Assembly: GCF_024171735.1 (NCBI RefSeq)
Contig: NZ_JAMTCH010000004.1
Location: 186,001 to 250,000, forward strand
Length of the DNA stretch: 64,000 bases
Direction of reading: 5' to 3'
From: Prauserella alba
GTDB lineage: Bacteria; Actinomycetota; Actinomycetes; Mycobacteriales; Pseudonocardiaceae
The position numbers were made by a program, and so were the translations under genes. The notes beneath the pieces are model-generated. The model searched no databases. It was given only the letters and a program-made list of their open reading frames with translations, and was not told the origin of the DNA. Of the stretch, positions 1-64,000 are shown piece by piece. How positions within the stretch are numbered: position 1 is the stretch's first letter; the number at the start of each line of letters is the position of its first letter.

Positions 1-359
1 CCGATGGCCGCCACCGTCGCGGGACCCGAGCCCGAGATGGCCGAGAAGAAGAAGGCGGCGATGATGACGACGATCGCCAGCCCGTGTTTGCGCCTGCCCA
101 CGCATGCGTGTGCGAAATCCACGAGCCTGCGCGAGATGCCGGCATACTCCATGATCACGCCGGCGAGGATGAAGAACGGGATGGCTAGCAACGTCTCCGA
201 TGCCACCGACGCGGTGAAGACGTTCGGCACGATCGACAGTTCGCCGAAGCCGCCCATCGCCACCAGCGAGACACAGGCCGCCATCCCGAGCGCGAACGCC
301 ACGGGAACACCCAGCAGCAGCAACACGAAGAAGCTGCCGAACAGCACGACACCGATCAC
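1..359 (-). CDS. dctM: TRAP transporter large permease DctM, N-terminal part (cut by window edge)
   Basis: This is the large membrane subunit of a tripartite ATP-independent periplasmic (TRAP) transporter, which moves organic acids with a cation gradient. Only the first 119 residues lie in the window; the rest is beyond position 1. The visible part is hydrophobic, with the family pattern of an initial membrane segment (MIGVVLFGSFFVLLLLGVPV), then AIPFFILAGVIMEYAG and the conserved FFSAISGSGPATVAAIG stretch at about residues 103-119. The GTG start overlaps the dctQ stop by 4 bp (GTGA), so the two are translationally coupled. Substrate cannot be read from this subunit. Confidence 0.9.
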   Translation of the reverse strand, partial: MIGVVLFGSFFVLLLLGVPVAFALGMAACVSLVAMGGFGELSIVPNVFTASVASETLLAIPFFILAGVIMEYAGISRRLVDFAHACVGRRKHGLAIVVIIAAFFFSAISGSGPATVAAI

Positions 360-868
360 CGGTCGGCCTCCTCACTCGGCTGCGAATCCATTGTGGACCT
401 GCGGAAGCCGGCCCGGCTCGCCTGCACGGTCCGGTACACGCCGAAGAGCGCACCCACCGGAAGGGCGGCGGTGAACAACCATTGCGGAATCCGGATCGAC
501 GGGGTCGCCCTGCCGCTGTCGAGCTGCGCGATCGCCATGTCGACACCGAAGTACAGCAGCACGACCAGGAACGTCAGGATCGCGACCGTGATCAGCACCG
601 TCATGACCTGCCGCGCGATCCCGGTGGCCTTCTCGTGCAGTGCGCTGAACCCGAGATGAGCACCTTCCCGCAGTCCGATCACCGCGCCCATCATCACCAT
701 CCACACCGCGAGGTTCACGGTCAGTTCCGAGGTGAAGGCCAGTGATGCGTTGAGGAAGTACCGGCTGATGACGTTGACGAACGCGACCACTGCCACCACC
801 GCGAACGGGACGGCGGCCAGCACGTTCTCCGCGGTCGTGAGCACGCGTTCCGAACTCGACCTCTGCAT
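356..868 (-). CDS. dctQ: TRAP transporter small permease DctQ
   Basis: The 170-residue protein has the size and four-helix layout of the TRAP small membrane subunit. It has a first membrane segment at about 15-35 ending in the family-typical VNVISRYFLNASLAFTSEL, a second containing NLAVWMVMMGAVIGLREGAH, a third at about 90-110 and a fourth near 130-150. It links the binding protein to the large permease. It lies 3 bp downstream of dctP and overlaps dctM by 4 bp, so dctP-dctQ-dctM form one leftward operon. No lesion is seen. Confidence 0.92.
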   Translation of the reverse strand: MQRSSSERVLTTAENVLAAVPFAVVAVVAFVNVISRYFLNASLAFTSELTVNLAVWMVMMGAVIGLREGAHLGFSALHEKATGIARQVMTVLITVAILTFLVVLLYFGVDMAIAQLDSGRATPSIRIPQWLFTAALPVGALFGVYRTVQASRAGFRRSTMDSQPSEEADR

Positions 869-871
869 GGC

Positions 872-1879
872 TCAGCGCTCCGGGCTCACGGCGCGGACCA
901 TCTCGGGGCCCCACACCGGCTCGTAGGATTCGTACAGCGGCCGCACCGCCGCACGGAAACGGGCGACCTGCGCATCGGTCAGCACGGTCGTCTTCATCAG
1001 CTTCGACTGCTCGTCGATCTGCTGCTGTTCCAGCCCCCGGTTGGTCTCGATCTGGAACGCGTTCGCATCGGCCGCGGCCGCCTCCACGATCTTCCGGTCC
1101 GCCGGGCTCAGCGAGCGGAACAGGTCCTGGTTCATCCCGAGGATCAGCGGGTCGTAGACGTAGTTCCACACGGTCAGATGCCGCTGCACCTCGGCGAGCC
1201 CTGCCGACGAGATGACGTCCATCGGATTCTCCTGGCCCTCGATCGTGCCCTGCTGGAGCGAGGTGAACACCTCGGAGAAGTTCATCGTCGTCGGGTTGGC
1301 ACCGAGCCTGCGGAAGATGTCGGTGAACATGCCGATACCGGGGATGCGCACCTTGATGCCGGCCAGGTCGGCGGGCTCGTTCACCGGGCGGACGTTGTTC
1401 GTCAGCTGCCGGAAGCCGCTCTCGCCGAACCCGAGCATCTTCACACCGATCTCGGAGGAGAGCTTCTCGTAGGCGGCGGTCGCACCGCCCTGCAGTGCGC
1501 GGTCGGCCTCGTCGTAGTCGCGGTACAGGAACGGGGCGTTGATCGCGCCGAACCGCGGGTCGATGCCCGCGTAGATGATCGTGGAGTTGTAGGAGAAGTC
1601 CTTGTCGCCGTTCATCAGCTGTTCGACCCCTGCTGCGGGGTCGCCCGCCGAGAGCTGCTCGCCGGTGAAGATCCGGAGTTTCATCCGGCCACCGGACTCG
1701 CGGGACAGGGTCTCGGCGAACCGCTGGGCCGCTTGGTACCAGGTGGAGGACTCTCCGACCGTGACGGTCATGTCCCAGGTGTAGACCGGTTTGTCCGGCG
1801 TGGCCGTCACCGAGCCGCATGCGCCGAGCACCAGGCAGGCCAGCAGTGCGACGGCGCCCCGAAGGCGCTTCGACATCAT
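872..1879 (-). CDS. dctP: TRAP transporter substrate-binding lipoprotein DctP
   Basis: This is the extracytoplasmic solute receptor of the TRAP system. The start chosen is the ATG at 1879 (tandem ATG ATG), preceded by GAGGAGAAC at a normal distance; a longer frame to 1912 has no such site. Residues 1-22 form a lipoprotein signal peptide with lipobox LGAC, so the receptor is anchored to the outer face of the membrane, as usual in Gram-positives. The body shows DctP-family features such as MKLRIFTGEQL, the conserved arginine-rich GIKVRIPGIGMFTDIFRRLG and MNFSEVFTSLQQGTIEGQENP. About 335 residues is typical. It faces the divergent iclR gene, suggesting regulation by that protein. Confidence 0.93.
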   Translation of the reverse strand: MMSKRLRGAVALLACLVLGACGSVTATPDKPVYTWDMTVTVGESSTWYQAAQRFAETLSRESGGRMKLRIFTGEQLSAGDPAAGVEQLMNGDKDFSYNSTIIYAGIDPRFGAINAPFLYRDYDEADRALQGGATAAYEKLSSEIGVKMLGFGESGFRQLTNNVRPVNEPADLAGIKVRIPGIGMFTDIFRRLGANPTTMNFSEVFTSLQQGTIEGQENPMDVISSAGLAEVQRHLTVWNYVYDPLILGMNQDLFRSLSPADRKIVEAAAADANAFQIETNRGLEQQQIDEQSKLMKTTVLTDAQVARFRAAVRPLYESYEPVWGPEMVRAVSPER

Positions 1880-1964
1880 TGTCCGTTCTCCTCGTCCGCC
1901 CCGGAAGGGCACACCGATATTGAGAGAAGCCGATCAGCAATGTCAATGCACAACCGGGATCAGT

Positions 1965-1981
1965 GGTCCACAATATGGACC
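1965..1981. promoter_or_regulatory. Palindromic operator in dctP-iclR divergent region
   Basis: GGTCCA-CAATA-TGGACC is a perfect inverted repeat in the gap between dctP (start 1879, leftward) and iclR (start 2007, rightward). Its position between divergent promoters and its size fit an IclR-family operator. A second GGTCC-N7-GGACC copy lies 121 bp downstream. That IclR binds here is inference. Confidence 0.55.
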
Positions 1982-2006
1982 GTTGCGGTCAGGCGGGAAT
2001 CGACTC

Positions 2007-2933
2007 ATGATGGCTGCTGTGAGCGCCAATGCCGACGCGCCGCGACCCGCAGCGCCCCCACCCGAGCACGGGAAAGCAGCACGGAGGTCCGCATCATGGA
2101 CCATTGCTCACACCGCCGACGACACCGACCGGCCGTCCGGATCACAGAGCATCCAGCGGGCGTTCGTCCTGTTGAACCTCGTCGGCGTGCTCGCGCGCGA
2201 CCGTCCCGACGGCGTGTCACTCGCCGAGCTCACGCGCGTCAGTGGCCGCCCCAAGGCAAGCGTGCGCAGGGTCCTCGTCGCGCTCGTCGCCGAAGGGTAC
2301 GTCGAACAAGATCCCGACACGGCGTGCTATCGCCTCGGCCTGCAGGCCGGCGTCCTCGGTGAGCTGGCCGGTCACCGCGCAGGCGACCTCAGCGAGGTCA
2401 GCACGGACAGTCTCATCAGGATCGCCGACGCATCGACCGACACGACGTTCCTCACCGTGCGCCACGGCAGCTACGGAGTGTGCACGCGCAGGCAGGAGGG
2501 CCCCGGCCCGATCCGCAACTACGCCCTGGCCGTCGGCGACCGGCATCCGCTGGGCGTCGGCGCCGGCAGTCTCGCCGTTCTCAGCGCACTGTCCGATGAG
2601 AACGTCGAGGCCGTGCTGACGGCGACCGCGACGACCCGCAGCCATTACCCCGGGTTCGACGACGAGACGCTGCGCAACCTCGTCCGACGATCTCGCCAGG
2701 CCGGATATGCGCTCAACGACGGCCGGGTCATCGCCGGGTCCTGGGCGCTCGGCGTCGCGGTGCACGACGCCGCAGGCCGTCCGGTCGCCGCACTCAGCGT
2801 CGCCAGCATCGCCGAGCGGTTCGACCCGGAGCGGCGCGACGAACTCGCCGCACTGCTGCAGACCGAGGCCGAAACCATCCACGCCGCACTGACCCGTTCT
2901 CAGGAGTCCCGACCCGCGAGAGGACAACCATGA
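2007..2933 (+). CDS. IclR-family transcriptional regulator
   Basis: The protein has an N-terminal winged helix-turn-helix beginning at SQSIQRAFVLLNLVG (about residue 50) with VSLAELTRVSGRPKASVRRVL as the recognition region. An IclR effector domain follows, with LGVGAGSLAVLSALSDENVE, GYALNDGRVIAGSWALGVAV and AALSVASIAERF. The start is uncertain: the first ATG pair (2007/2010) gives 308 residues, about 45 more than the family norm, and the extra stretch is Ala/Pro-rich. No better ATG or GTG exists before the wing. It overlaps the thiolase by 4 bp (ATGA) and heads that operon; it probably senses the acid or CoA ester handled by the cluster. Confidence 0.9.
   Translation: MMAAVSANADAPRPAAPPPEHGKAARRSASWTIAHTADDTDRPSGSQSIQRAFVLLNLVGVLARDRPDGVSLAELTRVSGRPKASVRRVLVALVAEGYVEQDPDTACYRLGLQAGVLGELAGHRAGDLSEVSTDSLIRIADASTDTTFLTVRHGSYGVCTRRQEGPGPIRNYALAVGDRHPLGVGAGSLAVLSALSDENVEAVLTATATTRSHYPGFDDETLRNLVRRSRQAGYALNDGRVIAGSWALGVAVHDAAGRPVAALSVASIAERFDPERRDELAALLQTEAETIHAALTRSQESRPARGQP
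2086..2102. promoter_or_regulatory. Second GGTCC-N7-GGACC palindrome, inside the iclR 5' coding end
   Basis: GGTCC-GCATCAT-GGACC repeats the outer arms and 17-bp size of the palindrome at 1965-1981, 121 bp away (about 11.5 helical turns). It lies in the unconserved N-terminal extension of the iclR frame. It may be an auxiliary operator or a sign that the true translation start lies further in. Confidence 0.4.
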
Positions 2934-4102
2934 CAGCCACCCCCGCCATCATCGGCTGGGCGCATTCCCGGTTCGGCAAGGCGTCCGAACCGGACGTGGA
3001 AGCGCTGCTGGCCGGTGTCACCGGCGCGGCCCTCGACCACGCCGGAACAGAGCCGGGAGACGTCGACGGGATCTTCGTCGGCGTGTTCAACGGCGGATTC
3101 TCCCGGCAGGGATTCGAAGCGGGACTGGTCGGTGCGGGCACGCCCGAACTGGCGACCGTGCCCGCCGTGCACACCGAGAACGCGTGCGCGACCGGGTCGT
3201 CGGCACTGTTCACGGCGCTGGACTTCGTGCAGTCGGGCCGCGGCCGGATCGCACTCGTCGCCGGCGCGGAGAAGATGACGGCCGCCGAGGCGGAGGTCGT
3301 GAACGACGCGCTGCTGACCGCCTCCTACCGCAGGCAGGAGGAGCAGGCCGGCAGCTTCGCCGGGGTGTTCGCCGGGATCGCCCGTGACTATTTCGAGCGG
3401 TACGGCGACCACCGCGACACGCTCGCCCGCATCGCCGCGAAGAACCACCGCAACGGGGTCGGCAATCCGTACGCGCACCTGCGCAAGGACCTCGGCTTCG
3501 AGTTCTGCGCCGAGGTGTCGGACCGCAACCCGTTCGTGGCCGATCCGCTCCGCCGCACGGACTGCTCCCTGGTCTCCGACGGGGCGGCCGCCGTCGTCGT
3601 CGCGTCGCCCGACGTCGCCGCGACCGCGCCGCGCGCCGTGGGGTGGCGCGGCCGCGCGCACGCCAACGACCACCTGCCGCTGAGCCGCCGTGACGACGTG
3701 CTCGCCTTCGCGGGCGCCAGGTCGGCGTTCGCCGGGGCCACGAACGAGGCGGGTGCCGGGCTGTCGGACCTGGACCTCATCGAGACCCACGACTGCTTCA
3801 CCGTGGCCGAACTGCTGCAGTACGAGGCGTTCGGACTCGCCGAACCGGGCAAGGGAGCGACCGTGCTCGACGCCGGACTCACCGAACGCGACGGCGACCT
3901 GCCGGTCAACCCGTCGGGCGGGCTGAAGTCGAAGGGACATCCCATCGGCGCCACCGGGGTGTCGCAGCACGTCATGGCCGCCCTGCAACTGACCGGTGAA
4001 GCCGGGGACATGCAAGTGCCCGACGCCGAACTCGCCGCGGTGTTCAACATGGGCGGTGTCGCCGTCGCCAACTACTGCTCGGTGCTGGAGCGGGTGCGAT
4101 GA
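2930..4102 (+). CDS. Thiolase-family acyltransferase (SCP-x/acetyl-CoA acetyltransferase type)
   Basis: This 390-residue thiolase would cleave a 3-oxoacyl-CoA with CoA, releasing acetyl-CoA or propionyl-CoA. The nucleophilic cysteine is in HTENACATGSSAL (about residue 85). The histidine loop is SKGHPIGATGVSQH near residue 345, and the C-terminal glycine motif is FNMGGVAVANY. The missing second-cysteine consensus and the NACATGS form place it with the SCP-x-like thiolases rather than the classical biosynthetic acetyl-CoA acetyltransferases. ATG overlaps the iclR stop (ATGA), and its own stop overlaps the ligase start. The product chain length is not evident. Confidence 0.88.
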   Translation: MTATPAIIGWAHSRFGKASEPDVEALLAGVTGAALDHAGTEPGDVDGIFVGVFNGGFSRQGFEAGLVGAGTPELATVPAVHTENACATGSSALFTALDFVQSGRGRIALVAGAEKMTAAEAEVVNDALLTASYRRQEEQAGSFAGVFAGIARDYFERYGDHRDTLARIAAKNHRNGVGNPYAHLRKDLGFEFCAEVSDRNPFVADPLRRTDCSLVSDGAAAVVVASPDVAATAPRAVGWRGRAHANDHLPLSRRDDVLAFAGARSAFAGATNEAGAGLSDLDLIETHDCFTVAELLQYEAFGLAEPGKGATVLDAGLTERDGDLPVNPSGGLKSKGHPIGATGVSQHVMAALQLTGEAGDMQVPDAELAAVFNMGGVAVANYCSVLERVR

Positions 4103-5652
4103 CGCTGCGCGCTGTCAACCTGGCCCATCTGCTGACCGCGACGGCCACCCGGCTGTCGGGCCGCGACGCCGTCGTGTCCGGCTCGACGCGGCTGACGTGG
4201 CGGGACGTGGACGCGCGGGCGTCCGCGGTCGCGGCCGAGCTGCGCCGCCGCGGCATCGGCCGTGGTGACGCGGTTCTGGTGCACTCCCCCAACCACATCG
4301 AGTTCGTGGCGGCGATGTTCGGGGTGTGGCGTGCGGGAGCCGTGTTCGCTCCGGCCAACTTCCGCCTGACTCCGTCCGAGGTCGCCGGGCTGGCCGAACT
4401 GACGACCCCCGCCGCGCTCATCTGCCACGCCGACTACGCCGACCATGCCGGCGCCGTCACCGGTGCCGCGGAGCTGACCGGCGGCACGCTCTGGATCGGC
4501 GCCGCGGCCGACGCCGACGGCGCCGTGGCCGGCCTGCCCGTTCCGGCCGAACGCGAGGCGGACGAGCCGGTGTGGAACGGCGACCACGCCTGGTACTTCT
4601 TCACCTCCGGCACCAGCGGCAGACCCAAGGCGGTCGTGCTCACCCACGACCAGCTGGGCTTCGTCGTCAACAACCACCTCTGCGACCTGCTGCCCGGCCT
4701 CGGTGCCGACGACGCGCAGATCGTGGTGGCACCGCTGTCCCACGGTGCCGGGATCCACCTGTTGCCGCAGGTGGCACGGGGTGCGAAGACGGTGCTGCCG
4801 ACGTCGACCCGGCTGGACCCCGCGGAGATCTGGCGGCTCGTCGACGTCGAACGCGTGACCAACGCCTTCACCGTGCCGACGATCCTCACGACGCTCACCC
4901 AGGCGCCGGAGGCCGCCAGCCACGACCTCGGCTCGCTGCGCTACGTGATCTACGCGGGCGCACCGATGTACCGCGCCGATCAGCAGCGCGCCCGCGAGGT
5001 GCTCGGCGACGTTCTCGTGCAGTACTACGGGCTGGGCGAGGTCACCGGCAACATCACGGTGCTGCCGCCGGACGAGCACGACCGCAGGCCGCCGGAGGGC
5101 GTCGAGTACGGCACCTGTGGCTATCCCCGCACCGGCATGCAGGTCAGCATCCAGGACTCCGGCGGCGCGGAACTGCCCGCCGGTACGCAGGGCGAGATCT
5201 GTGTCGCGGGCCCCGCGGTGTTCCCCGGCTATCTGCGCAACGACGCGGCCAACGCGGAGTCCTTCCGCGACGGCTGGTTCCGCACCGGCGATCTGGGCAT
5301 GATCGACGACGAGGGATACGTCTACGTCACGGGCAGGGCCTCCGACATGTTCATCTCCGGCGGGTCCAATGTGTACCCGCGGGAGATCGAGGAGCGACTG
5401 CTGCACCATCCGGCCGTGGCCGAGGCTGCGGTCGTGGGTGTGCCGGACCCGAAGTGGGGCGAGATCGGCGTCGCGGTGTGCGTCGCCTCCGAGGACCACG
5501 CGGCCGACGAGGACGAACTCCGGTCGTGGCTCGGGGATTCCCTCGCGCGGTACAAGATCCCGAAACGCTTCGTGTGGTGGGACGAGATCCCGAAGTCGGG
5601 CTACGGCAAGGTCGTCAAACGCACCATCAAGCAGCGATTGGCCGGCTCGTGA
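4099..5652 (+). CDS. Acyl-CoA synthetase (AMP-forming ligase)
   Basis: This 517-residue ANL-superfamily ligase activates a carboxylic acid to its CoA thioester via an acyl-adenylate. Visible motifs are the phosphate loop FFTSGTSGRPKAVVLTH (about 165-182), the adenine-binding QYYGLGEVTGN, the hinge region GWFRTGDLGMIDDEGYVYVT followed by GRASDMFISGGSNVYPREIE, and the catalytic C-terminal lysine in PKSGYGKVVKR. It is coupled by 4-bp overlaps to the thiolase before it and to the PPC protein after it. Within the cluster it probably activates the acid imported by the TRAP system or released by the amidase. Confidence 0.93.
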   Translation: MTLRAVNLAHLLTATATRLSGRDAVVSGSTRLTWRDVDARASAVAAELRRRGIGRGDAVLVHSPNHIEFVAAMFGVWRAGAVFAPANFRLTPSEVAGLAELTTPAALICHADYADHAGAVTGAAELTGGTLWIGAAADADGAVAGLPVPAEREADEPVWNGDHAWYFFTSGTSGRPKAVVLTHDQLGFVVNNHLCDLLPGLGADDAQIVVAPLSHGAGIHLLPQVARGAKTVLPTSTRLDPAEIWRLVDVERVTNAFTVPTILTTLTQAPEAASHDLGSLRYVIYAGAPMYRADQQRAREVLGDVLVQYYGLGEVTGNITVLPPDEHDRRPPEGVEYGTCGYPRTGMQVSIQDSGGAELPAGTQGEICVAGPAVFPGYLRNDAANAESFRDGWFRTGDLGMIDDEGYVYVTGRASDMFISGGSNVYPREIEERLLHHPAVAEAAVVGVPDPKWGEIGVAVCVASEDHAADEDELRSWLGDSLARYKIPKRFVWWDEIPKSGYGKVVKRTIKQRLAGS

Positions 5653-6572
5653 CCGGGCGCGGAGCCGAGTGCAGGGCCGGGGTTCCGCTGCAGCACCCCG
5701 GGCCGCCGTCACCGGAACGCATCGTGTCGGTTCCCACCGGCGTGACGGTGGTGCGGACGGAGCTGCCGCCCGGTGCGAACATCGCGGCGGAGCTGTGGCG
5801 GATCACCGAATCCGCAGGCCACCGTGCGGCGTGCGTCGAACTGGCGCACGGCGGCTTCGGCACGCTGCGCTACGTGCACCCGGCCGTCGGCGCCGAGCGG
5901 CCCGCCTACTTCAGCGAGACCTGCGAACCCGCGGGCCCGTGTTTCGTTCTGGGCGGTTCCGCCACGGTGGGGACCCGCGACGGCGCGGGGTTCGCGCACG
6001 TCCACGCCACCTGGATCGACGAGCACGGGCGTGTCCGCGGCGGTCACCTACTGCCGGAGACGACGGTCGGCGCTGCGGCGATCGAGGCGACGGTGCGGCT
6101 ACTGCACGACGTGGCGTACATCAGCGACACGTGCCCGGAAACGGCCATGCCGGCGTTCACCCCGCACGCGCGCGGGCAGGCGACTTCCCCGAACGCCGTG
6201 GCGGCGCGCCTCCGTCCCGGTGAAGACCTGCACACCGCGGTGACGGACGTGGCGGCACGGGCCGGGTTCCGTTCCGCGGTGGTCCGCGCCGGCCTGGGCA
6301 GCACCGTCGGCGCCCGGCTTCGCACGGGTCCCGGCCGGATCGCGGAGGCCGACTGGCCCGCCACCGAGTTCACCTCGCTCACCGGCACCGTCACCGACGG
6401 CGAGGCCGTGCTCACCGCATCGCTGGTGGACCGCAACGGTGACGTCCACTCCGGGCTCGTGCTGCCGGGGCAGAACCCGGTGGCCGTGACGTTCGAACTG
6501 TACGTCGAAGGCACCCGCAGCGGCGCGCCAACCGGCGCCGTCGACACCGATGCCAAGGAGGCAGAGGGATGA
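5649..6572 (+). CDS. Tandem PPC/DUF296-domain protein
   Basis: Two copies of the PPC (plants and prokaryotes conserved, DUF296, PD1-like) fold are visible. The first runs from about GANIAAELWRI to EATVRLLHD (residues 40-155). The second runs from LRPGEDLHTAVTDVAARAGF to FELYVEG (about 185-290). Both carry the glycine/histidine-containing motifs (HATWIDEHGRVRGGHLLPET; DRNGDVHSGLVLPGQNP) that in single-domain homologues form a trimeric barrel. Single-domain PPC proteins are usually 130-150 residues, so a two-copy 307-residue form is unusual. The GTG start overlaps the ligase stop by 4 bp. I infer a small-molecule or catalytic role in the pathway, since no AT-hook is present. Confidence 0.75.
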   Translation: MTGRGAECRAGVPLQHPGPPSPERIVSVPTGVTVVRTELPPGANIAAELWRITESAGHRAACVELAHGGFGTLRYVHPAVGAERPAYFSETCEPAGPCFVLGGSATVGTRDGAGFAHVHATWIDEHGRVRGGHLLPETTVGAAAIEATVRLLHDVAYISDTCPETAMPAFTPHARGQATSPNAVAARLRPGEDLHTAVTDVAARAGFRSAVVRAGLGSTVGARLRTGPGRIAEADWPATEFTSLTGTVTDGEAVLTASLVDRNGDVHSGLVLPGQNPVAVTFELYVEGTRSGAPTGAVDTDAKEAEG

Positions 6573-7375
6573 CCGAAGGGTCCAGGCTGGCCGGGCGGAC
6601 GGCGCTCGTGTTCGGCGGCGGTGGCGGGCCGGACGGCGCGACCAACGGCCAGGCCGCCGCGCTGACCTATGCCCGGCACGGGGCGTCGGTCGCCGTGGTG
6701 GACGTCAGCGGCGAGGCGGCCGGCCACACCGTCGAGGCCATCCGCGCCGAGGGCGGCGCGGCGACGGCGATCACCGCCGACGTCACCGACGGAGACCAGG
6801 TCGCCGACGCCGTCGGCCGGGCGGCCGAGACGTTCGGACCCGCCGACATCCTGCACAACAACGTGGGCGTCACGGTGCTGGGCGGTCCGATGGACCTGAG
6901 CCTCGAGGAATGGCACCGGGCGTTCGCGCTCAATGTGGACGGTGTGTTCCTGGCGTGCAAGCACGTGCTGCCTGCGATGCTGAACCGCGGCGGCGGAGCG
7001 ATCGTCAACGTCTCCTCGCTCGCGGCGTTGCGCCACGTCGGCTACGACTATCCGGCGTACATGGCCGCGAAGGCGGCCGTGAACCAGGCGACGGTGTCAC
7101 TCGCTCTGACGTACGCAGCGCGGGGGATCCGCGCCAACTCGGTCGCGCCGGGCTTCATCGAGACGCCCCTCGTTCGCCAGCAGTTGGCGTCGCAGGCGGG
7201 ATCGCTCGACGAGCTGATGGCGGCCCGCCACGCGGCGAGTCCCACGGGACGCATGGGCACGCCGTGGGACGTCGCGAACGCGAGCCTGTTCCTCGCCTCC
7301 GACGAGGCCGCCTACGTCAACGGCGTGTGCCTGCCCGTCGACGGCGGCCTGGCCATGACCTGCGCACCCGGCTGA
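6569..7375 (+). CDS. Short-chain dehydrogenase/reductase
   Basis: This is a classical SDR of 268 residues. The cofactor glycine motif is expanded (VFGGGGGPDGATNGQAA). It also shows AVVDVS at the end of beta-2, NNVGV (the NNAG equivalent), NVSSLAALRHVGYDYPAYMAAK with catalytic Ser, Tyr and Lys, and the C-terminal NGVCLPVDGG. It would oxidise or reduce a hydroxy/keto intermediate, probably the 3-hydroxyacyl-CoA preceding the thiolase step. It starts within the PPC stop (ATGA) and is the last gene of the iclR operon. It ends 8 bp from the convergent amidase. Confidence 0.9.
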   Translation: MTEGSRLAGRTALVFGGGGGPDGATNGQAAALTYARHGASVAVVDVSGEAAGHTVEAIRAEGGAATAITADVTDGDQVADAVGRAAETFGPADILHNNVGVTVLGGPMDLSLEEWHRAFALNVDGVFLACKHVLPAMLNRGGGAIVNVSSLAALRHVGYDYPAYMAAKAAVNQATVSLALTYAARGIRANSVAPGFIETPLVRQQLASQAGSLDELMAARHAASPTGRMGTPWDVANASLFLASDEAAYVNGVCLPVDGGLAMTCAPG

Positions 7376-7383
7376 CCGGCGCG

Positions 7384-8916
7384 TCACCGGTCGCCGGAGG
7401 GAGGGCCGGGGAAACCGCCGACGGCCTGTTCGAACGTCCGTGCCACCCGCAGCACCGCCGCGTCCTCGAAGTGCCTGCCGACGATCATCATGCCCGTGGG
7501 CAGGCCGTCCACCGACGCGGTGGGCACGCTGCACGCCGGGTGACCGGTCGTGTTGAACGGCGCGGTGTTGCCGATCATCGACAACGCGGTGTCCAGGTAC
7601 TGCCCGAGCGGGACGTCGGCCGTTGGCAACGGGCGCGCCGGGTAGGGCACGGTCGGCATGACGAGGACGTCGCAGCGGGTCAGCGCGGCGTCGTAGGCGG
7701 CGCGCGCCCGATGCACCAGGTGACGCGCCATCGCGTAGTACCGGCCGCCGCCTTCCTCGAACGTGTAGCGCCCTGACAGCCCGACGAGCTTGACCGTCTT
7801 CGACAACTCGGCGCCGTGTTCCAGCCGGCCGCGGCCGTAATGGGCGATGAGCTCGGGATCGTAGAAGTCCTCGACGTTCATGCCGAACCCGTTGCCGTCC
7901 AGCATCTGGTAGGCGGCGCCTTCGGTGGCGATGACGTTCCAGACGTGCATCACGTCGACGTGCCACGGGATCGAAACGTCCTCGGCCGCCAGCCCCGCCG
8001 CGCGCAACCGGTCCACGCCCGCCCGGACGGCCTCGTCGACGGCGGGATCGGACACCGGGGTGCCGAAGCCCTCCGTCACGACGCCGATGCGCATGCCCGC
8101 GGCCGGTTCGTCGAGTGCCGCCAGGTAGTCGACGCCGGAGATCGCCGTGGGCTGGCGCGGATCCGCCCCGTCCGCACCGGCGAGCACGGTGAGCATGCGG
8201 GCGGCGTCCTCGACGGTGCGGGTCATGGGACCGAGGTGGTCGATCGTCCGCTCGATCGGGAACGCACCGGTGTAGGGAACGAGACCATGGGTCGGTTTGT
8301 GCCCGACGATCCCGCAGAACGCACTCGGCATCCGCACCGAACCGCCCTGGTCCCCGCCCAGCGCGAGATCCACTTCGCCGCTCGCGACGAGCGCCGCGCT
8401 GCCACTGGAGGAACCGCCCGCGTTGCGGGACTCGTCCCACGGGTTGCGCACCGGCCCGGGCTTCGACGTGAAGCTCCCGCCGGAGAAGCACAGGTCCTCG
8501 CACACCGACTTGCCGGCGATCGTCGCGCCCGCACCGAGTAGGCGCGTGACCGTCGTCGCGTCACGAATCGGGATGAAGCCCTCGACCGAGCGGGAACCGT
8601 TCATCATCGGAACCCCCGACACCGCCACGTTGTCCTTGATCGCGACGGTCCTGCCGGCGAGCGGCCCCTGCTCCGACTCCCTCACGGACGTCGTCACGTG
8701 CCATGCGCCCCACGGGTTGTCGTGTGGATACGACCACTGCCGCTGCTCAGGAGCGGGCGCACTGCGGCGGTACAGCTCCTCGACGGCCTCCGGATGCTCG
8801 AGGGTGCCCGCCACGGCGGGAGCGAACTCGTCGAGTTCGGCCTGCGACAGTCCGAACCCGAAGTGCTCGTCGAGTGCCGCCAACCGGGACCGGTCGGGCG
8901 GAGGCAACGCGGACAT
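7384..8916 (-). CDS. Amidase (amidase-signature family)
   Basis: This is an amidase-signature enzyme that hydrolyses a carboxamide to acid and ammonia or amine. The Ser-cisSer-Lys triad is present: the lysine in GRTVAIKDNVAVSG (about residue 80), the glycine/serine-rich loop NAGGSSSGSAALVASGE, and the nucleophile in GGDQGGSVRMPSAFCG. The ATG at 8916 is chosen because an AAAGGAC site lies upstream; a longer frame to 8958 lacks support. The 510-residue length is normal. It converges with the SDR and may supply the acid for the neighbouring acyl-CoA ligase, which is inference from proximity. Confidence 0.9.
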   Translation of the reverse strand: MSALPPPDRSRLAALDEHFGFGLSQAELDEFAPAVAGTLEHPEAVEELYRRSAPAPEQRQWSYPHDNPWGAWHVTTSVRESEQGPLAGRTVAIKDNVAVSGVPMMNGSRSVEGFIPIRDATTVTRLLGAGATIAGKSVCEDLCFSGGSFTSKPGPVRNPWDESRNAGGSSSGSAALVASGEVDLALGGDQGGSVRMPSAFCGIVGHKPTHGLVPYTGAFPIERTIDHLGPMTRTVEDAARMLTVLAGADGADPRQPTAISGVDYLAALDEPAAGMRIGVVTEGFGTPVSDPAVDEAVRAGVDRLRAAGLAAEDVSIPWHVDVMHVWNVIATEGAAYQMLDGNGFGMNVEDFYDPELIAHYGRGRLEHGAELSKTVKLVGLSGRYTFEEGGGRYYAMARHLVHRARAAYDAALTRCDVLVMPTVPYPARPLPTADVPLGQYLDTALSMIGNTAPFNTTGHPACSVPTASVDGLPTGMMIVGRHFEDAAVLRVARTFEQAVGGFPGPPSGDR

Positions 8917-9080
8917 CGACAACACCGTCCTTTCGCCGCGGAAGCGAACCGGCGACACGGCCGGGACGAATCGCGGACGGCGGCCTGGCAGGCCGGTCGG
9001 GATGTGCGAACGTCCCCGACCCTAAGCGGCCCCGCGACCCGGAGCAACGCGGGGAACCGGGCCCGGGAACCGCCCGCCGG

Positions 9081-9818
9081 TCAGCGGCGCGCGGGCGCGA
9101 CGCCGAGCGCCCGGTCCACCCACCGGCCCACGGGAAGCGCGATGACCACGGCCGCCAGCACGACGTGGAGGACCATGAACACCACTGCCGTGGCGACGCT
9201 CGGTACGCCGGTGAACACGATGATGTGCGAGGCCCACGGCAACTCCGACGGCCGCGATCCCGCGGCCCACACGTCGTTGAGCGCCCAGAACGTCAGGTCG
9301 TTGAGCCCCGACACGACGACCAGGATCGCCGCGACGCCAGTCTTGAGCACGTTCGCCGTCCTGGCCCCGCCCAGCCGGTAGGCCAGCAGCATCAGCAGCA
9401 CGATGAACGTCGTGATGAACAGCTCGAACTGGTACACCGGCTCGAAGGAACCGTCCTGATCGGCCGTGCGCCCGAACTCCTGGATGCGCATGACCATCTC
9501 GGTGTCGATGTAGGCCATGTAGCCGATCACGCAGAGCAGCAGTAGCCCAGGGGCCATGCGCCACTTCGGCAACAGGGCCACCGCCACCACGGCGAACGCG
9601 AACGGGCTCAGTTTGAACGCCCATTCCGCAAGGTTGTCCAGCGTCTGGTCGGGCGGCAGCACCACCATGATCAGCAGCGCCAGTACCGCCGCGGGGACCG
9701 TCGGCACCACCCACAGCCAGCCGCGCGCGCGATACAGAGCGGCCACCCAGCCCCGTCGACGGTCGTCGCCCCTGCCGTCGGCAGCGGGCGGCCCGGCTCC
9801 CGGCATCGTCGCGGTCAT
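9081..9818 (-). CDS. Polytopic membrane protein of unknown function
   Basis: This 245-residue protein has about six predicted membrane segments: WLWVVPTVPAAVLALLIMVV, the segments after FKLSPF and PGLLLLCVIGYMAYI, FELFITTFIVLLMLLAY, ANVLKTGVAAILVVVSGL and a C-terminal VFMVLHVVLAAVVIALPV. I do not recognise the family. Its ATG overlaps the carbamoyltransferase stop by 4 bp, making it the last gene of the leftward five-gene operon that starts near 15160. Coupling suggests it acts with the carbamoyltransferase product, perhaps in transport or membrane anchoring. Confidence 0.75.
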   Translation of the reverse strand: MTATMPGAGPPAADGRGDDRRRGWVAALYRARGWLWVVPTVPAAVLALLIMVVLPPDQTLDNLAEWAFKLSPFAFAVVAVALLPKWRMAPGLLLLCVIGYMAYIDTEMVMRIQEFGRTADQDGSFEPVYQFELFITTFIVLLMLLAYRLGGARTANVLKTGVAAILVVVSGLNDLTFWALNDVWAAGSRPSELPWASHIIVFTGVPSVATAVVFMVLHVVLAAVVIALPVGRWVDRALGVAPARR

Positions 9819-11632
9819 GCGTCGTCGTCCTCCAAGCGTGGCTTCTCCACCCAGAACGGGCCGAGCGCGAGCGCGTCCACATCGGTCTTGAGATAGCACG
9901 CGACGGCGTCCGCCGGATTCATGACGATCGGTTCCTCGTTGTCGTTGAACGAGGTGTTGACGACCATCGGCACACCGGTGAGCCGTTCGAAGTGCTGGAT
10001 CATGCGGTAGTAGAGGGGATTGTCCTCCTCCGACACCGTCTGCACCCGGGCGGTGCCGTCGACATGGGTGATCGCCGGTACGACCTCCCGCTGGTGTTCC
10101 AGCACGTCGAACACGAGCAGCATCACCGGCGACGGATAGCCGCTGGCGAAGAACTCGCCCGCACGTTCGGCCAAGCAGGACGGTGCGAACGGCCGGAAGG
10201 CCTCCCGATGCTTGACCTTCTCGTTCATCCGTGTCTTCGACTCGGGATCGCGCGGATCGGCCACGAGCGACCGGTTGCCGAGTGCCCGCGGTCCGCACTC
10301 CATCCGGCCCTGGAACCAGCCGATGATCAGCCCGTCGGCGATCCGCCTGGCCGCGTGCGCCGCGATGTCGTCATGGCGCTCGTAGTCCAGCCCCGCATCC
10401 TTGAGCGCCAGTTCCATGTCGGTCTCGGTGTACTCGGGGCCGGTGTAGGTGAAGCCGCTCCGCGGCCGCGGCCTGCGGTAGGTCCCCACACTGACGTCGA
10501 GGGCAGCGCCGACGGCGCACCCGTCGTCGGCCGCGGCGGGCTGGGCGAAGAAGTCCTCGAACGGGGTCTCCAACAGGATCCGCCCGTTCATGACGCTGTT
10601 GAGCGCCACCCCACCGGCCACGCTCAGCCTCGTCGATCCGGTTTCGGCCTGCAGCCACCTGGCGAGGTGCAGCCCGGCTTCCTCGAGCGTCACCTGCAGC
10701 GCGTACGCGATGTCGCAGTAGTGCTGCGGCACCGGGTTCTCCGCCGTCACCCGCGTTCTCGGCCGGGCGGGGCCGAACAGGTCGTGGAACTTCTGCGACA
10801 TCACGTGTTTGCCGGTGCGGTGGTGTTCGAACCAACTGAGGTCGAGTTCGAACCCGCCGTCCGGGCCGAGGTGCACCAGCTCGCGGAACGCCTCGACGTA
10901 CGTGTCGTCGCCCAGCGGGGCCAGGCCCATGATCTTGCCCTCGTCCCGTGTCGGGTAGAAGCCGAGGTACCCGGTGACACCGGCGTACATCGCCCCCAGC
11001 GAGTGCGGGAACTTGATCCGCCGCAGCTCTCGGATGGTGTCGCCCCTGCCGTGCGCCAGCAGCGTCGAGGCGCCGTCACTGCCGATGCCGTCGAGGGTCA
11101 GCACCGCCGATTCGTCCCAGGGGCAGATGTAGTACGCGCTGCCTGCGTGGGCGCGGTGGTGATCGACCAGGTGCACCGTGAAGTTCACCGGCCCGGAGTG
11201 GCCGACGGCCTCCTTGATGTCGCGTTCGAGGGTGTAGGTGCGTTTGATGTGGGCGAGCACCGCACCGCCGACGTGGTAGTCGTCGACGCCCTTGCCCCCG
11301 CCGCTGCGGAGTGTCTTCAGCAGACCGGCGGCCCTGCCCCCCGAAGCGCCGTCCGGGTTGCGGAAGACGTCGAGGGTGCCGGGGAAGTACCGCGCGAACA
11401 CCTTCGCTGCGTGGATCGCCTCCTTCCACCGCTGCCAGTAGTAGGCGACGTGGTCGACCTCGGCGAGCGTGATACCCGCCTGGTCGAGGCAGAACTTGAT
11501 CGCGTTCGCGGGCAGACCCCCGTCGTGCTTGACGCGGGTGAACCGCTCCTCCTCGGCGAAGGCGACGATCGTGCCGTCGTGGACGAGCGCTGCCGCCGAG
11601 TCGTGGACTCTGCTGATACCGAGTACGTACAT
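9815..11632 (-). CDS. NodU/CmcH-family carbamoyltransferase
   Basis: This 605-residue O-carbamoyltransferase transfers carbamoyl phosphate-derived carbamoyl via carbamoyl-adenylate to a hydroxyl. The N-terminal Kae1/YrdC-like domain shows MYVLGISRVHDSAAALV, the metal-binding histidines in LVDHHRAHAGSAYY (about 160) and LTLDGIGSDGAST. The C-terminal domain shows GWFQGRMECGPRALGNRSL and NTSFNDNEEPIV, both family hallmarks. Homologues decorate Nod factors, cephamycins, aminoglycosides and surface sugars. The ATG at 11632 follows a GGAGCGAG site and sits 17 bp after the flippase-like gene. It implies that the product of this locus carries a carbamate. Confidence 0.93.
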   Translation of the reverse strand: MYVLGISRVHDSAAALVHDGTIVAFAEEERFTRVKHDGGLPANAIKFCLDQAGITLAEVDHVAYYWQRWKEAIHAAKVFARYFPGTLDVFRNPDGASGGRAAGLLKTLRSGGGKGVDDYHVGGAVLAHIKRTYTLERDIKEAVGHSGPVNFTVHLVDHHRAHAGSAYYICPWDESAVLTLDGIGSDGASTLLAHGRGDTIRELRRIKFPHSLGAMYAGVTGYLGFYPTRDEGKIMGLAPLGDDTYVEAFRELVHLGPDGGFELDLSWFEHHRTGKHVMSQKFHDLFGPARPRTRVTAENPVPQHYCDIAYALQVTLEEAGLHLARWLQAETGSTRLSVAGGVALNSVMNGRILLETPFEDFFAQPAAADDGCAVGAALDVSVGTYRRPRPRSGFTYTGPEYTETDMELALKDAGLDYERHDDIAAHAARRIADGLIIGWFQGRMECGPRALGNRSLVADPRDPESKTRMNEKVKHREAFRPFAPSCLAERAGEFFASGYPSPVMLLVFDVLEHQREVVPAITHVDGTARVQTVSEEDNPLYYRMIQHFERLTGVPMVVNTSFNDNEEPIVMNPADAVACYLKTDVDALALGPFWVEKPRLEDDDA

Positions 11633-11649
11633 GCTCTCGCTCCGTGGTG

Positions 11650-12948
11650 TTACGTGGTGGATGACAGGTCGGACCGTGCAGGCCGTCCGGCGGGCAGACC
11701 GGACGGCCGGCTTCGCACCATGTGGTGCAGCGCCGCCGCCTCGGCCGCCAACGCGAACACGACTGCGGCGAACCCGCCCGCGGCGCCGAGGGGCGGCACC
11801 AGGCACAGCGCGCCCACCGTCGTCGCGAGGAGACGGCACAGCGCTCCCCGGAGACTCACGCCCAGCAACGGGCCTCCGGTGTTCTCGATCAGAAAGATTC
11901 CGTACATCACGGCGATCGCGACGGCGATCTCGACGACGGTCAACGCGGCGAGCGCCGTCCACATGGCGATGCCCGTGTCGGCGAGCAGCGCGTCGCGGGA
12001 TGCGGGCACCAGCAGGGCGGCCCCGAACAGCACGGCGAACGCCGCCCCGCCCACGACGACCGAGCGCAGGATCGCGGTGGCCTTCGACCGCGCGGTCACC
12101 GCACCGGCGCCCCGCTGCCGCAGCGATACGCCCGGCTGGTGGATCCGGAGCTGGTACCGCACGATCGAGCAGAATGCCCCCGCCGCGAGCATCGCGAGGT
12201 AGAACGGCCCGCTGTCGGACACCCGGCCCACAGCGGCGAGCACGAAGAACACCACCGCGACGGTCAGGGCGTCGAGCAGCTCCGGCACACCGAGGAGCCA
12301 GGTGGTGCGCCCGTAGGCGAGCACGAGCCGTCGTCGCCGCAGCGGTTCGGGCCGCCGCCAGTCGCGGGGCAGCAGGCCGACGGCCGTCAACGCGACGGCG
12401 GCCAGCCCGGCGGGCAGCACCAGCAGCACCGTGCGCGGGGACCAGTCGGCCAGCCACGTCGTCAGTGTCACCACGAGTACCAGCGCCGCTCCCGCCGTGA
12501 ACGCCCAGGCATCGAGCGAGGCGCTGCCCCTGAGCCGATGCAGCCCGGACACCGTCATCAGCATGCCGGAACACGTGTGCCAGCAGGCTGCGGCCAGGTA
12601 CGGCACCAGCGCCGATTCCGGCGCCACGAACGCGGTCACGATCAGGGCGGCCGCGAACGCCAGCACCGGCGCGACGGCGAACCGCACCGCCAGCGCGGCC
12701 ACCGTCGCCCGTGTCACCCGCACCCTCGGCGCCAGCTTCAGGGCGCTCTTCTCGGCCGCGTTGGGCAGGAACACCAGCCACGCACACGCACCCAGGGCGT
12801 TGGCGAACGGACCGTAGGCGACCGTGCCCCAGACGACGGCCAACACCACCTGCATCAGCTGCACGCTGGCACGGAAGGAGCCCCGGCCGAGGAGCAGCCG
12901 GAGCATCATCGACCGGCGGGGCGCCGCGCTCACCGCAGCGCCGGTCAC
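11650..12948 (-). CDS. Polysaccharide flippase-like membrane protein
   Basis: The 432-residue protein is almost wholly hydrophobic, with about twelve predicted membrane spans in paired arrangement and a basic cytoplasmic loop (RLRIHQPGVSLRQRGAG) in the middle. Size and layout resemble the MOP-superfamily polysaccharide/lipid-linked-sugar flippases, but no diagnostic motif is visible and the assignment rests on shape and context. The GTG start overlaps the ATP-grasp stop by 4 bp. Together with the GT2 glycosyltransferase and carbamoyltransferase it suggests a lipid-linked or surface-exported product. Confidence 0.65.
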   Translation of the reverse strand: MTGAAVSAAPRRSMMLRLLLGRGSFRASVQLMQVVLAVVWGTVAYGPFANALGACAWLVFLPNAAEKSALKLAPRVRVTRATVAALAVRFAVAPVLAFAAALIVTAFVAPESALVPYLAAACWHTCSGMLMTVSGLHRLRGSASLDAWAFTAGAALVLVVTLTTWLADWSPRTVLLVLPAGLAAVALTAVGLLPRDWRRPEPLRRRRLVLAYGRTTWLLGVPELLDALTVAVVFFVLAAVGRVSDSGPFYLAMLAAGAFCSIVRYQLRIHQPGVSLRQRGAGAVTARSKATAILRSVVVGGAAFAVLFGAALLVPASRDALLADTGIAMWTALAALTVVEIAVAIAVMYGIFLIENTGGPLLGVSLRGALCRLLATTVGALCLVPPLGAAGGFAAVVFALAAEAAALHHMVRSRPSGLPAGRPARSDLSSTT

Positions 12949-14162
12949 GGCTGCGGCACCGCCTGAGCCACGTCGTCGAGGCGGAACTTCAGTGCGCCGC
13001 GTACCACTTCCGCCGAGTCACGCAGATCGTCCATCGTGGCTGCTTGAAGGACCGCGTAACCGAGTTTGTAGCCCGCCTGTTCGTAGGCGCGCACGAACGT
13101 CCCCTCGTCGGCGAACATCCGCAGGTCGACCACAGCGGGATGCGCGGCGACCTCGTCGATGCCGCAGACCTCGGCGAGCCTGCCCGCACGGTCGGCCCCG
13201 AAGACCTGCACCATCGTCGGCACCGGCTCCCGGGGTGCGAGCACCGGCTCGTCACCCACCGCCGTCGCCATGGTCGCCGCCATGACGTCCACGCCGTAGC
13301 ACGACTCGATGAGCTCGGCGAGGCCGTTGCCGCCCATGCGCGCACCCATCTCCACGAGGTACAGCCTGCCGTCACGGCCGAGTACCGCATCGAGTGTCAG
13401 CGGACCGTCGGGGTAACCGATCCGATCGCAGACCGCTTCGAGCATGCCCACCAGCTCAGCGTCCACTCCGGACGGAAGTTCCGCGGGTACGAGGTGCGAG
13501 GTGGTCACGAAGTACGGCGGCGGTGTGATCGTCCGTTCGGTGACGGCGTGGAAGGCCACCCTGCCGCGGCGCATGAGCACCTCGACAGTGAGGTGCATCC
13601 CCGTCAGATACTCCTCCACGACGAGCTTGCCCTCCGGGGAGAACGCCACCGACTCGGTGAACGCCGAACGCAGGGAACCCGGTCCGGCACACGCCACCAC
13701 TCCCCTGCTTCCCGACGAGTCGACCGGTTTGACCAGTGCGGGGAAGCGCAGTTCGCGGGCCCGCTTGACGAGGTCGTCGTCCGGCGCACCGCTGACCGCC
13801 CGGTACCCCGGCAGGTCCAGCTCCGCGCACAGCTCGCGGAACACCGATTTGTCGACCGAGGCGCGCATCGCCAGGTCGGGTAGCCGCGCGGGGAGATTCC
13901 AGTGCCGGGTGAGCCATGCCAGAGCGGGCAACCCGACGTCGCTGGCCGGGCACAGCACACCGACGATGTCGTCGCGTCCGGCGAGTGCGCTCGCGATCCG
14001 CTCCGGGGCGCGCACGCTCAGCCGAACGAACTCGTCGGCGTGGAGCACACCCGGGGCGCTCGGCCGGATGTCGACACAGATCGTCCGGTATCCCAGTTCC
14101 CTCGCCCGTTGATACACGCTGACCGAACCGTCGGCGCCGCCCAGTACCACCAGCGTCTTCAC
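12945..14162 (-). CDS. ATP-grasp carboxylate-amine ligase
   Basis: This 405-residue ATP-grasp enzyme couples a carboxylate to an amine or other nucleophile through an acyl-phosphate. The N-terminal Rossmann-like part is MKTLVVLGGADGSVSVYQRA. The ATP-grasp fold includes RFPALVKPVDSSGSRGV (phosphate-binding lysine), KLVVEEYLTGMHLTVEVLMR and the Mg-binding VEMGARMGGNGLAELIE. The GTG start at 14162 overlaps the glycosyltransferase stop (GTGA); the longer open frame to 14879 is a shadow of that gene. Its likely role is forming an amide or peptide bond in the product, possibly supplying substrates for the BioF2-like transferases across the divergent promoter. Confidence 0.88.
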   Translation of the reverse strand: MKTLVVLGGADGSVSVYQRARELGYRTICVDIRPSAPGVLHADEFVRLSVRAPERIASALAGRDDIVGVLCPASDVGLPALAWLTRHWNLPARLPDLAMRASVDKSVFRELCAELDLPGYRAVSGAPDDDLVKRARELRFPALVKPVDSSGSRGVVACAGPGSLRSAFTESVAFSPEGKLVVEEYLTGMHLTVEVLMRRGRVAFHAVTERTITPPPYFVTTSHLVPAELPSGVDAELVGMLEAVCDRIGYPDGPLTLDAVLGRDGRLYLVEMGARMGGNGLAELIESCYGVDVMAATMATAVGDEPVLAPREPVPTMVQVFGADRAGRLAEVCGIDEVAAHPAVVDLRMFADEGTFVRAYEQAGYKLGYAVLQAATMDDLRDSAEVVRGALKFRLDDVAQAVPQP

Positions 14163-15160
14163 GAGGTCACCTCCGCCCGCCGGGGCTGCGGGGCGACCGG
14201 CCGCTCGTCGAGGAGCAGGTCGGCGGGGTCGACCCGGTCGTGCAGGGACGTCTCCCGGATGTAGAACTGGCGTGGTCGCGGCTGTCCGGCTCCGACGGTG
14301 ACGAGGTAGCGGACACCCACGGCCAGCACGGCCGTCAACACGGCGAGCACCACGAACAGCGCGGCCGGCACCGCGGCTCCGCCGATCACTCCGGTGCCCG
14401 CCGCCACGGCCAGCAGACCGCATAGCGCAGCGGTCCCCAGCGCGAGACCTGCGGCGACGCCGGGCAGCCTGCGCGTGAAGCCGACGAACAGTTCCACCGC
14501 GTGCGAGGCGAGGAAACGGAAGCCCACCTTCGACTCGCCGCGCTCCCTCGCCCGATGGCCGACGGCCACGGTCGTGTAGCGACTGGTCAGCCGCGGCACC
14601 GTCGCCATGAAGTACGGCGTGCCGAGTTCGAGGTCGACGACGCGACGTGCGAGATCGGTACGCACCAGCCGGAACGCGGTCGCACCACGCGGTATCTCGA
14701 CCCGCAGGACTCGCTGGGCGAGATGGTGGAACACCGCGGTGCCCCAGCGCCGCAGCAACGGGTCCTGCCGGTTCGTCCGGACCCCGAACACGGCGTCGTA
14801 ACCCTGTTGCGCCTCGTCGATCAGCACGCGCGCCTCGGCGGCGGGGAACTGCTGATCGGCGTCGATGTGCAGCACCCACGGCTGCGCGGCGTATCGGTAG
14901 CCTGCGGAAAAAGCGGCCTCGAAGCCGAAGTTCCGCGTGAAGGAAATGAAACCGACGCGCGGATCTTGTTCCGTCAGACCGCGGATGATGTCAAGTGATC
15001 CGTCCGCGCTTCCGTCGTCGACATAGATGACTTCTAGATCGAGGTCGCCGAGTTCCTCGACGATCTCCTCGTACGATGCCGTGATATTGTCCACTTCGTT
15101 ATAACACGGAACCACCACTGTGATACTCGATATCCTGGTGCGATCAACACTCGGCCCCAT
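14159..15160 (-). CDS. Family 2 glycosyltransferase with C-terminal membrane anchor (GtrB/ArnC/DPM1 type)
   Basis: This GT2 enzyme of 333 residues has VVVPCYNEVDNI at the N-terminus, the nucleotide-sugar motif VIYVDDGSADGS, the metal-binding HIDADQQFPAAE, and two C-terminal membrane spans (ALGTAALCGLLAVAAG and AALFVVLAVLTAVLAVGVRY). This is the architecture of polyprenyl-phosphate glycosyltransferases. It would load a sugar on a lipid carrier at the cytoplasmic face. The ATG at 15160 has no clear Shine-Dalgarno but overlaps the stop of a 21-codon upstream reading frame (TGATG), suggesting translational coupling. It is the first main gene of the leftward operon. Confidence 0.9.
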   Translation of the reverse strand: MGPSVDRTRISSITVVVPCYNEVDNITASYEEIVEELGDLDLEVIYVDDGSADGSLDIIRGLTEQDPRVGFISFTRNFGFEAAFSAGYRYAAQPWVLHIDADQQFPAAEARVLIDEAQQGYDAVFGVRTNRQDPLLRRWGTAVFHHLAQRVLRVEIPRGATAFRLVRTDLARRVVDLELGTPYFMATVPRLTSRYTTVAVGHRARERGESKVGFRFLASHAVELFVGFTRRLPGVAAGLALGTAALCGLLAVAAGTGVIGGAAVPAALFVVLAVLTAVLAVGVRYLVTVGAGQPRPRQFYIRETSLHDRVDPADLLLDERPVAPQPRRAEVTS

Positions 15161-15225
15161 CACAGGTCACACACCAGAACCGGAGCGGATTCCCGTAGCG
15201 GAACCCATCTCGGCGAACACGGCAT
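15160..15225 (-). CDS. Possible 21-residue leader peptide coupled to the glycosyltransferase
   Basis: An ATG preceded by GAGGG opens a 21-codon frame whose TGA overlaps the glycosyltransferase ATG (TGATG). The peptide (MPCSPRWVPLRESAPVLVCD plus L) has no recognisable domain. It would explain translation of the downstream gene, which lacks its own ribosome-binding site. It could be chance. Confidence 0.35.
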   Translation of the reverse strand: MPCSPRWVPLRESAPVLVCDL

Positions 15226-15285
15226 GAATGCCCTCGCGTTTCTCCTCGTCAGCAGTCTCTGCCCCCCAGCAGGAACGATTCGAGA

Positions 15286-15313
15286 GTTATATCCGACAAA
15301 ACTGCGGCAGCAA
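15286..15313 (-). promoter_or_regulatory. Candidate promoter of the leftward biosynthetic operon
   Basis: On the minus strand TTGCTG (-35), 16 bp, TATAAC (-10) lies about 60 bp before the leader frame, in an unusually AT-rich patch between the two divergent operons. The match is to the housekeeping sigma consensus. The rest of 15226-15432 shows no gene. Confidence 0.4.
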
Positions 15314-15432
15314 GGAGGAAAGTCCGGATTGAGCCGTTCAGCCGAGGCCGAAACGGGGGCCCGGAGGGCCTTTCGGCGCAATCACGGAATTCACGGCACG
15401 AATCCGGTCGGAACGGTGGCACACTGCGCGGC

Positions 15433-16218
15433 ATGTGGAATTCGCTGGCCTTCCGGTTGTGGCGGGCCGCCTATCTGCGCGCCGTCTCCTCGGCTTTCGC
15501 AACGGTGCCGCTGTACCGGGAGACCTGGGCACTGCGCGGCCGTACGGATCCGGTGCTGGTCCCTGGAAAGACCGGTACCGGCGGCGGTGCCCTGCCCGCC
15601 GACGAGGTACACCGCCGACTTGTCGACACCGCCCCACTCGCGGGCGGTTCGACGGAACCGGACCCGGCACGCGGGCTCGCCGGACTGCTCGGCCACGCCA
15701 CCGAGCGCCGCTCGCACCGCCTCGTCGTCGTGGTGGACTCCGACGTGGCCCGGCCGCCCACGGGCCTGCCCCGCGGATCCCGCGGCTGCGTCCTGCATCC
15801 CGACGCCGCCACCGCCGCAGGCGACGAACCCGTCCTCAGGGAGATCGTCGACACGCTGCGGCGGGGTGAGCGAGTGCTGGCCGTTGGCGAGGCCAAGAAC
15901 CTCGACATGCTGTCCGCGGAGCTGCCCGCGGAGCTGCCACCGCCCGATCGCGTCCCGCACCACCGCATCGACAGGCCGGGCGGCGGGCCGTTCGGCCTGC
16001 TCCACGATCCGCTGCTCGGCTACCTCGGTGTCCTCAGGGAATGCGGCCGACTGCACGTCGACCGGAGGCACGTCTACGTGCGCGAGACGCCGGGTGGTCT
16101 CGCGTTCACGGTTCTCGACCGCACGTCGCCGCGACTGGTCGACGTCCTCATCGGCGGCGGGGTGCCGGGTGAGGTCCATGCCTGTCCGAAGCACGCCTCT
16201 CCCGTGATCGACACATGA
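15433..16218 (+). CDS. Short PaaK/LuxE-like protein, function unknown
   Basis: This 261-residue protein resembles the ends of PaaK/LuxE-type adenylate-forming enzymes. The N-terminal LRAVSSAFATVPLYRETWA resembles their opening helix. GKTGTGGGALPADEV could be a decayed phosphate loop. LGYLGVLRECGRLHVDRRHV followed by VRETPGGLAFTVLDRT and a terminal CPKH resembles the C-terminal part. The middle (about 150 residues in full-length relatives) appears missing, so catalysis by itself is doubtful. The resemblance is weak and by eye. It is the first gene of the rightward operon and overlaps the first BioF2-like gene by 4 bp (ATGA). Confidence 0.6.
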   Translation: MWNSLAFRLWRAAYLRAVSSAFATVPLYRETWALRGRTDPVLVPGKTGTGGGALPADEVHRRLVDTAPLAGGSTEPDPARGLAGLLGHATERRSHRLVVVVDSDVARPPTGLPRGSRGCVLHPDAATAAGDEPVLREIVDTLRRGERVLAVGEAKNLDMLSAELPAELPPPDRVPHHRIDRPGGGPFGLLHDPLLGYLGVLRECGRLHVDRRHVYVRETPGGLAFTVLDRTSPRLVDVLIGGGVPGEVHACPKHASPVIDT

Positions 16219-17273
16219 GGGCTGCGTCCGTACGCACCACCGCCGCCGCGCGCATCTGCGACCCGCGTGTCGACCCGCCGCCCGGTGGGTGGGCGGAGTT
16301 CGCCGACGCCGCACGCCCGCACGCCGTGTGGGATCCGGATCTGCTGCGGGTCGAAGGCTGGTTGGCGCGCAATCCCCCGCTGCTGGTCACCGTGCACGAC
16401 ACCGGTGGCATCGTGGCGGCGCTGTCGGCGCTGGTCTGCCGGCCGACGCGCTCACCCAGCTACGCTCCCCGCCGCTTCCGTCGCGGTCCGATGTGGGTCG
16501 AGGTGAGCCAGCCGTGGCTCAGCGGCCTGCCCGGGATCGTCTGGCGGCCCGGTGTTTCCGGCGACCGGCTGCACGCGGCCGTGCGCTCGGCGGAACGTGT
16601 CCTCGCGCAGCACCTCGGCGCCGGTCTGACCGGGGTGTTCTACCGCGGGGTCGGATCCGACCTGCTTCCCGAACTCGCCGGCCGTGGCCGCATCCACCGG
16701 CGCACGGATTCGTCCGCCGTACTCGACAACACGTTCGCCGACGTCGACGAGTGGCTCGCGTCGCTGAGCAAGAGTCGGCGCGGCGGGCTGCGCCGACACC
16801 ACCGTCGTGCCGAGTCCGATCCCGCGCTCGTGATCCGGGGCGGCCCCGGCCGGACCGACCTCGACGCAGCCACCGTGGCGGAGCTGCTCAACAACCATCG
16901 CGCCCGGTTCGCCGCGCGATCCGGCGACACGCGCTCACCCATCACGGCACCGTATGTGGAGGCGTTCGTGCGCAGACCCGACGTGCACACACTCACCTAT
17001 CACGACACCGACGGCAGACTGCTGGCACTCAACACGCTGCTCGACCACCGGGACGTCGTCGTCAAACAGCACTGGGCGGCGCTGCCCCGCGAGCACGGGG
17101 GCAGGTCAGGGCTGTACTTCGACGCCTACGTCCGCGCCGTGCGATGGTGCATCGCACACCGCAGGCCGCGCATCTCGTCAGGCCGGGGCAAACTCGACGT
17201 CAAGGCGTCGCTCGGGTTCACGCCACGGGTCGTGCACGGTGTGATCGCGCCGAGGCCGGTGATGGGCCGGTGA
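16215..17273 (+). CDS. BioF2-like (FemAB/GNAT-fold) acyltransferase, paralogue 1 of 4
   Basis: The 352-residue protein begins with the signature shared by all four tandem paralogues (ICDPRVDPPPGGWAEF). In the middle it has the acetyltransferase-6 type helix DVDEWLASLSKSRRGGLRRH (about 175-195). It ends with KQHWAALP and ISSGRGKLDVKASLGF. This is the layout of CelD/BioF2-like GNAT proteins, some of which act in exopolysaccharide synthesis; FemAB relatives use aminoacyl-tRNA. The donor here is unknown. Start and stop codons overlap neighbours by 4 bp on both sides. Confidence 0.8.
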   Translation: MRAASVRTTAAARICDPRVDPPPGGWAEFADAARPHAVWDPDLLRVEGWLARNPPLLVTVHDTGGIVAALSALVCRPTRSPSYAPRRFRRGPMWVEVSQPWLSGLPGIVWRPGVSGDRLHAAVRSAERVLAQHLGAGLTGVFYRGVGSDLLPELAGRGRIHRRTDSSAVLDNTFADVDEWLASLSKSRRGGLRRHHRRAESDPALVIRGGPGRTDLDAATVAELLNNHRARFAARSGDTRSPITAPYVEAFVRRPDVHTLTYHDTDGRLLALNTLLDHRDVVVKQHWAALPREHGGRSGLYFDAYVRAVRWCIAHRRPRISSGRGKLDVKASLGFTPRVVHGVIAPRPVMGR

Positions 17274-18406
17274 ACGTCGAGATCTCCGACCCCCGGTTCG
17301 ATCCGGAACCGTCCGGCTGGGCGAGCTTCGTGGGCTCCCACGGCCTGCACCCCGTCTGGCGCTATCCCCTGATGCGGCTGGAGGCCTGGACCGCACGCAA
17401 TCCCCCGGTGCTCGCCGTGGTGCGCGAACACGGCCGGGTGGTCGGCGGACTGCAGGTCATGGTGTGCCGCAGCTGGCGCACCGGCCGGTTCGGTCCGCCG
17501 GCCCCGCGGCTCGCCCGGTGGCGACCGCGCTGGGCGGAGGTCTACCTTCCGCTGCACAGTGGCTACCCGGCCGCTGCCTTCCACCCCGATGCCGACGCGC
17601 GGGCCGCGGTCCGCGAGTTCGAACGCGCGCTGGTGCGCTGGGCCGGACCGGGCCTGCTGGGAGTGCTGTACCGGGCCATGACCGCCGACCTCGCCGGTGC
17701 GATGGCCGGCCCTGGCCGGCCGTGCCGGGAGATCGACCCGGCCGCGGTGCTGAACCCGCCCGCGACGTTCGAGGCGTGGCGCGCGCACCTCGACGACGAC
17801 GTCCGCGCCACCATCGACGCGATCGACGCCGACCCCGAGGTGTGCACCGACGTCGGGGCGGGCCGCAGCGATCTGGACCCCACCGAACTCGCCGCGCTCC
17901 TCAACGCCCACCGGGCACGTCAGGACGCCCGTGCCTGGGCGGGCGGCCAGCGTTCGCGGTTCGCCGGCCTGCACCTGGACACCCGCAGTCCGGTGTCGCC
18001 CGCGTACCTGGAGTCGCTGCTGCGTCGGTCCAACGTCCTCACGCGTACCTACCGCACACCGGCGGGACGACTGCTCGGGTTCAGCACGATGATCAACGAC
18101 CGGGCCGCGGCCGCCTTCCATCACTGGGCGGCGCTGCCCAAGGCCGACGGGGGCGTGCCCGGCCTCCACCGGCACGCCTACGCCCAGGCCGTGGCCAAGG
18201 CCGTCGAACGGCGTGCCACCACGCTGACGGCGGGCAGAGCGATGCTGGAGGAGAAGGCCGCCCTCGGTTTCCGCGACGTCCGCGAACTGCACACCGTTGC
18301 GGCCCCGCGCCCGCTGCTCGGCGACCGGCGCGGCCCGCAGGCCGCACCCCCGCGGGAGACGCCGCAGCGCACGACCACGCCAGCACGCACCGGGAGAACG
18401 ACATGA
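17270..18406 (+). CDS. BioF2-like acyltransferase, paralogue 2 of 4 (divergent)
   Basis: This 378-residue paralogue opens with VEISDPRFDPEPSGWASF and shares FHHWAALPKADGG and LTAGRAMLEEKAALGF with its neighbours. The basic SxxRR helix of the others is replaced by LDDDVRATIDAIDADPE, so the motif expected to contact substrate or cofactor is lost. A 13-residue insertion rich in Trp/Arg follows the HRARQD motif, and there is a 25-residue Pro/Arg-rich tail. It may be a non-catalytic partner or have altered specificity. GTG start overlaps paralogue 1 by 4 bp. Confidence 0.78.
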   Translation: MNVEISDPRFDPEPSGWASFVGSHGLHPVWRYPLMRLEAWTARNPPVLAVVREHGRVVGGLQVMVCRSWRTGRFGPPAPRLARWRPRWAEVYLPLHSGYPAAAFHPDADARAAVREFERALVRWAGPGLLGVLYRAMTADLAGAMAGPGRPCREIDPAAVLNPPATFEAWRAHLDDDVRATIDAIDADPEVCTDVGAGRSDLDPTELAALLNAHRARQDARAWAGGQRSRFAGLHLDTRSPVSPAYLESLLRRSNVLTRTYRTPAGRLLGFSTMINDRAAAAFHHWAALPKADGGVPGLHRHAYAQAVAKAVERRATTLTAGRAMLEEKAALGFRDVRELHTVAAPRPLLGDRRGPQAAPPRETPQRTTTPARTGRTT

Positions 18407-19446
18407 CCGTGCACATCGACGTCCTGGATCCGCGCAACGATCCCGAACCCGCGGACTGGGCCGCTTTCGTCGCGGCCCGGCAACTGTCCGCGCCGTGGGA
18501 CTACGGCATGCTGCGCCTCGAGACCGCCTCGTCGCGATGCCCCAACCTGCTGGTCGTCGCACGCGACCGGGGCGAACCGGTCGCCGCGCTGTCGGTCACC
18601 GTCGCACGGCCCGGCGATCCGCACCGCCGCAGACCGGTCGGCGGACCGGCGCGGTTCCTTCCCCGGCTCGCCGAGGTGCACCAGCCGTGGATGCCCGGTA
18701 TGCCGGGCCGCGTGTTCGCACCCGGGCTGGATGCCACGGCACGGCGGGAGATCACGCGGGCGGCCGAGCGCGCGGTCGTGGCGTTCATCGGCCCCGGCTG
18801 CGGCGGCGTCATCCACCGCTACCTCGGCGACGACGAGCTCCCGGACGTCACCGGCCGGGGCAGGGTCGTGCGCGATGCCGTGCCCACGACGTTGCTGAGG
18901 AACGATTTCACCGATGTCGGCGAATGGGTCTCCTCGCTCGCGCGGAGCAGGCGGCACAGCATCCGCGGCCAGCGACGCAAGATCGCCGCCGACGGGTCGC
19001 TGACGATCCGATGTGGACGGTCCAGGGAGGACGTCGCCGGCGCGGAGCTGGCCACGCTGCTGCACGCACACCGGGCGAAGTTCGGCCGCGTCCCGCTCGA
19101 CCTGCGCGGCGCCGTGACCGCCGAGTACCTGCACGCGCTGGTGCGCCGTCCCGACGTGGCCACCCTGACGTACCGGGATGCTGCATCCGGCAGACTGCTC
19201 GCGTTCACCAACGTGCTCGACCACGTCGTGACACCGCTGCACCAGCACTGGGCGGCCGTCCCGCCCGAGCGGGGCGGCAGACGGCACCTGTACTTCGACG
19301 CCTACGCCCGAGTGGTCGGGTTCATGATCGACAACGGCAGGCCGTCGATCTCGTCCGGTCGCGGGATGCAGGACGTCAAGGGATCGCTCGGGTTCGCACC
19401 GCAGCCGCTGCGGACCGTCATCGCTGCGCGGCCGGTGTGCCGGTGA
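18403..19446 (+). CDS. BioF2-like acyltransferase, paralogue 3 of 4
   Basis: The 347-residue paralogue starts MTVHIDVLDPRNDPEPADW with a GGGAGAAC ribosome site. It carries DVGEWVSSLARSRRHSIRGQ as the central helix, LHQHWAAVPPERGG and ISSGRGMQDVKGSLGF near the end. It is closest to paralogue 1 in the C-terminal motifs (both ISSGRG..DVK.SLGF). ATG overlaps paralogue 2 by 4 bp and its stop overlaps the GTG of paralogue 4. Role is as for paralogue 1. Confidence 0.8.
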   Translation: MTVHIDVLDPRNDPEPADWAAFVAARQLSAPWDYGMLRLETASSRCPNLLVVARDRGEPVAALSVTVARPGDPHRRRPVGGPARFLPRLAEVHQPWMPGMPGRVFAPGLDATARREITRAAERAVVAFIGPGCGGVIHRYLGDDELPDVTGRGRVVRDAVPTTLLRNDFTDVGEWVSSLARSRRHSIRGQRRKIAADGSLTIRCGRSREDVAGAELATLLHAHRAKFGRVPLDLRGAVTAEYLHALVRRPDVATLTYRDAASGRLLAFTNVLDHVVTPLHQHWAAVPPERGGRRHLYFDAYARVVGFMIDNGRPSISSGRGMQDVKGSLGFAPQPLRTVIAARPVCR

Positions 19447-20519
19447 CCGGGGCTTCGACAGAGTCCGGCGGCCGCACGGCCACCCGCGCGTTGCCGAGAC
19501 CCGCTCGCACCGCCGATCACGAGGTGCTCGACCCGCGGTTCGACCCCGAACCGGCCTACTGGAGCGAGCTCCGCGCCACCGCGGGCCTGCATGCCGACTG
19601 GTGCTGGGACGCACTCGCGGCACAGGCGTGGGCGGCGCGCACGCCCCAGTACGTGACGGTGCTGCACTCCGGCGACGGTCCGTACGGGGTCGTGTGGGCC
19701 GCCTGGGTGGGACCTCCGACGAGACGGCACCGCTTCGCACGCACGAAACGCGGCGGGCGGCTGGGGGGACTCGACGTACGGGCGCCGAACAACGCGTCGG
19801 CGCCGGGCTGGTGGTTCGCCGACGGCGCGGGGAAACGGCTGCTGACCGACTACGTCCCGGCGATGCGCGAGCGTGTCGGCGGGGCGCGACTGCTGCTCGC
19901 TCGTCAGCTCGCCGACACCGATGCCGCGGCCATCGGAACACCGACGCGGATCGTGCGGCCCACCGAACCGATCAGCGTGCTCGACACCGACTCGTTCGAA
20001 TCCGTGGACCACTGGCTGTCCGAGCTGCGCACGACGCGCAGGCGCAGCCTCACCCAGATCGAGCAGACCATCGGTGACGATCCGCGCCTGGAGGTGCGGA
20101 CCGGGTCGATGACCGAGTCCGACCCAGGAGAGGTCGCCGCGCTGCTGCGGCACAACGCCGAGAAGCACCACGACGTGCCGATCGTGCCGTTGCCGATGTT
20201 CACCGGATACCTCGAGAACCTGTTGTGCCAGCCGGACGTCGTCGGCGTGCGGTACGTCGACCCGCTCTCCGGTGCGCTGCGCGCCCTCGCGCTGATCCTC
20301 GACCATCCACAGTGGCCAGTGATGCGATCGTGGTCCACACTGCCGCTGCATCGCGGGGGACGGCGGAACCTGTACTTCGACATGTACACCCAGGCGGTGC
20401 GGTTCGCGCTCGCATCCGGCAAGAAGGGCGTCGTCCTCGGCAAGAAGATGACGGACCTGAAACGCACGTTCGGCGCACGGACCGTGGCCCAGCACGCGGT
20501 CCTCGCCCCCTTGTACTGA
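19443..20519 (+). CDS. BioF2-like acyltransferase, paralogue 4 of 4
   Basis: The 358-residue paralogue has a 25-residue Ser/Arg-rich extension, then VLDPRFDPEPAYWSEL, the helix SVDHWLSELRTTRRRSLTQ, RSWSTLPLHRGG, and the more diverged end VVLGKKMTDLKRTFGA. The conserved serine-glycine pair (SSGR) of paralogues 1 and 3 has become LGKK. GTG overlaps paralogue 3 by 4 bp. Its stop codon lies in the first unit of a 17-bp tandem repeat array. No terminator is seen other than the repeats. Confidence 0.8.
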   Translation: MTGASTESGGRTATRALPRPARTADHEVLDPRFDPEPAYWSELRATAGLHADWCWDALAAQAWAARTPQYVTVLHSGDGPYGVVWAAWVGPPTRRHRFARTKRGGRLGGLDVRAPNNASAPGWWFADGAGKRLLTDYVPAMRERVGGARLLLARQLADTDAAAIGTPTRIVRPTEPISVLDTDSFESVDHWLSELRTTRRRSLTQIEQTIGDDPRLEVRTGSMTESDPGEVAALLRHNAEKHHDVPIVPLPMFTGYLENLLCQPDVVGVRYVDPLSGALRALALILDHPQWPVMRSWSTLPLHRGGRRNLYFDMYTQAVRFALASGKKGVVLGKKMTDLKRTFGARTVAQHAVLAPLY

Positions 20520-20613
20520 CGGCCACGCTGCACTGACGGCTCCGCTGCACTGACGGCGCCGCCCCGCTGATGGTTCCGCTGTGCTGATGGTTCCGCTGTG
20601 CTGACGGTTCCGT
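20512..20613. repeat. 17-bp tandem repeat array, six units, starting in a stop codon
   Basis: Six contiguous 17-bp units begin at 20512, 20529, 20546, 20563, 20580 and 20597, on the pattern TGYRCTGAYGGYTCCGC. The first unit contains the last codons and the TGA of paralogue 4, and every unit carries the same CTGAYGG core. Five of six units start TG; unit 4 starts CC. The array fills most of the 130-bp gap to sdhD, whose stop faces it. Confidence 0.85.
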
Positions 20614-20649
20614 CCCGCAGCGTGCCCGGAACCGGGCCGCGGCCTCCGG

Positions 20650-21027
20650 TCACGTCGCGGTGGCCGCGAGCCACAGCAACGCCAGTCCGCCGAGGAGGAC
20701 GATTCCCGCCCCGCCGAGCAGCGCCGCCCGCCACAGTCGCCTGCGCCCACCCGCGGTGTAATCGGCGGTCACCGTCCACAGGCCGAGCACCGCGTGGGCG
20801 AGCGTCGCGGTCAGCATCACCCCGTCCCAGATCAGCCACAATGCCGTGGCCCAGCGCCGGTCGATGAAGCGGGAGTCGGTGTCTGCGACGTCCGTCGTGA
20901 CGTGGGTGGCGACGAAATGGCCCAGCACCAGCACGGCGAGCAGCACACCGGACAGTCGCAACGCGACATACGCCGCCCGCCTGCGGCGCGCGGAGTTCGC
21001 ATCACCCCTGATGTCGGCGACCGTCAT
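20650..21027 (-). CDS. sdhD: Succinate dehydrogenase membrane anchor (SdhD-like)
   Basis: The 125-residue protein has three hydrophobic spans (VALRLSGVLLAVLVLGHFVA, WLIWDGVMLTATLAHAVLGL, LLGGAGIVLLGGLALLWLA). The arrangement RLSG...GHF...H in the first span is typical of the small quinone/haem-binding anchor of succinate dehydrogenase. Its ATG overlaps the sdhC stop (ATGA). It is the last gene of the lyase-sdhBACD operon. Family assignment rests on order and topology more than on sequence. Confidence 0.75.
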   Translation of the reverse strand: MTVADIRGDANSARRRRAAYVALRLSGVLLAVLVLGHFVATHVTTDVADTDSRFIDRRWATALWLIWDGVMLTATLAHAVLGLWTVTADYTAGGRRRLWRAALLGGAGIVLLGGLALLWLAATAT

Positions 21028-21527
21028 GCGATCACCGGTCCCAGGATGAACGCGGCGCCGACGAGCGTGCCGACCACGCTGATCCCGAGCACGCCGTAGA
21101 GCGCCCGTGTGGAGCCTGTCAGCCCGAGGTCGGCGAGGTCGACCGTGACGAGCCGCAACCCGTTCGCCGTGTGGAACAGCAGCCCGAACAACAGCCCGAC
21201 CTCCGCGAGCCGCATCGGCACGCTGCCGTACACCTGATGTACCTCGTCGTAGATCTCGCGTGAGATCACGTACAGGCTGACGTCGCCGACGTGCAGGCAC
21301 AGGAAGGCGAACAGTCCCAGTCCGCTGACCCGGTGCAGGTAGAACGCCCACCGTTGCAGCTCGGCACGGTCGCGTCCCGGCCTGGCGAGCCGAGCCATCA
21401 GCGCACGGGACACGAACGGCCCGCCGTCGTCACGGCGAGCGCTGCGCACGACCACCACGCCGAACGCCACGATCGCGACGGCCACCAGCGCGAAGCCACA
21501 GAAGAACACGAACTGCGCCACGGTCAC
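21024..21527 (-). CDS. sdhC: Succinate dehydrogenase/fumarate reductase cytochrome b subunit (SdhC-like)
   Basis: This 167-residue protein has four membrane spans. The second carries RWAFYLHRVSGLGLFAFLCL followed by HVGDVSLYV, and the third carries FGLLFHTANGLRLV; these histidines are the candidates for haem b ligation. It anchors the dehydrogenase and passes electrons to quinone. The GTG start overlaps the sdhA stop by 4 bp. About 125 residues is usual for SdhC, so this form is long because of an extra N-terminal span. Confidence 0.8.
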   Translation of the reverse strand: MTVAQFVFFCGFALVAVAIVAFGVVVVRSARRDDGGPFVSRALMARLARPGRDRAELQRWAFYLHRVSGLGLFAFLCLHVGDVSLYVISREIYDEVHQVYGSVPMRLAEVGLLFGLLFHTANGLRLVTVDLADLGLTGSTRALYGVLGISVVGTLVGAAFILGPVIA

Positions 21528-23269
21528 GAGCCCGGCCTCCCTTCGAGGTCGTCCGGCCGGAGGTGGCTGAACTCGACGTCACGCTCCTCCGAGGCGATCG
21601 CACCGGCCGGGCCGTCGCCGCCCGCGCGCTGCACCAGGTACCGCGCACGGACATGAGTATCGGGAAAATCCGAACGTGCGTGTGCACCGCGGGTCTCGGT
21701 GCGCCAGGCCGCCGCGTGGGCCATGGCCCTGGCAACGGTCACCTGGTTGACCAGGTCGAGCGCCTCCTGCCAGGCGAAGTTGACCTGCGGGGGCCCGGGA
21801 ACGGCGATGTGCTCGATCTCGTCGGCCAGCGCCGCGAGTTCCTTGCCCGCGTTCTCGAGCGAGGCGCCGTCGCGTACGACGCCCACCGAGCGCCACATGA
21901 TTTCCTTCAGCCGCCGCGTCAGATCGAACGGCCACGGACCGAGTGATCGGGTCAACGGCGCGTACGCGCGCGCCAACGACGCCCTGACCTCGGTCTGCAC
22001 CGGTGTGCGTAATGGGCGCTGCCGGGCCAGCCGGGCGGCGGTGTCCCCGGCACGTGCGCCGAACACGGTCGACTCCGCGACACCGTTACCGCCGAGCCGG
22101 TTGGCGCCGTGGGTACCACCGGCGTCCTCGCCCGCCACGAGGAGTCCGTCGACGTCGGTCCGGCAGTCGGCGTCGATGAGCACGCCACCCATGTGGAAGT
22201 GTGCTGTGGGCGAGACCTGGACCGGGCCGGTGGCCAGGTCCTGTCCGATCTGCCGGGTCCTCGCGACCATGCCCGGAAAGCGCCGCTCGACCTCGCCGCT
22301 GCCCAGATGCGAGATGTCGATCGACACCCCACCCTCGTCCGTGCCGCGTCCCGCCATGATCTCGAGGTATCCGGCCCTCGCCACGACGTCCCGTGTGGAC
22401 CGTTCCATCCGTTCCGCGTCGTATCGGGCCATGTACCGCTCGCCGGTCGCGTTGTACAGGTGCGCCCCTGCTCCGCGCAGCCCTTCCTCCAGTACCGCGC
22501 CCGTCATCCGCGACGGACCAGCCAGCAGCCCGGTCGGATGGAACTGCAGCATCTCCATGTCCCGCATCGGCAGACCGGCTCGCCAGCACATCGCGACGCC
22601 GTCACCGGTCTTCTCCCTCGCAGGTGCCGCGACGCGATACATCGTCGCCGAACCGCCGGTCGCCACGACCACCACACGAGCCCGCACGACCAACGGATCC
22701 CCGGTACGCACGTTCAACGCCGTCAACCCGGCCAGTTCACCCTCGGCGTCGTGGACCAGGTCGAGGGCCCGCACGTCCTCCAGCTCACGAGGACCGAGCC
22801 GGAACATCTGGTCGCGGAGCCGCCCCATGATCTCGATGCCGGTCAGGTCACCGCGATGCACCGTCCGGTCGAACGCCTGCCCGGCGAAGGCCTTCTGATG
22901 GATGCGGCCGTCGGCTCGCCGGTCGAAGAAGCAACCGACTCTGGTCTCGAGCTCGTTGATCACCCGAGGCGCGTCGTCGACCAGCGCCCTGGCCAGCGAC
23001 TGGTCGTTGAGGAACTTGCCGCCCTGGACGGTGTCGCGCAGGTGCAGCTCCACCGAGTCTTCCGGGTCGAGAACCGCGTTGTAGCCGCCCTGCACCATGC
23101 GGGTGCACCCGGAACGTCCCACCGCGCCCTTGCTCACCACGGTCACGTCCAGGTCCGGACGAGCCGTCAATGCGTGGAGCACGCACATGAGACCGGCACC
23201 TCCGCTGCCGACCACGGCAACGTCGGTGTCCAGCACCTCGGGTTCTCGCCACAGTTCACCGGTCGCCAC
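21524..23269 (-). CDS. sdhA: Succinate dehydrogenase/fumarate reductase flavoprotein subunit
   Basis: This 581-residue flavoprotein interconverts succinate and fumarate. Visible are the FAD-binding VAVVGSGGAGLMCVLHAL, the substrate motif MLQFHPTGLL, the catalytic region STRDVVARAGYLEI, HFHMGGVLIDADC and THGANRLGGNG. At the covalent-FAD position (usually RSHTVAAQGG) it reads GRSGCTRMVQGGYN with no histidine, so the flavin is probably not histidyl-linked. The GTG start at 23269 has AGGAGG four bases upstream; longer frames lack a site. It overlaps sdhB by 14 bp. Direction in vivo is uncertain. Confidence 0.92.
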   Translation of the reverse strand: MATGELWREPEVLDTDVAVVGSGGAGLMCVLHALTARPDLDVTVVSKGAVGRSGCTRMVQGGYNAVLDPEDSVELHLRDTVQGGKFLNDQSLARALVDDAPRVINELETRVGCFFDRRADGRIHQKAFAGQAFDRTVHRGDLTGIEIMGRLRDQMFRLGPRELEDVRALDLVHDAEGELAGLTALNVRTGDPLVVRARVVVVATGGSATMYRVAAPAREKTGDGVAMCWRAGLPMRDMEMLQFHPTGLLAGPSRMTGAVLEEGLRGAGAHLYNATGERYMARYDAERMERSTRDVVARAGYLEIMAGRGTDEGGVSIDISHLGSGEVERRFPGMVARTRQIGQDLATGPVQVSPTAHFHMGGVLIDADCRTDVDGLLVAGEDAGGTHGANRLGGNGVAESTVFGARAGDTAARLARQRPLRTPVQTEVRASLARAYAPLTRSLGPWPFDLTRRLKEIMWRSVGVVRDGASLENAGKELAALADEIEHIAVPGPPQVNFAWQEALDLVNQVTVARAMAHAAAWRTETRGAHARSDFPDTHVRARYLVQRAGGDGPAGAIASEERDVEFSHLRPDDLEGRPGS

Positions 23270-23993
23270 GGAACCTCCTGCCACGCAGTCGGCGGATCGC
23301 ACCCGCGGGATCGAGCCCCTTGGGGCACGCGGCGCTGCAGCCATAGATGTAGTGACACCGGTCGACACCGGACTCGGCGCCGACGACCCGGAGGCGTTCG
23401 GCCGTGGCATCGTCCCGGCTGTCGGCGATCAGCACCATCGCGCGGTTCAGCGCCGCCGGGCCGACGAAGTCCCGGTGCGCGCTCGCGATACCGCAACTCG
23501 AGAAGCACGCCGCGCACCCGATGCAGTCCAGAGCCGGATCGATGGCGCGGCGCTCAGCCGAATCCGGCGCGATCACGGCCGGTTCACCGTCCATGCCGAC
23601 GTCGGCGTCCTCGCCCGGCACGAGGTACGGCCGCACCGATCCCCACGCCTGCCAGAAGGGACCGGTGTCCACGATCAGATCCCGCACCACGGGCAGGCCC
23701 GCGAGCGGGTCCACCCGGATCCGAACGGTGTCGGCCGGGATGTCCGTCTGACATGCGAGTACCGAACGTCCGTCGACCCGCACCGTGCACGTCCCGCACA
23801 TACCGACCCGGCACGAGAAGCGGAACGCCACCGCGGGATCGTGTTCCCGTTGTACCGCGAGCAGCGCGTCGAGGACCGTCATCGGACGGATACGCGTGAC
23901 GAGGAACTCCGACCGGGCATCGTCGGCACTGCGCGTGACGGTCACCCGCAGCAGTTCTCCCGCGTTCGTATCCGCAGTGGCCGCCTCACCCAC
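23256..23993 (-). CDS. sdhB: Succinate dehydrogenase/fumarate reductase iron-sulfur subunit
   Basis: All three cluster-binding motifs are present in 245 residues: the plant-ferredoxin type 2Fe-2S (CRVGMCGTCTVRVDGRSVLAC, near 60-80), the 4Fe-4S motif CIGCAACFSSC and the 3Fe-4S motif CHYIYGCSAACPKG. It carries electrons from the flavin to the membrane anchor. The GTG at 23993 overlaps the lyase stop by 8 bp, so the lyase and the dehydrogenase are translated from one message. That is the main reason to think the lyase product is fumarate handled by this complex. Confidence 0.92.
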   Translation of the reverse strand: MGEAATADTNAGELLRVTVTRSADDARSEFLVTRIRPMTVLDALLAVQREHDPAVAFRFSCRVGMCGTCTVRVDGRSVLACQTDIPADTVRIRVDPLAGLPVVRDLIVDTGPFWQAWGSVRPYLVPGEDADVGMDGEPAVIAPDSAERRAIDPALDCIGCAACFSSCGIASAHRDFVGPAALNRAMVLIADSRDDATAERLRVVGAESGVDRCHYIYGCSAACPKGLDPAGAIRRLRGRRFRGDR

Positions 23994-25497
23994 GGGACGC
24001 GCCCAGATACTCGCGCACCCGCACGTCGAGACGGTCCGACGCCTCGTCGAGTCCACGGCAGGCGCGGTCCAGCCACGCCTGCCGTTCGGCCAGCTGCTGC
24101 CGCGCACCGGCGAGTGCGTGTCGCACCGGTTCGGGCGCCGGCCCACCCTGAACCTGGTGAGCCGCGACGAACCCGGACGGGTCGAGCGCCTCGCGCACCT
24201 GGGAATCGGCCAGGCCCGCGTCCCTTCCGAGGAGGTCCCGCGCCGCTTCGTCGAGCAGCGCGGCGCCGACCTCGTCCGGCGAGAGCCCTCGGGTCGTCGC
24301 CAGCAGCACCAGATGGCCGACCACACGGTGTGCCGACCGGTAATCCAGATCGGACTTCCGGTGCAGCACGGCGGCGAGTTCGGTGGCCGTCGAGAAGCCC
24401 GAGGCGGCACGGGCGGCGCAACGGTCCCGGTGAACCACCAGCGTGCCCAGCGTCCCGCCCAGCAGGCGCAGCGACGTCACCATCTCGTCGCACCCGCGGA
24501 ACACCGGCGGCACCATTTCCTCCTCGACGTCCTTGATGTCGCCGAAGTTCGTGTTGTGCAACGCCCCGAACGCCGAGGTCATCTCACCGACGGCGCGTGC
24601 GCCGCGGGCACGCACGTACTCGAAGGGATACGCGTTCTTCTTCTGCGGCATCATGCTGCTGGACCCCGCGAACGAGTCGCCGATCTCGACCAGCCCGAAC
24701 TCGTCGGTGTGCCACATGTAGAGGTCCTCGCAGAGCCTGCTGAGCGTGACGCCGATGTTCGCCACGGCGGCAGCCGTCTCGAGGCCGTGGTCCCCGGACG
24801 CCACACAATCGATCGTGTTCTCCCGAACCTCGTCGAACCCCAGCAGCGCGGCCACGAGGTCCCGGTCGACGGGATAGGACGTTCCGGCGAGCGCACCGCA
24901 CCCGAGGGTGCACGCGTTGGTCGTCCCGTAGGCGGCCGCGAGTCTGCCGGTGTCCCGTAGCAGCGCCCCGGAGATGCCGAGGAGGTAGTGCCCGAAGGTC
25001 GACGGCTGCGCGGGTTGCATGTGCGTCCACTGCGGCATCACGGTGCCCGCCTCGCGGGCCGCGAGGTCGAGCAGTACCTCGACCAGTGACAGCAGCTCCC
25101 CGTGGATCCGCAGGATCCGCGGCCGGAGCGCCATCCGCGTGAGCGGTTCGGGCCGCGTTCTGCCCAGATTGATCTCGCCCGCGGCGGCCGCACCGGCCAG
25201 TTCGGTCAGCCGGTGTTCGAGGTGAGAGTAGAAGTACTCGAAATCCGGATTGAACTCGGCGAACGCCTCCGCACCCTCGGCCGACATCCGATCCAGCGCC
25301 CCCAGCAGGAGCCGGACGCTGTCGGGCGCGACGATTCCGGTGTCGCCCAACATGACGGCCCAGGCTCGGTTGGTGTCGAGCAAGGCGCCGAAGTACTCGT
25401 CGAGCATGAACCGGAAGCTCGGCTCGAGCACGGTGGTCGTGTAGATCTCGCCCGGTGGTTCGGTCAGTCGTTCGCGGGAGATCCGCTCGGCCGGCAT
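23986..25497 (-). CDS. Argininosuccinate-lyase-family (fumarase/aspartase superfamily) lyase
   Basis: The 503-residue enzyme is an ASL-type lyase that eliminates a leaving group from a C4 dicarboxylate and releases fumarate. It shows QWTHMQPAQPSTFGHYLLG (catalytic Thr-His) and the superfamily signature GSSSMMPQKKNAYPFEY. The segment that in true argininosuccinate lyase reads about KGLPSTYNKDLQED is instead HNTNFGDIKDVEEE, so the substrate is probably not argininosuccinate; EDDS-lyase-like enzymes also belong here. ATG at 25497 follows GGAGG. It is first in an operon with sdhBACD and carries the GntR box of the sulfonate regulon upstream. Candidate substrates are sulfosuccinate or an N-substituted aspartate (inference). 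Confidence 0.85.
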   Translation of the reverse strand: MPAERISRERLTEPPGEIYTTTVLEPSFRFMLDEYFGALLDTNRAWAVMLGDTGIVAPDSVRLLLGALDRMSAEGAEAFAEFNPDFEYFYSHLEHRLTELAGAAAAGEINLGRTRPEPLTRMALRPRILRIHGELLSLVEVLLDLAAREAGTVMPQWTHMQPAQPSTFGHYLLGISGALLRDTGRLAAAYGTTNACTLGCGALAGTSYPVDRDLVAALLGFDEVRENTIDCVASGDHGLETAAAVANIGVTLSRLCEDLYMWHTDEFGLVEIGDSFAGSSSMMPQKKNAYPFEYVRARGARAVGEMTSAFGALHNTNFGDIKDVEEEMVPPVFRGCDEMVTSLRLLGGTLGTLVVHRDRCAARAASGFSTATELAAVLHRKSDLDYRSAHRVVGHLVLLATTRGLSPDEVGAALLDEAARDLLGRDAGLADSQVREALDPSGFVAAHQVQGGPAPEPVRHALAGARQQLAERQAWLDRACRGLDEASDRLDVRVREYLGASRG

Positions 25498-25527
25498 CGT
25501 TACCTCCAACTCCGCGACGATGCGGAT

Positions 25528-25541
25528 GTGGTTTGACCTCT
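25528..25541. promoter_or_regulatory. GntR box upstream of the lyase-sdh operon
   Basis: GTGGT-TTG-ACCTCT lies 31 bp before the lyase ATG; on the minus strand it reads AGAGGT-CAA-ACCAC. It shares spacing and core with the boxes at 26392, 31019, 31146 and 34818. It has one perfect half and one variant half. Confidence 0.6.
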
Positions 25542-25603
25542 GCCCTCAGGTAATGAACATCACCCGCGGATCGGGTGTCAACGCCGCAGTGGCGCCGGCC
25601 ACA

Positions 25604-26329
25604 TCACACCGACAACAGCGTCGCGACACCCGCCGCCATCACGAGCAGGAACGTTGCTGTGCGGAACACGTCCGGCCGAACCCGGCCGCCCCACGCCGTG
25701 CCGATCCAGTTCGCGACCAGCGCACCGGGCAACCACCACGCCAACAGCCCGATGTCGCCGAGAAACACGCCGTCCCTGAGACCCAGCACGACGAGACCGA
25801 CCGCGTTGCTCGACACGAAATACACCGCCAGGTCGGCGATGAAACTGCGCTGACCGTGGGCGTCGGCCGCCAGGGTCAACGCCACCGGGACACCGTTCAG
25901 CGACGTCGTCGTACCCAGCGCTCCCCCGGCGAACCCCGCGAGCGCGTAGCGGCTCGGCGACCGCTCGCCAGGACTCGGCGTCCGGAACACCATCACCGGT
26001 GCCACGACGAGCACCACCACTCCCGTGACGAGCCGAATGCCGGACGGATCGATCAAGCCACCGAGCAGCGCACCGGCAACGAGACCGGGAAAGCTCGCCA
26101 CGGCAAGCGGGATCGCACGCCGCCATCGAATCGAACGCCACAGGCGCACCACGACCGAGACACGTGTCGCGAGCGCGATCGCGAGGTTCACAGCCACCAC
26201 GGTCGGCGGATCGAATCCGAGGAGAAGTATCAGCGGAGTCGCGATGAGGTTGTAGCCGAAGCCGGTCACCCCGCCGAGCACGGCCGCGAGGACGACGATC
26301 CCGGCACCGCCGACGATCACCGTCGACAT
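25604..26329 (-). CDS. tauE: TauE/SafE-family sulfite exporter
   Basis: The 241-residue membrane protein has about eight spans and the duplicated TauE/SafE (PF01925) layout. The first half opens GGAGIVVLAAVLGGVTGFGYN, and the second half repeats GFAGGALGTTTSLNGVPVAL. TauE relatives export sulfite released during sulfonate breakdown. Its place between the sulfonate-regulon lyase and the DASS importer, and near suyAB, fits that role. The ATG at 26329 has AAGGGG upstream. It diverges from the DASS gene, with a GntR box between them. Confidence 0.85.
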   Translation of the reverse strand: MSTVIVGGAGIVVLAAVLGGVTGFGYNLIATPLILLLGFDPPTVVAVNLAIALATRVSVVVRLWRSIRWRRAIPLAVASFPGLVAGALLGGLIDPSGIRLVTGVVVLVVAPVMVFRTPSPGERSPSRYALAGFAGGALGTTTSLNGVPVALTLAADAHGQRSFIADLAVYFVSSNAVGLVVLGLRDGVFLGDIGLLAWWLPGALVANWIGTAWGGRVRPDVFRTATFLLVMAAGVATLLSV

Positions 26330-26391
26330 CGGCCACCCCTTCCACAGACTGCGGTCGAGCCTAGCCCAGAATCGATTCTTTTCGAAGAGAA

Positions 26392-26406
26392 AGAGGTAAG
26401 ACCTCT
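26392..26406. promoter_or_regulatory. GntR box between tauE and the DASS transporter
   Basis: AGAGGT-AAG-ACCTCT is a perfect 15-bp palindrome identical to the box at 34818. It is followed directly by TTGACA (26408-26413), a good -35 for the rightward gene, so bound repressor would cover the promoter. Two AGTGGTCTG direct repeats follow (26413-26421, 26427-26435). Confidence 0.75.
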
Positions 26407-26434
26407 GTTGACAGTGGTCTGGGTCTAGTGGTCT

Positions 26435-28102
26435 GTGTCACTCGTCGGTATGGTGCGGCGCATGGTTACTGAGGTCAACGACGAGGCCGGGTCCGACGGA
26501 GTGCCCGGCCACTCCCGGAGCAGCTCCGGGAGTGATGTCACCTCCGTCCTGTTGTCGGGCACCACGTACCGGAGTCTCGGCGAACAGACACTGTCTCCCA
26601 CCGAGGAACGCTTCGAACGCGCCCGTCGCACCATCGGGTTCGTCCTGGCCCCGGTGGTGACCACGCTGTTCCTGTTCCTGCCCACGTCACTCGACGGCCC
26701 GCAGCACAAACTGGCGGCGATCCTCCTCGGCGTGGTCGTGCTGTGGGTCTGCGAACCCGTACCGATCCCCATCGGCGGGCTCATCGGGGTGTCCGCCATC
26801 GTCCTGTTCGGTGTCGTACCCGCCGACGAAGCACTGGCACCGTTCGGTTCCTCCACGGTCTTCGTGTTCATCGGCGCCTTCATCCTGGCGCAGGCGATGC
26901 TCCGGCACGGTCTCGCGAGACGGTTCGCCTTCCTCGTGTTGTCCCTGCCCGGTGTGGGCAAGACGTCGGCGCGTGTGGTGTGCGCGTTCGGCGCGATCAC
27001 CGCCGTACTGTCCGCGGTCATCTCCAATACGGCGACGGTCGCGATGCTGCTGCCCACCGCGGTCGGCATCCTCGCCGTCATCGCGGAACTTGTTCGCAAG
27101 GATCTGCCCGAGGGCACGCCGTTCGACCCACTCCGGCTGCGCATCGGGGTGGCGCTGATGCTGATGCTCGCCTACGGATCGGGAGCCGGCGGGCTGCTCA
27201 CCCCGATCGGTTCCGCGCCGAACCTCATCGGCCGCGAGTTCATCGAGCGGGCGACCGGCCAGCAGATCTCGTTCCTGAGCTGGTTCCTCACCGCGCTGCC
27301 GATCTGCATCGTGATGTTCCTGCTACTCGCGGGCGTGCTGTTGCTGCTCAACCGTCCCGAGATCAAGAAGCTCTCCGGGATCGAGGACTACGTCGCCGCC
27401 GAGCGCGCGAAGCTCGGCCGCATGTCGTGGGCGGAACGCAACACCCTGATCGCCTTCGGAGTGACGGTCACCCTCTGGATCGTGCCCGGCATCGTGGCAC
27501 TGGTCGCCGGCGACGACTCTGCCGCATACCGAACAGTGAGCTCTCACCTCGACGAAGGCGTCGTCGCGGTTCTCGGGGCTGCGCTGCTCTTCGTACTGCC
27601 GACCAAATGGTCCAACCGGGAGTTCACCCTCACCTGGTCGGAAGCCAGCCGCATCGACTGGGGAACGATCGTGCTGTTCGGCTGCGGCATCATATTCGGC
27701 ACTCTGCTGGCCGAAACCCAGCTCGCCGAGTCGATCGGCACCGGAGCGGCAGCGGCGCTCGGGCTGGGCAGCAACATCGCGATCCTCGTGTTCGCCGTCG
27801 TCCTCGCGGTCGTCATCTCCGAGACCACCTCGAACACCGCGGCGGCGTCGGTGGTGGTGCCGATCCTGATCCCGGTGGCGACGGCCGCCGGTGTCGATCC
27901 GTTCGTTCCCGCACTGGCGGCGACGTTCGCGGCCTCGTTCGGCTTCATGCTGCCGGTGTCGACGCCGCAGAACGCGATCGTCTACGGATCGGGCGCGGTG
28001 CCCATCACCAAGATGGTCCGCTCGGGATTCACCTTCGACATCGCCGGAATCGTCCTGGTGGTGCTGTTGCTGCCCCTCATGGTGGCCATGGTCTTCGGTT
28101 GA
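26435..28102 (+). CDS. DASS (SLC13) divalent anion:Na+ symporter
   Basis: This is an importer of divalent organic anions with about twelve spans. Both DASS signature motifs are present: ISNTATVAMLLPTAVG in the first half and TTSNTAAASVVVPIL in the second, plus a central cytoplasmic loop. Substrates in the family are C4 dicarboxylates, citrate and sulfate; sulfolactate or sulfosuccinate would suit as dianions. Start is ambiguous: GTG 26435, ATG 26450 or ATG 26462, none with a strong ribosome site; 26435 is the outer limit. The first 40 residues are hydrophilic. It converges with gntR across a shared hairpin. Confidence 0.9.
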   Translation: MSLVGMVRRMVTEVNDEAGSDGVPGHSRSSSGSDVTSVLLSGTTYRSLGEQTLSPTEERFERARRTIGFVLAPVVTTLFLFLPTSLDGPQHKLAAILLGVVVLWVCEPVPIPIGGLIGVSAIVLFGVVPADEALAPFGSSTVFVFIGAFILAQAMLRHGLARRFAFLVLSLPGVGKTSARVVCAFGAITAVLSAVISNTATVAMLLPTAVGILAVIAELVRKDLPEGTPFDPLRLRIGVALMLMLAYGSGAGGLLTPIGSAPNLIGREFIERATGQQISFLSWFLTALPICIVMFLLLAGVLLLLNRPEIKKLSGIEDYVAAERAKLGRMSWAERNTLIAFGVTVTLWIVPGIVALVAGDDSAAYRTVSSHLDEGVVAVLGAALLFVLPTKWSNREFTLTWSEASRIDWGTIVLFGCGIIFGTLLAETQLAESIGTGAAAALGLGSNIAILVFAVVLAVVISETTSNTAAASVVVPILIPVATAAGVDPFVPALAATFAASFGFMLPVSTPQNAIVYGSGAVPITKMVRSGFTFDIAGIVLVVLLLPLMVAMVFG

Positions 28103-28122
28103 CGACCCCCGAAGCGGGATCC

Positions 28123-28166
28123 GTGGTGGCGGAGGCCGGTCACATCTCGCCGGCCTCCGCGGCCAC
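28123..28166. terminator. Hairpin between convergent DASS and gntR genes
   Basis: A 17-bp stem (28123-28139 with 28150-28166, two mismatches) and 10-base loop lie at the junction. The gntR stop is in the loop side, so the hairpin covers the last gntR codons. No T-run follows. Confidence 0.5.
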
Positions 28167-28874
28167 CGGGCTGTCCATGTGCCTGCGCGCCGCCGCGTAC
28201 GCACCGCGGATGTGCGCCCGCGCCGCCGAACGTGCCGCGCGCGAATCGCCCGCCTTGATCGCCTCGAGGATCCGGGTGTGCTCGCCGGCCGACTTCTCCA
28301 ACCTGCCCGGCAGGCGCAGCGTCGTCTCCATGCCGGTCACCATGATCTCGTTCAGCACCCCGAGGGTGCGCATCAGGAAACGGTTGCCCGCGACCCGCAC
28401 GACCGCCTCGTGGAACGCGGCGTCCAGCCGCTGCACCTCGTCCCAGTCGACCGGGTCCCGCGTGGCCTCGATGAGCTTGTCGTAGGCGTCCTGAAGCCAC
28501 TCGATGCCGACGTCGGTGCGGTTCTTCGCGGCCCAGCCGGCGGCAGGCACCTCGAGCACCTCGCGCATGGCGAACAGCTCGTCGAGATCGTGCTCGTACG
28601 AGGTGAGGCTGTGGGTCAGCCGCTTCGTCGTCGCAGGCTCCTCGACGAAGACGCCCTGACCGTGACGCACCGCAAGCCGGCCGCGCGCGGACAGGGAGCG
28701 GATGGCCTCCCGCAGCGACGGACGGCTCACGCCCAGCATCGTGGCGAGCTCCCGTTCGGGCGGCAGGCGATCACCCGGCCGCAGTTGCTCCGCCGTGATC
28801 AGTTCCTCGATCCGCTCGGCGATCCGACCGGCGAGCGAACCCGGTGGCTGAATCGGCTCCCACAGGTTGTCCAA
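28140..28874 (-). CDS. GntR-family (FadR subfamily) regulator of the sulfonate island
   Basis: This is a winged-helix regulator with an FCD effector domain. The HTH is PPERELATMLGVSRPSLREA (about 36-56) followed by the wing RLAVRHGQGVFVEE. The FCD domain has the metal/ligand histidines in DAAFHEAVVRVAGN and GEHTRILEAI. No ATG exists before the HTH in frame; the TTG at 28874, seven bases after AAGGA, gives 244 residues. A 15-bp variant palindrome lies 20 bp upstream of this start. FadR-type proteins bind GGTnnnACC-cored palindromes, which is the motif repeated across 25.5-34.8 kb. Confidence 0.88.
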   Translation of the reverse strand: MDNLWEPIQPPGSLAGRIAERIEELITAEQLRPGDRLPPERELATMLGVSRPSLREAIRSLSARGRLAVRHGQGVFVEEPATTKRLTHSLTSYEHDLDELFAMREVLEVPAAGWAAKNRTDVGIEWLQDAYDKLIEATRDPVDWDEVQRLDAAFHEAVVRVAGNRFLMRTLGVLNEIMVTGMETTLRLPGRLEKSAGEHTRILEAIKAGDSRAARSAARAHIRGAYAAARRHMDSPVAAEAGEM

Positions 28875-28893
28875 CGCCTCATCCTTCCGGCCA

Positions 28894-28908
28894 ACTGGTC
28901 TGGCCAGT
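28894..28908. promoter_or_regulatory. Variant GntR box upstream of gntR (autoregulation)
   Basis: ACTGG-TCTGG-CCAGT is a perfect 15-bp inverted repeat, same length and centre as the other boxes but with different outer bases and GCC in place of ACC in one core half. It lies 20 bp before the TTG start. Confidence 0.5.
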
Positions 28909-28989
28909 CTACCTTCGGAACGAGGACAACCCCGACACGGGACACGCACGGGGACGACCGCGGCACGACACCCCCTGACCGGGTGACGG

Positions 28990-30015
28990 TCACCCCCGCG
29001 CGGCGACGGTGTCCAGGCGCTTCGCCCAGTCGTTCAGGTACGTCACGGTGCTGTCGGCGACCTCGACGACGTGGTCGCCGGCCAGTTCCGCCGGGGCGAT
29101 CCGCGATGCACCCGGCGTGCGCCCGCCGGCGTCACCGACCTGCTCGGCGAGCGCGGCGAATCGCTCCACCGCCGCCGGATCGAACGCGCCGGGCCGCATC
29201 GTCACCACCAGGTGGCCGATGCCCTGGGGAACCGCGTCGTCGGCGCGGTTGAACATGTCGGGCACCGCCGACGACAGATTGGGTCCCACGAGACCGCCCG
29301 TCAACGCTTCGACCAGCAGCGCGATGACGAATCCCTTGCTGCCGCCCATAGGCGCGAGCATGCCCTGCAGGGCGGACTGTGCGTCGGTGGTCGGCGCGCC
29401 GTCGGCGTCGAACGCCCAGCCCGGTTCGAGTTCGAGCCCCTGCTGCGCCCGCCAGGCGATGGCACCCCGCGCCACGGCACTGGTGGCCAGGTCGACCACC
29501 ACGGGCCCCGGCTCCGCGGGCACGCCGGCTGCGAGCGGACTCGTCGACAGGACCGGCCGCGTGCCCTGCCACGGCGGCATGACCGCAGGACCGTTGCTGA
29601 ACACCAGGGTCAGCAAGCCCTCGTCGAGGGCCGGGTACACATACGTACCGAGCGCGCCGCAATGGGACGAGTTGCGCACCGCCACGGCCGCGATACCGGT
29701 CGAGCCGCTCAGTTCGGCAGCCCGTTCGGCCGCCTGCCACAGCTGCCAGTGCCCGAGGCCTGCGCCGCCGTCGTACACGACCACGGCGCCCGTGTCGGAC
29801 ACCGGTGTCAGTGCCGCGTCGGCCCGGCAGCCGCCCGCGGCGAGCCGTTCCAGGTAGTGCGGAAGCCGCATGAGTCCGTGAGTGTGCACCCCCCACGCGT
29901 CCGCCAGCACGAGTATCTCCGCCGTCCTGGCCGCGTTCGGCTCGGGCACCCCGGACGCTGTCAACAGCTGCTGCGCGCGGGATCTCAGCTCCCCGGCCGT
30001 GTTCGTGCCGCTCAT
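28990..30015 (-). CDS. comC: Malate/L-lactate dehydrogenase-family oxidoreductase, ComC-like ((R)-sulfolactate dehydrogenase)
   Basis: This 341-residue Ldh2/MDG-type NAD(P)-dependent 2-hydroxyacid dehydrogenase shows family hallmarks: WGVHTHGLMRLPHYLERL (catalytic His, substrate Arg), VRNSSHCGALGTYVYPA, FSNGPAVMPPWQGTRPV and MGGSKGFVIALLVEAL. ComC in the sulfolactate pathway belongs here and interconverts (R)-sulfolactate and sulfopyruvate. The ATG at 30015 overlaps the stop of the SlcC-like gene (ATGA), which argues that the pair acts together to isomerise sulfolactate. General malate/lactate activity cannot be excluded from sequence alone. Confidence 0.82.
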   Translation of the reverse strand: MSGTNTAGELRSRAQQLLTASGVPEPNAARTAEILVLADAWGVHTHGLMRLPHYLERLAAGGCRADAALTPVSDTGAVVVYDGGAGLGHWQLWQAAERAAELSGSTGIAAVAVRNSSHCGALGTYVYPALDEGLLTLVFSNGPAVMPPWQGTRPVLSTSPLAAGVPAEPGPVVVDLATSAVARGAIAWRAQQGLELEPGWAFDADGAPTTDAQSALQGMLAPMGGSKGFVIALLVEALTGGLVGPNLSSAVPDMFNRADDAVPQGIGHLVVTMRPGAFDPAAVERFAALAEQVGDAGGRTPGASRIAPAELAGDHVVEVADSTVTYLNDWAKRLDTVAARG

Positions 30016-30995
30016 GCCGGGGTCCACAGGTCGTGTTTGCCGACCGCGTGCACGGCGCGACGCCCCGCCAGCACGGCGCCGACGTCCTCGGCCAGCACGG
30101 ACGCGATACGTTCCTGGCTCTCCACCGTCAGCCCCGCCACGTGCGGGGTGTAGACGACTGCCGGGTGCGCGTCGAGCGGGCTCCGGCCGGGCGGTTCCGA
30201 CTCGCGCACGTCAAGTCCCGCACCGGCCACGGCCCCCGACCTCAGCGCCGCCGCGAGGGCCGGTTCGTCGATCACCTCACCGCGCCCCGCGTTCACCAGC
30301 ACCGTGCCGGGCCGCATCGCGGCGAACGCATCGTCGCTCAGCACGTGCCGCGTCTCGGCGGTCGCCGGGAGGTGGACGCTGAGCACATCGGCGGAACCGA
30401 TGACGTCGCCCCAGTCCGTCACGGTCACCCCCGCCTCGCGCACGTCCGCAGCCGCGGGGTCGACGTACGGGTCGTACGCCAGCACACGCACGTCGAGACC
30501 TCGTAGCACGCGCGCGACCGCCATACCGGTCGCGCCGAAGCCGAGCAGTCCCCATGTCTTGCCCGAGAGCTCGCGACCCGAACTCCGGTTCCACTGGCCG
30601 TCCCGGACCCTGCGGTCATGGGCGGGAATCTCCCGCAGCACCGCGAGAGCCAACGCGAGCGTGTGCTCGGCCACGCTCATCGCGTTCACGCCGAGTGCCG
30701 CGGACACCACGACGCCTGCACTGTCGGCGGCATCGAGGTCGATGTTGTCCAGACCCGTACCCGCCCGTGCCACGATCCGCAGCTCCGGTGTCGCCGCCAA
30801 CACCTCCGCCGTGATGCTCGCCTTGTTCCGCACGACCACAGCACGCGCGCCGGAGAGGGTGTGCCGCAGCAGGTCGTCGTCCACCCACGCATCGGGCTCC
30901 CATCGGACGTCGTGTGTCCGCGCGAGCGCGTCGAATGCCTCGCCCCACACGTTCTCGACCACCGCCACCGGACCGGCCATTTCCGCACCGTTCAT
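30012..30995 (-). CDS. slcC: D-isomer-specific 2-hydroxyacid dehydrogenase, SlcC-like ((S)-sulfolactate dehydrogenase)
   Basis: This 327-residue enzyme has the NAD-binding GLLGFGATGMAVARVL, the substrate arginine in VVRNKASITAEVL/VARAGTGLDNID, the Arg in LVNAGRGEVIDE, and the catalytic His in YTPHVAGLTVESQERIA. In known sulfolactate pathways SlcC is of this family and works with ComC so that both enantiomers reach the form used by SuyAB. ATG 30995 is chosen; ATG 30980 is an alternative. A GntR box lies 24 bp upstream. Phosphoglycerate dehydrogenase is unlikely because the ACT regulatory domain is absent. Confidence 0.82.
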   Translation of the reverse strand: MNGAEMAGPVAVVENVWGEAFDALARTHDVRWEPDAWVDDDLLRHTLSGARAVVVRNKASITAEVLAATPELRIVARAGTGLDNIDLDAADSAGVVVSAALGVNAMSVAEHTLALALAVLREIPAHDRRVRDGQWNRSSGRELSGKTWGLLGFGATGMAVARVLRGLDVRVLAYDPYVDPAAADVREAGVTVTDWGDVIGSADVLSVHLPATAETRHVLSDDAFAAMRPGTVLVNAGRGEVIDEPALAAALRSGAVAGAGLDVRESEPPGRSPLDAHPAVVYTPHVAGLTVESQERIASVLAEDVGAVLAGRRAVHAVGKHDLWTPA

Positions 30996-31018
30996 TGGAT
31001 CTCGATCCCCGTCCCGTT

Positions 31019-31031
31019 GAGGTTTGACCTC
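31019..31031. promoter_or_regulatory. GntR box upstream of slcC-comC
   Basis: GAGGT-TTG-ACCTC is a perfect 13-bp palindrome with the same core spacing as the other boxes. It is 24 bp before the slcC ATG, in the divergent region shared with suyA, which has its own box at 31146. Confidence 0.7.
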
Positions 31032-31145
31032 TGTCCGACGAACGTAACGCACCGAACATCGGTTGCCAACAAGGCCGTCACCGCGTGCGGACCCTCGCCT
31101 CGCGTTGACAACACTTCTCCCCTGCTTCTAACGTCTGAAACCGGA

Positions 31146-31160
31146 AGAGGTAAGACCACT
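31146..31160. promoter_or_regulatory. GntR box upstream of suyAB
   Basis: AGAGGT-AAG-ACCACT matches the consensus AGAGGTAAGACCTCT with one changed base. It ends 17 bp before the suyA ATG, just ahead of its AGAGGAG ribosome site, so a bound protein would block transcription or initiation. Confidence 0.7.
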
Positions 31161-31177
31161 TACCGAAAGAGGAGAAC

Positions 31178-31480
31178 ATGTCTGCTCCCCGGCCAGACTT
31201 CCTGGCCCATCGCTCGGGTGACGCGGTCGGCGTCGCGGTCCGGGACCTCACCCCGGGACCCGTCACGGGCGGGTACCTCGACAGCGACGCCGTCGAAGAA
31301 CTCCAACTCGCCCACGAGGTTCCGCTCGGCCACAAGGTCGCCATCCGCGACATCCGCGAGGGCGACGACGTCATCGAGTACGGAGTCCGGACCGCGATCG
31401 CATCGCAGGACATCGCACGTGGCGATTACGTCCACACGCACAACGTTAGGAGCGCACGGTGGCTCAGCAGCGTCGCCTGA
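31178..31480 (+). CDS. suyA: (R)-sulfolactate sulfo-lyase small subunit SuyA
   Basis: This 100-residue SAF-domain protein matches the N-terminal portion of altronate dehydratase (UxaA), which in SuyA is a separate subunit. It shows LGHKVAIRDIREGDDVIEYG and the end motif GDYVHTHNVRSAR. With SuyB it splits (R)-sulfolactate into pyruvate and sulfite. It starts with a strong AGAGGAG site at 31168 and overlaps suyB by 22 bp. Naming as sulfo-lyase rather than sugar-acid dehydratase rests on the separate-subunit form and on the neighbouring sulfite exporter and dehydrogenase genes. Confidence 0.85.
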   Translation: MSAPRPDFLAHRSGDAVGVAVRDLTPGPVTGGYLDSDAVEELQLAHEVPLGHKVAIRDIREGDDVIEYGVRTAIASQDIARGDYVHTHNVRSARWLSSVA

Positions 31481-32619
31481 CCGGTTACCGACGACCGGAC
31501 GGCTCGGTCGGAACCCGCAACCACGTCGCCATCCTGCCGGTGGACGACCTGTCCAACTCGGCCGCCGAGGGCATCGCGTCACTGGTCCCCGGCACCCTGG
31601 CACTCCCGCACGCTTTCGGGCGACTGCAGTTCGGCGACGACCTGGACCTCACGTTCCGGACCCTCATCGGCATCGGCGCCAATCCGAACGTCGCAGCCGT
31701 CATCGTGATCGGAATCGAGCCGAACTGGACGGACGTCGTCGCCGACGGCATCGCCAAAACCGGCAAGCCCGTACATCGCATCGCGATCGAGGGGCGGGGC
31801 GACCTCCGCGTGATCGAGAGCGCGTCCCGATACGCGAAGAAGTTCCTCCAGGACGCCAGCGAGGTCACCAGGGAACCGGTGGATCGATCCGACATCGTGC
31901 TGTCCATGAAGGACGGTGAGTCGGACACCACCACCGGCCTGGGTTCCTGTCGGGTCACGGCCCACCTCGTCGACCGGTGGGTCGATTCGGGCGGCACCAT
32001 GATCTTCGGGGAGACCAGTGAGCTGACCGGCGGGGAGCACCTCATCGCCGAGCGCTGCGTCAGCGAGGAGGTCCGCAAGCGATTCCAGGGCTTCTACGAC
32101 GACTACGTCGAGATGATCGAGCAGACCGGGGCGAACCTTCTCGGTTCCCAGCCGACGCAGGGCAACATCGCAGGCGGACTGTCGACGATCGAAGAGAAGG
32201 CCATGGGCAACATCGTGAAAACGGGTTCGGTGCCGATCATGGGCGCGCTCGCCCCCGCCGAAGCCCCGTCGGGCCCAGGCCTGCACTTCATGGACACGTC
32301 GTCGGCGGCGGCCGAGTGCGTCACGCTCATGGCGGCCGGGCGCGGCGTCGTCAACCTCTTCCCCACCGGGCAGGGCAACGTGATCGGCAACCCGGTCCAG
32401 CCCGTGGTGAAGATCAGCGCCAACCCGAAGACGACGTCGGCGATGTCCGATCACATCGACGTCGACTGCTCCGACGTGCTGACCCAGGAAGCCACCGTGG
32501 AACAGGCCGGGGACGCGCTGATCGATCTGGTCGAGCGGACCATCAACGGCCGGGTGACTGCATCCGAGGCACTCAACCACCGCGAGTTCACCCTCACCAA
32601 GCTGTACCGCAGCGCATAG
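31459..32619 (+). CDS. suyB: (R)-sulfolactate sulfo-lyase large subunit SuyB
   Basis: This 386-residue protein is the catalytic UxaA-type iron-dependent lyase subunit. It begins with YRRPDGSVGTRNHVAILP, has the cysteine-bearing TTGLGSCRVTAHLVD, the FGETSELTGGEHLIAERC motif and HFMDTSSAAAECVTLMAAG, the family positions where a metal centre is built. It releases sulfite from (R)-sulfolactate, giving pyruvate for central metabolism. GTG start at 31459 follows AGGAG and lies within suyA. A strong hairpin ends the transcript. Confidence 0.87.
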   Translation: MAQQRRLTGYRRPDGSVGTRNHVAILPVDDLSNSAAEGIASLVPGTLALPHAFGRLQFGDDLDLTFRTLIGIGANPNVAAVIVIGIEPNWTDVVADGIAKTGKPVHRIAIEGRGDLRVIESASRYAKKFLQDASEVTREPVDRSDIVLSMKDGESDTTTGLGSCRVTAHLVDRWVDSGGTMIFGETSELTGGEHLIAERCVSEEVRKRFQGFYDDYVEMIEQTGANLLGSQPTQGNIAGGLSTIEEKAMGNIVKTGSVPIMGALAPAEAPSGPGLHFMDTSSAAAECVTLMAAGRGVVNLFPTGQGNVIGNPVQPVVKISANPKTTSAMSDHIDVDCSDVLTQEATVEQAGDALIDLVERTINGRVTASEALNHREFTLTKLYRSA

Positions 32620-32641
32620 GCGGTCGGCCACCGCACGCGGC

Positions 32642-32675
32642 GACGGGGCACACCTCGATCAAGGTGTGCCCCGTC
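32642..32675. terminator. Terminator between suyB and yeiH
   Basis: A perfect 14-bp GC-rich stem (GACGGGGCACACCT with its complement) and 6-base loop lie between the convergent suyB and yeiH stops. It can serve both strands. There is no T-run, which is common in actinomycetes. Confidence 0.85.
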
Positions 32676-32700
32676 CACATGTCCGGACCGGCCGGATCGG

Positions 32701-33747
32701 TCAGACCGCACCGGCCACTGCCAGTGCCGTGTACCCGGCGACAGCCACCAGGAGTGTGGAGAGCGCGCCGAGTGCCAGTCCCCGCCTGCCTGTCCGAAGC
32801 AGGGAACCCAGGTTCACGCCCGTACCGAGACCGAACAACGCCGCGGCGAACAGCAACGTACCGACCACATCGGACACCGAAAGCAGGATCGGCGGCACCG
32901 CGCCCGTGCTCCGGACCGCCATCATCACCAGGAACGCCACGACGAAGAGCGGAACGAGCGGCGGGCGCTTCCCGGTGGCCGAGGCCGCCGCCGTGCCGTT
33001 GCGGCGGCGGTTCGCAACGCTGACGCCCGCCACCATGGGGGCCAGCAGCACGACACGGGTGAGTTTCACGACCACGGCGACGGCAACCGCCGCCGCACCC
33101 GCGGGCGAGGCGGCGGCGACGACCTGCGCGACCTCGTGGATCGATACGCCCGCCCAGGCGCCGAGTTGCTCGGGCATCATGCCGAGCCACCGGCCCAGCA
33201 GCGGAACCGCGGCGATCGCCCCGCTGCCGTACAACGTCACCAGAGTCACACCGGTGGCGACGTCTTCCCTGTCGCTCTCGGTCACACTGTCCATCGCGGC
33301 GATGGCGGAGGCCCCGCAGATCGAGAATCCCGTTGCCACCAGCAGGCGCAGGCCCGGCGACACCCCCAGGAGGCGCCCCATGCCCAGCGTGCCGAAGAAC
33401 GCCACCACCACTGTCACCGTGACGGCGGCGACCACTCCGGGCCCCAGTTCCAGCACTTCGCCGAGGCCGAGCTGCAGGCCCAGCAGCACGACTCCCACCC
33501 GCAGGAACCGCTTGGTCGCCCACGCCAGGCCCGGCCTCGCCCGCTCGGGAATCCAGCGGCCGACGGCCACCCCGAGGACGACCGCGACGGTCAGGGCGCT
33601 CAGCACCGGCCACAGCCGTGACAGTCCGAACGCCGCGGCGGTTCCCGCCGTCGCCACCGCGATACCGGGCAGTAGTGCATGCCGACGCGCGGATCGGTCC
33701 ACGATCGACTCTTGTTTGGTCACCTCTTCATGGTCGTTCCGGGCCAC
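32701..33747 (-). CDS. YeiH-family (COG2855) putative sulfate/sulfite exporter
   Basis: This 348-residue protein with about ten spans has family hallmarks FGLSRLWPVLSALTVAVVLG, VLLGLQLGLGEVL, ATGFSICGASAIAAMDSVT and GVSIHEVAQVVAAA. Members are proposed to export sulfite or sulfate in sulfonate-degrading bacteria (TauZ/SuyZ type), and in enterics the gene pairs with a LysR regulator as here. The start is uncertain; GTG 33747 gives the family-typical length. It is divergent from lysR with 45 bp between, and converges on suyB. Confidence 0.85.
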   Translation of the reverse strand: MARNDHEEVTKQESIVDRSARRHALLPGIAVATAGTAAAFGLSRLWPVLSALTVAVVLGVAVGRWIPERARPGLAWATKRFLRVGVVLLGLQLGLGEVLELGPGVVAAVTVTVVVAFFGTLGMGRLLGVSPGLRLLVATGFSICGASAIAAMDSVTESDREDVATGVTLVTLYGSGAIAAVPLLGRWLGMMPEQLGAWAGVSIHEVAQVVAAASPAGAAAVAVAVVVKLTRVVLLAPMVAGVSVANRRRNGTAAASATGKRPPLVPLFVVAFLVMMAVRSTGAVPPILLSVSDVVGTLLFAAALFGLGTGVNLGSLLRTGRRGLALGALSTLLVAVAGYTALAVAGAV

Positions 33748-33792
33748 GGACGGCGGTACCGTCGACTCGTTCGCACGTCATAACCTGTGGGA

Positions 33793-34746
33793 ATGACCGA
33801 ACTGCCGGACATCGAATCCTTGCAACTGCTCGTACTCGTGGGTGAGCACCGCAGCCTCACCACCGCCGCGGAGCACGTCGGCACCACCCAGCCCGCTGCG
33901 AGCAAGCGCATTTCCGCGTTGGAGCGCCGTTTCGGCGTCCGGTTGCTCGACAGGTCCCACACCGGATCGACGCTGACCTCGGACGGGCGACTCGTCTGCA
34001 GCTGGGCGGAGCGGGTGATCGAGGACGTCAACCTGCTCGTCGAAGGCGTCAACGCGCTGCGGAGAGAGCGCACCGCGCAGCTGTCGCTGGCGGCGAGTCT
34101 GACGGTCGCCGAGCACCTGCTGCCGACGTGGATCGGTGACCTGCGCCGGCAGGTTGCCGACCTTCACGTGGGCCTCCAGGTGCTCAACTCGACACGGGTG
34201 TGCGAGCTGGTCCGCAGCGGCGAGATCGATCTCGGATTCATCGAGTCCCCCCGCAGACTCCGCAGCCTGCGTTCGCAGATCGTGGCGCGGGACAGGCTGG
34301 TGCTGGTCGTCGCCCCTGGCCACCGCTGGGCGCGCAGGCGCAGGCCCGTCGGCGCGGCCGAACTCGCCACCACCCCGTTAATCAGCAGGGAAAGCGGCTC
34401 GGGTACACGTGACACGGTCGAGCAGGCGCTCCTGGCGACGGGCCTCACCCCCGTGGAACCACTGCTGGAGCTGGGCTCCACGACCGCGGTGCGCAGTTCG
34501 GTCGCCACCGGAGCGGGGCCCGCGCTTCTCAGTGAGCTCGTCGTCGCATCCGATCTCGCGGCGGGGAATCTACGGGAGGTGGCGACCACGGGGATCGACC
34601 TGCACCGGACACTGCGCGCGGTCTGGCACACGGGCGCCGCGCCGTCCGGTGCAGCAGCCGAGTTGCTGGCACTGGCTTCCCGCGCCGGTTCCTCACCCCG
34701 CACGGCATCCGCGCGGGACGCGAAGTCCGAACGCGACCGCAGCTGA
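33793..34746 (+). CDS. LysR-family regulator (YeiE-like)
   Basis: This LysR regulator has an N-terminal winged HTH (LLVLVGEHRSLTTAAEHVG followed by QPAASKRISALERRFGVRLL) and a C-terminal periplasmic-binding-like effector domain (ELVRSGEIDLGFIESPR; GSGTRDTVEQALLATGL; SSVATGAGPALLSELV). It is divergent from the yeiH-like exporter, the same arrangement as yeiE-yeiH of enterics, so it probably controls that exporter in response to sulfite or a sulfonate. ATG 33793 is chosen; GTG 33787 is possible. Neither has a clear ribosome site. Confidence 0.88.
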   Translation: MTELPDIESLQLLVLVGEHRSLTTAAEHVGTTQPAASKRISALERRFGVRLLDRSHTGSTLTSDGRLVCSWAERVIEDVNLLVEGVNALRRERTAQLSLAASLTVAEHLLPTWIGDLRRQVADLHVGLQVLNSTRVCELVRSGEIDLGFIESPRRLRSLRSQIVARDRLVLVVAPGHRWARRRRPVGAAELATTPLISRESGSGTRDTVEQALLATGLTPVEPLLELGSTTAVRSSVATGAGPALLSELVVASDLAAGNLREVATTGIDLHRTLRAVWHTGAAPSGAAAELLALASRAGSSPRTASARDAKSERDRS

Positions 34747-34776
34747 GCCGGTGATTACCGCGGCCGGTGATCACCG
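34747..34776. repeat. Paired 12-bp palindromes after lysR
   Basis: CGGTGATTACCG (34749-34760) and CGGTGATCACCG (34765-34776, perfect palindrome) lie 16 bp apart in a duplicated 16-bp unit directly after the lysR stop. They may end lysR transcription or act as an operator for the next operon. Confidence 0.5.
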
Positions 34777-34817
34777 CGGGGCTTGTCCCGCGTCCGCGCA
34801 CCCGCTACCGTCCCCGC

Positions 34818-34832
34818 AGAGGTAAGACCTCT
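34818..34832. promoter_or_regulatory. GntR box upstream of the aldehyde dehydrogenase operon
   Basis: AGAGGT-AAG-ACCTCT, a perfect 15-bp palindrome identical to that at 26392-26406, lies 22 bp before the aldehyde dehydrogenase ATG. It links this operon to the sulfonate regulon. Confidence 0.75.
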
Positions 34833-34854
34833 CGCCAACATGGAGGAGTCGTCG

Positions 34855-36276
34855 ATGGGGAACGGAACCATGCTCGTGAACGGCGAATGGTTCGGCACGG
34901 ATTCGGTGCGGGACGTACTGAATCCGGTCGACGACACCGTGATCGACACCGTCGCCTACGGAGGCAGCAAGGAGGCCGTTGCGGCGGCCGACGCTGCGGC
35001 CGATGCCTTCCCCCGCTGGGCAGCGACGCCACCACGACAGCGTGCCGACATTCTCCTGCGGGCCGCGGACCTACTCCGCGACCGTTCGGCAGAACTCGGT
35101 ACGTTGTTGGCGAGAGAAGCGGGGAAACGACTTCCCGAGGGAATCGGTGAGATCGCCTTCTCCGCCGAGTACCTGCGCTGGTTCGCCGAGGAGACGCGAC
35201 GGCCCTCCGGTGCGGTGTACACCCACGAGTCGTCGGATCGCCGGCACCTCAGCCTGCGCAGACCCGCGGGCGTCGTCGCGAGCCTGACCCCGTGGAACTT
35301 CCCGTGCTCCATCCAGGCTCGCAAGCTCGCGCCTGCTCTCGCAGCCGGCTGCACCGTGGTGGCGCGGGTATCGGAGAAGGCGCCGCTCGCGGCCACCGAA
35401 CTCGTGCGGTGCCTCCACGACGCGGGTCTGCCACCCGGTGTGCTCAACCTGGTTCACGGCCCGGCAGCCGAGATCACCGATGCGTATCTGGACCATCCGG
35501 CGGTACGGGTCGTCAGCTTCACCGGGTCGACGGACGTGGGCAGACGCATCATGACCGCGGCCGCAGACCGGATCGTGCGGCCACTGCTCGAGCTCGGCGG
35601 CAACGCGCCCTTCGTCGTGTTCGACGACGCCGACATCGACGCCGCCGTCGAGGGAGCGATGCTCGCGAAGTTCCGCAACACCGGACAATCCTGCATCGCG
35701 GCGAACCGCTTCCTGGTGCACACGGCCGTCCATCAGGAGTTCACCACACGTCTGGCAGCGGCCGTGGATGCGATGTCGATCGGGGACGGACTCGCCGACC
35801 CCACCCCCGATCTCGGCCCGTGCATCGACCGTAATCGGGTGACCGAGGTCGACGAACTCGTCCAGGAGGCCGTTGCCGCCGGCGCCACGAAGCTGACCCG
35901 CGACGCCGAGGTACCGGGGCCGAACTTCGCCCGGCCCACCCTGCTGGCCGACGTTCCCGGCCACGTCGGACTGGCGACCGACGAGGTGTTCGGCCCGGTC
36001 GCGGGCGTGTTCTCGTTCGATACCGAGGAAGCGGCGCTGACCGCGGCGAACAGCACGGAACTGGGCCTGGCCGCCTACGTGTACACCCGCGACCAGGCAC
36101 GCGCATGGCGCTGGTCGGAGCAGTTGGACAACGGCATCGTCGGGGTCAACAACCCGCTTCCCAGTGTCGCGTTCGCCCCGATGGGCGGCACCAAGCAATC
36201 CGGTCTCGGCCGCGAAGGCGCAGCCGCAGGCATTGAAGAGTTCGAAGAGACCAGGTACGTCGCAATCGGTCTCTGA
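34855..36276 (+). CDS. NAD(P)-dependent aldehyde dehydrogenase, candidate sulfolactaldehyde dehydrogenase
   Basis: This 473-residue ALDH of the succinate-semialdehyde dehydrogenase group has ASLTPWNFPCSIQARKLAPA (cofactor pocket), SFTGSTDVGRRIM, the general base in LLELGGNAPFVVFDDADID, the catalytic cysteine in RNTGQSCIAANRFLV, and EVFGPVAGVFSF. In sulfo-Entner-Doudoroff bacteria a GabD-like ALDH oxidises sulfolactaldehyde to sulfolactate, the substrate of the neighbouring ComC/SlcC/SuyAB set. The ATG at 34855 follows GGAGGAG; a longer frame from 34783 runs through the operator and is rejected. Confidence 0.85.
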   Translation: MGNGTMLVNGEWFGTDSVRDVLNPVDDTVIDTVAYGGSKEAVAAADAAADAFPRWAATPPRQRADILLRAADLLRDRSAELGTLLAREAGKRLPEGIGEIAFSAEYLRWFAEETRRPSGAVYTHESSDRRHLSLRRPAGVVASLTPWNFPCSIQARKLAPALAAGCTVVARVSEKAPLAATELVRCLHDAGLPPGVLNLVHGPAAEITDAYLDHPAVRVVSFTGSTDVGRRIMTAAADRIVRPLLELGGNAPFVVFDDADIDAAVEGAMLAKFRNTGQSCIAANRFLVHTAVHQEFTTRLAAAVDAMSIGDGLADPTPDLGPCIDRNRVTEVDELVQEAVAAGATKLTRDAEVPGPNFARPTLLADVPGHVGLATDEVFGPVAGVFSFDTEEAALTAANSTELGLAAYVYTRDQARAWRWSEQLDNGIVGVNNPLPSVAFAPMGGTKQSGLGREGAAAGIEEFEETRYVAIGL

Positions 36277-36316
36277 CCCGGTACGCACGAACGGCCATGG
36301 ACAAGGACGTCTCATC

Positions 36317-37774
36317 ATGCCGACCGAACACTCCGGACCGCCTCCTGTCATCTCATCGGCGGCGGACGTCAACGAGCTCATCAATTCCGGACGGGCGAAG
36401 GGAGGAAAGTCGACCGCGATCACCATCATCGCGCTCGGGGGCATCTTCATCGACGCCTACGACTTCTCGGCGATCGCCTTCGGCCTCAAGGACATCGCGG
36501 CCACGTTCGAGCTGAGCTCGATCCAAGAAGGCATCGTGTCGGCCTCCATCATGGTCGGTGCGCTCGTCGGCGCCCTGGTCGGCGGATACCTCGTCGACCG
36601 CATCGGGCGCTACAAGATGTTCATGGCCGACATGGTCTTCTTCGTCGTCGCAGCCTTGGCCTGCGCGGTCGCACCCACCTTCGAACTACTCACCGGGGCG
36701 CGATTCGTCCTCGGCATCGGGATAGGAATCGACTTCCCCGTCGCGCTGGCCTTCATCGCCGAGTTCAACGCACTTCGCGGACGCGGCGGAAAGGTGTCGC
36801 TGTGGCAGCCTATGTGGTACTTCGCCACCGGCTGCAGCTTCCTGGTGCTGGTGCCCTTCTACTTCCTCGTACCGGAATCGGGCCATACCGACCTCTGGCG
36901 CTGGGCCGTGGGATTCGGCGCTGTTCCTGCGCTCGCCGTGATGCTCATCCGGCACCGGTACATGAACGAATCACCTGCATGGGCCGCTCGGCAGGGCGAT
37001 CTGCACCGGGCCGCCGAGATCCTCAAGTCGTCGTACGGACTCACCGTCACCGTCGACGACTCCGCACCCGAATCCGCCGCGACCACGCCTCCGTCATCCG
37101 GGCCGCGCGAGTTCGCACGCCTGTTCAGTCCGCGCTACCGGGCACGCACGATTCTGGCCGCATCGGTCAGCGCGCTGCAATCGGTGCAGTACTACGCGGT
37201 CGGATTCGCGTTGCCGGTGATCATCGCCGCCCTCCTGCATCAGGGCAGGCTCACATCCATCGTGGGCCCGTTGGTCTTCAACCTCGTCTTCGGCGTCCTC
37301 GGTGGCCTTCTCGGTGTGCGGCTGAGCAACAAGCTCGGTTCCTGGAAGCTCGCCGCAAGCGGGTTCGCCGTCTGCTTCGCGATGCTCATCGGCCTTGGCT
37401 GGGTCGGCAACGCCGAAGGAGCGATGCTGGTCGCCGTCGGGGCGATGCTCGGCGTGTTCGTGTTCTTCCACTCCTACGGTCCCGGCGCTCAGGGCATGAC
37501 CATCGCGACCCTGAGCTACCCGACGTCCCTTCGCGGCGTCGGCAGTGGTTTCGGCCAGGCGATGCTGCGCATCGGATCCATGGTCTCGCTGTTCTTCTTC
37601 CCCATCCTCAGCGCCGACCTGGGTACCGGGGTGTTCTACGTCGTCGCAGTAGCCCCGCTGATCGGCCTCCTCGTCCTCCTGGCGATCCGATGGGAACCCA
37701 CGAGCGTGGACGTCGACGCGGAGGAAGCGGCCGATCTCGCCGCGACCGCCGCCGCCCGGCATCCGGCTGTGTGA
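36317..37774 (+). CDS. MFS transporter (sugar-porter/organic-acid type)
   Basis: This 485-residue major facilitator protein has twelve predicted spans. It has the loop motif GGYLVDRIGRYKMFMADM after span 2, an acidic residue in span 1 (IFIDAYDFSAIAFGL) and the second-half motif GGLLGVRLSNKLGSWKL. The FIDAYD element recalls aromatic/organic-acid:H+ symporters. It lies 40 bp after the aldehyde dehydrogenase in the same operon and probably imports the compound oxidised there, such as 2,3-dihydroxypropane-1-sulfonate (inference). ATG has AAGGAC upstream. Confidence 0.88.
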   Translation: MPTEHSGPPPVISSAADVNELINSGRAKGGKSTAITIIALGGIFIDAYDFSAIAFGLKDIAATFELSSIQEGIVSASIMVGALVGALVGGYLVDRIGRYKMFMADMVFFVVAALACAVAPTFELLTGARFVLGIGIGIDFPVALAFIAEFNALRGRGGKVSLWQPMWYFATGCSFLVLVPFYFLVPESGHTDLWRWAVGFGAVPALAVMLIRHRYMNESPAWAARQGDLHRAAEILKSSYGLTVTVDDSAPESAATTPPSSGPREFARLFSPRYRARTILAASVSALQSVQYYAVGFALPVIIAALLHQGRLTSIVGPLVFNLVFGVLGGLLGVRLSNKLGSWKLAASGFAVCFAMLIGLGWVGNAEGAMLVAVGAMLGVFVFFHSYGPGAQGMTIATLSYPTSLRGVGSGFGQAMLRIGSMVSLFFFPILSADLGTGVFYVVAVAPLIGLLVLLAIRWEPTSVDVDAEEAADLAATAAARHPAV

Positions 37775-37842
37775 ACATCCGGCGGTGTGACGGCACCAGG
37801 CACGTCCGACCCCACGTGGCACCACGAAGGAGAGATGCTCGA

Positions 37843-38706
37843 ATGAGAATTGCGTTCATCGGCGCAGGAAACATGGGCGGAGCCGTCGCGCGGCGCCTTG
37901 CCACCGGCGGGTACGACGTCCGGGTCGCCGACCACTCACCGTCCGCAGTGGACCGCTGTACCGCGGTCGGTGCCGCTGCGGCCGGGAGCGCCGTGGAAGC
38001 AGCCAAGGGCGCCGACATCGTGTTCACCAGCCTCCCCACTCCGGAGATCGTCACCGAGGTGTGGCGCGAGGTGGCACCGCACCTGTCCGGAACCGCGATA
38101 GCAGTCGACGTGTCGACCATCGACCCCACCACGGCGGACGACCTGGAGACCACGCTCGCGGAACACGGCAACGCGTTCGTCCACTGCGCTCTGGGTAAGA
38201 CCCCGGCCGCTGCGGAGCAAGGCGCCATCCCGCTGTTCACCGGCGGTTCCGGTGCTGCGATCACCACCCTCGCACCCGTTTTCGACCGCATGGGCGAGCG
38301 GACCTACGAGTTCGGTTCCCCGTCGGCCGCGGCCGTGTTCAAGCTCATCTCGAACATGATCGGGATGACGAACGTCGCCGTGCTGAGCGAGGGCCTCACA
38401 CTCGCGGAGAAGGCCGGGATCGACCCGGAGCTGTTCGCCTCGGCGCTCGACGACACGGGCGCCTACTCGTTCCAATCCCAGGTCCGTCTCCCCTGGATGA
38501 TCGCGGGCGACGACACGGCCCGGTTCAGCGCCGAACTCGCGGCGAAGGACCTCCGGCTCGCCGTCGATTCGGCCGGTAGGCTCGGGATTCCCACCCCGGT
38601 GTCCGCCCAGACGCTGGCCCAGCTGCTCAGTACCGTGGTCCACGGACACGGTGACCGGGACGTCGTGGCCATGCGCGCACTGCTGACACCACCCGGCCAC
38701 CGCTGA
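37843..38706 (+). CDS. 3-hydroxyisobutyrate-dehydrogenase-family enzyme, YihU-like (sulfolactaldehyde/DHPS interconversion)
   Basis: This 287-residue beta-hydroxyacid dehydrogenase has the NAD motif FIGAGNMGGAVARRL at the N-terminus and catalytic Lys167 in VFKLISNMIG. Ordinary family members have a PVSGG-type loop, but here it is CALGKTPAAAEQG with G118-K119-T120. This matches in position and type the G-R-T loop that binds the sulfonate in E. coli YihU, the sulfolactaldehyde reductase. With the ALDH it could oxidise dihydroxypropanesulfonate to sulfolactaldehyde and on to sulfolactate. ATG 37843 follows AAGGAGA. Confidence 0.83.
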   Translation: MRIAFIGAGNMGGAVARRLATGGYDVRVADHSPSAVDRCTAVGAAAAGSAVEAAKGADIVFTSLPTPEIVTEVWREVAPHLSGTAIAVDVSTIDPTTADDLETTLAEHGNAFVHCALGKTPAAAEQGAIPLFTGGSGAAITTLAPVFDRMGERTYEFGSPSAAAVFKLISNMIGMTNVAVLSEGLTLAEKAGIDPELFASALDDTGAYSFQSQVRLPWMIAGDDTARFSAELAAKDLRLAVDSAGRLGIPTPVSAQTLAQLLSTVVHGHGDRDVVAMRALLTPPGHR

Positions 38707-38710
38707 GTCC

Positions 38711-38753
38711 CGCCCACACCCGTCACTCGGCGAGCGTGCGACGGGTGTGGGCG
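38711..38753. terminator. Hairpin between the dehydrogenase and ackA
   Basis: A perfect 14-bp stem (38711-38724 with 38740-38753) and 15-base loop lie between the convergent genes. The left arm ends inside the ackA stop codon and the right arm is in its last codons. Confidence 0.65.
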
Positions 38754-39832
38754 GCGATCTCGACGTCCTCCCGTGCAGCCACCACGAAGGTGCGCACCGG
38801 TGCTGCCGCCGTGCTGATGTCGGCGTCGCCCGCGCTCGCCTCGTTGCTCGCCACGTCCAGGGTCACGCCCAGGTACCGCAGGCCGGCCGCGGCCTCCACC
38901 CGCACCCGGGCACTGTGCTCGCCCACGCCACCGGTGAACGCCAGCACATCGATTCCGCCGAGACTGCCCGTCATCGCCGCGATCTCCCTCCGCAGCCGGT
39001 GGACGTACACGTCGAACGCCAGCCGGGACGCCTCGTCGCCGGATTCCATTCCGGACATGATCTCGCGCATGTCGCCGGACCCACCCGCCAGCCCCGCCAG
39101 GCCGGATTCGCGCTCCAGTGCGTGAGACAGGTCCTCGGCGGCCGTTCCCGCGTGCTGTTGCAGCCACAGCACCAGGCCGGGGTCGACACTTCCGGTGCGG
39201 GTCGCCATGACCAGCCCCGCCAGCGGCGTGAAGCCCATCGTCGTGTCGACCGACCGGCCACCGGCCACCGCGGCGAGCGAGGCACCCGCCCCGAGGTGAC
39301 ACGACACGATCCGCAACTCCCGCGCCGGCCTCCCGGCCAGCTGCGCCGCCCGCCGGGCCACGTACGCGTGCGACAGGCCGTGAAACCCGTACCGTCGCAA
39401 CCCCCACCGCCGGTTCCATTCCGCGGGCAGCGCATACGTGGCGGCCGCATCCGGGATCGTCGTGTGGAACGCCGTGTCGAAGCACGCGACCGCCGGTGTG
39501 CCGGGCAGCACCTGCCGTACGGCGTCGATCCCGGCCACACCCCGCGGCTGGTGCAGCGGGGCGAGGTCGGCCAGCCCCTCGATCGCCTCGCGCACTCCGT
39601 CGTCGATCCGCACCGGTTCGCGGAACCGCCGTCCGCCGTGGACGATGCGGTGGCCCACGGCATCGACCGCCGGCAGACCTCGTACGAACCGCTCCAGCTC
39701 GGCCGTGCCGGCGCCGTCCCAGTCTTCGATCGTCACGTCGTCGACGACCTCGTCGGACGCGTCGAGCAGCCGCACCTTCAGACTCGACGATCCGGCGTTG
39801 ACGACCAGGACGTGCACGGGTGATCCCGTCAC
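38723..39832 (-). CDS. ackA: Acetate kinase
   Basis: This 369-residue acetate kinase forms ATP and acetate from acetyl phosphate. It has the N-terminal signature [18 protein letters not shown], the second signature [19 protein letters not shown], and the catalytic residues in [12 protein letters not shown] and YGFHGLSH. It shows [15 protein letters not shown] and [13 protein letters not shown] as well. The GTG at 39832 overlaps the phosphoketolase stop by 4 bp, so the pair turns sugar phosphates into acetate with substrate-level ATP. The longer open frame to 40114 is a shadow. Confidence 0.95.
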
Positions 39833-42213
39833 GACTGCCACACCCAGTCCCGCACCTCGGGCAGGTCGTCCCCGTGCTCGCGGGTCCAGGCGTCGTGCCG
39901 GGTGCGCGCGTCGGCCATGTCCTGCCGCAGCCACGCCGTCGGAACCCCGAGGTCGGGCACCCGGTCCAGCACGTCGATGACCAGGCGGAACCGGTCCATG
40001 TCGTTGCGCACGAGCATGTCGAACGGCGTGGTCGTGGTGCCTTCCTCCTTGTAGCCGCGAACGTGGATGTTCCCGTGGTTGCGCCGGCGGTAGGTCAACC
40101 GGTGGATCAGCCACGGATAGCCGTGATACGCGAGCAGCACCGGCCGGTCCGTCGTGAACAGCGCGTCGAACTCGGCATCGGTCATGCCGTGCGGATGTTC
40201 ACTCGCCGACTGCAACCGCATCAGATCGACGATGTTGACGACCCGCACCGCCAAGTCCGGCAGCCGCTCCCGCAGGATCGACGTCGCGGCCAGCACTTCC
40301 ACCGTCGGCGCGTCCCCTGCACACGCCAGCACCACGTCGGGTTCCCTGCCGGCGTCGGAACTCGCCCACTCCCAGATGCCCGCACCGCGGGCGCAGTGCA
40401 GCACCGCCTCGTCGGCATCCAGCCACTCCGGTGTCCGGTTCTTCCCGGCTACCACGACGTTGACGTAGTCACGGCTGCGCAAACAGTGGTCGGCCACCGA
40501 CAGCAGCGTGTTCGTGTCCGGCGGGAGATAGACCCGGATGATCTCGGCCTTCTTGTTCATCACGTGGTCGATGAACCCGGGATCCTGGTGCGAGAAACCG
40601 TTGTGATCCTGCCGCCACACGTGCGAGGTCAACAGGTAGTTCAGCGAGGCGATGGGCCTGCGCCAGTCGAGCCCGTGACTCGTCTTCAACCACTTCGCAT
40701 GCTGGTTGAACATCGAGTCCACGATGTGAATGAACGCCTCGTAGCAGGACAGCAGCCCGTGCCTGCCGGTGAGCAGATATCCTTCGAGCAACCCTTGGCA
40801 CACGTGCTCCGACAGCATCTCGATGACGCGCCCGTCCCTGGCCAGGTGCTCATCGGTGCCGCGAATCTCGCCGAGCCACTGTTTCCCGCTCGCGCCGTAG
40901 ACCGCGTCGAGCCGGTTCGACTCGGTCTCGTCGGGACCGAACAGGCGGAAGTTGCGATGATCCTCGTTGGCCCGCAGCACATCCCGTAACCAGCGTCCCA
41001 GCACTCGGGTCGGCTCCGACATCGTCGACCCGGGCTTGGTGACCTCCGAGCCGTGCTCGCGGAAATCGGGAAGCCGCAACGGTTTCAGCAGTCTTCCGCC
41101 GTTGGCGTGCGGGTTCGCGCCCATGCGGCGCTCGCCCGCCGGGACCTGCGCCGCCAACTCGGGCCGGGGCGCACCGTGCTCGTCGAACAGTTCCTCCGGC
41201 CGGTAGGAACGCAGCCACGACTCCAGTTGCTGCCGATGATCGGCGTTCTCCCTGACGTCGGCCAGCGGGATCTGGTGCGAACGCCACGTGTCGGCCACCG
41301 GCTTTCCGTCCACTTCGGATGGACAGGTCCAGCCCTTCGGGGTGCGCAGCACGAGGACGGGCCACTGCGGACGGTCTGCGAGGCCCCGTTCGCGCGCGCT
41401 GCCCTGGATGACGCCGATGTCGTCCACGATGCGGTCGAGCGTGGCGGCCATCGCCCGGTGCATCGTGGCGGGCTCGTCACCTTCGACGTAGTACGGCAGG
41501 TATCCGTAACCACGCAACAGCGCGTCGAGCTCCTCCTGCGGAATGCGGGCGAGAACCGCCGGATTGGCGATCTTGTACCCGTTGAGGTGCAGGATCGGCA
41601 GCACGGCACCGTCGGTCGCCGGGTTGAGGAACTTGTTGATGTGCCAGCTGGTGGCCATCGGTCCCGTCTCCGCCTCACCGTCGCCGATCACACATGCCAC
41701 CAGCAGGTCCGGATTGTCCAGCACGGCACCGTAGGCGTGCGCCAGCGAGTAGCCGAGCTCGCCACCCTCGTGGATCGAACCGGGTGTCTCCGCCGCCACA
41801 TGGCTCGGCATCCCGCCGGGGAACGAGAACTCACGGAACAGTCGGCGCATGCCGTCCTCGTCCTGCCCGACAGCGGGATAGGCCTCACTGTAGGTGCCTT
41901 CGAGCCAGGTGTTCGCGAGCACGCCAGGACCGCCGTGACCGGGGCCCATCACGTACATGACGTTGCGCTCGCGCCGCCGGATCATTCGGTTCAGATGCGC
42001 GTAGACGAAGTTCAGACCGGGGGTGGTGCCCCAGTGCCCCAGCAACCGCGGCTTGATGTGCTCGACGCGCAGCGGCTCCCGCAACAGCGGGTTGTCCAGC
42101 AGATACAGCTGCCCGGCCGACAGATAGTTCGCCGCGCGCCAGTACGCATCGAGTGAGCGCAGCTCGTCGTCGTGGAGCAGATGGGCATCGGTCACGGTCG
42201 CCTGTCCGGCCAT
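39829..42213 (-). CDS. xfp: Phosphoketolase (xylulose-5-P/fructose-6-P)
   Basis: This thiamine-diphosphate enzyme of 794 residues splits xylulose-5-phosphate or fructose-6-phosphate with phosphate to acetyl phosphate. It shows [29 protein letters not shown], the TPP motif [16 protein letters not shown], and [15 protein letters not shown], all diagnostic. ATG 42213 follows AGGGGA; longer frames are not supported. It is upstream of and coupled to ackA. The pair is not visibly linked to the GntR boxes of the neighbouring sulfonate island. Confidence 0.96.
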
Positions 42214-42336
42214 GTCGGGTCCCCTCGTGTCCGGGTCTGCCACGTCGCCGTGGACTACCCGGGCAGCACCTCGACCCAATCCCGTGACCGGTGGCGTGGC
42301 CCGATCGGCCGCCGTGACCGACCAGGCCCGCGGCGA

Positions 42337-42564
42337 TCAGCCCTCGCCGTCCTCGCCTTCGCCGCCCTCATCGCCCTCGCCGCCGTCTTCACCCTCGCCG
42401 CCGTCCTCACCCTCGCCGCCGTCGCCCCCGCCGCCGTCGCCGTACTGGCCGCCGCCGTCTTCCTCCTGCTGATTGCCGTCGTCCTCGACCGGCTCGTCAC
42501 AGGCGGCCACCGCACCGAGCGCACTCACCGCGGCCAACGCCGCGATCGTCTTCCTGATCCTCAT
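42337..42564 (-). CDS. Small acidic lipoprotein
   Basis: This 75-residue protein has a signal peptide with lipobox (RKTIAALAAVSALGAVAAC, Cys22). A very acidic low-complexity tail follows, made of Gly/Glu/Asp repeats (GGEGEDGGEGEDGGEGDEGG). It would sit on the outer membrane face as a flexible polyanion, perhaps for cation binding. The ribosome site is weak; the clean lipoprotein signal is the reason to accept it. The opposite-strand frame 42172-42855 is read as a shadow. It lies upstream of xfp on the same strand. Confidence 0.6.
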   Translation of the reverse strand: MRIRKTIAALAAVSALGAVAACDEPVEDDGNQQEEDGGGQYGDGGGGDGGEGEDGGEGEDGGEGDEGGEGEDGEG

Positions 42565-42664
42565 GCCGGCCAGCGTACGGACATCACGGCCGCATCACAC
42601 GACGGTGCGCCTCCCACCGGCGGCACGGCTCCCACCAGGTGCGGCCGCTTTCCGTACCGGTGCT

Positions 42665-43357
42665 TCACTCCGTGGTGCGGCGGTCGACGTGCCGGCTCAA
42701 CAGCTCACCGGCGTGCCGGATGTGGTCCTGCATGGCCGTTCGCGCCGTCTCCGGGTCGCGTGCGTGCAGCGCGTCGAGGATCGGATAGTGGTCGTCGACG
42801 GATGCCTGCACCCAGCCGTCGATCGTCTCGTAGTAGCGCGACGGCGTGTGCTTGACCGCCTGGCCGAGGAACCAGGTCAGTTTCGGCGACCGGCCCGCCA
42901 TCGCGAGCAGGTGGTGGAACCGGTGGTTGAGGTCCTCGATCTCGTCGAGCCTGCCCTCGGCGAGCGCGTCGGCGAGCCCCTGCTGCAGCTCGTCGAGCCG
43001 GCCGAGGTCGTCGTCGGACAGCCGCGGGGCCGCGCGCGCTGCGAGCTCGCCCTCCAGTTGCGCCTGCACCCAGAACAGGTCGCGGACGTCGTCCCCCGAC
43101 AGCGGGGCGACCATGAACCCGCGCCGGGGTTCGAGCTGCAGCAGCCCCTCGGCACGCAGCGTCAACAGCCCCTCGCGGACCGGTGTGACGCTGATGCCGA
43201 GGTCGGCGGCGACCTGGTCGAGCCGCACGAACTCGGGGAACCGCAGTTGCCCCGACATGACGAGTTCGCGAACGTGCGCGGCGACCTGATCGGGAAGGGA
43301 CCGCTTTCCCCTGGTGCGCTGCACCGTCTCCCCCTTCGACCTGTCCGCCTTCGTCAT
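42665..43357 (-). CDS. GntR-family regulator with FCD domain
   Basis: This 230-residue regulator has a winged HTH with LDQVAADLGISVTPVREGLL (about 45-65) and RRGFMVAPLSGDDVRDLF. It ends with an FCD domain containing IEDLNHRFHHLLAMAG and QDHIRHAGELLSRHV, whose histidines usually bind metal and ligand. ATG 43357 follows AGGCGGG. It diverges from the orphan-Mct operon, so it is the likely repressor of that operon through the AT-rich region at 43401-43423. Confidence 0.9.
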   Translation of the reverse strand: MTKADRSKGETVQRTRGKRSLPDQVAAHVRELVMSGQLRFPEFVRLDQVAADLGISVTPVREGLLTLRAEGLLQLEPRRGFMVAPLSGDDVRDLFWVQAQLEGELAARAAPRLSDDDLGRLDELQQGLADALAEGRLDEIEDLNHRFHHLLAMAGRSPKLTWFLGQAVKHTPSRYYETIDGWVQASVDDHYPILDALHARDPETARTAMQDHIRHAGELLSRHVDRRTTE

Positions 43358-43400
43358 GACCCGCCTCACTCACGTTCGCCGAGCTTCCACCCTTCCGCAG

Positions 43401-43423
43401 ATTATATATTTAGGCTATAAAAA
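43401..43423. promoter_or_regulatory. AT-rich divergent promoter/operator
   Basis: A 23-bp stretch with only three G/C bases stands out in a 70% GC region. On the minus strand it contains a perfect TATAAT (43406-43401) placed to drive gntR. On the plus strand TATAAA (43416-43421) could serve the mct operon. The TATA...TATA symmetry may be the GntR operator. Confidence 0.5.
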
Positions 43424-43462
43424 ATAGAAGGACGCCCGCCTGCACCGTTGGAGGTCGCGGAC

Positions 43463-43603
43463 ATGCCCGACGCGCTCATGACCGATGCGCACGTGCCGGT
43501 CGCACTCGCACTCGCCGCGGCCACGCCCGCCGCTCTCGTGCCGGCCACGGCCACACCTCGTGCACACGCCCGTCCGAGCGGCACCGCAGGACCGCGGGCA
43601 TGA
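43463..43603 (+). CDS. Small ORF coupled to the 2-methylfumaryl-CoA isomerase gene
   Basis: A 46-codon frame starts at ATG 43463, nine bases after a strong TTGGAGG site. It ends in TGA overlapping the ATG of the next gene (ATGA). The peptide begins MPDALMTDAHVPVALALAAA and is Ala/Pro-rich with no domain. The strong ribosome site and the exact 4-bp overlap, the same style as real gene pairs here, argue for translation. It may serve only to couple ribosomes to the isomerase gene, which has no site of its own. Confidence 0.5.
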   Translation: MPDALMTDAHVPVALALAAATPAALVPATATPRAHARPSGTAGPRA

Positions 43604-44826
43604 CGGCGTCGGCATCTCCCGACCAGCCGCTCGCCGGACTCCGCGTCGTCGAATGCGCGAGCTTCGTGGCGGGACCGTCCGGGGGTATGGCACTCGCCCG
43701 GCTCGGCGCCGACGTACTGCGAGTCGACCCGCCGGGTGGCGGGGGCGACGTCAACCGCTGGCCCGTCGACGAGCACGGCACGAGCCTGTACTGGGCGAAC
43801 CTCAACAAGGGCAAACGTTCACTCGCTCTCGACTTCCGCACCCCCGAGGGCCGCGAACTCCTCCTCGCGCTCGCGACCGAACCCGGGCCCGATTCCGGGA
43901 TCTACCTCGACAACGTCGCGGGGCGTACCCGGTTGACCTCGGACGAGCTGTCCGGCCGCCGGGCGGACACGATCCACGTGCACGTCGAAGGAACGGCGGG
44001 CGGCAAGCCCGGCGTCGACTACACGGTCAACGCCGCCGTCGGCGTTCCGGACATCACCGGCCCTGCCGACCACCACGGACCGGTCAATCACGCACTGCCC
44101 GCCTGGGACTTCCTGTGCGGCCAGTACGCCGTGACGGCGATCCTCGCGGGACTGCACCGGCGCACCCGCACCGGCGCGGGATCGGTGTCGACGATCGCGC
44201 TGTCCGACGTCGCACTGGCGGCCATCGGTGACCTCGGCTGGCTCGCCGAGGCCCACCGGACGGGCCGCGGCCGCGAGCGGATCGGCAACCACACCTACGG
44301 CAGCTTCGGCGTCGACTTCCCCACGGCCGACGGCCGCCGGGTCATCGTCGTCGCACTCACGTCCGGCCAGTGGAGCGCACTCTGCAGAGCCACCGGCACC
44401 GCGGAGGTGTTCGCGGCGCTCGAACCGGCGCTCGGCGCCGACCTGTCCGACGAAGCCGATCGTTACCGGTTCCGGGAGACGATCGAGGCGATCCTGCGGC
44501 CGTGGTTCGCCGCGCGCCCCTACGCCGAGGTCGCCCGCCTGCTGGACGAGTCCCGCGTGCTGTGGGGCCCCTACCGGGACATGGCCGAGGCCACCCGCCT
44601 CGCGCTCGACGACGCCGCGTCCGTCGTGCACGAGATCGACCAGCCCGGCATCGGCCCGATGGCCGCCGCGGCCGGCCCCATCCGCACCGCAGGCGAATCC
44701 CGCCCGCCGCATCCCGCACCGGCGCTCGGCGCCGACACCGACGCGGTACTGAGCGATCGGCTCGGCCTCAGCCCTGCCGAGATCGGCAGGCTGCACGACA
44801 CCGGGCTCGTCGCGGGCCCCGCGTGA
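43600..44826 (+). CDS. mct: 2-methylfumaryl-CoA isomerase (Mct-like CaiB/BaiF family III CoA-transferase)
   Basis: This 408-residue family III CoA-transferase resembles mesaconyl-CoA C1-C4 CoA transferase of the 3-hydroxypropionate bicycle along its whole length. It has [52 protein letters not shown] (catalytic Asp near residue 168), [12 protein letters not shown] and the end [12 protein letters not shown]. It moves CoA between the two carboxyls of methylfumarate. None of the other bicycle genes are here, so it probably serves breakdown of a C5 dicarboxylate or a related acid. Start overlaps the small ORF. Confidence 0.82.
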
Positions 44827-44867
44827 TCCGTACGCCACCATCCACAGAGAAGGGACACCCCCACCAC

Positions 44868-45608
44868 ATGGGTCTGCTCGACGGCAAGGTCGCCGTGATC
44901 ACCGGCGCCGCACAGGGAATCGGCTTCGCCATCGCCGAACGGTTCGTCTCAGAGGGCGCGCACGTGGTCGTCGGAGACGTCGACGAGGCCGCCGCCACCG
45001 CCGCGGCCGAGAAACTCGGTGGCGCGGCCGTCGCGGTGGCCGTGCGCTGTGACGTCACGTCGACCTCCGACACCGACGCGCTCCTCGCCGCCGCCACCGA
45101 GCGGTTCGGCGCGCTCGACGTCCTGGTCAACAACGCGGGCATCACTCGCGACGCCACGATGCGGACGATGACCGAGGAGCAGTTCGACCAGGTCATCGAC
45201 GTCCACCTGAAGGGCACGTGGAACGGCCTGCGGAAGGCGTCCGCGATCATGCGCGAGCAGCAGCGCGGCGCGATCGTCAACCTCTCGTCGCTGTCCGGCA
45301 AGGTCGGCATGGCAGGGCAGACCAATTACTCGGCCGCCAAGGCGGGCATCGTCGGCATGAGCAAGGCCGCAGCCAAAGAGATGGCACGCCACGGCGTCCG
45401 GGTGAACGCGATCCAGCCGGGACTGATCCGCTCGGCGATGACCGAGGCGATGCCCGAGCACGTGTGGGATCAGAAGCTGGCCGAGATCCCCATGCAGCGG
45501 GCCGGCGAGGTGTCCGAAGTGGCGAGTGTCGCGCTGTTCCTCGCCTCCGATCTGTCGTCCTACATGACCGGGACCGTTCTCGAGGTCACCGGCGGGAGGT
45601 TCATGTGA
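44868..45608 (+). CDS. SDR-family 3-hydroxyacyl-CoA/3-oxoacyl reductase (FabG-like)
   Basis: This 246-residue classical SDR has [49 protein letters not shown] followed by the catalytic Lys, and [17 protein letters not shown]. It is FabG-like in length and motifs and probably acts as a hydroxyacyl-CoA dehydrogenase in this operon, feeding the thiolase. ATG 44868 has AAGGGA upstream. Its stop shares one base with the thiolase ATG (TGATG). Confidence 0.9.
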
Positions 45609-46837
45609 TGAGCACCGGAATGCCGCGCGAGGCAGTCATCTGCGAGCCGGTTCGCACCCCGATCGGCCGGTTCGGCGGTGTTCTCCGCCCGCTGAGCGCC
45701 GCCGACCTCGGCGAGATCGCTCTGCGCGGGCTGCTGGAACGCAGCGGCGTCGCGCCGGACGCGATCGACGACGTCGTGCTCGGCCACTGCTATCCGACCA
45801 GCGAAGCACCGGCGATCGGCCGCATGGTCGCGCTCAACGCCGGACTGCCGATCACGACCGGCGGCATGCAGGTCGACCGCCGCTGCGGCTCCGGGCTGCA
45901 GGCGGTGCTGCAAGCCGCGATGCAGGTGCAGAGCGGTGCGAGCGAGGTCGTCGTCGCCGGTGGCGCCGAGAGCATGAGCAACGTGGCTTTCTACTCCACG
46001 GAGATGCGCTGGGGTGTCAAGGGTTCCGGGGTGATGCTGGAGGACGGGCTCGCACGGGGCCGCATCACCGCGGGCGGCCGGAACCACCCCGTGCCGGGCG
46101 GCATGCTGGAGACCGCCGAGAACCTGCGCCGCGAGTACTCGATCCCGCGCGAGGAACAGGACCGGCTGGCACTGACCTCCCACGAACGTGCCGTGGCGGC
46201 GCAGCGGTCCGGCGTGTTCGCCGAGGAGATCGTTCCGGTCACCGTGAGCACCCGAAAGACCGAGTCCGTTGTGGACACCGATGAGCACCCGCGCGCCGAT
46301 GCGTCGCTCGATACGTTGAGCGGACTGAAACCCGTGCTCGGCAAGCAGGACGCGGACGCGACCGTCACGGCGGGCAATGCCAGCGGACAGAACGACGCGG
46401 CCGCGATGTGTATCGTCACCCACCCCGAGAAGGCAGCAGCGCTGGGCCTGCGTCCGTTGGTGCGGATCGTGTCCTGGGCCGTCGCCGGGGTGCCGCCGGA
46501 GACGATGGGCATCGGGCCGGTTCCCGCGTCGCAGCAGGCACTGGACCGTGCCGGGCTCGCGATGTCGGACATGGACCTCGTCGAACTCAACGAGGCGTTC
46601 GCCGCACAGGTGCTCGCGTGCACGCGTGAGTGGAACTTCGGCGACGGCGATTTCGACCGGCTCAACGTCCACGGCTCCGGTATCTCGCTCGGCCACCCGG
46701 TCGGCGCGACCGGTACGCGGATCCTCGCCACCCTGGCCCGCGAGCTGGACCGCCGCGACGCTCGCTACGGCCTGGAGACGATGTGCATCGGCGGTGGCCA
46801 GGGGCTGGCCGCGGTCGTCGAACGCGTCGCAGGCTGA
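45608..46837 (+). CDS. Acetyl-CoA acyltransferase (thiolase)
   Basis: This 409-residue classical thiolase has the active cysteine in VDRRCGSGLQAVLQAAMQV (about 92), NEAFAAQVLAC, the histidine in GSGISLGHPVGATGTR, and the C-terminal cysteine in ETMCIGGGQGLAAV. It cleaves a 3-oxoacyl-CoA to acetyl-CoA and a shortened acyl-CoA. It is coupled to the SDR. A long hairpin in the 124-bp gap before the acyl-CoA dehydrogenase may partly end the transcript. Confidence 0.93.
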   Translation: MSTGMPREAVICEPVRTPIGRFGGVLRPLSAADLGEIALRGLLERSGVAPDAIDDVVLGHCYPTSEAPAIGRMVALNAGLPITTGGMQVDRRCGSGLQAVLQAAMQVQSGASEVVVAGGAESMSNVAFYSTEMRWGVKGSGVMLEDGLARGRITAGGRNHPVPGGMLETAENLRREYSIPREEQDRLALTSHERAVAAQRSGVFAEEIVPVTVSTRKTESVVDTDEHPRADASLDTLSGLKPVLGKQDADATVTAGNASGQNDAAAMCIVTHPEKAAALGLRPLVRIVSWAVAGVPPETMGIGPVPASQQALDRAGLAMSDMDLVELNEAFAAQVLACTREWNFGDGDFDRLNVHGSGISLGHPVGATGTRILATLARELDRRDARYGLETMCIGGGQGLAAVVERVAG

Positions 46838-46870
46838 CACCCGGGCCGGCATCGCCACCGCCGGGTGACC

Positions 46871-46921
46871 CGCCGCCGGACGGCATCCCGACAGCACGAG
46901 CCCGACCACCGTCCGGCGGCG
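46871..46921. terminator. Hairpin between thiolase and acyl-CoA dehydrogenase genes
   Basis: A perfect 13-bp stem (CGCCGCCGGACGG with its complement) spans a 25-base loop, between same-direction genes. It could be a terminator or attenuating structure that lowers expression of the last gene. Confidence 0.5.
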
Positions 46922-46961
46922 TCACGCGAATCCACACCTCTCGCTTGGAGGCCCCACCGTC

Positions 46962-48179
46962 ATGGCCCGCTTGGCACAGACTGCCGGACTGTCCGATGTG
47001 CAGTCCGAGATCCTTGCCACCGTCAGGGAATTCGTCGACAAGGAGATCATTCCGCACGCACAGGAGCTCGAACACGGCGACACCTACCCCGCCGAGATCG
47101 TCGAGGGCATGAAGGCGATGGGGCTGTTCGGCATCACCATCCCCGAGGAGTACGGCGGGCTCGGCGAGTCGCTGCTGACGTACGCGCTCGTGGTCGAGGA
47201 GATAGCGCGCGGCTGGATGAGTGTGTCGGGCGTGATCAACACGCACTTCATCGTGGCGCACATGATCGCCCGGCACGGTACCGAGACGCAGAAGCGCCAC
47301 TTCCTGCCTCGCATGGCGACCGGCGAGGTGCGGGGCGCGTTCTCGATGTCCGAACCCGGTCTCGGTTCCGACGTCGCCGCGATCAGCACCAAGGCCACTC
47401 GCGACGAGGGCTCCGCCGCAGGAGGCAGCGGCGACTACGTCGTCGACGGAACCAAGATGTGGCTCACCAACGGCGGCACGTCGACTCTCGTCGCACTGCT
47501 CGCCCGCACCGACGAGGGTGCAGACAGCCCGCACCGGAACCTGACGACGTTCCTCGTCGAGAAACCGGCTGGCTACGGCGAGGTGCTGCCGGGTCTCACG
47601 ATCCCCGGAAAGATCGACAAAATGGGATACAAGGGTGTCGACACCACCGAGGCCGTGTTCGACGGTTTCCGCATCGGTGCCGACATGGTGCTCGGCGAGG
47701 CTCCCGGCGAGGGCTTCTCGTACATGATGGACGGCATCGAGGTGGGGCGCGTCAACGTGTCGGCCCGTGCGTGCGGCATCGCGATCCGCGCGTTCGAGTT
47801 GGCGATCGAGTACGCCCAGCAGCGCGAAACTTTCGGCAAGCCCATCGCGCAGCATCAGGCGATCTCGTTCAAACTCGCCGAGATGGCCACGAAGGTCGAA
47901 GCCGCCCATCTCATGATGGTCAACGCGGCACGGCTCAAGGACTCCGGCGCACGCAACGACGTCGAAGCAGGCATGGCCAAGCTCATCGCCAGCGAGTACT
48001 GCGCCGAGGTCACCCAGGAGGCGTTCCGGATCCACGGCGGCTACGGCTACTCCACCGAGTACGAGATCGAACGGCTCATGCGGGAGGCGCCGTTCCTGCT
48101 CATCGGAGAGGGCACCAGCGAGATCCAGAAGACGGTCATCAGCAAGGGCCTGCTCAAGGAGTACCGGCTGCGCGGCTGA
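46962..48179 (+). CDS. Acyl-CoA dehydrogenase
   Basis: This 405-residue FAD enzyme introduces a 2,3-double bond in an acyl-CoA. It shows the signature GAFSMSEPGLGSDVAAISTK, WLTNGG, GRVNVSARACGIAIRAFELA, the family end region IHGGYGYSTEYEIERLMREA, and IGEGTSEIQKTVISK. The catalytic glutamate near the C-terminus lies in YSTEYEIERLMR/GEGTSE. It has a TTGGAGG site before ATG. It completes a beta-oxidation-like set with the SDR and thiolase upstream. Confidence 0.93.
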   Translation: MARLAQTAGLSDVQSEILATVREFVDKEIIPHAQELEHGDTYPAEIVEGMKAMGLFGITIPEEYGGLGESLLTYALVVEEIARGWMSVSGVINTHFIVAHMIARHGTETQKRHFLPRMATGEVRGAFSMSEPGLGSDVAAISTKATRDEGSAAGGSGDYVVDGTKMWLTNGGTSTLVALLARTDEGADSPHRNLTTFLVEKPAGYGEVLPGLTIPGKIDKMGYKGVDTTEAVFDGFRIGADMVLGEAPGEGFSYMMDGIEVGRVNVSARACGIAIRAFELAIEYAQQRETFGKPIAQHQAISFKLAEMATKVEAAHLMMVNAARLKDSGARNDVEAGMAKLIASEYCAEVTQEAFRIHGGYGYSTEYEIERLMREAPFLLIGEGTSEIQKTVISKGLLKEYRLRG

Positions 48180-48200
48180 ACCGCCACGAGCCGGTACGCC

Positions 48201-48734
48201 TCACAAGAAGCGCCAGCGGGTCGGCAGGAACGTGCCCTCGAGCGGGAAGGCGAATGCCGTCTCCGGTTCGATCTCGAACACCGCGTACGGCGGCCCGCCG
48301 GATGTCGGCGCACCGAACGGCGCGTCGAGCAGGTCACCGGCGACGGTCGTCGGCCAGCCGTACACCGCTTCGAAGGCCTCCGATGCCCGCCGGAGTGTGT
48401 CCTGATCGGACACCCGCACGCCACGGCCTTCGACGATCACGTGCGCCGCGTCGACGTCTGTGGTAAGCACGCAGCGACTGTCCCCGGTGAGATTCCTGCT
48501 CTTGCGCGCCGTGTCCTTCGAGGACACGTACGCCCGGGAGCCCGACCACACTGCGAACAGCGGAGCCACGTGCGGCGCTCCGTCGGGACGCACGGTCGCG
48601 AGCCAGCAGAACGCGTCGGCGTTGAGGCGGCGTTCGGCCCCGTCCCAAGGCAGCGGCTCCAGCTCACTCTGTGCGTCGATCCCGGTCCCGCGGCCGACGG
48701 GTGGAATCGCCTCGACGACGGGATGTACCTGCAT
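48201..48734 (-). CDS. Pyridoxamine 5'-phosphate oxidase-family (FMN/F420) protein
   Basis: This 177-residue split-barrel flavoprotein carries RRLNADAFCWLATVRPDGAP, VAPLFAVWSGSRAYVSSKDT and ARKSRNLTGDSRCVLTTD, the standard pattern of PPOX-class F420- or FMN-binding proteins. Substrate unknown. The ATG at 48734 follows GAGGAGGAACG. It is divergent from the HxlR gene and is probably its target, as is common for HxlR regulators next to a flavin-dependent gene. Confidence 0.85.
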   Translation of the reverse strand: MQVHPVVEAIPPVGRGTGIDAQSELEPLPWDGAERRLNADAFCWLATVRPDGAPHVAPLFAVWSGSRAYVSSKDTARKSRNLTGDSRCVLTTDVDAAHVIVEGRGVRVSDQDTLRRASEAFEAVYGWPTTVAGDLLDAPFGAPTSGGPPYAVFEIEPETAFAFPLEGTFLPTRWRFL

Positions 48735-48832
48735 CGTTCCTCCTCGAATCAGGACATCACTGCAGTTTTGCAAGCAGTTGTAGACTAGAAGGAACCGATG
48801 CAGGAACACAACCGGTTGGAGAGTTGAAGCGG

Positions 48833-49378
48833 ATGGCAGGGTCGAAGCGGATGACAGAGCCCGATCGGATGACCGCGTCCCCTCGTTCCCTGTGCCCCAT
48901 CAACCTGTCATTGGAGGTTTTCGGGGACCGCTGGACGCTGCTGGTGCTCCGCGACATCGTCTTCGCCGGAAAGCGGCACTACCGTGAGCTACTCACCTGC
49001 GACGAAGGCATCTCCACCAACATCCTGGCCGACAGGCTCAAGATGCTGGTCCACCGCGGACTTCTCACCAGGAGCGACGATCCCGCTCACAAGCAGAAGG
49101 CGCTCTACAACCTGACCGAACGGGCCATCGCCCTGGTTCCCGTACTCGTCCAAGTCGGGGTGTGGGGCCGGAGGCAGCTCGGAGCCGACGACGAGCTGAG
49201 CCGCTACGCCGAAGCCCTCGAAGACGGCGGTCCCCCACTGTGGGAGAGCTTCATGGACGACCTCCGCGAGGAACACCTGGGCGCGGCGGCACGCCATCAG
49301 CCTCCCGGCCACGGCCCGTCGTTCGAACTCGCCGTCGAGCGAGCACGTACCGGCGGCCGGCCCACGGACGAAGCGTGA
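48833..49378 (+). CDS. HxlR-family transcriptional regulator
   Basis: This 181-residue regulator has the HxlR winged helix: CPINLSLEVFGDRWTLLVLR, FAGKRHYRELLTCDEGISTN followed by ILADRLKMLVHRGLL and KALYNLTERAIALVPVLVQ. Starts at 48833, 48851 and 48869 are possible; the first has GGAGAG upstream. A nine-codon ORF (48798-48827) with its own AAGGAA site precedes it and may be a leader. A GCAGTT direct repeat in the gap to the divergent PPOX gene may be its operator. Confidence 0.87.
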   Translation: MAGSKRMTEPDRMTASPRSLCPINLSLEVFGDRWTLLVLRDIVFAGKRHYRELLTCDEGISTNILADRLKMLVHRGLLTRSDDPAHKQKALYNLTERAIALVPVLVQVGVWGRRQLGADDELSRYAEALEDGGPPLWESFMDDLREEHLGAAARHQPPGHGPSFELAVERARTGGRPTDEA

Positions 49379-49432
49379 GCGGATCGCGGCTCGACCGCTG
49401 CGCGGCTGAGAACGGTTGCCGCGGACGGTGAC

Positions 49433-50488
49433 TCAGCCGGGCAGTTCGACCACGGTCATGCCCGTGCCGGTCGCTGCGGCCGGCTCGTCCATCGCCGCCA
49501 GCGCAGCCGGTGCCTGCGCCAGGCCGATGGTCTCCCCGATGAGTTCCTCTGGCCGTAGCCTGCCGTCGGCGAGCATGCTCAGCAGCTGCGGGTAGTCGCG
49601 CGCGGGCATCCCGTGGGAGCCGTACACCGCGAGTTCCTGCGCGGTGACGACGTCCATGGGGATCGGCGGGGTGGCCGCCTCACCGAACAGCAGGCCGACC
49701 TGGACGTGCCGGCCCCGGCGCCGCAGGCCGCGCACCGACGAGGCGCACGTGCCGGCCGAGCCGAAGGCGTCCAGCGACACGTGTGCGCCGCCACCGGTGA
49801 GTTCCCGGACGGCCGCCGCCGTCTCGGACGCACCCGACCCCGCCGAGTTCACCACGGCCTGCGCACCCAGGCGACGAGCGGCGTCGAGGGCTGCTTCGGC
49901 CACGTCGACCGCCACGACCCGCGCGCCCAGTGCCACGCCGATCTGCACCGCCGACAGCCCCACGCCGCCACAGCCGTGCACCGCGAGCCACTCCCCCGGT
50001 CCGACCCCACCGTGGACCGTGACGGCGCGGAACGCCGTCGCGAACCGGCAGCCGAGCGAGGCGGCAGCCGTGAACCCCACGGAGTCGGGCAGTGCCACGA
50101 GGTTGAGATCCGCGGCGTGCAGCGCCACGCGTTCGGCGTACGACCCGGGCCCGGTGAACCCCGGCTGCGTCTGATGCGGGCACACCTGGGCCTCACCCAC
50201 GGCACAGTATTCGCACCGCCCGCACCCGCACACGAACGGCACCGTCACCCGAGCACCGGGATTCCACCGCGTGACGTCGGGGCCGGTCTCGGTGATCACG
50301 CCCGCCAGCTCGTGTCCCGGGATCTGCGGCAGTGGCACCTGCTCGTGGCCCTTCCAGGCGTGCCAGTCCGACCGGCACACGCCGGTCGCGCGGACGGCGA
50401 CCACGACGCCGTCGGACGGGCACTCCGGCTCCGGAGCGTCGGTGAGCACGGGCGGTTCGCCGTAACCGGCGTAGACGACGGCCTGCAT
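49433..50488 (-). CDS. Zinc-dependent alcohol dehydrogenase (MDR family)
   Basis: This 351-residue medium-chain dehydrogenase has the catalytic zinc ligands Cys and His in GVCRSDWHAWKG and PGHELAGVI, the structural zinc cysteines in CGCGRCEYCAVGEAQVC, and the NAD motif VHGCGGVGLSAVQIG. The GPGSYAERVALH and SLGCRFATAFRAV segments fit zinc alcohol dehydrogenases acting on medium alcohols. Substrate is not evident. It stands alone on its strand, 54 bp from the convergent HxlR gene. Confidence 0.92.
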   Translation of the reverse strand: MQAVVYAGYGEPPVLTDAPEPECPSDGVVVAVRATGVCRSDWHAWKGHEQVPLPQIPGHELAGVITETGPDVTRWNPGARVTVPFVCGCGRCEYCAVGEAQVCPHQTQPGFTGPGSYAERVALHAADLNLVALPDSVGFTAAASLGCRFATAFRAVTVHGGVGPGEWLAVHGCGGVGLSAVQIGVALGARVVAVDVAEAALDAARRLGAQAVVNSAGSGASETAAAVRELTGGGAHVSLDAFGSAGTCASSVRGLRRRGRHVQVGLLFGEAATPPIPMDVVTAQELAVYGSHGMPARDYPQLLSMLADGRLRPEELIGETIGLAQAPAALAAMDEPAAATGTGMTVVELPG

Positions 50489-50574
50489 GCCGTCAGTCTG
50501 ACCCGCCCGCGGCGGCCCACGGCGCCCGGCCCCGCGACGAGCCGACGAGCCGTGGGCGCAGCGTCGGCGCCCGA

Positions 50575-51066
50575 TCAGGACCGGGGCAGCAGCACCACAC
50601 CGTCGTCGTCGGCGTACAGCGTGTCACCGGGGTGGAAGGTGACACCGCCGAACCCGACCGGGATGTCGACCTCGCCGACACCGTCCTTGCTGCTCTTACG
50701 CGGGTTGGTGCCGAGCGCCTTCACGCCCAGCGGCAGTCCGGCCAGCACGGCCGAGTCCCGCACCGCGCCGTTGACGACGAGGCCGGCCCAACCGTTGCGC
50801 ACGGCTGCGCCCGCGATCAGGTCACCGGTCAGCGCCGTGTGCAGCGAGCCCCGGCCGTCCACGACGAGGACGCACCCCTCGCCTTCCGAGTTGAGCAACT
50901 GTTTGACCAGGCCGTTGTCCTGGTAGCAGGACACCGTTCGCACCCTGCCGGAGAACTCCCGGTGCGAGCCGAACTGCCGGAACTGGACATCGCACACGCG
51001 CAGCGCCTCGCCATGCTGGTCGACGAGGTCGGCCGTACTCATCACGTCAGTCACGCCGGCCATCAT
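50575..51066 (-). CDS. rraA: RraA-like protein (RNase E regulator/HMG aldolase family)
   Basis: This protein of about 163 residues has the RraA fold motifs: [55 protein letters not shown] and [20 protein letters not shown], ending in DGVVLLP. The DxxR pair used by 4-hydroxy-4-methyl-2-oxoglutarate aldolases is present (NGAVRD...). Whether it binds an RNase or cleaves an oxoacid cannot be told. ATG 51066/51063 and ATG 51042 are all possible starts. No operon partner is evident. Confidence 0.85.
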
Positions 51067-51138
51067 GACCACCGGCTGCGCACCCGGTCCGCCCGGGGAG
51101 GCGCACGCCACACCCGTGCGCGCCGGCCACGTCCGGGG

Positions 51139-51348
51139 TCAGCGGCCGCCGGCCTCCCGCTCGTCGTCGGCCACGGCCCTGTCCGACGCCTCCCGCATCT
51201 CGATCAGCTCGGTCACCCAGTCGCCCGTCTCGCGCGCGACGTCGCGCACCGCGCCCGTGATGATTCCGGCGATGTTGCCGACATGCGACGCCGCCTGCTC
51301 GGTGAGCACCTGCACCGTGTCCTTACCCGCTTCGAATCGGCCGACCAT
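51139..51348 (-). CDS. Small hypothetical protein upstream of RraA
   Basis: This 69-residue protein is likely helical and amphipathic, with a central glycine/alanine-rich part (SHVGNIAGIITGAVRDVARE) and acidic-basic tail; no domain is recognised. ATG 51348 follows GGGAGCGG at normal spacing, which supports it as real. It lies 30 bp after the desaturase stop on the same strand and may share its transcript. Confidence 0.6.
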   Translation of the reverse strand: MVGRFEAGKDTVQVLTEQAASHVGNIAGIITGAVRDVARETGDWVTELIEMREASDRAVADDEREAGGR

Positions 51349-51378
51349 GTCACCGCTCCCTCGTCGTGTCTGCGGACC

Positions 51379-52497
51379 TCACGCCGCAGCAGGTGTCCGG
51401 TCGCGCTCGACTGTAACCGGTTCCGGCTCGCGGTCCCCGCTTCCGGGAAGCGCGAACTTGACGATCTTCTTCGCCACCGACCACAACTGCTTGTGCAGCG
51501 GCCCGGTGTGGTACGGCAGTCCGTACTTCTCGCAGATCGCCCGGACCTCGCCCGCGATCTGCGGGTACCGCCGCGCCGGGATGTCCGGGAACAGGTGGTG
51601 CTCGATCTGGTGCGAGAGGTTGCCGGAGAGGATGTGGAACAGCGGGCCGCCGGTGATGTTGGCCGAGCCGAGGATCTGCCGCAGGTACCACTGTCCGCGG
51701 GTCTCCTGCTCGGTCTCCTCCTCGGAGAAGCTCTCGACATCGGCCGGGAAGTGGCCACAGAAGATGATTCCGAACGCCCACAGGTTCCGCGCCAGATTGG
51801 CCGCGGCGTTGCCCGCGAACGTGAGCGGCGCGAGCGGCCCGGTGAGCAGCGGGAACAGCACGTAGTCCTTGCCGATCTGCCTGCCCATCTTCCGGCCGAT
51901 GCGGCGACGCTCCTCGCCGAACTCCGACCACTTGCGCTCGCCCTTGACGACCCGGTCGACCTCGAGGTCGTGCAGCATGACGCCCCACTGGAAGAAGATC
52001 GCCAGCAGCGTCGCGTACACCGGGTTGCCGAGGTAGTACGGGTGCCACTGCTGCGCCGGGTCGATACGCAGAATGCCGTAGCCGACGTCGCGGTCCTTGT
52101 CGACGATGTTGGTGTAGGTGTGGTGGATGTAGTTGTGGGAGTGCCGCCAGTTCTCGGCGGGCGCCACGTTGTCCCATTCGAACCGCTGCGAACTCAGCGC
52201 CGGGTCCCGCGTCCAGTCGTACTGGCCGTGCATGACGTTGTGGCCGATCTCCATGTTGTCGAGGATCTTCGCCAGCGACAGCGCACCCACTCCCGCGAGC
52301 CACGCCGGCGGGAAGAACCCGGCGTACATCAACGCGCGGCCGGTGACCTCGAGCCCGCGCTGGGTCTTGATGACGTTCTGGATGTACTCGACGTCGTCGG
52401 CGCCGAGGTCGGCGACGACCCGCCTGCGCAGCTCGTCCATCTCGCGGCCGAACTCCTCGACCTGTTCCGGCGTGAGCCGGTCCTGCAAGCCCGTCAT
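51379..52497 (-). CDS. Fatty acid desaturase (DesA3-like)
   Basis: This 372-residue di-iron membrane desaturase has three histidine boxes: GHNVMHGQYD, WRHSHNYIHHTYTN and LSHQIEHHLFPDIP. It would insert a double bond in acyl-CoA or acyl lipids at the membrane, using electrons from the adjacent reductase; in mycobacteria DesA3 (delta-9 stearoyl-CoA desaturase) works with such a partner. ATG 52497 follows TAGGAG. It is 10 bp from the reductase gene, in one leftward operon controlled from 53605. Confidence 0.93.
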   Translation of the reverse strand: MTGLQDRLTPEQVEEFGREMDELRRRVVADLGADDVEYIQNVIKTQRGLEVTGRALMYAGFFPPAWLAGVGALSLAKILDNMEIGHNVMHGQYDWTRDPALSSQRFEWDNVAPAENWRHSHNYIHHTYTNIVDKDRDVGYGILRIDPAQQWHPYYLGNPVYATLLAIFFQWGVMLHDLEVDRVVKGERKWSEFGEERRRIGRKMGRQIGKDYVLFPLLTGPLAPLTFAGNAAANLARNLWAFGIIFCGHFPADVESFSEEETEQETRGQWYLRQILGSANITGGPLFHILSGNLSHQIEHHLFPDIPARRYPQIAGEVRAICEKYGLPYHTGPLHKQLWSVAKKIVKFALPGSGDREPEPVTVERDRTPAAA

Positions 52498-52507
52498 GAG
52501 GTGGCTC

Positions 52508-53605
52508 CTAACAGTCGATCTCGACGTCACCGACCGCGGCAGTGACGCACAGCTGGATTTCTTCGTCGTCCTCGGCGGACTCCTCACCGGATGCGGTACG
52601 CACGACGCCGGAGACCTTGCGCTGGGTGCAGGAGAAGCAGATGCCCATGCGGCAGCCGTGTTCCGGGGACAGGCCCGCATCCTCCGCCTGCTCCAGCAGC
52701 GGCCGGCCGTCGCTCACGACGTCCACCCCGCTGCGCGCGAACCGGATCCGGCCGCCGGTCTCGGCCGCACCGACCGTGAGCACCGGCGGCACGAACTCCT
52801 CGGTGTGCAGCCGTTCACTGATCCCCGCATCGGCGTACAGGGCACGCACGGCCTCCATCAGCGGTGGCGGGCCGCAGAGGAACGTGGTGGCACGGGCGAA
52901 CCACGGCGCGACGCGGCGGAGGTGTTCGGCGGTGAAACGGCCGTCGGACGCCGTGTGCCGCACGTGGATGCGCACGCCCCGCCGGGCCGCGAGCGCGTCG
53001 AGCTCCTCGGCGTAGGGCACGTCTGCAGGCGTCCGCGCGTAGTACAGCAGGGACACCTCGCCCGGGTACCGTTCGTCGACCAGCGTCCGCAGCATCGACA
53101 GCACCGGTGTGATGCCGCTTCCGCCCGCGATGAGCACGATCGAGTCGGGTCGCGGCTCGGGCAGCGCGAACGTGCCGTCCGCAGGTGAGAGGCCGAGCAC
53201 CATGCCCACGTGGCCGTGTTCGTGCAGCTGCCGGGACACCAGCCCGCCCTCGTGGGCCTTGACGGTGAACTCCAGCTCACCATCGCGGTGCGCGCTGCCG
53301 GCCGGCGAGTAGCAGCGCGTGCGCCGCACCCCGTCGATGTCGACGGTGACACGGACGAACTGACCCGCCGCGAAGCCCCGCCACGCCCTGCTCGGCCGGA
53401 CCGTCAACGTGACCGAGTCCCGGGTCGGCCTGCGCAGGGCCACGACCTCGCCGCGGATCTCCCTGCGGACCAGCATCGGGTCGACCAACTCCAGATAGCG
53501 GTCGACCCCGTGCGGCGTCAGCAGCTTCTCCGCCAGTGACGCGAGCGAGGCGGGCAGCGATCCCGGCCGGGTCGCCGCTCGCCGCACGGCTGTGCGCATC
53601 GCCAT
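52508..53605 (-). CDS. Ferredoxin reductase-type oxidoreductase, electron donor of the desaturase
   Basis: This 365-residue protein joins a flavin/NAD(P)H reductase module (RCYSPAGSAH for FAD, LIAGGSGITPVLSMLRTL and TTFLCGPPPLM for NAD(P)H) to a C-terminal 2Fe-2S ferredoxin domain (HGCRMGICFSCTQRKVSG with a distal C in IQLCV). This matches the Rv3230c-type partner of DesA3. It starts with GGAGG before ATG 53605, and faces a divergent TetR gene. A TetR-type palindrome lies just upstream. Confidence 0.93.
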   Translation of the reverse strand: MAMRTAVRRAATRPGSLPASLASLAEKLLTPHGVDRYLELVDPMLVRREIRGEVVALRRPTRDSVTLTVRPSRAWRGFAAGQFVRVTVDIDGVRRTRCYSPAGSAHRDGELEFTVKAHEGGLVSRQLHEHGHVGMVLGLSPADGTFALPEPRPDSIVLIAGGSGITPVLSMLRTLVDERYPGEVSLLYYARTPADVPYAEELDALAARRGVRIHVRHTASDGRFTAEHLRRVAPWFARATTFLCGPPPLMEAVRALYADAGISERLHTEEFVPPVLTVGAAETGGRIRFARSGVDVVSDGRPLLEQAEDAGLSPEHGCRMGICFSCTQRKVSGVVRTASGEESAEDDEEIQLCVTAAVGDVEIDC

Positions 53606-53622
53606 TCCGCGCCTCCATTTTC

Positions 53623-53640
53623 AGTGAACGACTGTACACT
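53623..53640. promoter_or_regulatory. Candidate TetR operator between desaturase operon and tetR
   Basis: AGTGAAC-GACT-GTACACT is an 18-bp inverted repeat with one mismatched pair, in the 67-bp gap between the divergent starts (53605 and 53673). Position and form fit a TetR operator controlling both genes. Confidence 0.6.
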
Positions 53641-53672
53641 CAATCTTGTAGGCGATCAGGTGGAGGCGCAAG

Positions 53673-54347
53673 GTGACCAGGGCCGATGTGAACGGGGTTA
53701 CAGGACCGGCCGACGTATGCTCGACAGCCATGACGGCACCGGAGACCCGCAACGAGCGCAAGGAACGGACGCGCCGCGCGCTGCTCGACGCCGCGTTGCG
53801 GCAGGCTTCCGAGCGAGGATTCGCCGGGTTGAGCCTCCGGGAGATTGCCAAGCAGGCCGGTGTCGTGCCGACGGCGTTCTACCGCCATTTCGAATCGATG
53901 GACGAACTCGGCGTCACGCTCGTCGAGGAGTCCATGCGCGCACTGCGGACGATGATCCGCGGTGCGCGCAACGCGCCCGGCGGTTCGGCCGACCTCATCC
54001 GCGCATCCGTACGGACACTCTCGGAGCACGTGCGTTCACACGAGGAGCACTACTGGTTCCTGGTGCGGGAACGCTACGGCGGCACCGGCGCGGTGCGCCA
54101 GACCATCGGCGTCGAGCTGAAGCTGCTCACCGGTGAGCTGGCCGTGGACCTCGCACGCTTCGACGGGCTGCGCACCTGGTCCACCGAGGACCTGCGCATG
54201 CTGGCCGACCTCATCGTGTCCGCGATGCTCGCGACCGTGATGGAACTGCTGGAGGCCCGCCCCGGCTCGGATGCGGAGATCCTGGCTGCGGCCGAGCGCA
54301 AACTCCGCCTGATCTTCCTCGGCGTGCCGCACTGGCGCAGCACCTGA
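53673..54347 (+). CDS. TetR-family regulator of the desaturase operon
   Basis: This TetR protein has an N-terminal HTH (SLREIAKQAGVVPTAFYRHF preceded by RRALLDAALRQASERGF) and a helical ligand domain (HEEHYWFLVRERYGGTG). GTG 53673 is chosen because GGAGG lies six bases before it, adding 19 residues; ATG 53730 would give a more usual N-terminus but has no ribosome site. It is divergent from the reductase-desaturase operon and likely represses it, responding to acyl-CoA or lipid state (inference). A strong hairpin follows. Confidence 0.88.
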   Translation: MTRADVNGVTGPADVCSTAMTAPETRNERKERTRRALLDAALRQASERGFAGLSLREIAKQAGVVPTAFYRHFESMDELGVTLVEESMRALRTMIRGARNAPGGSADLIRASVRTLSEHVRSHEEHYWFLVRERYGGTGAVRQTIGVELKLLTGELAVDLARFDGLRTWSTEDLRMLADLIVSAMLATVMELLEARPGSDAEILAAAERKLRLIFLGVPHWRST

Positions 54348-54375
54348 GATCAACTGCGCTGATGCCCGCGAGAAG

Positions 54376-54426
54376 CCCCCAAGGGCACTTTGGTTGCATT
54401 GAGTGCAACCAAAGTGCCCCTGGGGG
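54376..54426. terminator. Long hairpin between tetR and copA
   Basis: A 23-bp stem with one mismatch (54376-54398 with 54404-54426) and 5-base loop TTGAG lies between convergent genes. The stem is unusually long and its inner part is AT-rich (CACTTTGGTTGCA). Its regularity suggests a mobile or repeated palindromic element acting as terminator. Confidence 0.8.
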
Positions 54427-54439
54427 CGTGTAGGGGCCC

Positions 54440-56743
54440 TCAGGAGAAACGGCGCAGCCGCAGGCTGTTCGTGACGACGAACACCGAGCTCAGCGCCATG
54501 GCGGCGCCGGCGAGCATCGGGTTCAGCAGCCCGGCGGCCGCGAGCGGCAGCGCGGCGACGTTGTAGCCGAACGCCCAGAACAGATTGCCCTGGATGGTCC
54601 GCAGGGTCCGGCGGGACAGCCGGATGGCGTCGGCGGCCGCCGTGAGGTCACCACGCACGAGCGTCAGGTCGCCCGCCTCGATCGCGACGTCGGTGCCCGT
54701 CCCCATGGCCAGCCCCAGGTCTGCTCGGGCCAGCGCAGCGGCGTCGTTCACGCCGTCACCGACCATCGCGACCACCCGGCCCTCGGCCTGCAACCACTCC
54801 ACGACGGCCACCTTGTCCTCGGGCAGCACCTCGGCGATCACGTCCGCCGGATCGTCGATGCCCACCTGCGTGGCGACGGCCCGCGCGACCGCGTCGTTGT
54901 CGCCGGTCAGCAGCACCGGACGCAGCCCCAGCGACCGCATCCGCCGCACCGCTTCCGCCGACGTCGCCTTGACCTCGTCGGCGACGACGAGCACGGCACG
55001 TGCCTCGCCGTCCCAGCCCGCGATCACCGCGGTGCCGCCGTCACGTTCCGCGGCTTCCTTCGCGGCCACCAGTTCGTCCGGCAGCGTCAGGCTCCACTCC
55101 CGGGCCAGTGCTTCCCTGCCGACGACGACCGCGTGCCCGTCGACGACGCCGTGCACGCCGAGGCCGTTGGTCGTGGCGAAGTCGCCGGCCTCCGGCAACT
55201 CGCCGAGTTCCCGCTCGGCCGCATCCGCGATCGCCCTGGCGATGGGGTGCTGCGAAGCGTTCTCGACCGCACCGGCGAGCCGCAACGCCTCGGCGCGGTC
55301 CGCACCCGCAGCGAGGTGCACCTCGCCGAGCGTCATCGCGGCCGTGGTCACCGTGCCCGTCTTGTCGAGCACGACCGTGTCCACCCGGCGCGTGGACTCC
55401 AGCACCTCGGGCCCCTTGATCAGCAGGCCGAGCTGCGCACCGCGGCCCGTACCCACGAGCAGCGCCGTCGGCGTGGCCAGGCCCAACGCGCACGGGCAGG
55501 CGATGATCAGCACCGCGACGGCTGCGGTGAACGCCGCCTCGACGGCACCGCCGGTGGCCAGCCAGCCGATGAGCGTGCCCACGGCCAACACGATGACGAT
55601 CGGCACGAACACCCCGGAGATGCGGTCGGCCAGCCGCTGCACCGCGGCCTTGCCCGCCTGCGCGTCCTCGACGAGCCTGGCCATCTGCGCCAGGCGGGTG
55701 TCACCGCCGACACGGGTCGCTTCGACGACGAGCCTGCCGCCCTGGTTGACGGTCGCCCCGACGACGGTGTCGCCCTCGGTGACCTCGACCGGCACCGACT
55801 CCCCCGTGAGCATGCTGGCGTCGACCGCCGAGACGCCGTCGACGACGACACCGTCGGTCGCGACCTTCTCCCCCGGGCGCACGACGAACCGGTCGCCGAC
55901 CGCGAGGTGGTCGACGGGGATGCGTTCCTCACGACCGCCACGCAGGACGCCGACGTCCTTGGCTCCCAGGTCCAGCAGCGCCCGCAGCGCAGCACCGGCC
56001 CTGCGCTTCGCGCGTGCCTCGAAGTACCGGCCCGCCAGCAGGAACGTCGTCACGCCCGCGGCGACCTCGAGATAGATGTTCGCACTGCCGTCCCCGCGTT
56101 CGATCGTGAACTCGAAGGCGTGCGTCATCCCGGGCATGCCCGCACTGCCGAAGAACAGTGCGTACAGCGACCACGCGAACGCGGCCGACACACCCATCGA
56201 CACCAGCGTGTCCATCGTCGCGGCGCCGTGCCGCAGGTTGATCAACGCGCTGCGGTGGAACGGCCACGCCGCCCACACCACGACCGGCGACGCCAGCACG
56301 AGCGAGGCCCACTGCCAGTTGGCGAACTGCAACGGCGGCACCATCGCCAGCACGATCACCGGCACCGACAGCAGGAGTGCACCGATGAGGCGCTGCCGCA
56401 GGGAGTCCGCCTCACGGTCGGCCGGTTCGGCTGCGGCCGGCTCGTCGTCGGTCCCCTGCCTGTCGGAGGCTCGCCCGGTGGGCAGTGCCGCCTCGTAGCC
56501 CGCGGCTTCGACAGCCTCGACGAGCCGCTCCGGCGGTACCCCGTCGGGGTAGGACACTCGCGCCTTCTCCGTCGCGTAGTTCACCGACGCCACGACGCCG
56601 TCGAGCTTGCCCAGCTTGCGTTCGATGCGGTTGGCACACGAGGCACACGTCATGCCACTGATCGCAAGCTCGATCTCGTGCTCGGCCACCGGACCCTGCC
56701 CGGCGGCCTCGGCACCCTCCGGCGCCCGAGATGCGGCCGTCAT
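54440..56743 (-). CDS. copA: Copper-translocating P-type ATPase CopA
   Basis: This 767-residue P1B-ATPase exports Cu(I). It has one N-terminal metal-binding domain ([16 protein letters not shown]), eight membrane spans, the ion site [13 protein letters not shown], the phosphorylation site [11 protein letters not shown], the HP motif [11 protein letters not shown], the TGES loop [11 protein letters not shown] and the hinge [16 protein letters not shown]. The ATG at 56743 has AAGGAGG upstream. It is last in csoR-copZ-copA, so expression rises with copper through CsoR. Confidence 0.95.
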
Positions 56744-56784
56744 CACCGCCTCCTTCGCGGATCATCCGTTGCTGTCGTGCGGCC

Positions 56785-56991
56785 TTACGCGGCCAGCGTG
56801 TACCCGGCTTCCTCCACCGCCGAGCGAACTGCGTCATCGGTCAGCGCGGCATCGCTCGTCACGGTCACCGCCCCGGTGCCGAGGTCGACGTCCACGCCAC
56901 GCACGCCGTCGAGCTCGCCGACCTCCTCGGTCACCGACGCCACGCAGTGCTGGCAGGTCATGCCGGTCACGGTGTAGGTCTTCTCGAACAT
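56785..56991 (-). CDS. copZ: Copper chaperone (CopZ-like heavy-metal-associated domain)
   Basis: This 68-residue HMA protein binds Cu(I) by the two cysteines of VTGMTCQHCVASV (residues 13 and 16) and delivers it to CopA. Ferredoxin-like fold and length are typical. ATG 56991 is preceded by AAGGGG; GTG 56994 is also possible. It lies between csoR and copA in the same direction. Confidence 0.93.
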   Translation of the reverse strand: MFEKTYTVTGMTCQHCVASVTEEVGELDGVRGVDVDLGTGAVTVTSDAALTDDAVRSAVEEAGYTLAA

Positions 56992-57031
56992 CACGATCGC
57001 CCCTTCTTCGGAATCGCCTGTGGTTCACCGG

Positions 57032-57313
57032 TCACGAGCGCACGAGACGGGCGATCGCCTCGCTCGCCTCGCGCACCTTCTCGTCGGCCGCCTCGCCGCC
57101 TTCGGCGACGGCCTCGGCGACGCAGTGCTTCAGGTGCTCGTCGAGCAGGCCCAGCGACAGTGACTGCAGCGCCTTCGTCGCGGCCGAGACCTGCGTGAGG
57201 ATGTCGATGCAGTACTCGTCGTCATCGACCATCCGCTGCAGTCCCCGGATCTGCCCTTCGATCCGGCGCAGCCGCTTCAGATAGGCGTCCTTGTCGCCGC
57301 TGTAACCCCGCAT
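57032..57313 (-). CDS. csoR: Copper-sensing repressor CsoR
   Basis: This 93-residue four-helix repressor has the Cu(I) ligand set Cys in DDDEYCIDILT, His and Cys in LLDEHLKHCVAEA, and the DNA-contact pattern YLKRLRRIEGQIRGLQRMV. Cu(I) binding releases it from the operator, derepressing copZ and copA. It controls its own operon, with a C-rich operator about 33 bp upstream. Confidence 0.95.
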   Translation of the reverse strand: MRGYSGDKDAYLKRLRRIEGQIRGLQRMVDDDEYCIDILTQVSAATKALQSLSLGLLDEHLKHCVAEAVAEGGEAADEKVREASEAIARLVRS

Positions 57314-57345
57314 GACGTGCCTCCTTCGCTGTCGACTCGGTTACC

Positions 57346-57365
57346 ATATACCCCCTACCCCTATA
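57346..57365. promoter_or_regulatory. Candidate CsoR operator
   Basis: ATATACCCCCTACCCCTATA has the pyrimidine/C-tract between AT-rich ends typical of CsoR-family operators, and lies directly upstream of csoR. Its outer TATA ends are nearly symmetrical. Confidence 0.6.
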
Positions 57366-57402
57366 AGGCAACCACGAGGGCGCTGAACTCCCTGGACATC
57401 GC

Positions 57403-57423
57403 CTTGAGCGAACACCGCTCAAC
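57403..57423. promoter_or_regulatory. HAIR element (HspR operator) upstream of hsp20
   Basis: CTTGAGC-GAACACC-GCTCAAC matches the HspR-associated inverted repeat CTTGAGT-N7-ACTCAAG with one base changed in each arm plus one at the end. It lies 86 bp before the hsp20 start, so HspR (DnaK operon repressor) likely controls it by heat. Confidence 0.75.
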
Positions 57424-57508
57424 TTTGGGAACAAAGCAGGCCGCAACTCGGTTGGACGGGATGGCAGGCCCGAGCCGCGGGCCTCGAGCCCGAGAAGGGA
57501 TGAACGAC

Positions 57509-57949
57509 ATGGCATTCCCGGTACTGCGCACCCGCACACCGCGCACACTGCACGCTCCGGCCCCGACGTGGAGCCCGCTGCGCGAGTTCGACGAACTGCA
57601 GCGCCTGCTGGCCGGCGCCGCGGACAACCGGACAGCGGCCTGGTCGCCCGCCGCCGACGTCCGCGAGACCGACGAGGGCTATGCGGTCGACGTCGAGCTG
57701 CCGGGTGTGAAGCGCGAAGACATCGCGGTCGACCTGGCCGAGGGGAGACTGACCATCGACGGCGAGATCGCCGAGCGCGAAGGGAATTTCCGCCGCCGCG
57801 CCCGGCGCACCGGCCAGTTCCGGTACGCCGTCACCCTGCCCGAGGGGGTCGACCCCAACCAGGTGAGCGCCGAACTGGCCGACGGCGTACTGACCGTGCG
57901 CGTGCCGAAGCGCCCCGAGGACGCGGCACGCCGGATCGAAATCAAGTAA
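57509..57949 (+). CDS. Small heat shock protein Hsp20
   Basis: This 146-residue alpha-crystallin-domain chaperone shows WSPAADVRETDEGYAVDVEL, PGVKREDIAVDL, the family Gly/Val motif DGVLTVRVPKRPE and an alternating beta core in the middle. ATG 57509 is chosen with AAGGGATG spacing; ATG 57500 lies too close to that site. It binds unfolding proteins and holds them for Hsp100/DnaK; a Clp ATPase gene lies near the other end of the window. A HAIR operator precedes it and a strong hairpin follows. Confidence 0.92.
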   Translation: MAFPVLRTRTPRTLHAPAPTWSPLREFDELQRLLAGAADNRTAAWSPAADVRETDEGYAVDVELPGVKREDIAVDLAEGRLTIDGEIAEREGNFRRRARRTGQFRYAVTLPEGVDPNQVSAELADGVLTVRVPKRPEDAARRIEIK

Positions 57950-57957
57950 CGAAAGGA

Positions 57958-58003
57958 CCCGGCGGGGTCGGAATCCGGAATGCCGGGTTCCGACCCCGCC
58001 GGG
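57958..58003. terminator. Terminator of hsp20
   Basis: A perfect 16-bp stem (CCCGGCGGGGTCGGAA with its complement) and 14-base loop begin 8 bp after the hsp20 stop and are followed by CGCATTTTC. This is a strong intrinsic terminator. Confidence 0.85.
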
Positions 58004-58076
58004 CCGCATTTTCTGTGCCACGACTCACACCAAATACACCCGGTGTCCTCAATGGACTTTCGCGCGGGGTGTCCCG

Positions 58077-58101
58077 GTTTGGAAACCACGACGCCGGGTA
58101 T
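58077..58101 (+). promoter_or_regulatory. SigB/SigF-type promoter
   Basis: GTTT-N15-GGGTAT matches the actinobacterial stress sigma (SigB/SigF) consensus GTTT-N15..17-GGGTAY exactly. It lies 10 bp before the ATG at 58111, so the transcript would be leaderless or nearly so. Confidence 0.6.
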
Positions 58102-58110
58102 CTGCCGAAT

Positions 58111-58431
58111 ATGGTGCATATCCCGGAACAGCAAGACAATGACAATGCGAATACGGCCGAACTCGCTGAGTCGGCACGGGCGCTCGGCATCTTCGCCACG
58201 GCCCACATGAGCAAAGCGGAACTGATCGAAGCGATCAGGCAACAGCGTGAAACGAACGCAGTACTACGGGCCGATCCGCAATGCACCGACGAACCGGACG
58301 CCGGCCGCCGGCACCCCGAGGAAGAACCGTCCGGACAGACCCGCGGCGGACAGCGCCGCACCGGGAAACGACCGGGCGGGGTGACCGATCAGCGCACGAC
58401 CCGGCGGCTGACCGGCGGTGTCACTGGGTGA
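58111..58431 (+). CDS. Rho_N-domain small protein
   Basis: This 106-residue protein has an N-terminal stretch LAESARALGIFATAHMSKAE followed by LIEAIR, matching the Rho termination factor N-terminal/SAP-like helical domain that binds nucleic acid. A charged, disordered tail (Arg, Gly, Glu-rich) follows. Such small proteins are common in actinomycetes and of unknown role. It begins right behind a SigB/SigF-type promoter, so a stress role is likely. Its end overlaps the convergent gene by 11 bp. Confidence 0.7.
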   Translation: MVHIPEQQDNDNANTAELAESARALGIFATAHMSKAELIEAIRQQRETNAVLRADPQCTDEPDAGRRHPEEEPSGQTRGGQRRTGKRPGGVTDQRTTRRLTGGVTG

Positions 58432-58819
58432 CGAGCGAACGGCTCGCGAGTTCGGCGGTGTGGAGCTCGCGGCCCAACTGGGCCGCCATGCGCTGCGCCC
58501 GCGCCAACGCGGCCGCCGCCTCGAACGTCGACTGCGTCAGCTCTCCGTAGGCCGCGTCCTCACCGACGTTGCCGGACCAGAGCTGCTGCTCGAGATGCAG
58601 ACCCGCTTCGGGCAGGAAGCGGGCGAGATTCTCGGCGAGCTGTCGCAGCGAGCTCAGGACCTCGTGCAGTTCCGCCTCGTGGTCGGCCCGCGGGTGAGAG
58701 CCGCGGCGGGCAGCCCACTGCTGCAGGGTGCGCGTCGCGTCTTCAGCGCGGGCGGCCAGCGCGCCGGGGTCGGCCGGGGCGCCCACGTTCGTCTGGTCGG
58801 CGTTGCCGGATGCGGTCAT
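58421..58819 (-). CDS. Hypothetical helical protein
   Basis: This 132-residue protein is almost wholly predicted helix and rich in Ala, Leu and Glu, with repeated AARAE/ALARAQ-like heptads (ELHEVLSSLRQLAENLARFL), compatible with a coiled coil. I recognise no family. ATG 58819 has TAGGGAAC upstream. It converges with and overlaps the Rho_N gene by 11 bp, which may mean antisense interference. Confidence 0.6.
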   Translation of the reverse strand: MTASGNADQTNVGAPADPGALAARAEDATRTLQQWAARRGSHPRADHEAELHEVLSSLRQLAENLARFLPEAGLHLEQQLWSGNVGEDAAYGELTQSTFEAAAALARAQRMAAQLGRELHTAELASRSLVTQ

Positions 58820-59058
58820 GGCTGTTCCCTACGGTCATGGCACAAAGTTCGGTGAAAGCACGGGGCATCGGGGAAACTCGGTGCCGGAAATATCTCCGGA
58901 GAATCCGGGCTCGCATCCACGTTAACGTCGGGTGTCCGGGTTTCTGCCGTAATGTGGCGAAGCTCAAGTTTCACCGGAGCAGCGCCGGGACGGCCAGTGA
59001 TCACTTTTCCCCGCGGAACCTCCCCGCGGCGAAGATCGAATTCCGTTGAAACCCGGAG

Positions 59059-59133
59059 CCGGCAACAGGGGCCCTGAAACACGGCGCCCCAAACACGGGG
59101 GCCTGCAACGCGAAGCCCGGCAACGCTGAGCCC
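59059..59133. repeat. Degenerate ~15-bp tandem repeat in the gene-free gap 58820-59146
   Basis: The 327-bp gap between the hypothetical gene and mocR holds no supported gene. Its right end carries five to six decayed copies of a 15-bp unit; on the minus strand it reads about GGGCTYCGCGTTGCM, beginning 14 bp after the mocR stop. The rest (58820-59058) shows no clear signal beyond a short inverted repeat, CCGGA-AATATC-TCCGG. Confidence 0.5.
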
Positions 59134-59146
59134 GAGCGAATCCGCT

Positions 59147-60472
59147 TCAGTTCGGTCCCGTGTCGTCCGGCCCTCCGCGCGCCAATCGCGCGAGCACGTC
59201 GAGGGAGGCCGCGAGCACGGATTCGGCCGGCGCGGCCAGTGCGAGCCGAACCGCGGAGGGCGCGTGCCCCTCGTCGATCGTGAACGACGCCGCCGGGCTG
59301 ATCGCGATGCCGTGACGGGCCGCTGCGGCGACGAAGGTGTCGGCCCGCCACGGCACGGGAAGCTCCCACCAGCAGTGATAGGCGCGGGGGTCGGCGCGTA
59401 TCGCGAACCCGTCCAGCCGGGAACGCATGAGCTCCTGCCGCCGGGCCGCGTCGGCACGCTTTCCGCGGACGAGCTCAGCGACCGTGCCGTCGCCGATCCA
59501 TCGGGTGGCGGCGTCGAGTGCGAATCCGGTCGCGGCCCATCCGCCGCTCCGTAGCGCCCGCGCGACCCCGTCCCGCCGCGACGCGGGAGCGGCGACCAAG
59601 CCGAGGGTCAGCCCCGGCGCGATCCGTTTCGACAAGCTGTCGACGACGACCGTGCATTCCGGTATGTGGTCGGCCAATTGCGGTTCGTCGCAGAGAAATG
59701 CGTTCACCCGATCCTCGATCACCGGAACACCGCGATCGCGAACCACCTCCGCGAACTCCTCCTTCCGCTCCGCAGGCATCGTCGATCCGAGCGGGTTCTG
59801 CAGCGCGGGCTGTACATACACCGCATCGACCGCCGCCTGTTCGAGCGCATCAGGGCGCATGCCGTCCTCGTCGACGTCGAGCGGTACGAGGGTGACGCCG
59901 CGGTTGCCGGCGAGCCCGCGGACCACCGGGTAGGTCAGCGCTTCCACCCCGAGCCGTCCGCCCGTGGGCACGAGGGCCGCGATGGCGGCGGCGATCGCCT
60001 GCCGCCCGTTGCCGGTGAACAGCACACCGTCCGGGTCGACATCCCCGAGCAGGCCCGCCGCGACCCGACGTGCCTCCGCGGTGCCGCCGACGGGAACGGG
60101 TGCCGACGCCGCGTCGAACGCATCCGGCCGGAGCGCGCCGGACAGGCCACGGGTCAGCAGCTCCGACTGCCCCGGCAACGACGGGAAGTTCAGTTCGAGA
60201 TCCACCCGCGCCCCTGCCGGCTCCCCACCGGGCGGGTCGACGGGTGGCACGGCTGCCCGGACGAACGTGCCCCTGCCCACCTCACCGACGACGAGCCCGC
60301 GCCGGGTCAGCTCCGTGTACACGCGGGATGCCGTCGACGTGGCGATGCCGTGATCCCGCGCGAACCGGCGCTGCGGCGGCAACCGTTCCCCCACCCGCAG
60401 CCGTCCCGCCGCGATGTCCGCGGCGACCCCTTCGGCGATGACCCGGTAGTCCTCGGCGTTGGAACCCACCAT
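59147..60472 (-). CDS. MocR-type regulator (GntR HTH fused to PLP aminotransferase domain)
   Basis: This 441-residue chimera has an N-terminal GntR winged helix (LPPQRRFARDHGIATSTASR and VYTELTRRGLVVGEVGRGTF). A fold-type I aminotransferase-like domain follows, with PLP-binding lysine in VVVDSLSKRIAPGLTLG, the aspartate region VIEDRVNAFL and VYVQPALQNPLGSTM. MocR proteins usually control a neighbouring gene in amine or vitamin B6 metabolism. ATG 60472 follows AAGGG. It is divergent from the hydrolase across a gap with two direct repeats. Confidence 0.9.
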   Translation of the reverse strand: MVGSNAEDYRVIAEGVAADIAAGRLRVGERLPPQRRFARDHGIATSTASRVYTELTRRGLVVGEVGRGTFVRAAVPPVDPPGGEPAGARVDLELNFPSLPGQSELLTRGLSGALRPDAFDAASAPVPVGGTAEARRVAAGLLGDVDPDGVLFTGNGRQAIAAAIAALVPTGGRLGVEALTYPVVRGLAGNRGVTLVPLDVDEDGMRPDALEQAAVDAVYVQPALQNPLGSTMPAERKEEFAEVVRDRGVPVIEDRVNAFLCDEPQLADHIPECTVVVDSLSKRIAPGLTLGLVAAPASRRDGVARALRSGGWAATGFALDAATRWIGDGTVAELVRGKRADAARRQELMRSRLDGFAIRADPRAYHCWWELPVPWRADTFVAAAARHGIAISPAASFTIDEGHAPSAVRLALAAPAESVLAASLDVLARLARGGPDDTGPN

Positions 60473-60491
60473 GATCTCACCCTTCCAGAGA

Positions 60492-60525
60492 ATTGTACCG
60501 AGATCAATGTTTTCATTGCACCGAG
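60492..60525. promoter_or_regulatory. Direct-repeat operator between mocR and the hydrolase gene
   Basis: ATTGTACCGAG (60492-60502) and ATTGCACCGAG (60515-60525) are the same 11-mer with one base changed, 23 bp apart (two helical turns). MocR regulators characteristically bind direct repeats in such divergent gaps. Confidence 0.65.
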
Positions 60526-60551
60526 CCAATTGACCTTCTAGCGTCACAACC

Positions 60552-61376
60552 ATGACGGCGACACGAGCGACGGCCGCCCCCGGCACGGCAACGGCCTACG
60601 ACGACGCGGGGCACGGCCCCGCCGTCGTCCTGCTCCACGGCCATCCGTTCGACCGGTCGATGTGGTGGCCGCAACGGGAACGACTGGCCGCGGCAGGGTG
60701 GCGCGTCGTCGTTCCTGACCTGCGTGGATACGGCGAAACGCCGGGCGATGACGCGTGCACGCCACTCGAGGTGTTCGCAGGCGACCTCCTCGCTCTGCTG
60801 GACGAGCTCGACATCGAGAGCTTCGCCCTCGGCGGGCTCTCGATGGGCGGGCAGATCGCGCTTGCCACCCACCGATTGCTCCGAGAACGGTCGGAGCAAT
60901 ACCGGCTCCGGGAGCTGTTGATCGCCGCGTCGTCGCCGCTCCCCGAGGACGCCGCCGGGGTCGTCGCGCGTCACGCGACGGCCGACCGCCTGCTGACCGA
61001 GGGCATGCACGGGTTCGCAGGGGAAATGCTGCCGCGGATGCTCGCGCCCGGCAGCATCCGGACACTCCCCGCCACCGTCCGGCACGTCCACCGCATGATG
61101 ACCACGGCACCGGCCCAGGGCGCGGCAGCCGCACTCCGCGGCCGGGCGATGCGCCCCGATTACCGGCCCGAGCTCACCGAGATCGCGGTACCCACACTCG
61201 TCGTCGTCGGCGACCACGACACAGTCACCCCTGTCCCGGTCGCCCGCGATATGGCGGACGCCGTGCCGCGGGGCCGTCTCCTCGTCCTCGACGGCACGGC
61301 GCACCTTCCGAATCTGGAGCACGAGGTCGCCTTCAACGACGCCGTGCAGCATTTCCTCGGAGCACTCGACCGCTGA
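60552..61376 (+). CDS. Alpha/beta hydrolase
   Basis: This 274-residue alpha/beta hydrolase has the oxyanion motif VLLHGHPFDRSMW, the nucleophile elbow ALGGLSMGGQIAL (Ser about 100), a cap region and the acid/His pair in VVGDHDTVTP and GTAHLPNLEH. Fold resembles non-haem haloperoxidase/esterase types. Substrate unknown; its gene is divergent from mocR and shares the direct repeats, so it is the likely MocR target. Confidence 0.88.
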   Translation: MTATRATAAPGTATAYDDAGHGPAVVLLHGHPFDRSMWWPQRERLAAAGWRVVVPDLRGYGETPGDDACTPLEVFAGDLLALLDELDIESFALGGLSMGGQIALATHRLLRERSEQYRLRELLIAASSPLPEDAAGVVARHATADRLLTEGMHGFAGEMLPRMLAPGSIRTLPATVRHVHRMMTTAPAQGAAAALRGRAMRPDYRPELTEIAVPTLVVVGDHDTVTPVPVARDMADAVPRGRLLVLDGTAHLPNLEHEVAFNDAVQHFLGALDR

Positions 61377-61379
61377 ACG

Positions 61380-62513
61380 TCACACCCTGGTCCGCGGCAC
61401 GGGACGATTCGGCCCGGGGTGGGCGGTGAACCACGTCGCGCCGCGGACGACGGTTTCCTTGTAACGCGCCGCGACCGCACCGGTGAGGACAATCCGATGT
61501 GGATGGTCATCGGCAGCCACCGCCTGGATCACCCCGTTCCGCCTGCCCAGGCTGACGCACTGGTTGACGTACCGGAAACGCAACCCCGTGGGCCTGCGGC
61601 CGGCCAACCGGTCGGCGATCGCCGCGCCCGCGGCCGCGCTCATCGGCAACGCGGTCGCACACGCCATGCGGAACGGACGCCCGTTCGGCAGCTGCGGCAC
61701 GGCGGCGTCGCCGACCGCGTAGACGTCCGGATGGGACACCGACCGGAGCGTGCGGTCGACACGAATCCGGCCCACCTCGTCGACGGCCAGTCCGGAGTCG
61801 CGTGCGACGGCCGGCACCGCGAAACCGGTACACGCCAACGTGAGCCCCGCCCCGACGACCCGGCCGTCGGTGAGCCGCACGGAACCGTCCCGGACATCGG
61901 CGACCGAGCCGCCGGCGACCTCGATTCCGAGTCCGTGGAAAACCCTTCGCAGATGTCCCTGTGCACGATGCGACAACCACGGCCCCGGTTCCACATCGGA
62001 CACCAGGCGCACCCGCACGGCAGGGTGACGCTCAGCGAGTTCGGTCGCGGCCTCGATACCCGTCAACCCGCCTCCGACGACCGCGACCGTGCCGTGTTCG
62101 GCCACCAGTTCGGCAACGCGGTCACGTGCCCACCACGCGTCGTCGGCGGTCGCCAGCGCGACGGCGTCATCGGGCCCGGGTGCCGCGACGCTGCCGAGCG
62201 CGTAGACGAGCGTGTCGTACGGCAGCGGTGCAGGCTCGGACTCGGCACCGCCGTCCAGCACGACCTGCCGTCGTTCGAGGTCGATGCGGCCGGCGCGGCC
62301 CACGACGACGTCGACACCCGGTCGCACCAGCTCGCGCAACGGCCGCGACGCGAGCGACTCACCCGCCGCGACCTGATGCAGCCGCACCCGCTCGACGAAC
62401 GTGGCACGTTCGTTCACCAACGTCACCTCGGCACCGTCGAGTCTGCGGGCGATCCGATTCGCCGCCGTCACACCCGCGTAGCCACCGCCGAGGATCACGA
62501 TCCGATGAGACAT
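61380..62513 (-). CDS. FAD/NAD(P)-dependent oxidoreductase (NDH-2-like) next to ECF41
   Basis: This 377-residue pyridine nucleotide-disulfide type flavoprotein has FAD motif RIVILGGGYAGVTAANRIAR, the second Rossmann TVAVVGGGLTGIEAATELAE, and the end motif VYAVGDAAVPQLPNG. It resembles NDH-2/FAD oxidoreductases that pair with ECF41 sigma factors. ATG 62513 follows AAGGAG. It lies 93 bp after the ECF41 gene. The reaction is not evident. Confidence 0.9.
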   Translation of the reverse strand: MSHRIVILGGGYAGVTAANRIARRLDGAEVTLVNERATFVERVRLHQVAAGESLASRPLRELVRPGVDVVVGRAGRIDLERRQVVLDGGAESEPAPLPYDTLVYALGSVAAPGPDDAVALATADDAWWARDRVAELVAEHGTVAVVGGGLTGIEAATELAERHPAVRVRLVSDVEPGPWLSHRAQGHLRRVFHGLGIEVAGGSVADVRDGSVRLTDGRVVGAGLTLACTGFAVPAVARDSGLAVDEVGRIRVDRTLRSVSHPDVYAVGDAAVPQLPNGRPFRMACATALPMSAAAGAAIADRLAGRRPTGLRFRYVNQCVSLGRRNGVIQAVAADDHPHRIVLTGAVAARYKETVVRGATWFTAHPGPNRPVPRTRV

Positions 62514-62571
62514 GGGAACTCCTTCCACACCGAGCACGTCACCTCATGAACCGCACAGCGGCGCGAAAGCT

Positions 62572-62600
62572 GACGACGACCCGGCGTGTCGCCCGTCACA
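62572..62600 (-). promoter_or_regulatory. Weak ECF41-like promoter before the oxidoreductase
   Basis: On the minus strand TGTGACG (62600-62594) is followed 15 or 18 bp later by CGTC. The ECF41 consensus is TGTCACA-N16-CGTC, so two bases and the spacing are off. It is worth a test only because of gene order. Confidence 0.25.
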
Positions 62601-62606
62601 CTCGGA

Positions 62607-63473
62607 TCACGGCAGGGTGAGCCGCGCGAGCTTGTCCGGATTGACGACGAGATAGATGTCGGCGATTGCACCGTCGACGATGTGCAGCGACACGGCGAGC
62701 ACGATCGCCCCGTCGACCGAGGCCACCAGGCCCGGTGCCCCGTTGATGTCCGGCAGTGCGATGGCGAGGCCGGGGATGTCCCAGCTCATCCACGCCAGAT
62801 AACGGGTCACCCTGTCGGCACCCGAGATCGGGTGGCGGGCGGCGGTGGACTTGCCACCACCGTCGGCCCACGCGACGACGTCATCGCGGAACAGACTGCG
62901 CAACGCATCCTGGTCACCACCGCGCGCCGCGGACAGGAAGCGCTCGGTGATCCGCCTGCACTCCTCGGTCGACGTGGTGAACCTGGCCCTGCCGTCGGCC
63001 ACGTGCCCGCGGGCCCTGCGCTGCAGCTGTTGGCTGGACACCTCGGTGATGTCGAGCATGGCCGCGATCTCCGCGTGCGCGTAACCGAACGCCTCCCTCA
63101 GCACGAACACCGCCCGCTCGGGCGGTGTCAGCCGTTCGAGGATCACGAGCATCGCCATCGACACCGACTCGCGATCGGCGAGCGTCGTCAGCGGCTGTTC
63201 GGTGACGACCGGTTCCGGGAGCCAGGGCCCGACGTACTCCTCGCGCCGGGCCCTGGCCGAGGTCAGCCGGTTCAGGCACACGTTGGTCAGGACCCGCGTC
63301 AGCCACGCCACCGGTTCGCGCACGTCCCCGTGTCCAGCGCCCGACCAGCGGACGAACGTGTCCTGAACGGCGTCCTCGGCGTCGGCCACGGTGCCGAGCA
63401 TGCGGTAGGCGATGGCCAGCAACCGACCACGCGCGTCCTCGAAGGTCTGAACGTGCTCGTCGGCGATGGACAC
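62607..63473 (-). CDS. ECF41-family RNA polymerase sigma factor
   Basis: This 288-residue ECF sigma has region 2 (LLAIAYRMLGTVADAEDAVQ), region 4 (LTPPERAVFVLREAFGYAHA) and the ECF41 linker motif WLPEPVV. A C-terminal SnoaL-like domain with DGGGK and NPDKL motifs replaces an anti-sigma factor and tunes activity by ligand. The adjacent FAD oxidoreductase downstream is the expected COE partner (carboxymuconolactone decarboxylase, oxidoreductase or epimerase). ATG start at 63473. Confidence 0.92.
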   Translation of the reverse strand: MSIADEHVQTFEDARGRLLAIAYRMLGTVADAEDAVQDTFVRWSGAGHGDVREPVAWLTRVLTNVCLNRLTSARARREEYVGPWLPEPVVTEQPLTTLADRESVSMAMLVILERLTPPERAVFVLREAFGYAHAEIAAMLDITEVSSQQLQRRARGHVADGRARFTTSTEECRRITERFLSAARGGDQDALRSLFRDDVVAWADGGGKSTAARHPISGADRVTRYLAWMSWDIPGLAIALPDINGAPGLVASVDGAIVLAVSLHIVDGAIADIYLVVNPDKLARLTLP

Positions 63474-63523
63474 GCCACCACCGTAGCCACCCCCGGCCGG
63501 ACAGCGACCGGATCAGGGCGCCA

Positions 63524-63560
63524 CCCGGTCAGACGGCTACCCGATCAGACGGCTACCCGG

Positions 63561-63571
<11 letters not shown>
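63524..63571. repeat. Three-unit 16-bp tandem repeat around a stop codon
   Basis: Units at 63524, 63540 and 63556 read CCCGRTCAGACGGCTA (last two bases of the third differ). A part fourth copy precedes at about 63507. On the minus strand each unit holds TGA; the Clp gene ends at that TGA in the rightmost unit (63561-63563), so the array repeats the gene end. Confidence 0.75.

Positions 63572-64000
<429 letters not shown>

Follow-up and report, generated by a model that had tools for sequence, protein, structure and literature searches.

A candidate DhpA-type dihydroxypropanesulfonate dehydrogenase with a G-K-T substrate loop in a putative sulfonate-degradation cluster of Prauserella alba

The window, a stretch of 64,000 nucleotides from the actinobacterium Prauserella alba, holds on its + strand an intact open reading frame at 37843 to 38706 (287 codons plus the stop), which we consider a candidate gene for a DhpA-type dehydrogenase of 2,3-dihydroxypropane-1-sulfonate (DHPS). 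Just upstream on the same strand are genes for an MFS transporter (36317 to 37774), a candidate importer of DHPS or sulfolactate that adjoins dhpA in all four relatives compared (L092 to L095), and for an aldehyde dehydrogenase (ALDH; 34855 to 36276) that resembles succinate-semialdehyde dehydrogenase (SSADH) and SlaB, is a candidate sulfolactaldehyde dehydrogenase, and has orthologs in L093 and L095. The start of the ALDH was placed at 34855 from a GGAGGAG site; the list of open reading frames starts it at 34783, and our searches used 34843 to 36276. By sequence, the ALDH is indistinguishable from SSADH: in an alignment to the E. coli SSADH, judged by eye, it has both arginines that were proposed to bind the sulfonate in RlGabD (R171 and R289), and the E. 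coli and human SSADHs share both of them.

The other sulfonate-related genes lie farther upstream. On the + strand are suyA-like (31178 to 31480) and suyB-like (31459 to 32619) genes for the putative small and large subunits of (R)-sulfolactate sulfo-lyase, which are split UxaA-type subunits and resemble the SuyB-like genes that accompany dhpA in sulfite-reducing bacteria. The suyA-like product has one weak NCBIfam match and no Pfam match; at 14 dhpA loci of the Desulfobacterota type there are SuyB-like stretches that match most of the suyB-like product with 56 to 59% identity, and a truncated stretch at a 15th locus is 67% identical to it. On the - strand are a slcC-like D-2-hydroxyacid dehydrogenase (30012 to 31052), a candidate (S)-sulfolactate dehydrogenase, and a comC-like Ldh_2 dehydrogenase (28990 to 30027), a candidate (R)-sulfolactate dehydrogenase that scores 168 bits against the L-sulfolactate dehydrogenase model (cutoff of 500). 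Two regulators are encoded: a GntR/FCD protein (28140 to 28949, - strand), whose ortholog (59% identity) adjoins suyA in L093, and a LysR-type protein (33787 to 34746, + strand). Putative transporters include a DASS (SLC13-type) anion symporter (26435 to 28102, + strand), which is a candidate sulfonate transporter; a TauE/SafE-family permease (25604 to 26329, - strand), which is a candidate sulfite exporter; and a YeiH-like (PF03601) putative exporter of sulfate or sulfite (32701 to 33747, - strand; 140 bits, as against the NCBIfam cutoff of 232.6). Between suyB and yeiH, at 32642 to 32675, is an inverted repeat with 14-base arms, perhaps a two-way terminator. On the other side, dhpA is followed by genes on the - strand for acetate kinase and phosphoketolase (as identified by Pfam; 38723 to 40114 and 39829 to 42279), and their position is kept in L092 and L095.

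The dhpA-like protein has the domains (PF03446 and PF14833) and the fold of the beta-hydroxyacid dehydrogenases, with a pLDDT of 96 for the structure model. It carries the pair K167 and N171, which we take to be the usual catalytic residues of this family, and D30 is placed after the second strand, which presumably fits NAD(H). A preliminary description of this DNA had reported a G-K-T loop at residues 118 to 120, and the translation agrees: the context is F112-V-H-C115-A-L-G118-K119-T120-P-A-A-A-E-Q-G, with the three codons at 38194 to 38202 (+ strand). In the structure model, the loop sits after the strand formed by residues 111 to 117 and before the helix at 121 to 125. The same description had contrasted this loop with G-R-T in YihU and S-G-G in 3-hydroxyisobutyrate dehydrogenases (HIBADH), and these equivalences hold as well. 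G118-K119-T120 aligns to G122-R123-T124 of the YihU chain (PDB 6sm7), a loop that we take to bind the sulfonate, and to S-G-G in chains 3obb and 3cky.

None of the family models that we considered claims the protein, which falls below the cutoff of each of the 16 listed NCBIfam models. It scores 137 bits against the YihU model (NF012005; cutoff of 348, which the E. coli control passes), 137 bits against the HIBADH model (cutoff of 291.6), and 122 bits against the tartronate-semialdehyde reductase (TSR) model (cutoff of 340.75). Its identity to YihU is about 30%. Among solved chains it is closest to 9k2j, with 42% identity and the same LGKTPA loop. As 9k2j is about 80% identical to homologs from Desulfovibrio, this chain belongs with the Desulfobacterota part of the clade described below. 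In a fold search, 9k2j came first by E value, with a TM score of 0.90, and other chains of the family reached TM scores of up to 0.95. The YihU chain 6sm7 superposed poorly (rank 47, TM score of 0.65, root mean square deviation of 14.4), perhaps because of a different domain arrangement.

To place the protein within the family, we used a pattern-led scan of bacterial genomes (80 of 95 relatives retained). The scan used two peptides drawn from the dhpA-like protein (P0001) and from 9k2j, at residues 1 to 9 and about 165 to 172. The sample is uneven and enriched for the G-K clade, and conservation within the pattern regions (at S170, for example) is partly by construction, since the patterns cover them; residues 118 to 120 and 215 lie outside both patterns. 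The tree has 93 rows and a midpoint root, excludes short or redundant sequences (L032, L042, L074, L080, L084, L086, L087, and L110), and retains one duplicate (L108, which is the same as L011). It contains one group of 44 rows (41 with G-K and 3 with G-L or G-M) with support of 100/99, which includes five sequences from Pseudonocardiaceae, 9k2j, and sequences from Desulfobacterota. The five Pseudonocardiaceae sequences form a deep branch of this G-K clade: the actinobacterial rows are 57 to 92% identical to each other, and P0001 is 34 to 43% identical to the rest of the clade. The YihU pair falls outside as the sister of the whole clade (support of 88/91, given the midpoint root and just two YihU rows). 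The YihU side of the tree is limited to these two rows; a sample of 369 genomes of Gammaproteobacteria gave one YihU relative.

The lysine is characteristic of the clade. Of 48 clade rows, 45 have K at position 119 (43 of 46 once duplicates are removed), two have L, and one has M; the 51 other rows of the family have G (46) or R (5) and never K, which rules out a chance G-K-T motif. (These counts exclude L084 and L086 and include the duplicates L087, which equals L007, and L108, which equals L011.) Because G-K is the rule in a separate clade, the loop is not a one-off substitution in YihU. Thus, of the preliminary description's proposal, a candidate C3-sulfonate oxidoreductase that does not look like an ordinary HIBADH or TSR stands, but a YihU-like enzyme with a conservative replacement of arginine by lysine is not supported, and we rejected it on the separate clade and the score below the YihU cutoff. 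Other residues that hardly occur outside the clade are D94, C115, L117, P130, G174, M175, T205, G206, Q211, and R215, and both Q211 and R215 are invariant in 46 of 46 members. As R215 is fixed and K119 is not, R215 is no weaker than K119 as a candidate ligand of the sulfonate. Clade members from Firmicutes mostly have G-K-G. The three sequences in which M or L replaces K119 (L008, L104, and L111) keep most of the other signature residues, and the genome of L111 holds a second copy with a G-K-G loop. Two sequences outside both the YihU and the DhpA groups (L047 and L055) have A-R-T, so a basic residue at this position is not confined to those groups.

We compared the gene neighborhoods of 31 non-actinobacterial clade loci to those of 46 other loci. 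SuyB-like stretches were present at 15 of the 31 and at 0 of the 46 (Fisher P = 9e-8, which is only a guide, as related loci are not independent). Two loci with GKT loops (L032 and L042) were left out of this count; their examined DNA contained no SuyB, and including them makes the count 15 of 33. An ALDH gene was near dhpA at 15 of the 31 clade loci, a gene for AFOR at 17, and one for an SsuA/TauT-type ABC protein at 6; at least one of SuyB, ALDH, and AFOR was found at 26. Within the window, nothing matched the AFOR protein or the ABC proteins encoded at L008. This speaks against a DhpA-type function, but as AFOR (17/31) and the ABC protein (6/31) are each present at only some of the clade loci, we do not treat these genes as defining. 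At eight of the 31 loci, no SuyB, ALDH, or PFK was seen, and six of these eight are on contigs of under 12 kb. We also used Pfam to read five loci from Firmicutes. The Megamonas locus (L025) has genes for GH31, a PFK-type kinase, and a class II aldolase; the Bacillus locus (L051) has a kinase, an aldolase, an MFS transporter, and an ALDH; in Neobacillus (L011), MFS and ALDH genes precede the gene; the Pelosinus locus (L016) has an IlvD/EDD-type dehydratase and a TauE gene; and L008, whose loop is G-M-G, has ABC, iron-ADH, and AFOR genes. The kinase and aldolase families at L025 are those of the sulfo-EMP2 pathway, and Megamonas rupellensis reduces sulfolactaldehyde to DHPS (both from the excerpted text of PMC9594981). 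On the whole, the clade seems to track C3 sulfonates, and some of its loci give no indication either way.

In a sample of 396 genomes from the phylum of P. alba, our own genome was the sole one with a match at 1e-50 among the matches listed (at most six candidates were scored per genome), which is a weak negative. Among the genomes of 100 relatives, five carry dhpA at 1e-45 (our own included), or four more than in the phylum sample. All five also carry SuyB at 1e-100, and two more genomes have SuyB without dhpA. The closest locus that we found is from Prauserella salsuginis (Pseudonocardiaceae), with 93% protein identity; L007, L087, L095, and L097 (G401) are one region of this genome, and P. 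salsuginis is counted once. In a relative from another genus (L093), the genes are compactly arranged in the order GntR, suyA, suyB, ALDH, MFS, dhpA, slcC, comC, with gaps of under 80 bases from suyA on. In G397 (L092), the ALDH is missing from between LysR and MFS, and in G419 (L094), MFS-dhpA and suyAB are on different contigs. Neither G397 nor G419 has an ALDH that is more than 47% identical to that of the window, and a housekeeping SSADH may convert sulfolactaldehyde to sulfolactate in both. The two genomes that have SuyB but no dhpA homolog at 1e-45 (G432, locus L101; and G440, locus L102) carry the palindrome described next upstream of SuyB, and they are perhaps users of sulfolactate only.

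The window contains a palindrome, AGAGGTAAGACCWCT (GGT-N3-ACC), which occurs there three times on the + strand as a putative operator: AGAGGTAAGACCTCT at 34818 to 34832 precedes ALDH-MFS-dhpA, AGAGGTAAGACCACT at 31146 to 31160 precedes suyA, and AGAGGTAAGACCTCT at 26392 to 26406 lies between the divergent TauE-like and DASS genes. By chance, 0.04 occurrences are expected in the window with up to two mismatches. In the whole genome of 5.6 Mb, exactly these three are found with up to one mismatch, and the reversed control gives 0. Upstream of suyA or suyB, the palindrome is present without mismatches in L007, L092, L099, L101, and L102 and with one mismatch in L093. In L007 it also precedes the ALDH; L092 and L094 lack the ALDH and have a version with two mismatches directly upstream of MFS-dhpA. 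No palindrome with one mismatch was found in 1.26 Mb of other loci. GGT-N3-ACC is, as we understand it, the operator type of FCD-family GntR proteins, and we infer that the GntR/FCD protein at 28140 probably controls these transcription units through the palindrome; the LysR protein at 33787 is the rival reader. The preliminary description had put the gene in a sulfonate regulon together with an ALDH, and both the ALDH (about 34855 to 36276) and sulfonate genes (31178 to 32619, among others) are present. The G-K-T codons (38194 to 38202) happen to read GGTAAGACC, which is the nine-base core of the operator and its only fourth occurrence in the window. We rejected an operator inside dhpA at these codons: four relatives have the same residues with other bases, so the match is probably a coincidence. 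Given the codon use of seven window genes, about 9% of GKT triplets would be expected to read GGTAAGACC.

From the sequence, the clade, the gene neighborhood, and the palindromes, which are our own observations, and from the activity that others have demonstrated for a relative, we infer the substrate, direction, cofactor, and sulfonate contacts of this enzyme. We think it very probable that the gene product is a DhpA-type DHPS dehydrogenase that opens a route from DHPS via sulfolactaldehyde and sulfolactate to pyruvate and sulfite. The enzyme would probably oxidize DHPS at C3 to sulfolactaldehyde, with NAD+ as the acceptor, and K119 in the substrate loop, the clade-specific R215, or both would hold the sulfonate. 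The ALDH encoded upstream would convert sulfolactaldehyde to sulfolactate, the SlcC- and ComC-like dehydrogenases would take sulfolactate via sulfopyruvate to its R form, SuyAB would cleave (R)-sulfolactate to pyruvate and sulfite, and the TauE-like or the YeiH-like protein may export the sulfite. SuyAB acts on (R)-sulfolactate, and SlcC and ComC interconvert the enantiomers (PMC12421959, PMC9594981, and PMC11382572, in excerpt). The presence of both modules therefore suggests that DhpA and the ALDH deliver (S)-sulfolactate, at least in part.

Three other functions deserve consideration. The enzyme might act mainly as a sulfolactaldehyde reductase, in the direction of YihU, with DHPS as an overflow product. 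It shares its fold and a reversible chemistry with YihU, and the clade members in the sulfo-EMP2-like clusters of Firmicutes are probably reductases, but here the gene has an ALDH as its partner in the operon and behind the palindrome, and SuyAB, SlcC, and ComC as partners in the regulon, all of them from an oxidizing, desulfonating route, so we consider this unlikely. (One model of sulfoquinovosidase, YihQ, had no match above its cutoff in the genome, and no control genome passed either, including E. coli, so this result carries little weight.) Still less likely is an ordinary HIBADH or TSR that lies beside sulfonate genes by chance. The closest NCBIfam scores are spread over the YihU, HIBADH, and TSR models, and 9k2j is titled a 3-hydroxyisobutyrate dehydrogenase. 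The genome encodes five further members of the family, and among the three that we scanned, none reaches the HIBADH cutoff, so no other HIBADH was identified. However, all three model scores are under half of the curated cutoffs, the substrate loop is G-K-T instead of S-G-G, the clade is linked to SuyB, the palindrome precedes the operon, and a separate TSR is encoded elsewhere in the genome (L003, with 357 bits against the cutoff of 340.75). Also, the characterized relative, DhpA of Desulfovibrio sp. DF1, is inactive on 3-hydroxyisobutyrate (PMC6278857, in excerpt). We rejected the ordinary HIBADH or TSR on the model scores, the loop residues, and the separate TSR. Least credible as the substrate is a C3 or C2 sulfonate or analogue other than DHPS. 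The deep, distinct branching of the actinobacterial rows would allow for a shift in substrate, and two relatives lack the ALDH ortholog, but SuyAB and SlcC/ComC indicate sulfolactate, whose aldehyde, one ALDH step up, has DHPS as its alcohol.

DHPS is an abundant product of the breakdown of sulfoquinovose and of phytoplankton. A DhpA-type DHPS dehydrogenase would most likely start its degradation in this soil actinobacterium, and it belongs to a group that was first characterized in Desulfovibrio, in which G-K-T is normal. L-G-K together with R215 is a simple sequence marker by which enzymes of the DhpA type may be told apart from proteins that carry a 3-hydroxyisobutyrate dehydrogenase annotation, and the three-site palindrome delimits a compact candidate regulon for DHPS in soil actinobacteria. 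More broadly, and tentatively, as we would put this at slightly short of an even chance, the G-K clade could be a second family of C3-sulfonate alcohol dehydrogenases, apart from YihU, in which the loop lysine and the clade-only R215 replace the arginine of YihU. Such a family would work in both directions, oxidizing DHPS in sulfite reducers and in Pseudonocardiaceae and reducing sulfolactaldehyde in some Firmicutes, and its actinobacterial branch would be under a three-site GntR switch dedicated to the use of DHPS.

Among known systems, YihU shares with the window enzyme its family, the reverse chemistry, and a basic residue in the loop (R123 in 6sm7), but it differs in its low identity (30%) and its separate clade, and the window protein scores below the YihU cutoff. 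The chain 9k2j is alike in its LGKTPA loop, with 42% identity and a TM score of 0.90, and differs in its place near the Desulfobacterota members of the clade. The closest functional parallel is DhpA of Desulfovibrio sp. DF1, a COG2084 protein that is 27% identical to YihU and uses NAD+, and not NADP+, to oxidize DHPS to sulfolactaldehyde, with a Km of 36 uM at pH 9.5; it works with SlaB and SuyAB, and a gene for AFOR is encoded with it (PMC6278857, in excerpt). We liken the two enzymes via the clade, to which DF1 DhpA would belong, and via the anatomy of the loci, rather than by a direct comparison of sequences. Both are of the COG2084 type with low identity to YihU (27% for DF1 and 30% here), both genomes encode an SSADH-like ALDH and SuyAB, and many G-K clade loci show partners of the DF1 type. 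The differences are that the window enzyme is from the deep actinobacterial branch, that its locus has MFS and DASS transporters, with no AFOR or ABC genes found in the window, and that SlcC, ComC, and TauE- and YeiH-like exporters are present.

The SlcC/ComC-SuyAB module of Chromohalobacter and Paracoccus wurundjeri involves the same gene families for the racemization and cleavage of sulfolactate, but P. wurundjeri is without a homolog of SlaB or GabD, whereas the window has an ALDH and a DhpA-type enzyme (PMC12421959, in excerpt). In the excerpted main texts that we searched, we found no description of the loop motif, R215, or the palindrome, which is weak evidence of novelty (the sources include PMC11489063, PMC12330013, PMC8873060, PMC12890257, PMC12608037, and PMC11382572). 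The excerpted main text of a survey of sulfolactaldehyde dehydrogenases (SLADH) likewise names no Pseudonocardiaceae species, loop motif, or operator, but it describes DHPS clusters with an SLA dehydrogenase and a DHPS dehydrogenase, mainly from Actinobacteria (PMC10599462). Since actinobacterial DHPS clusters are already in print, we view the cluster in the window as a further, DhpA-like case of a published kind.
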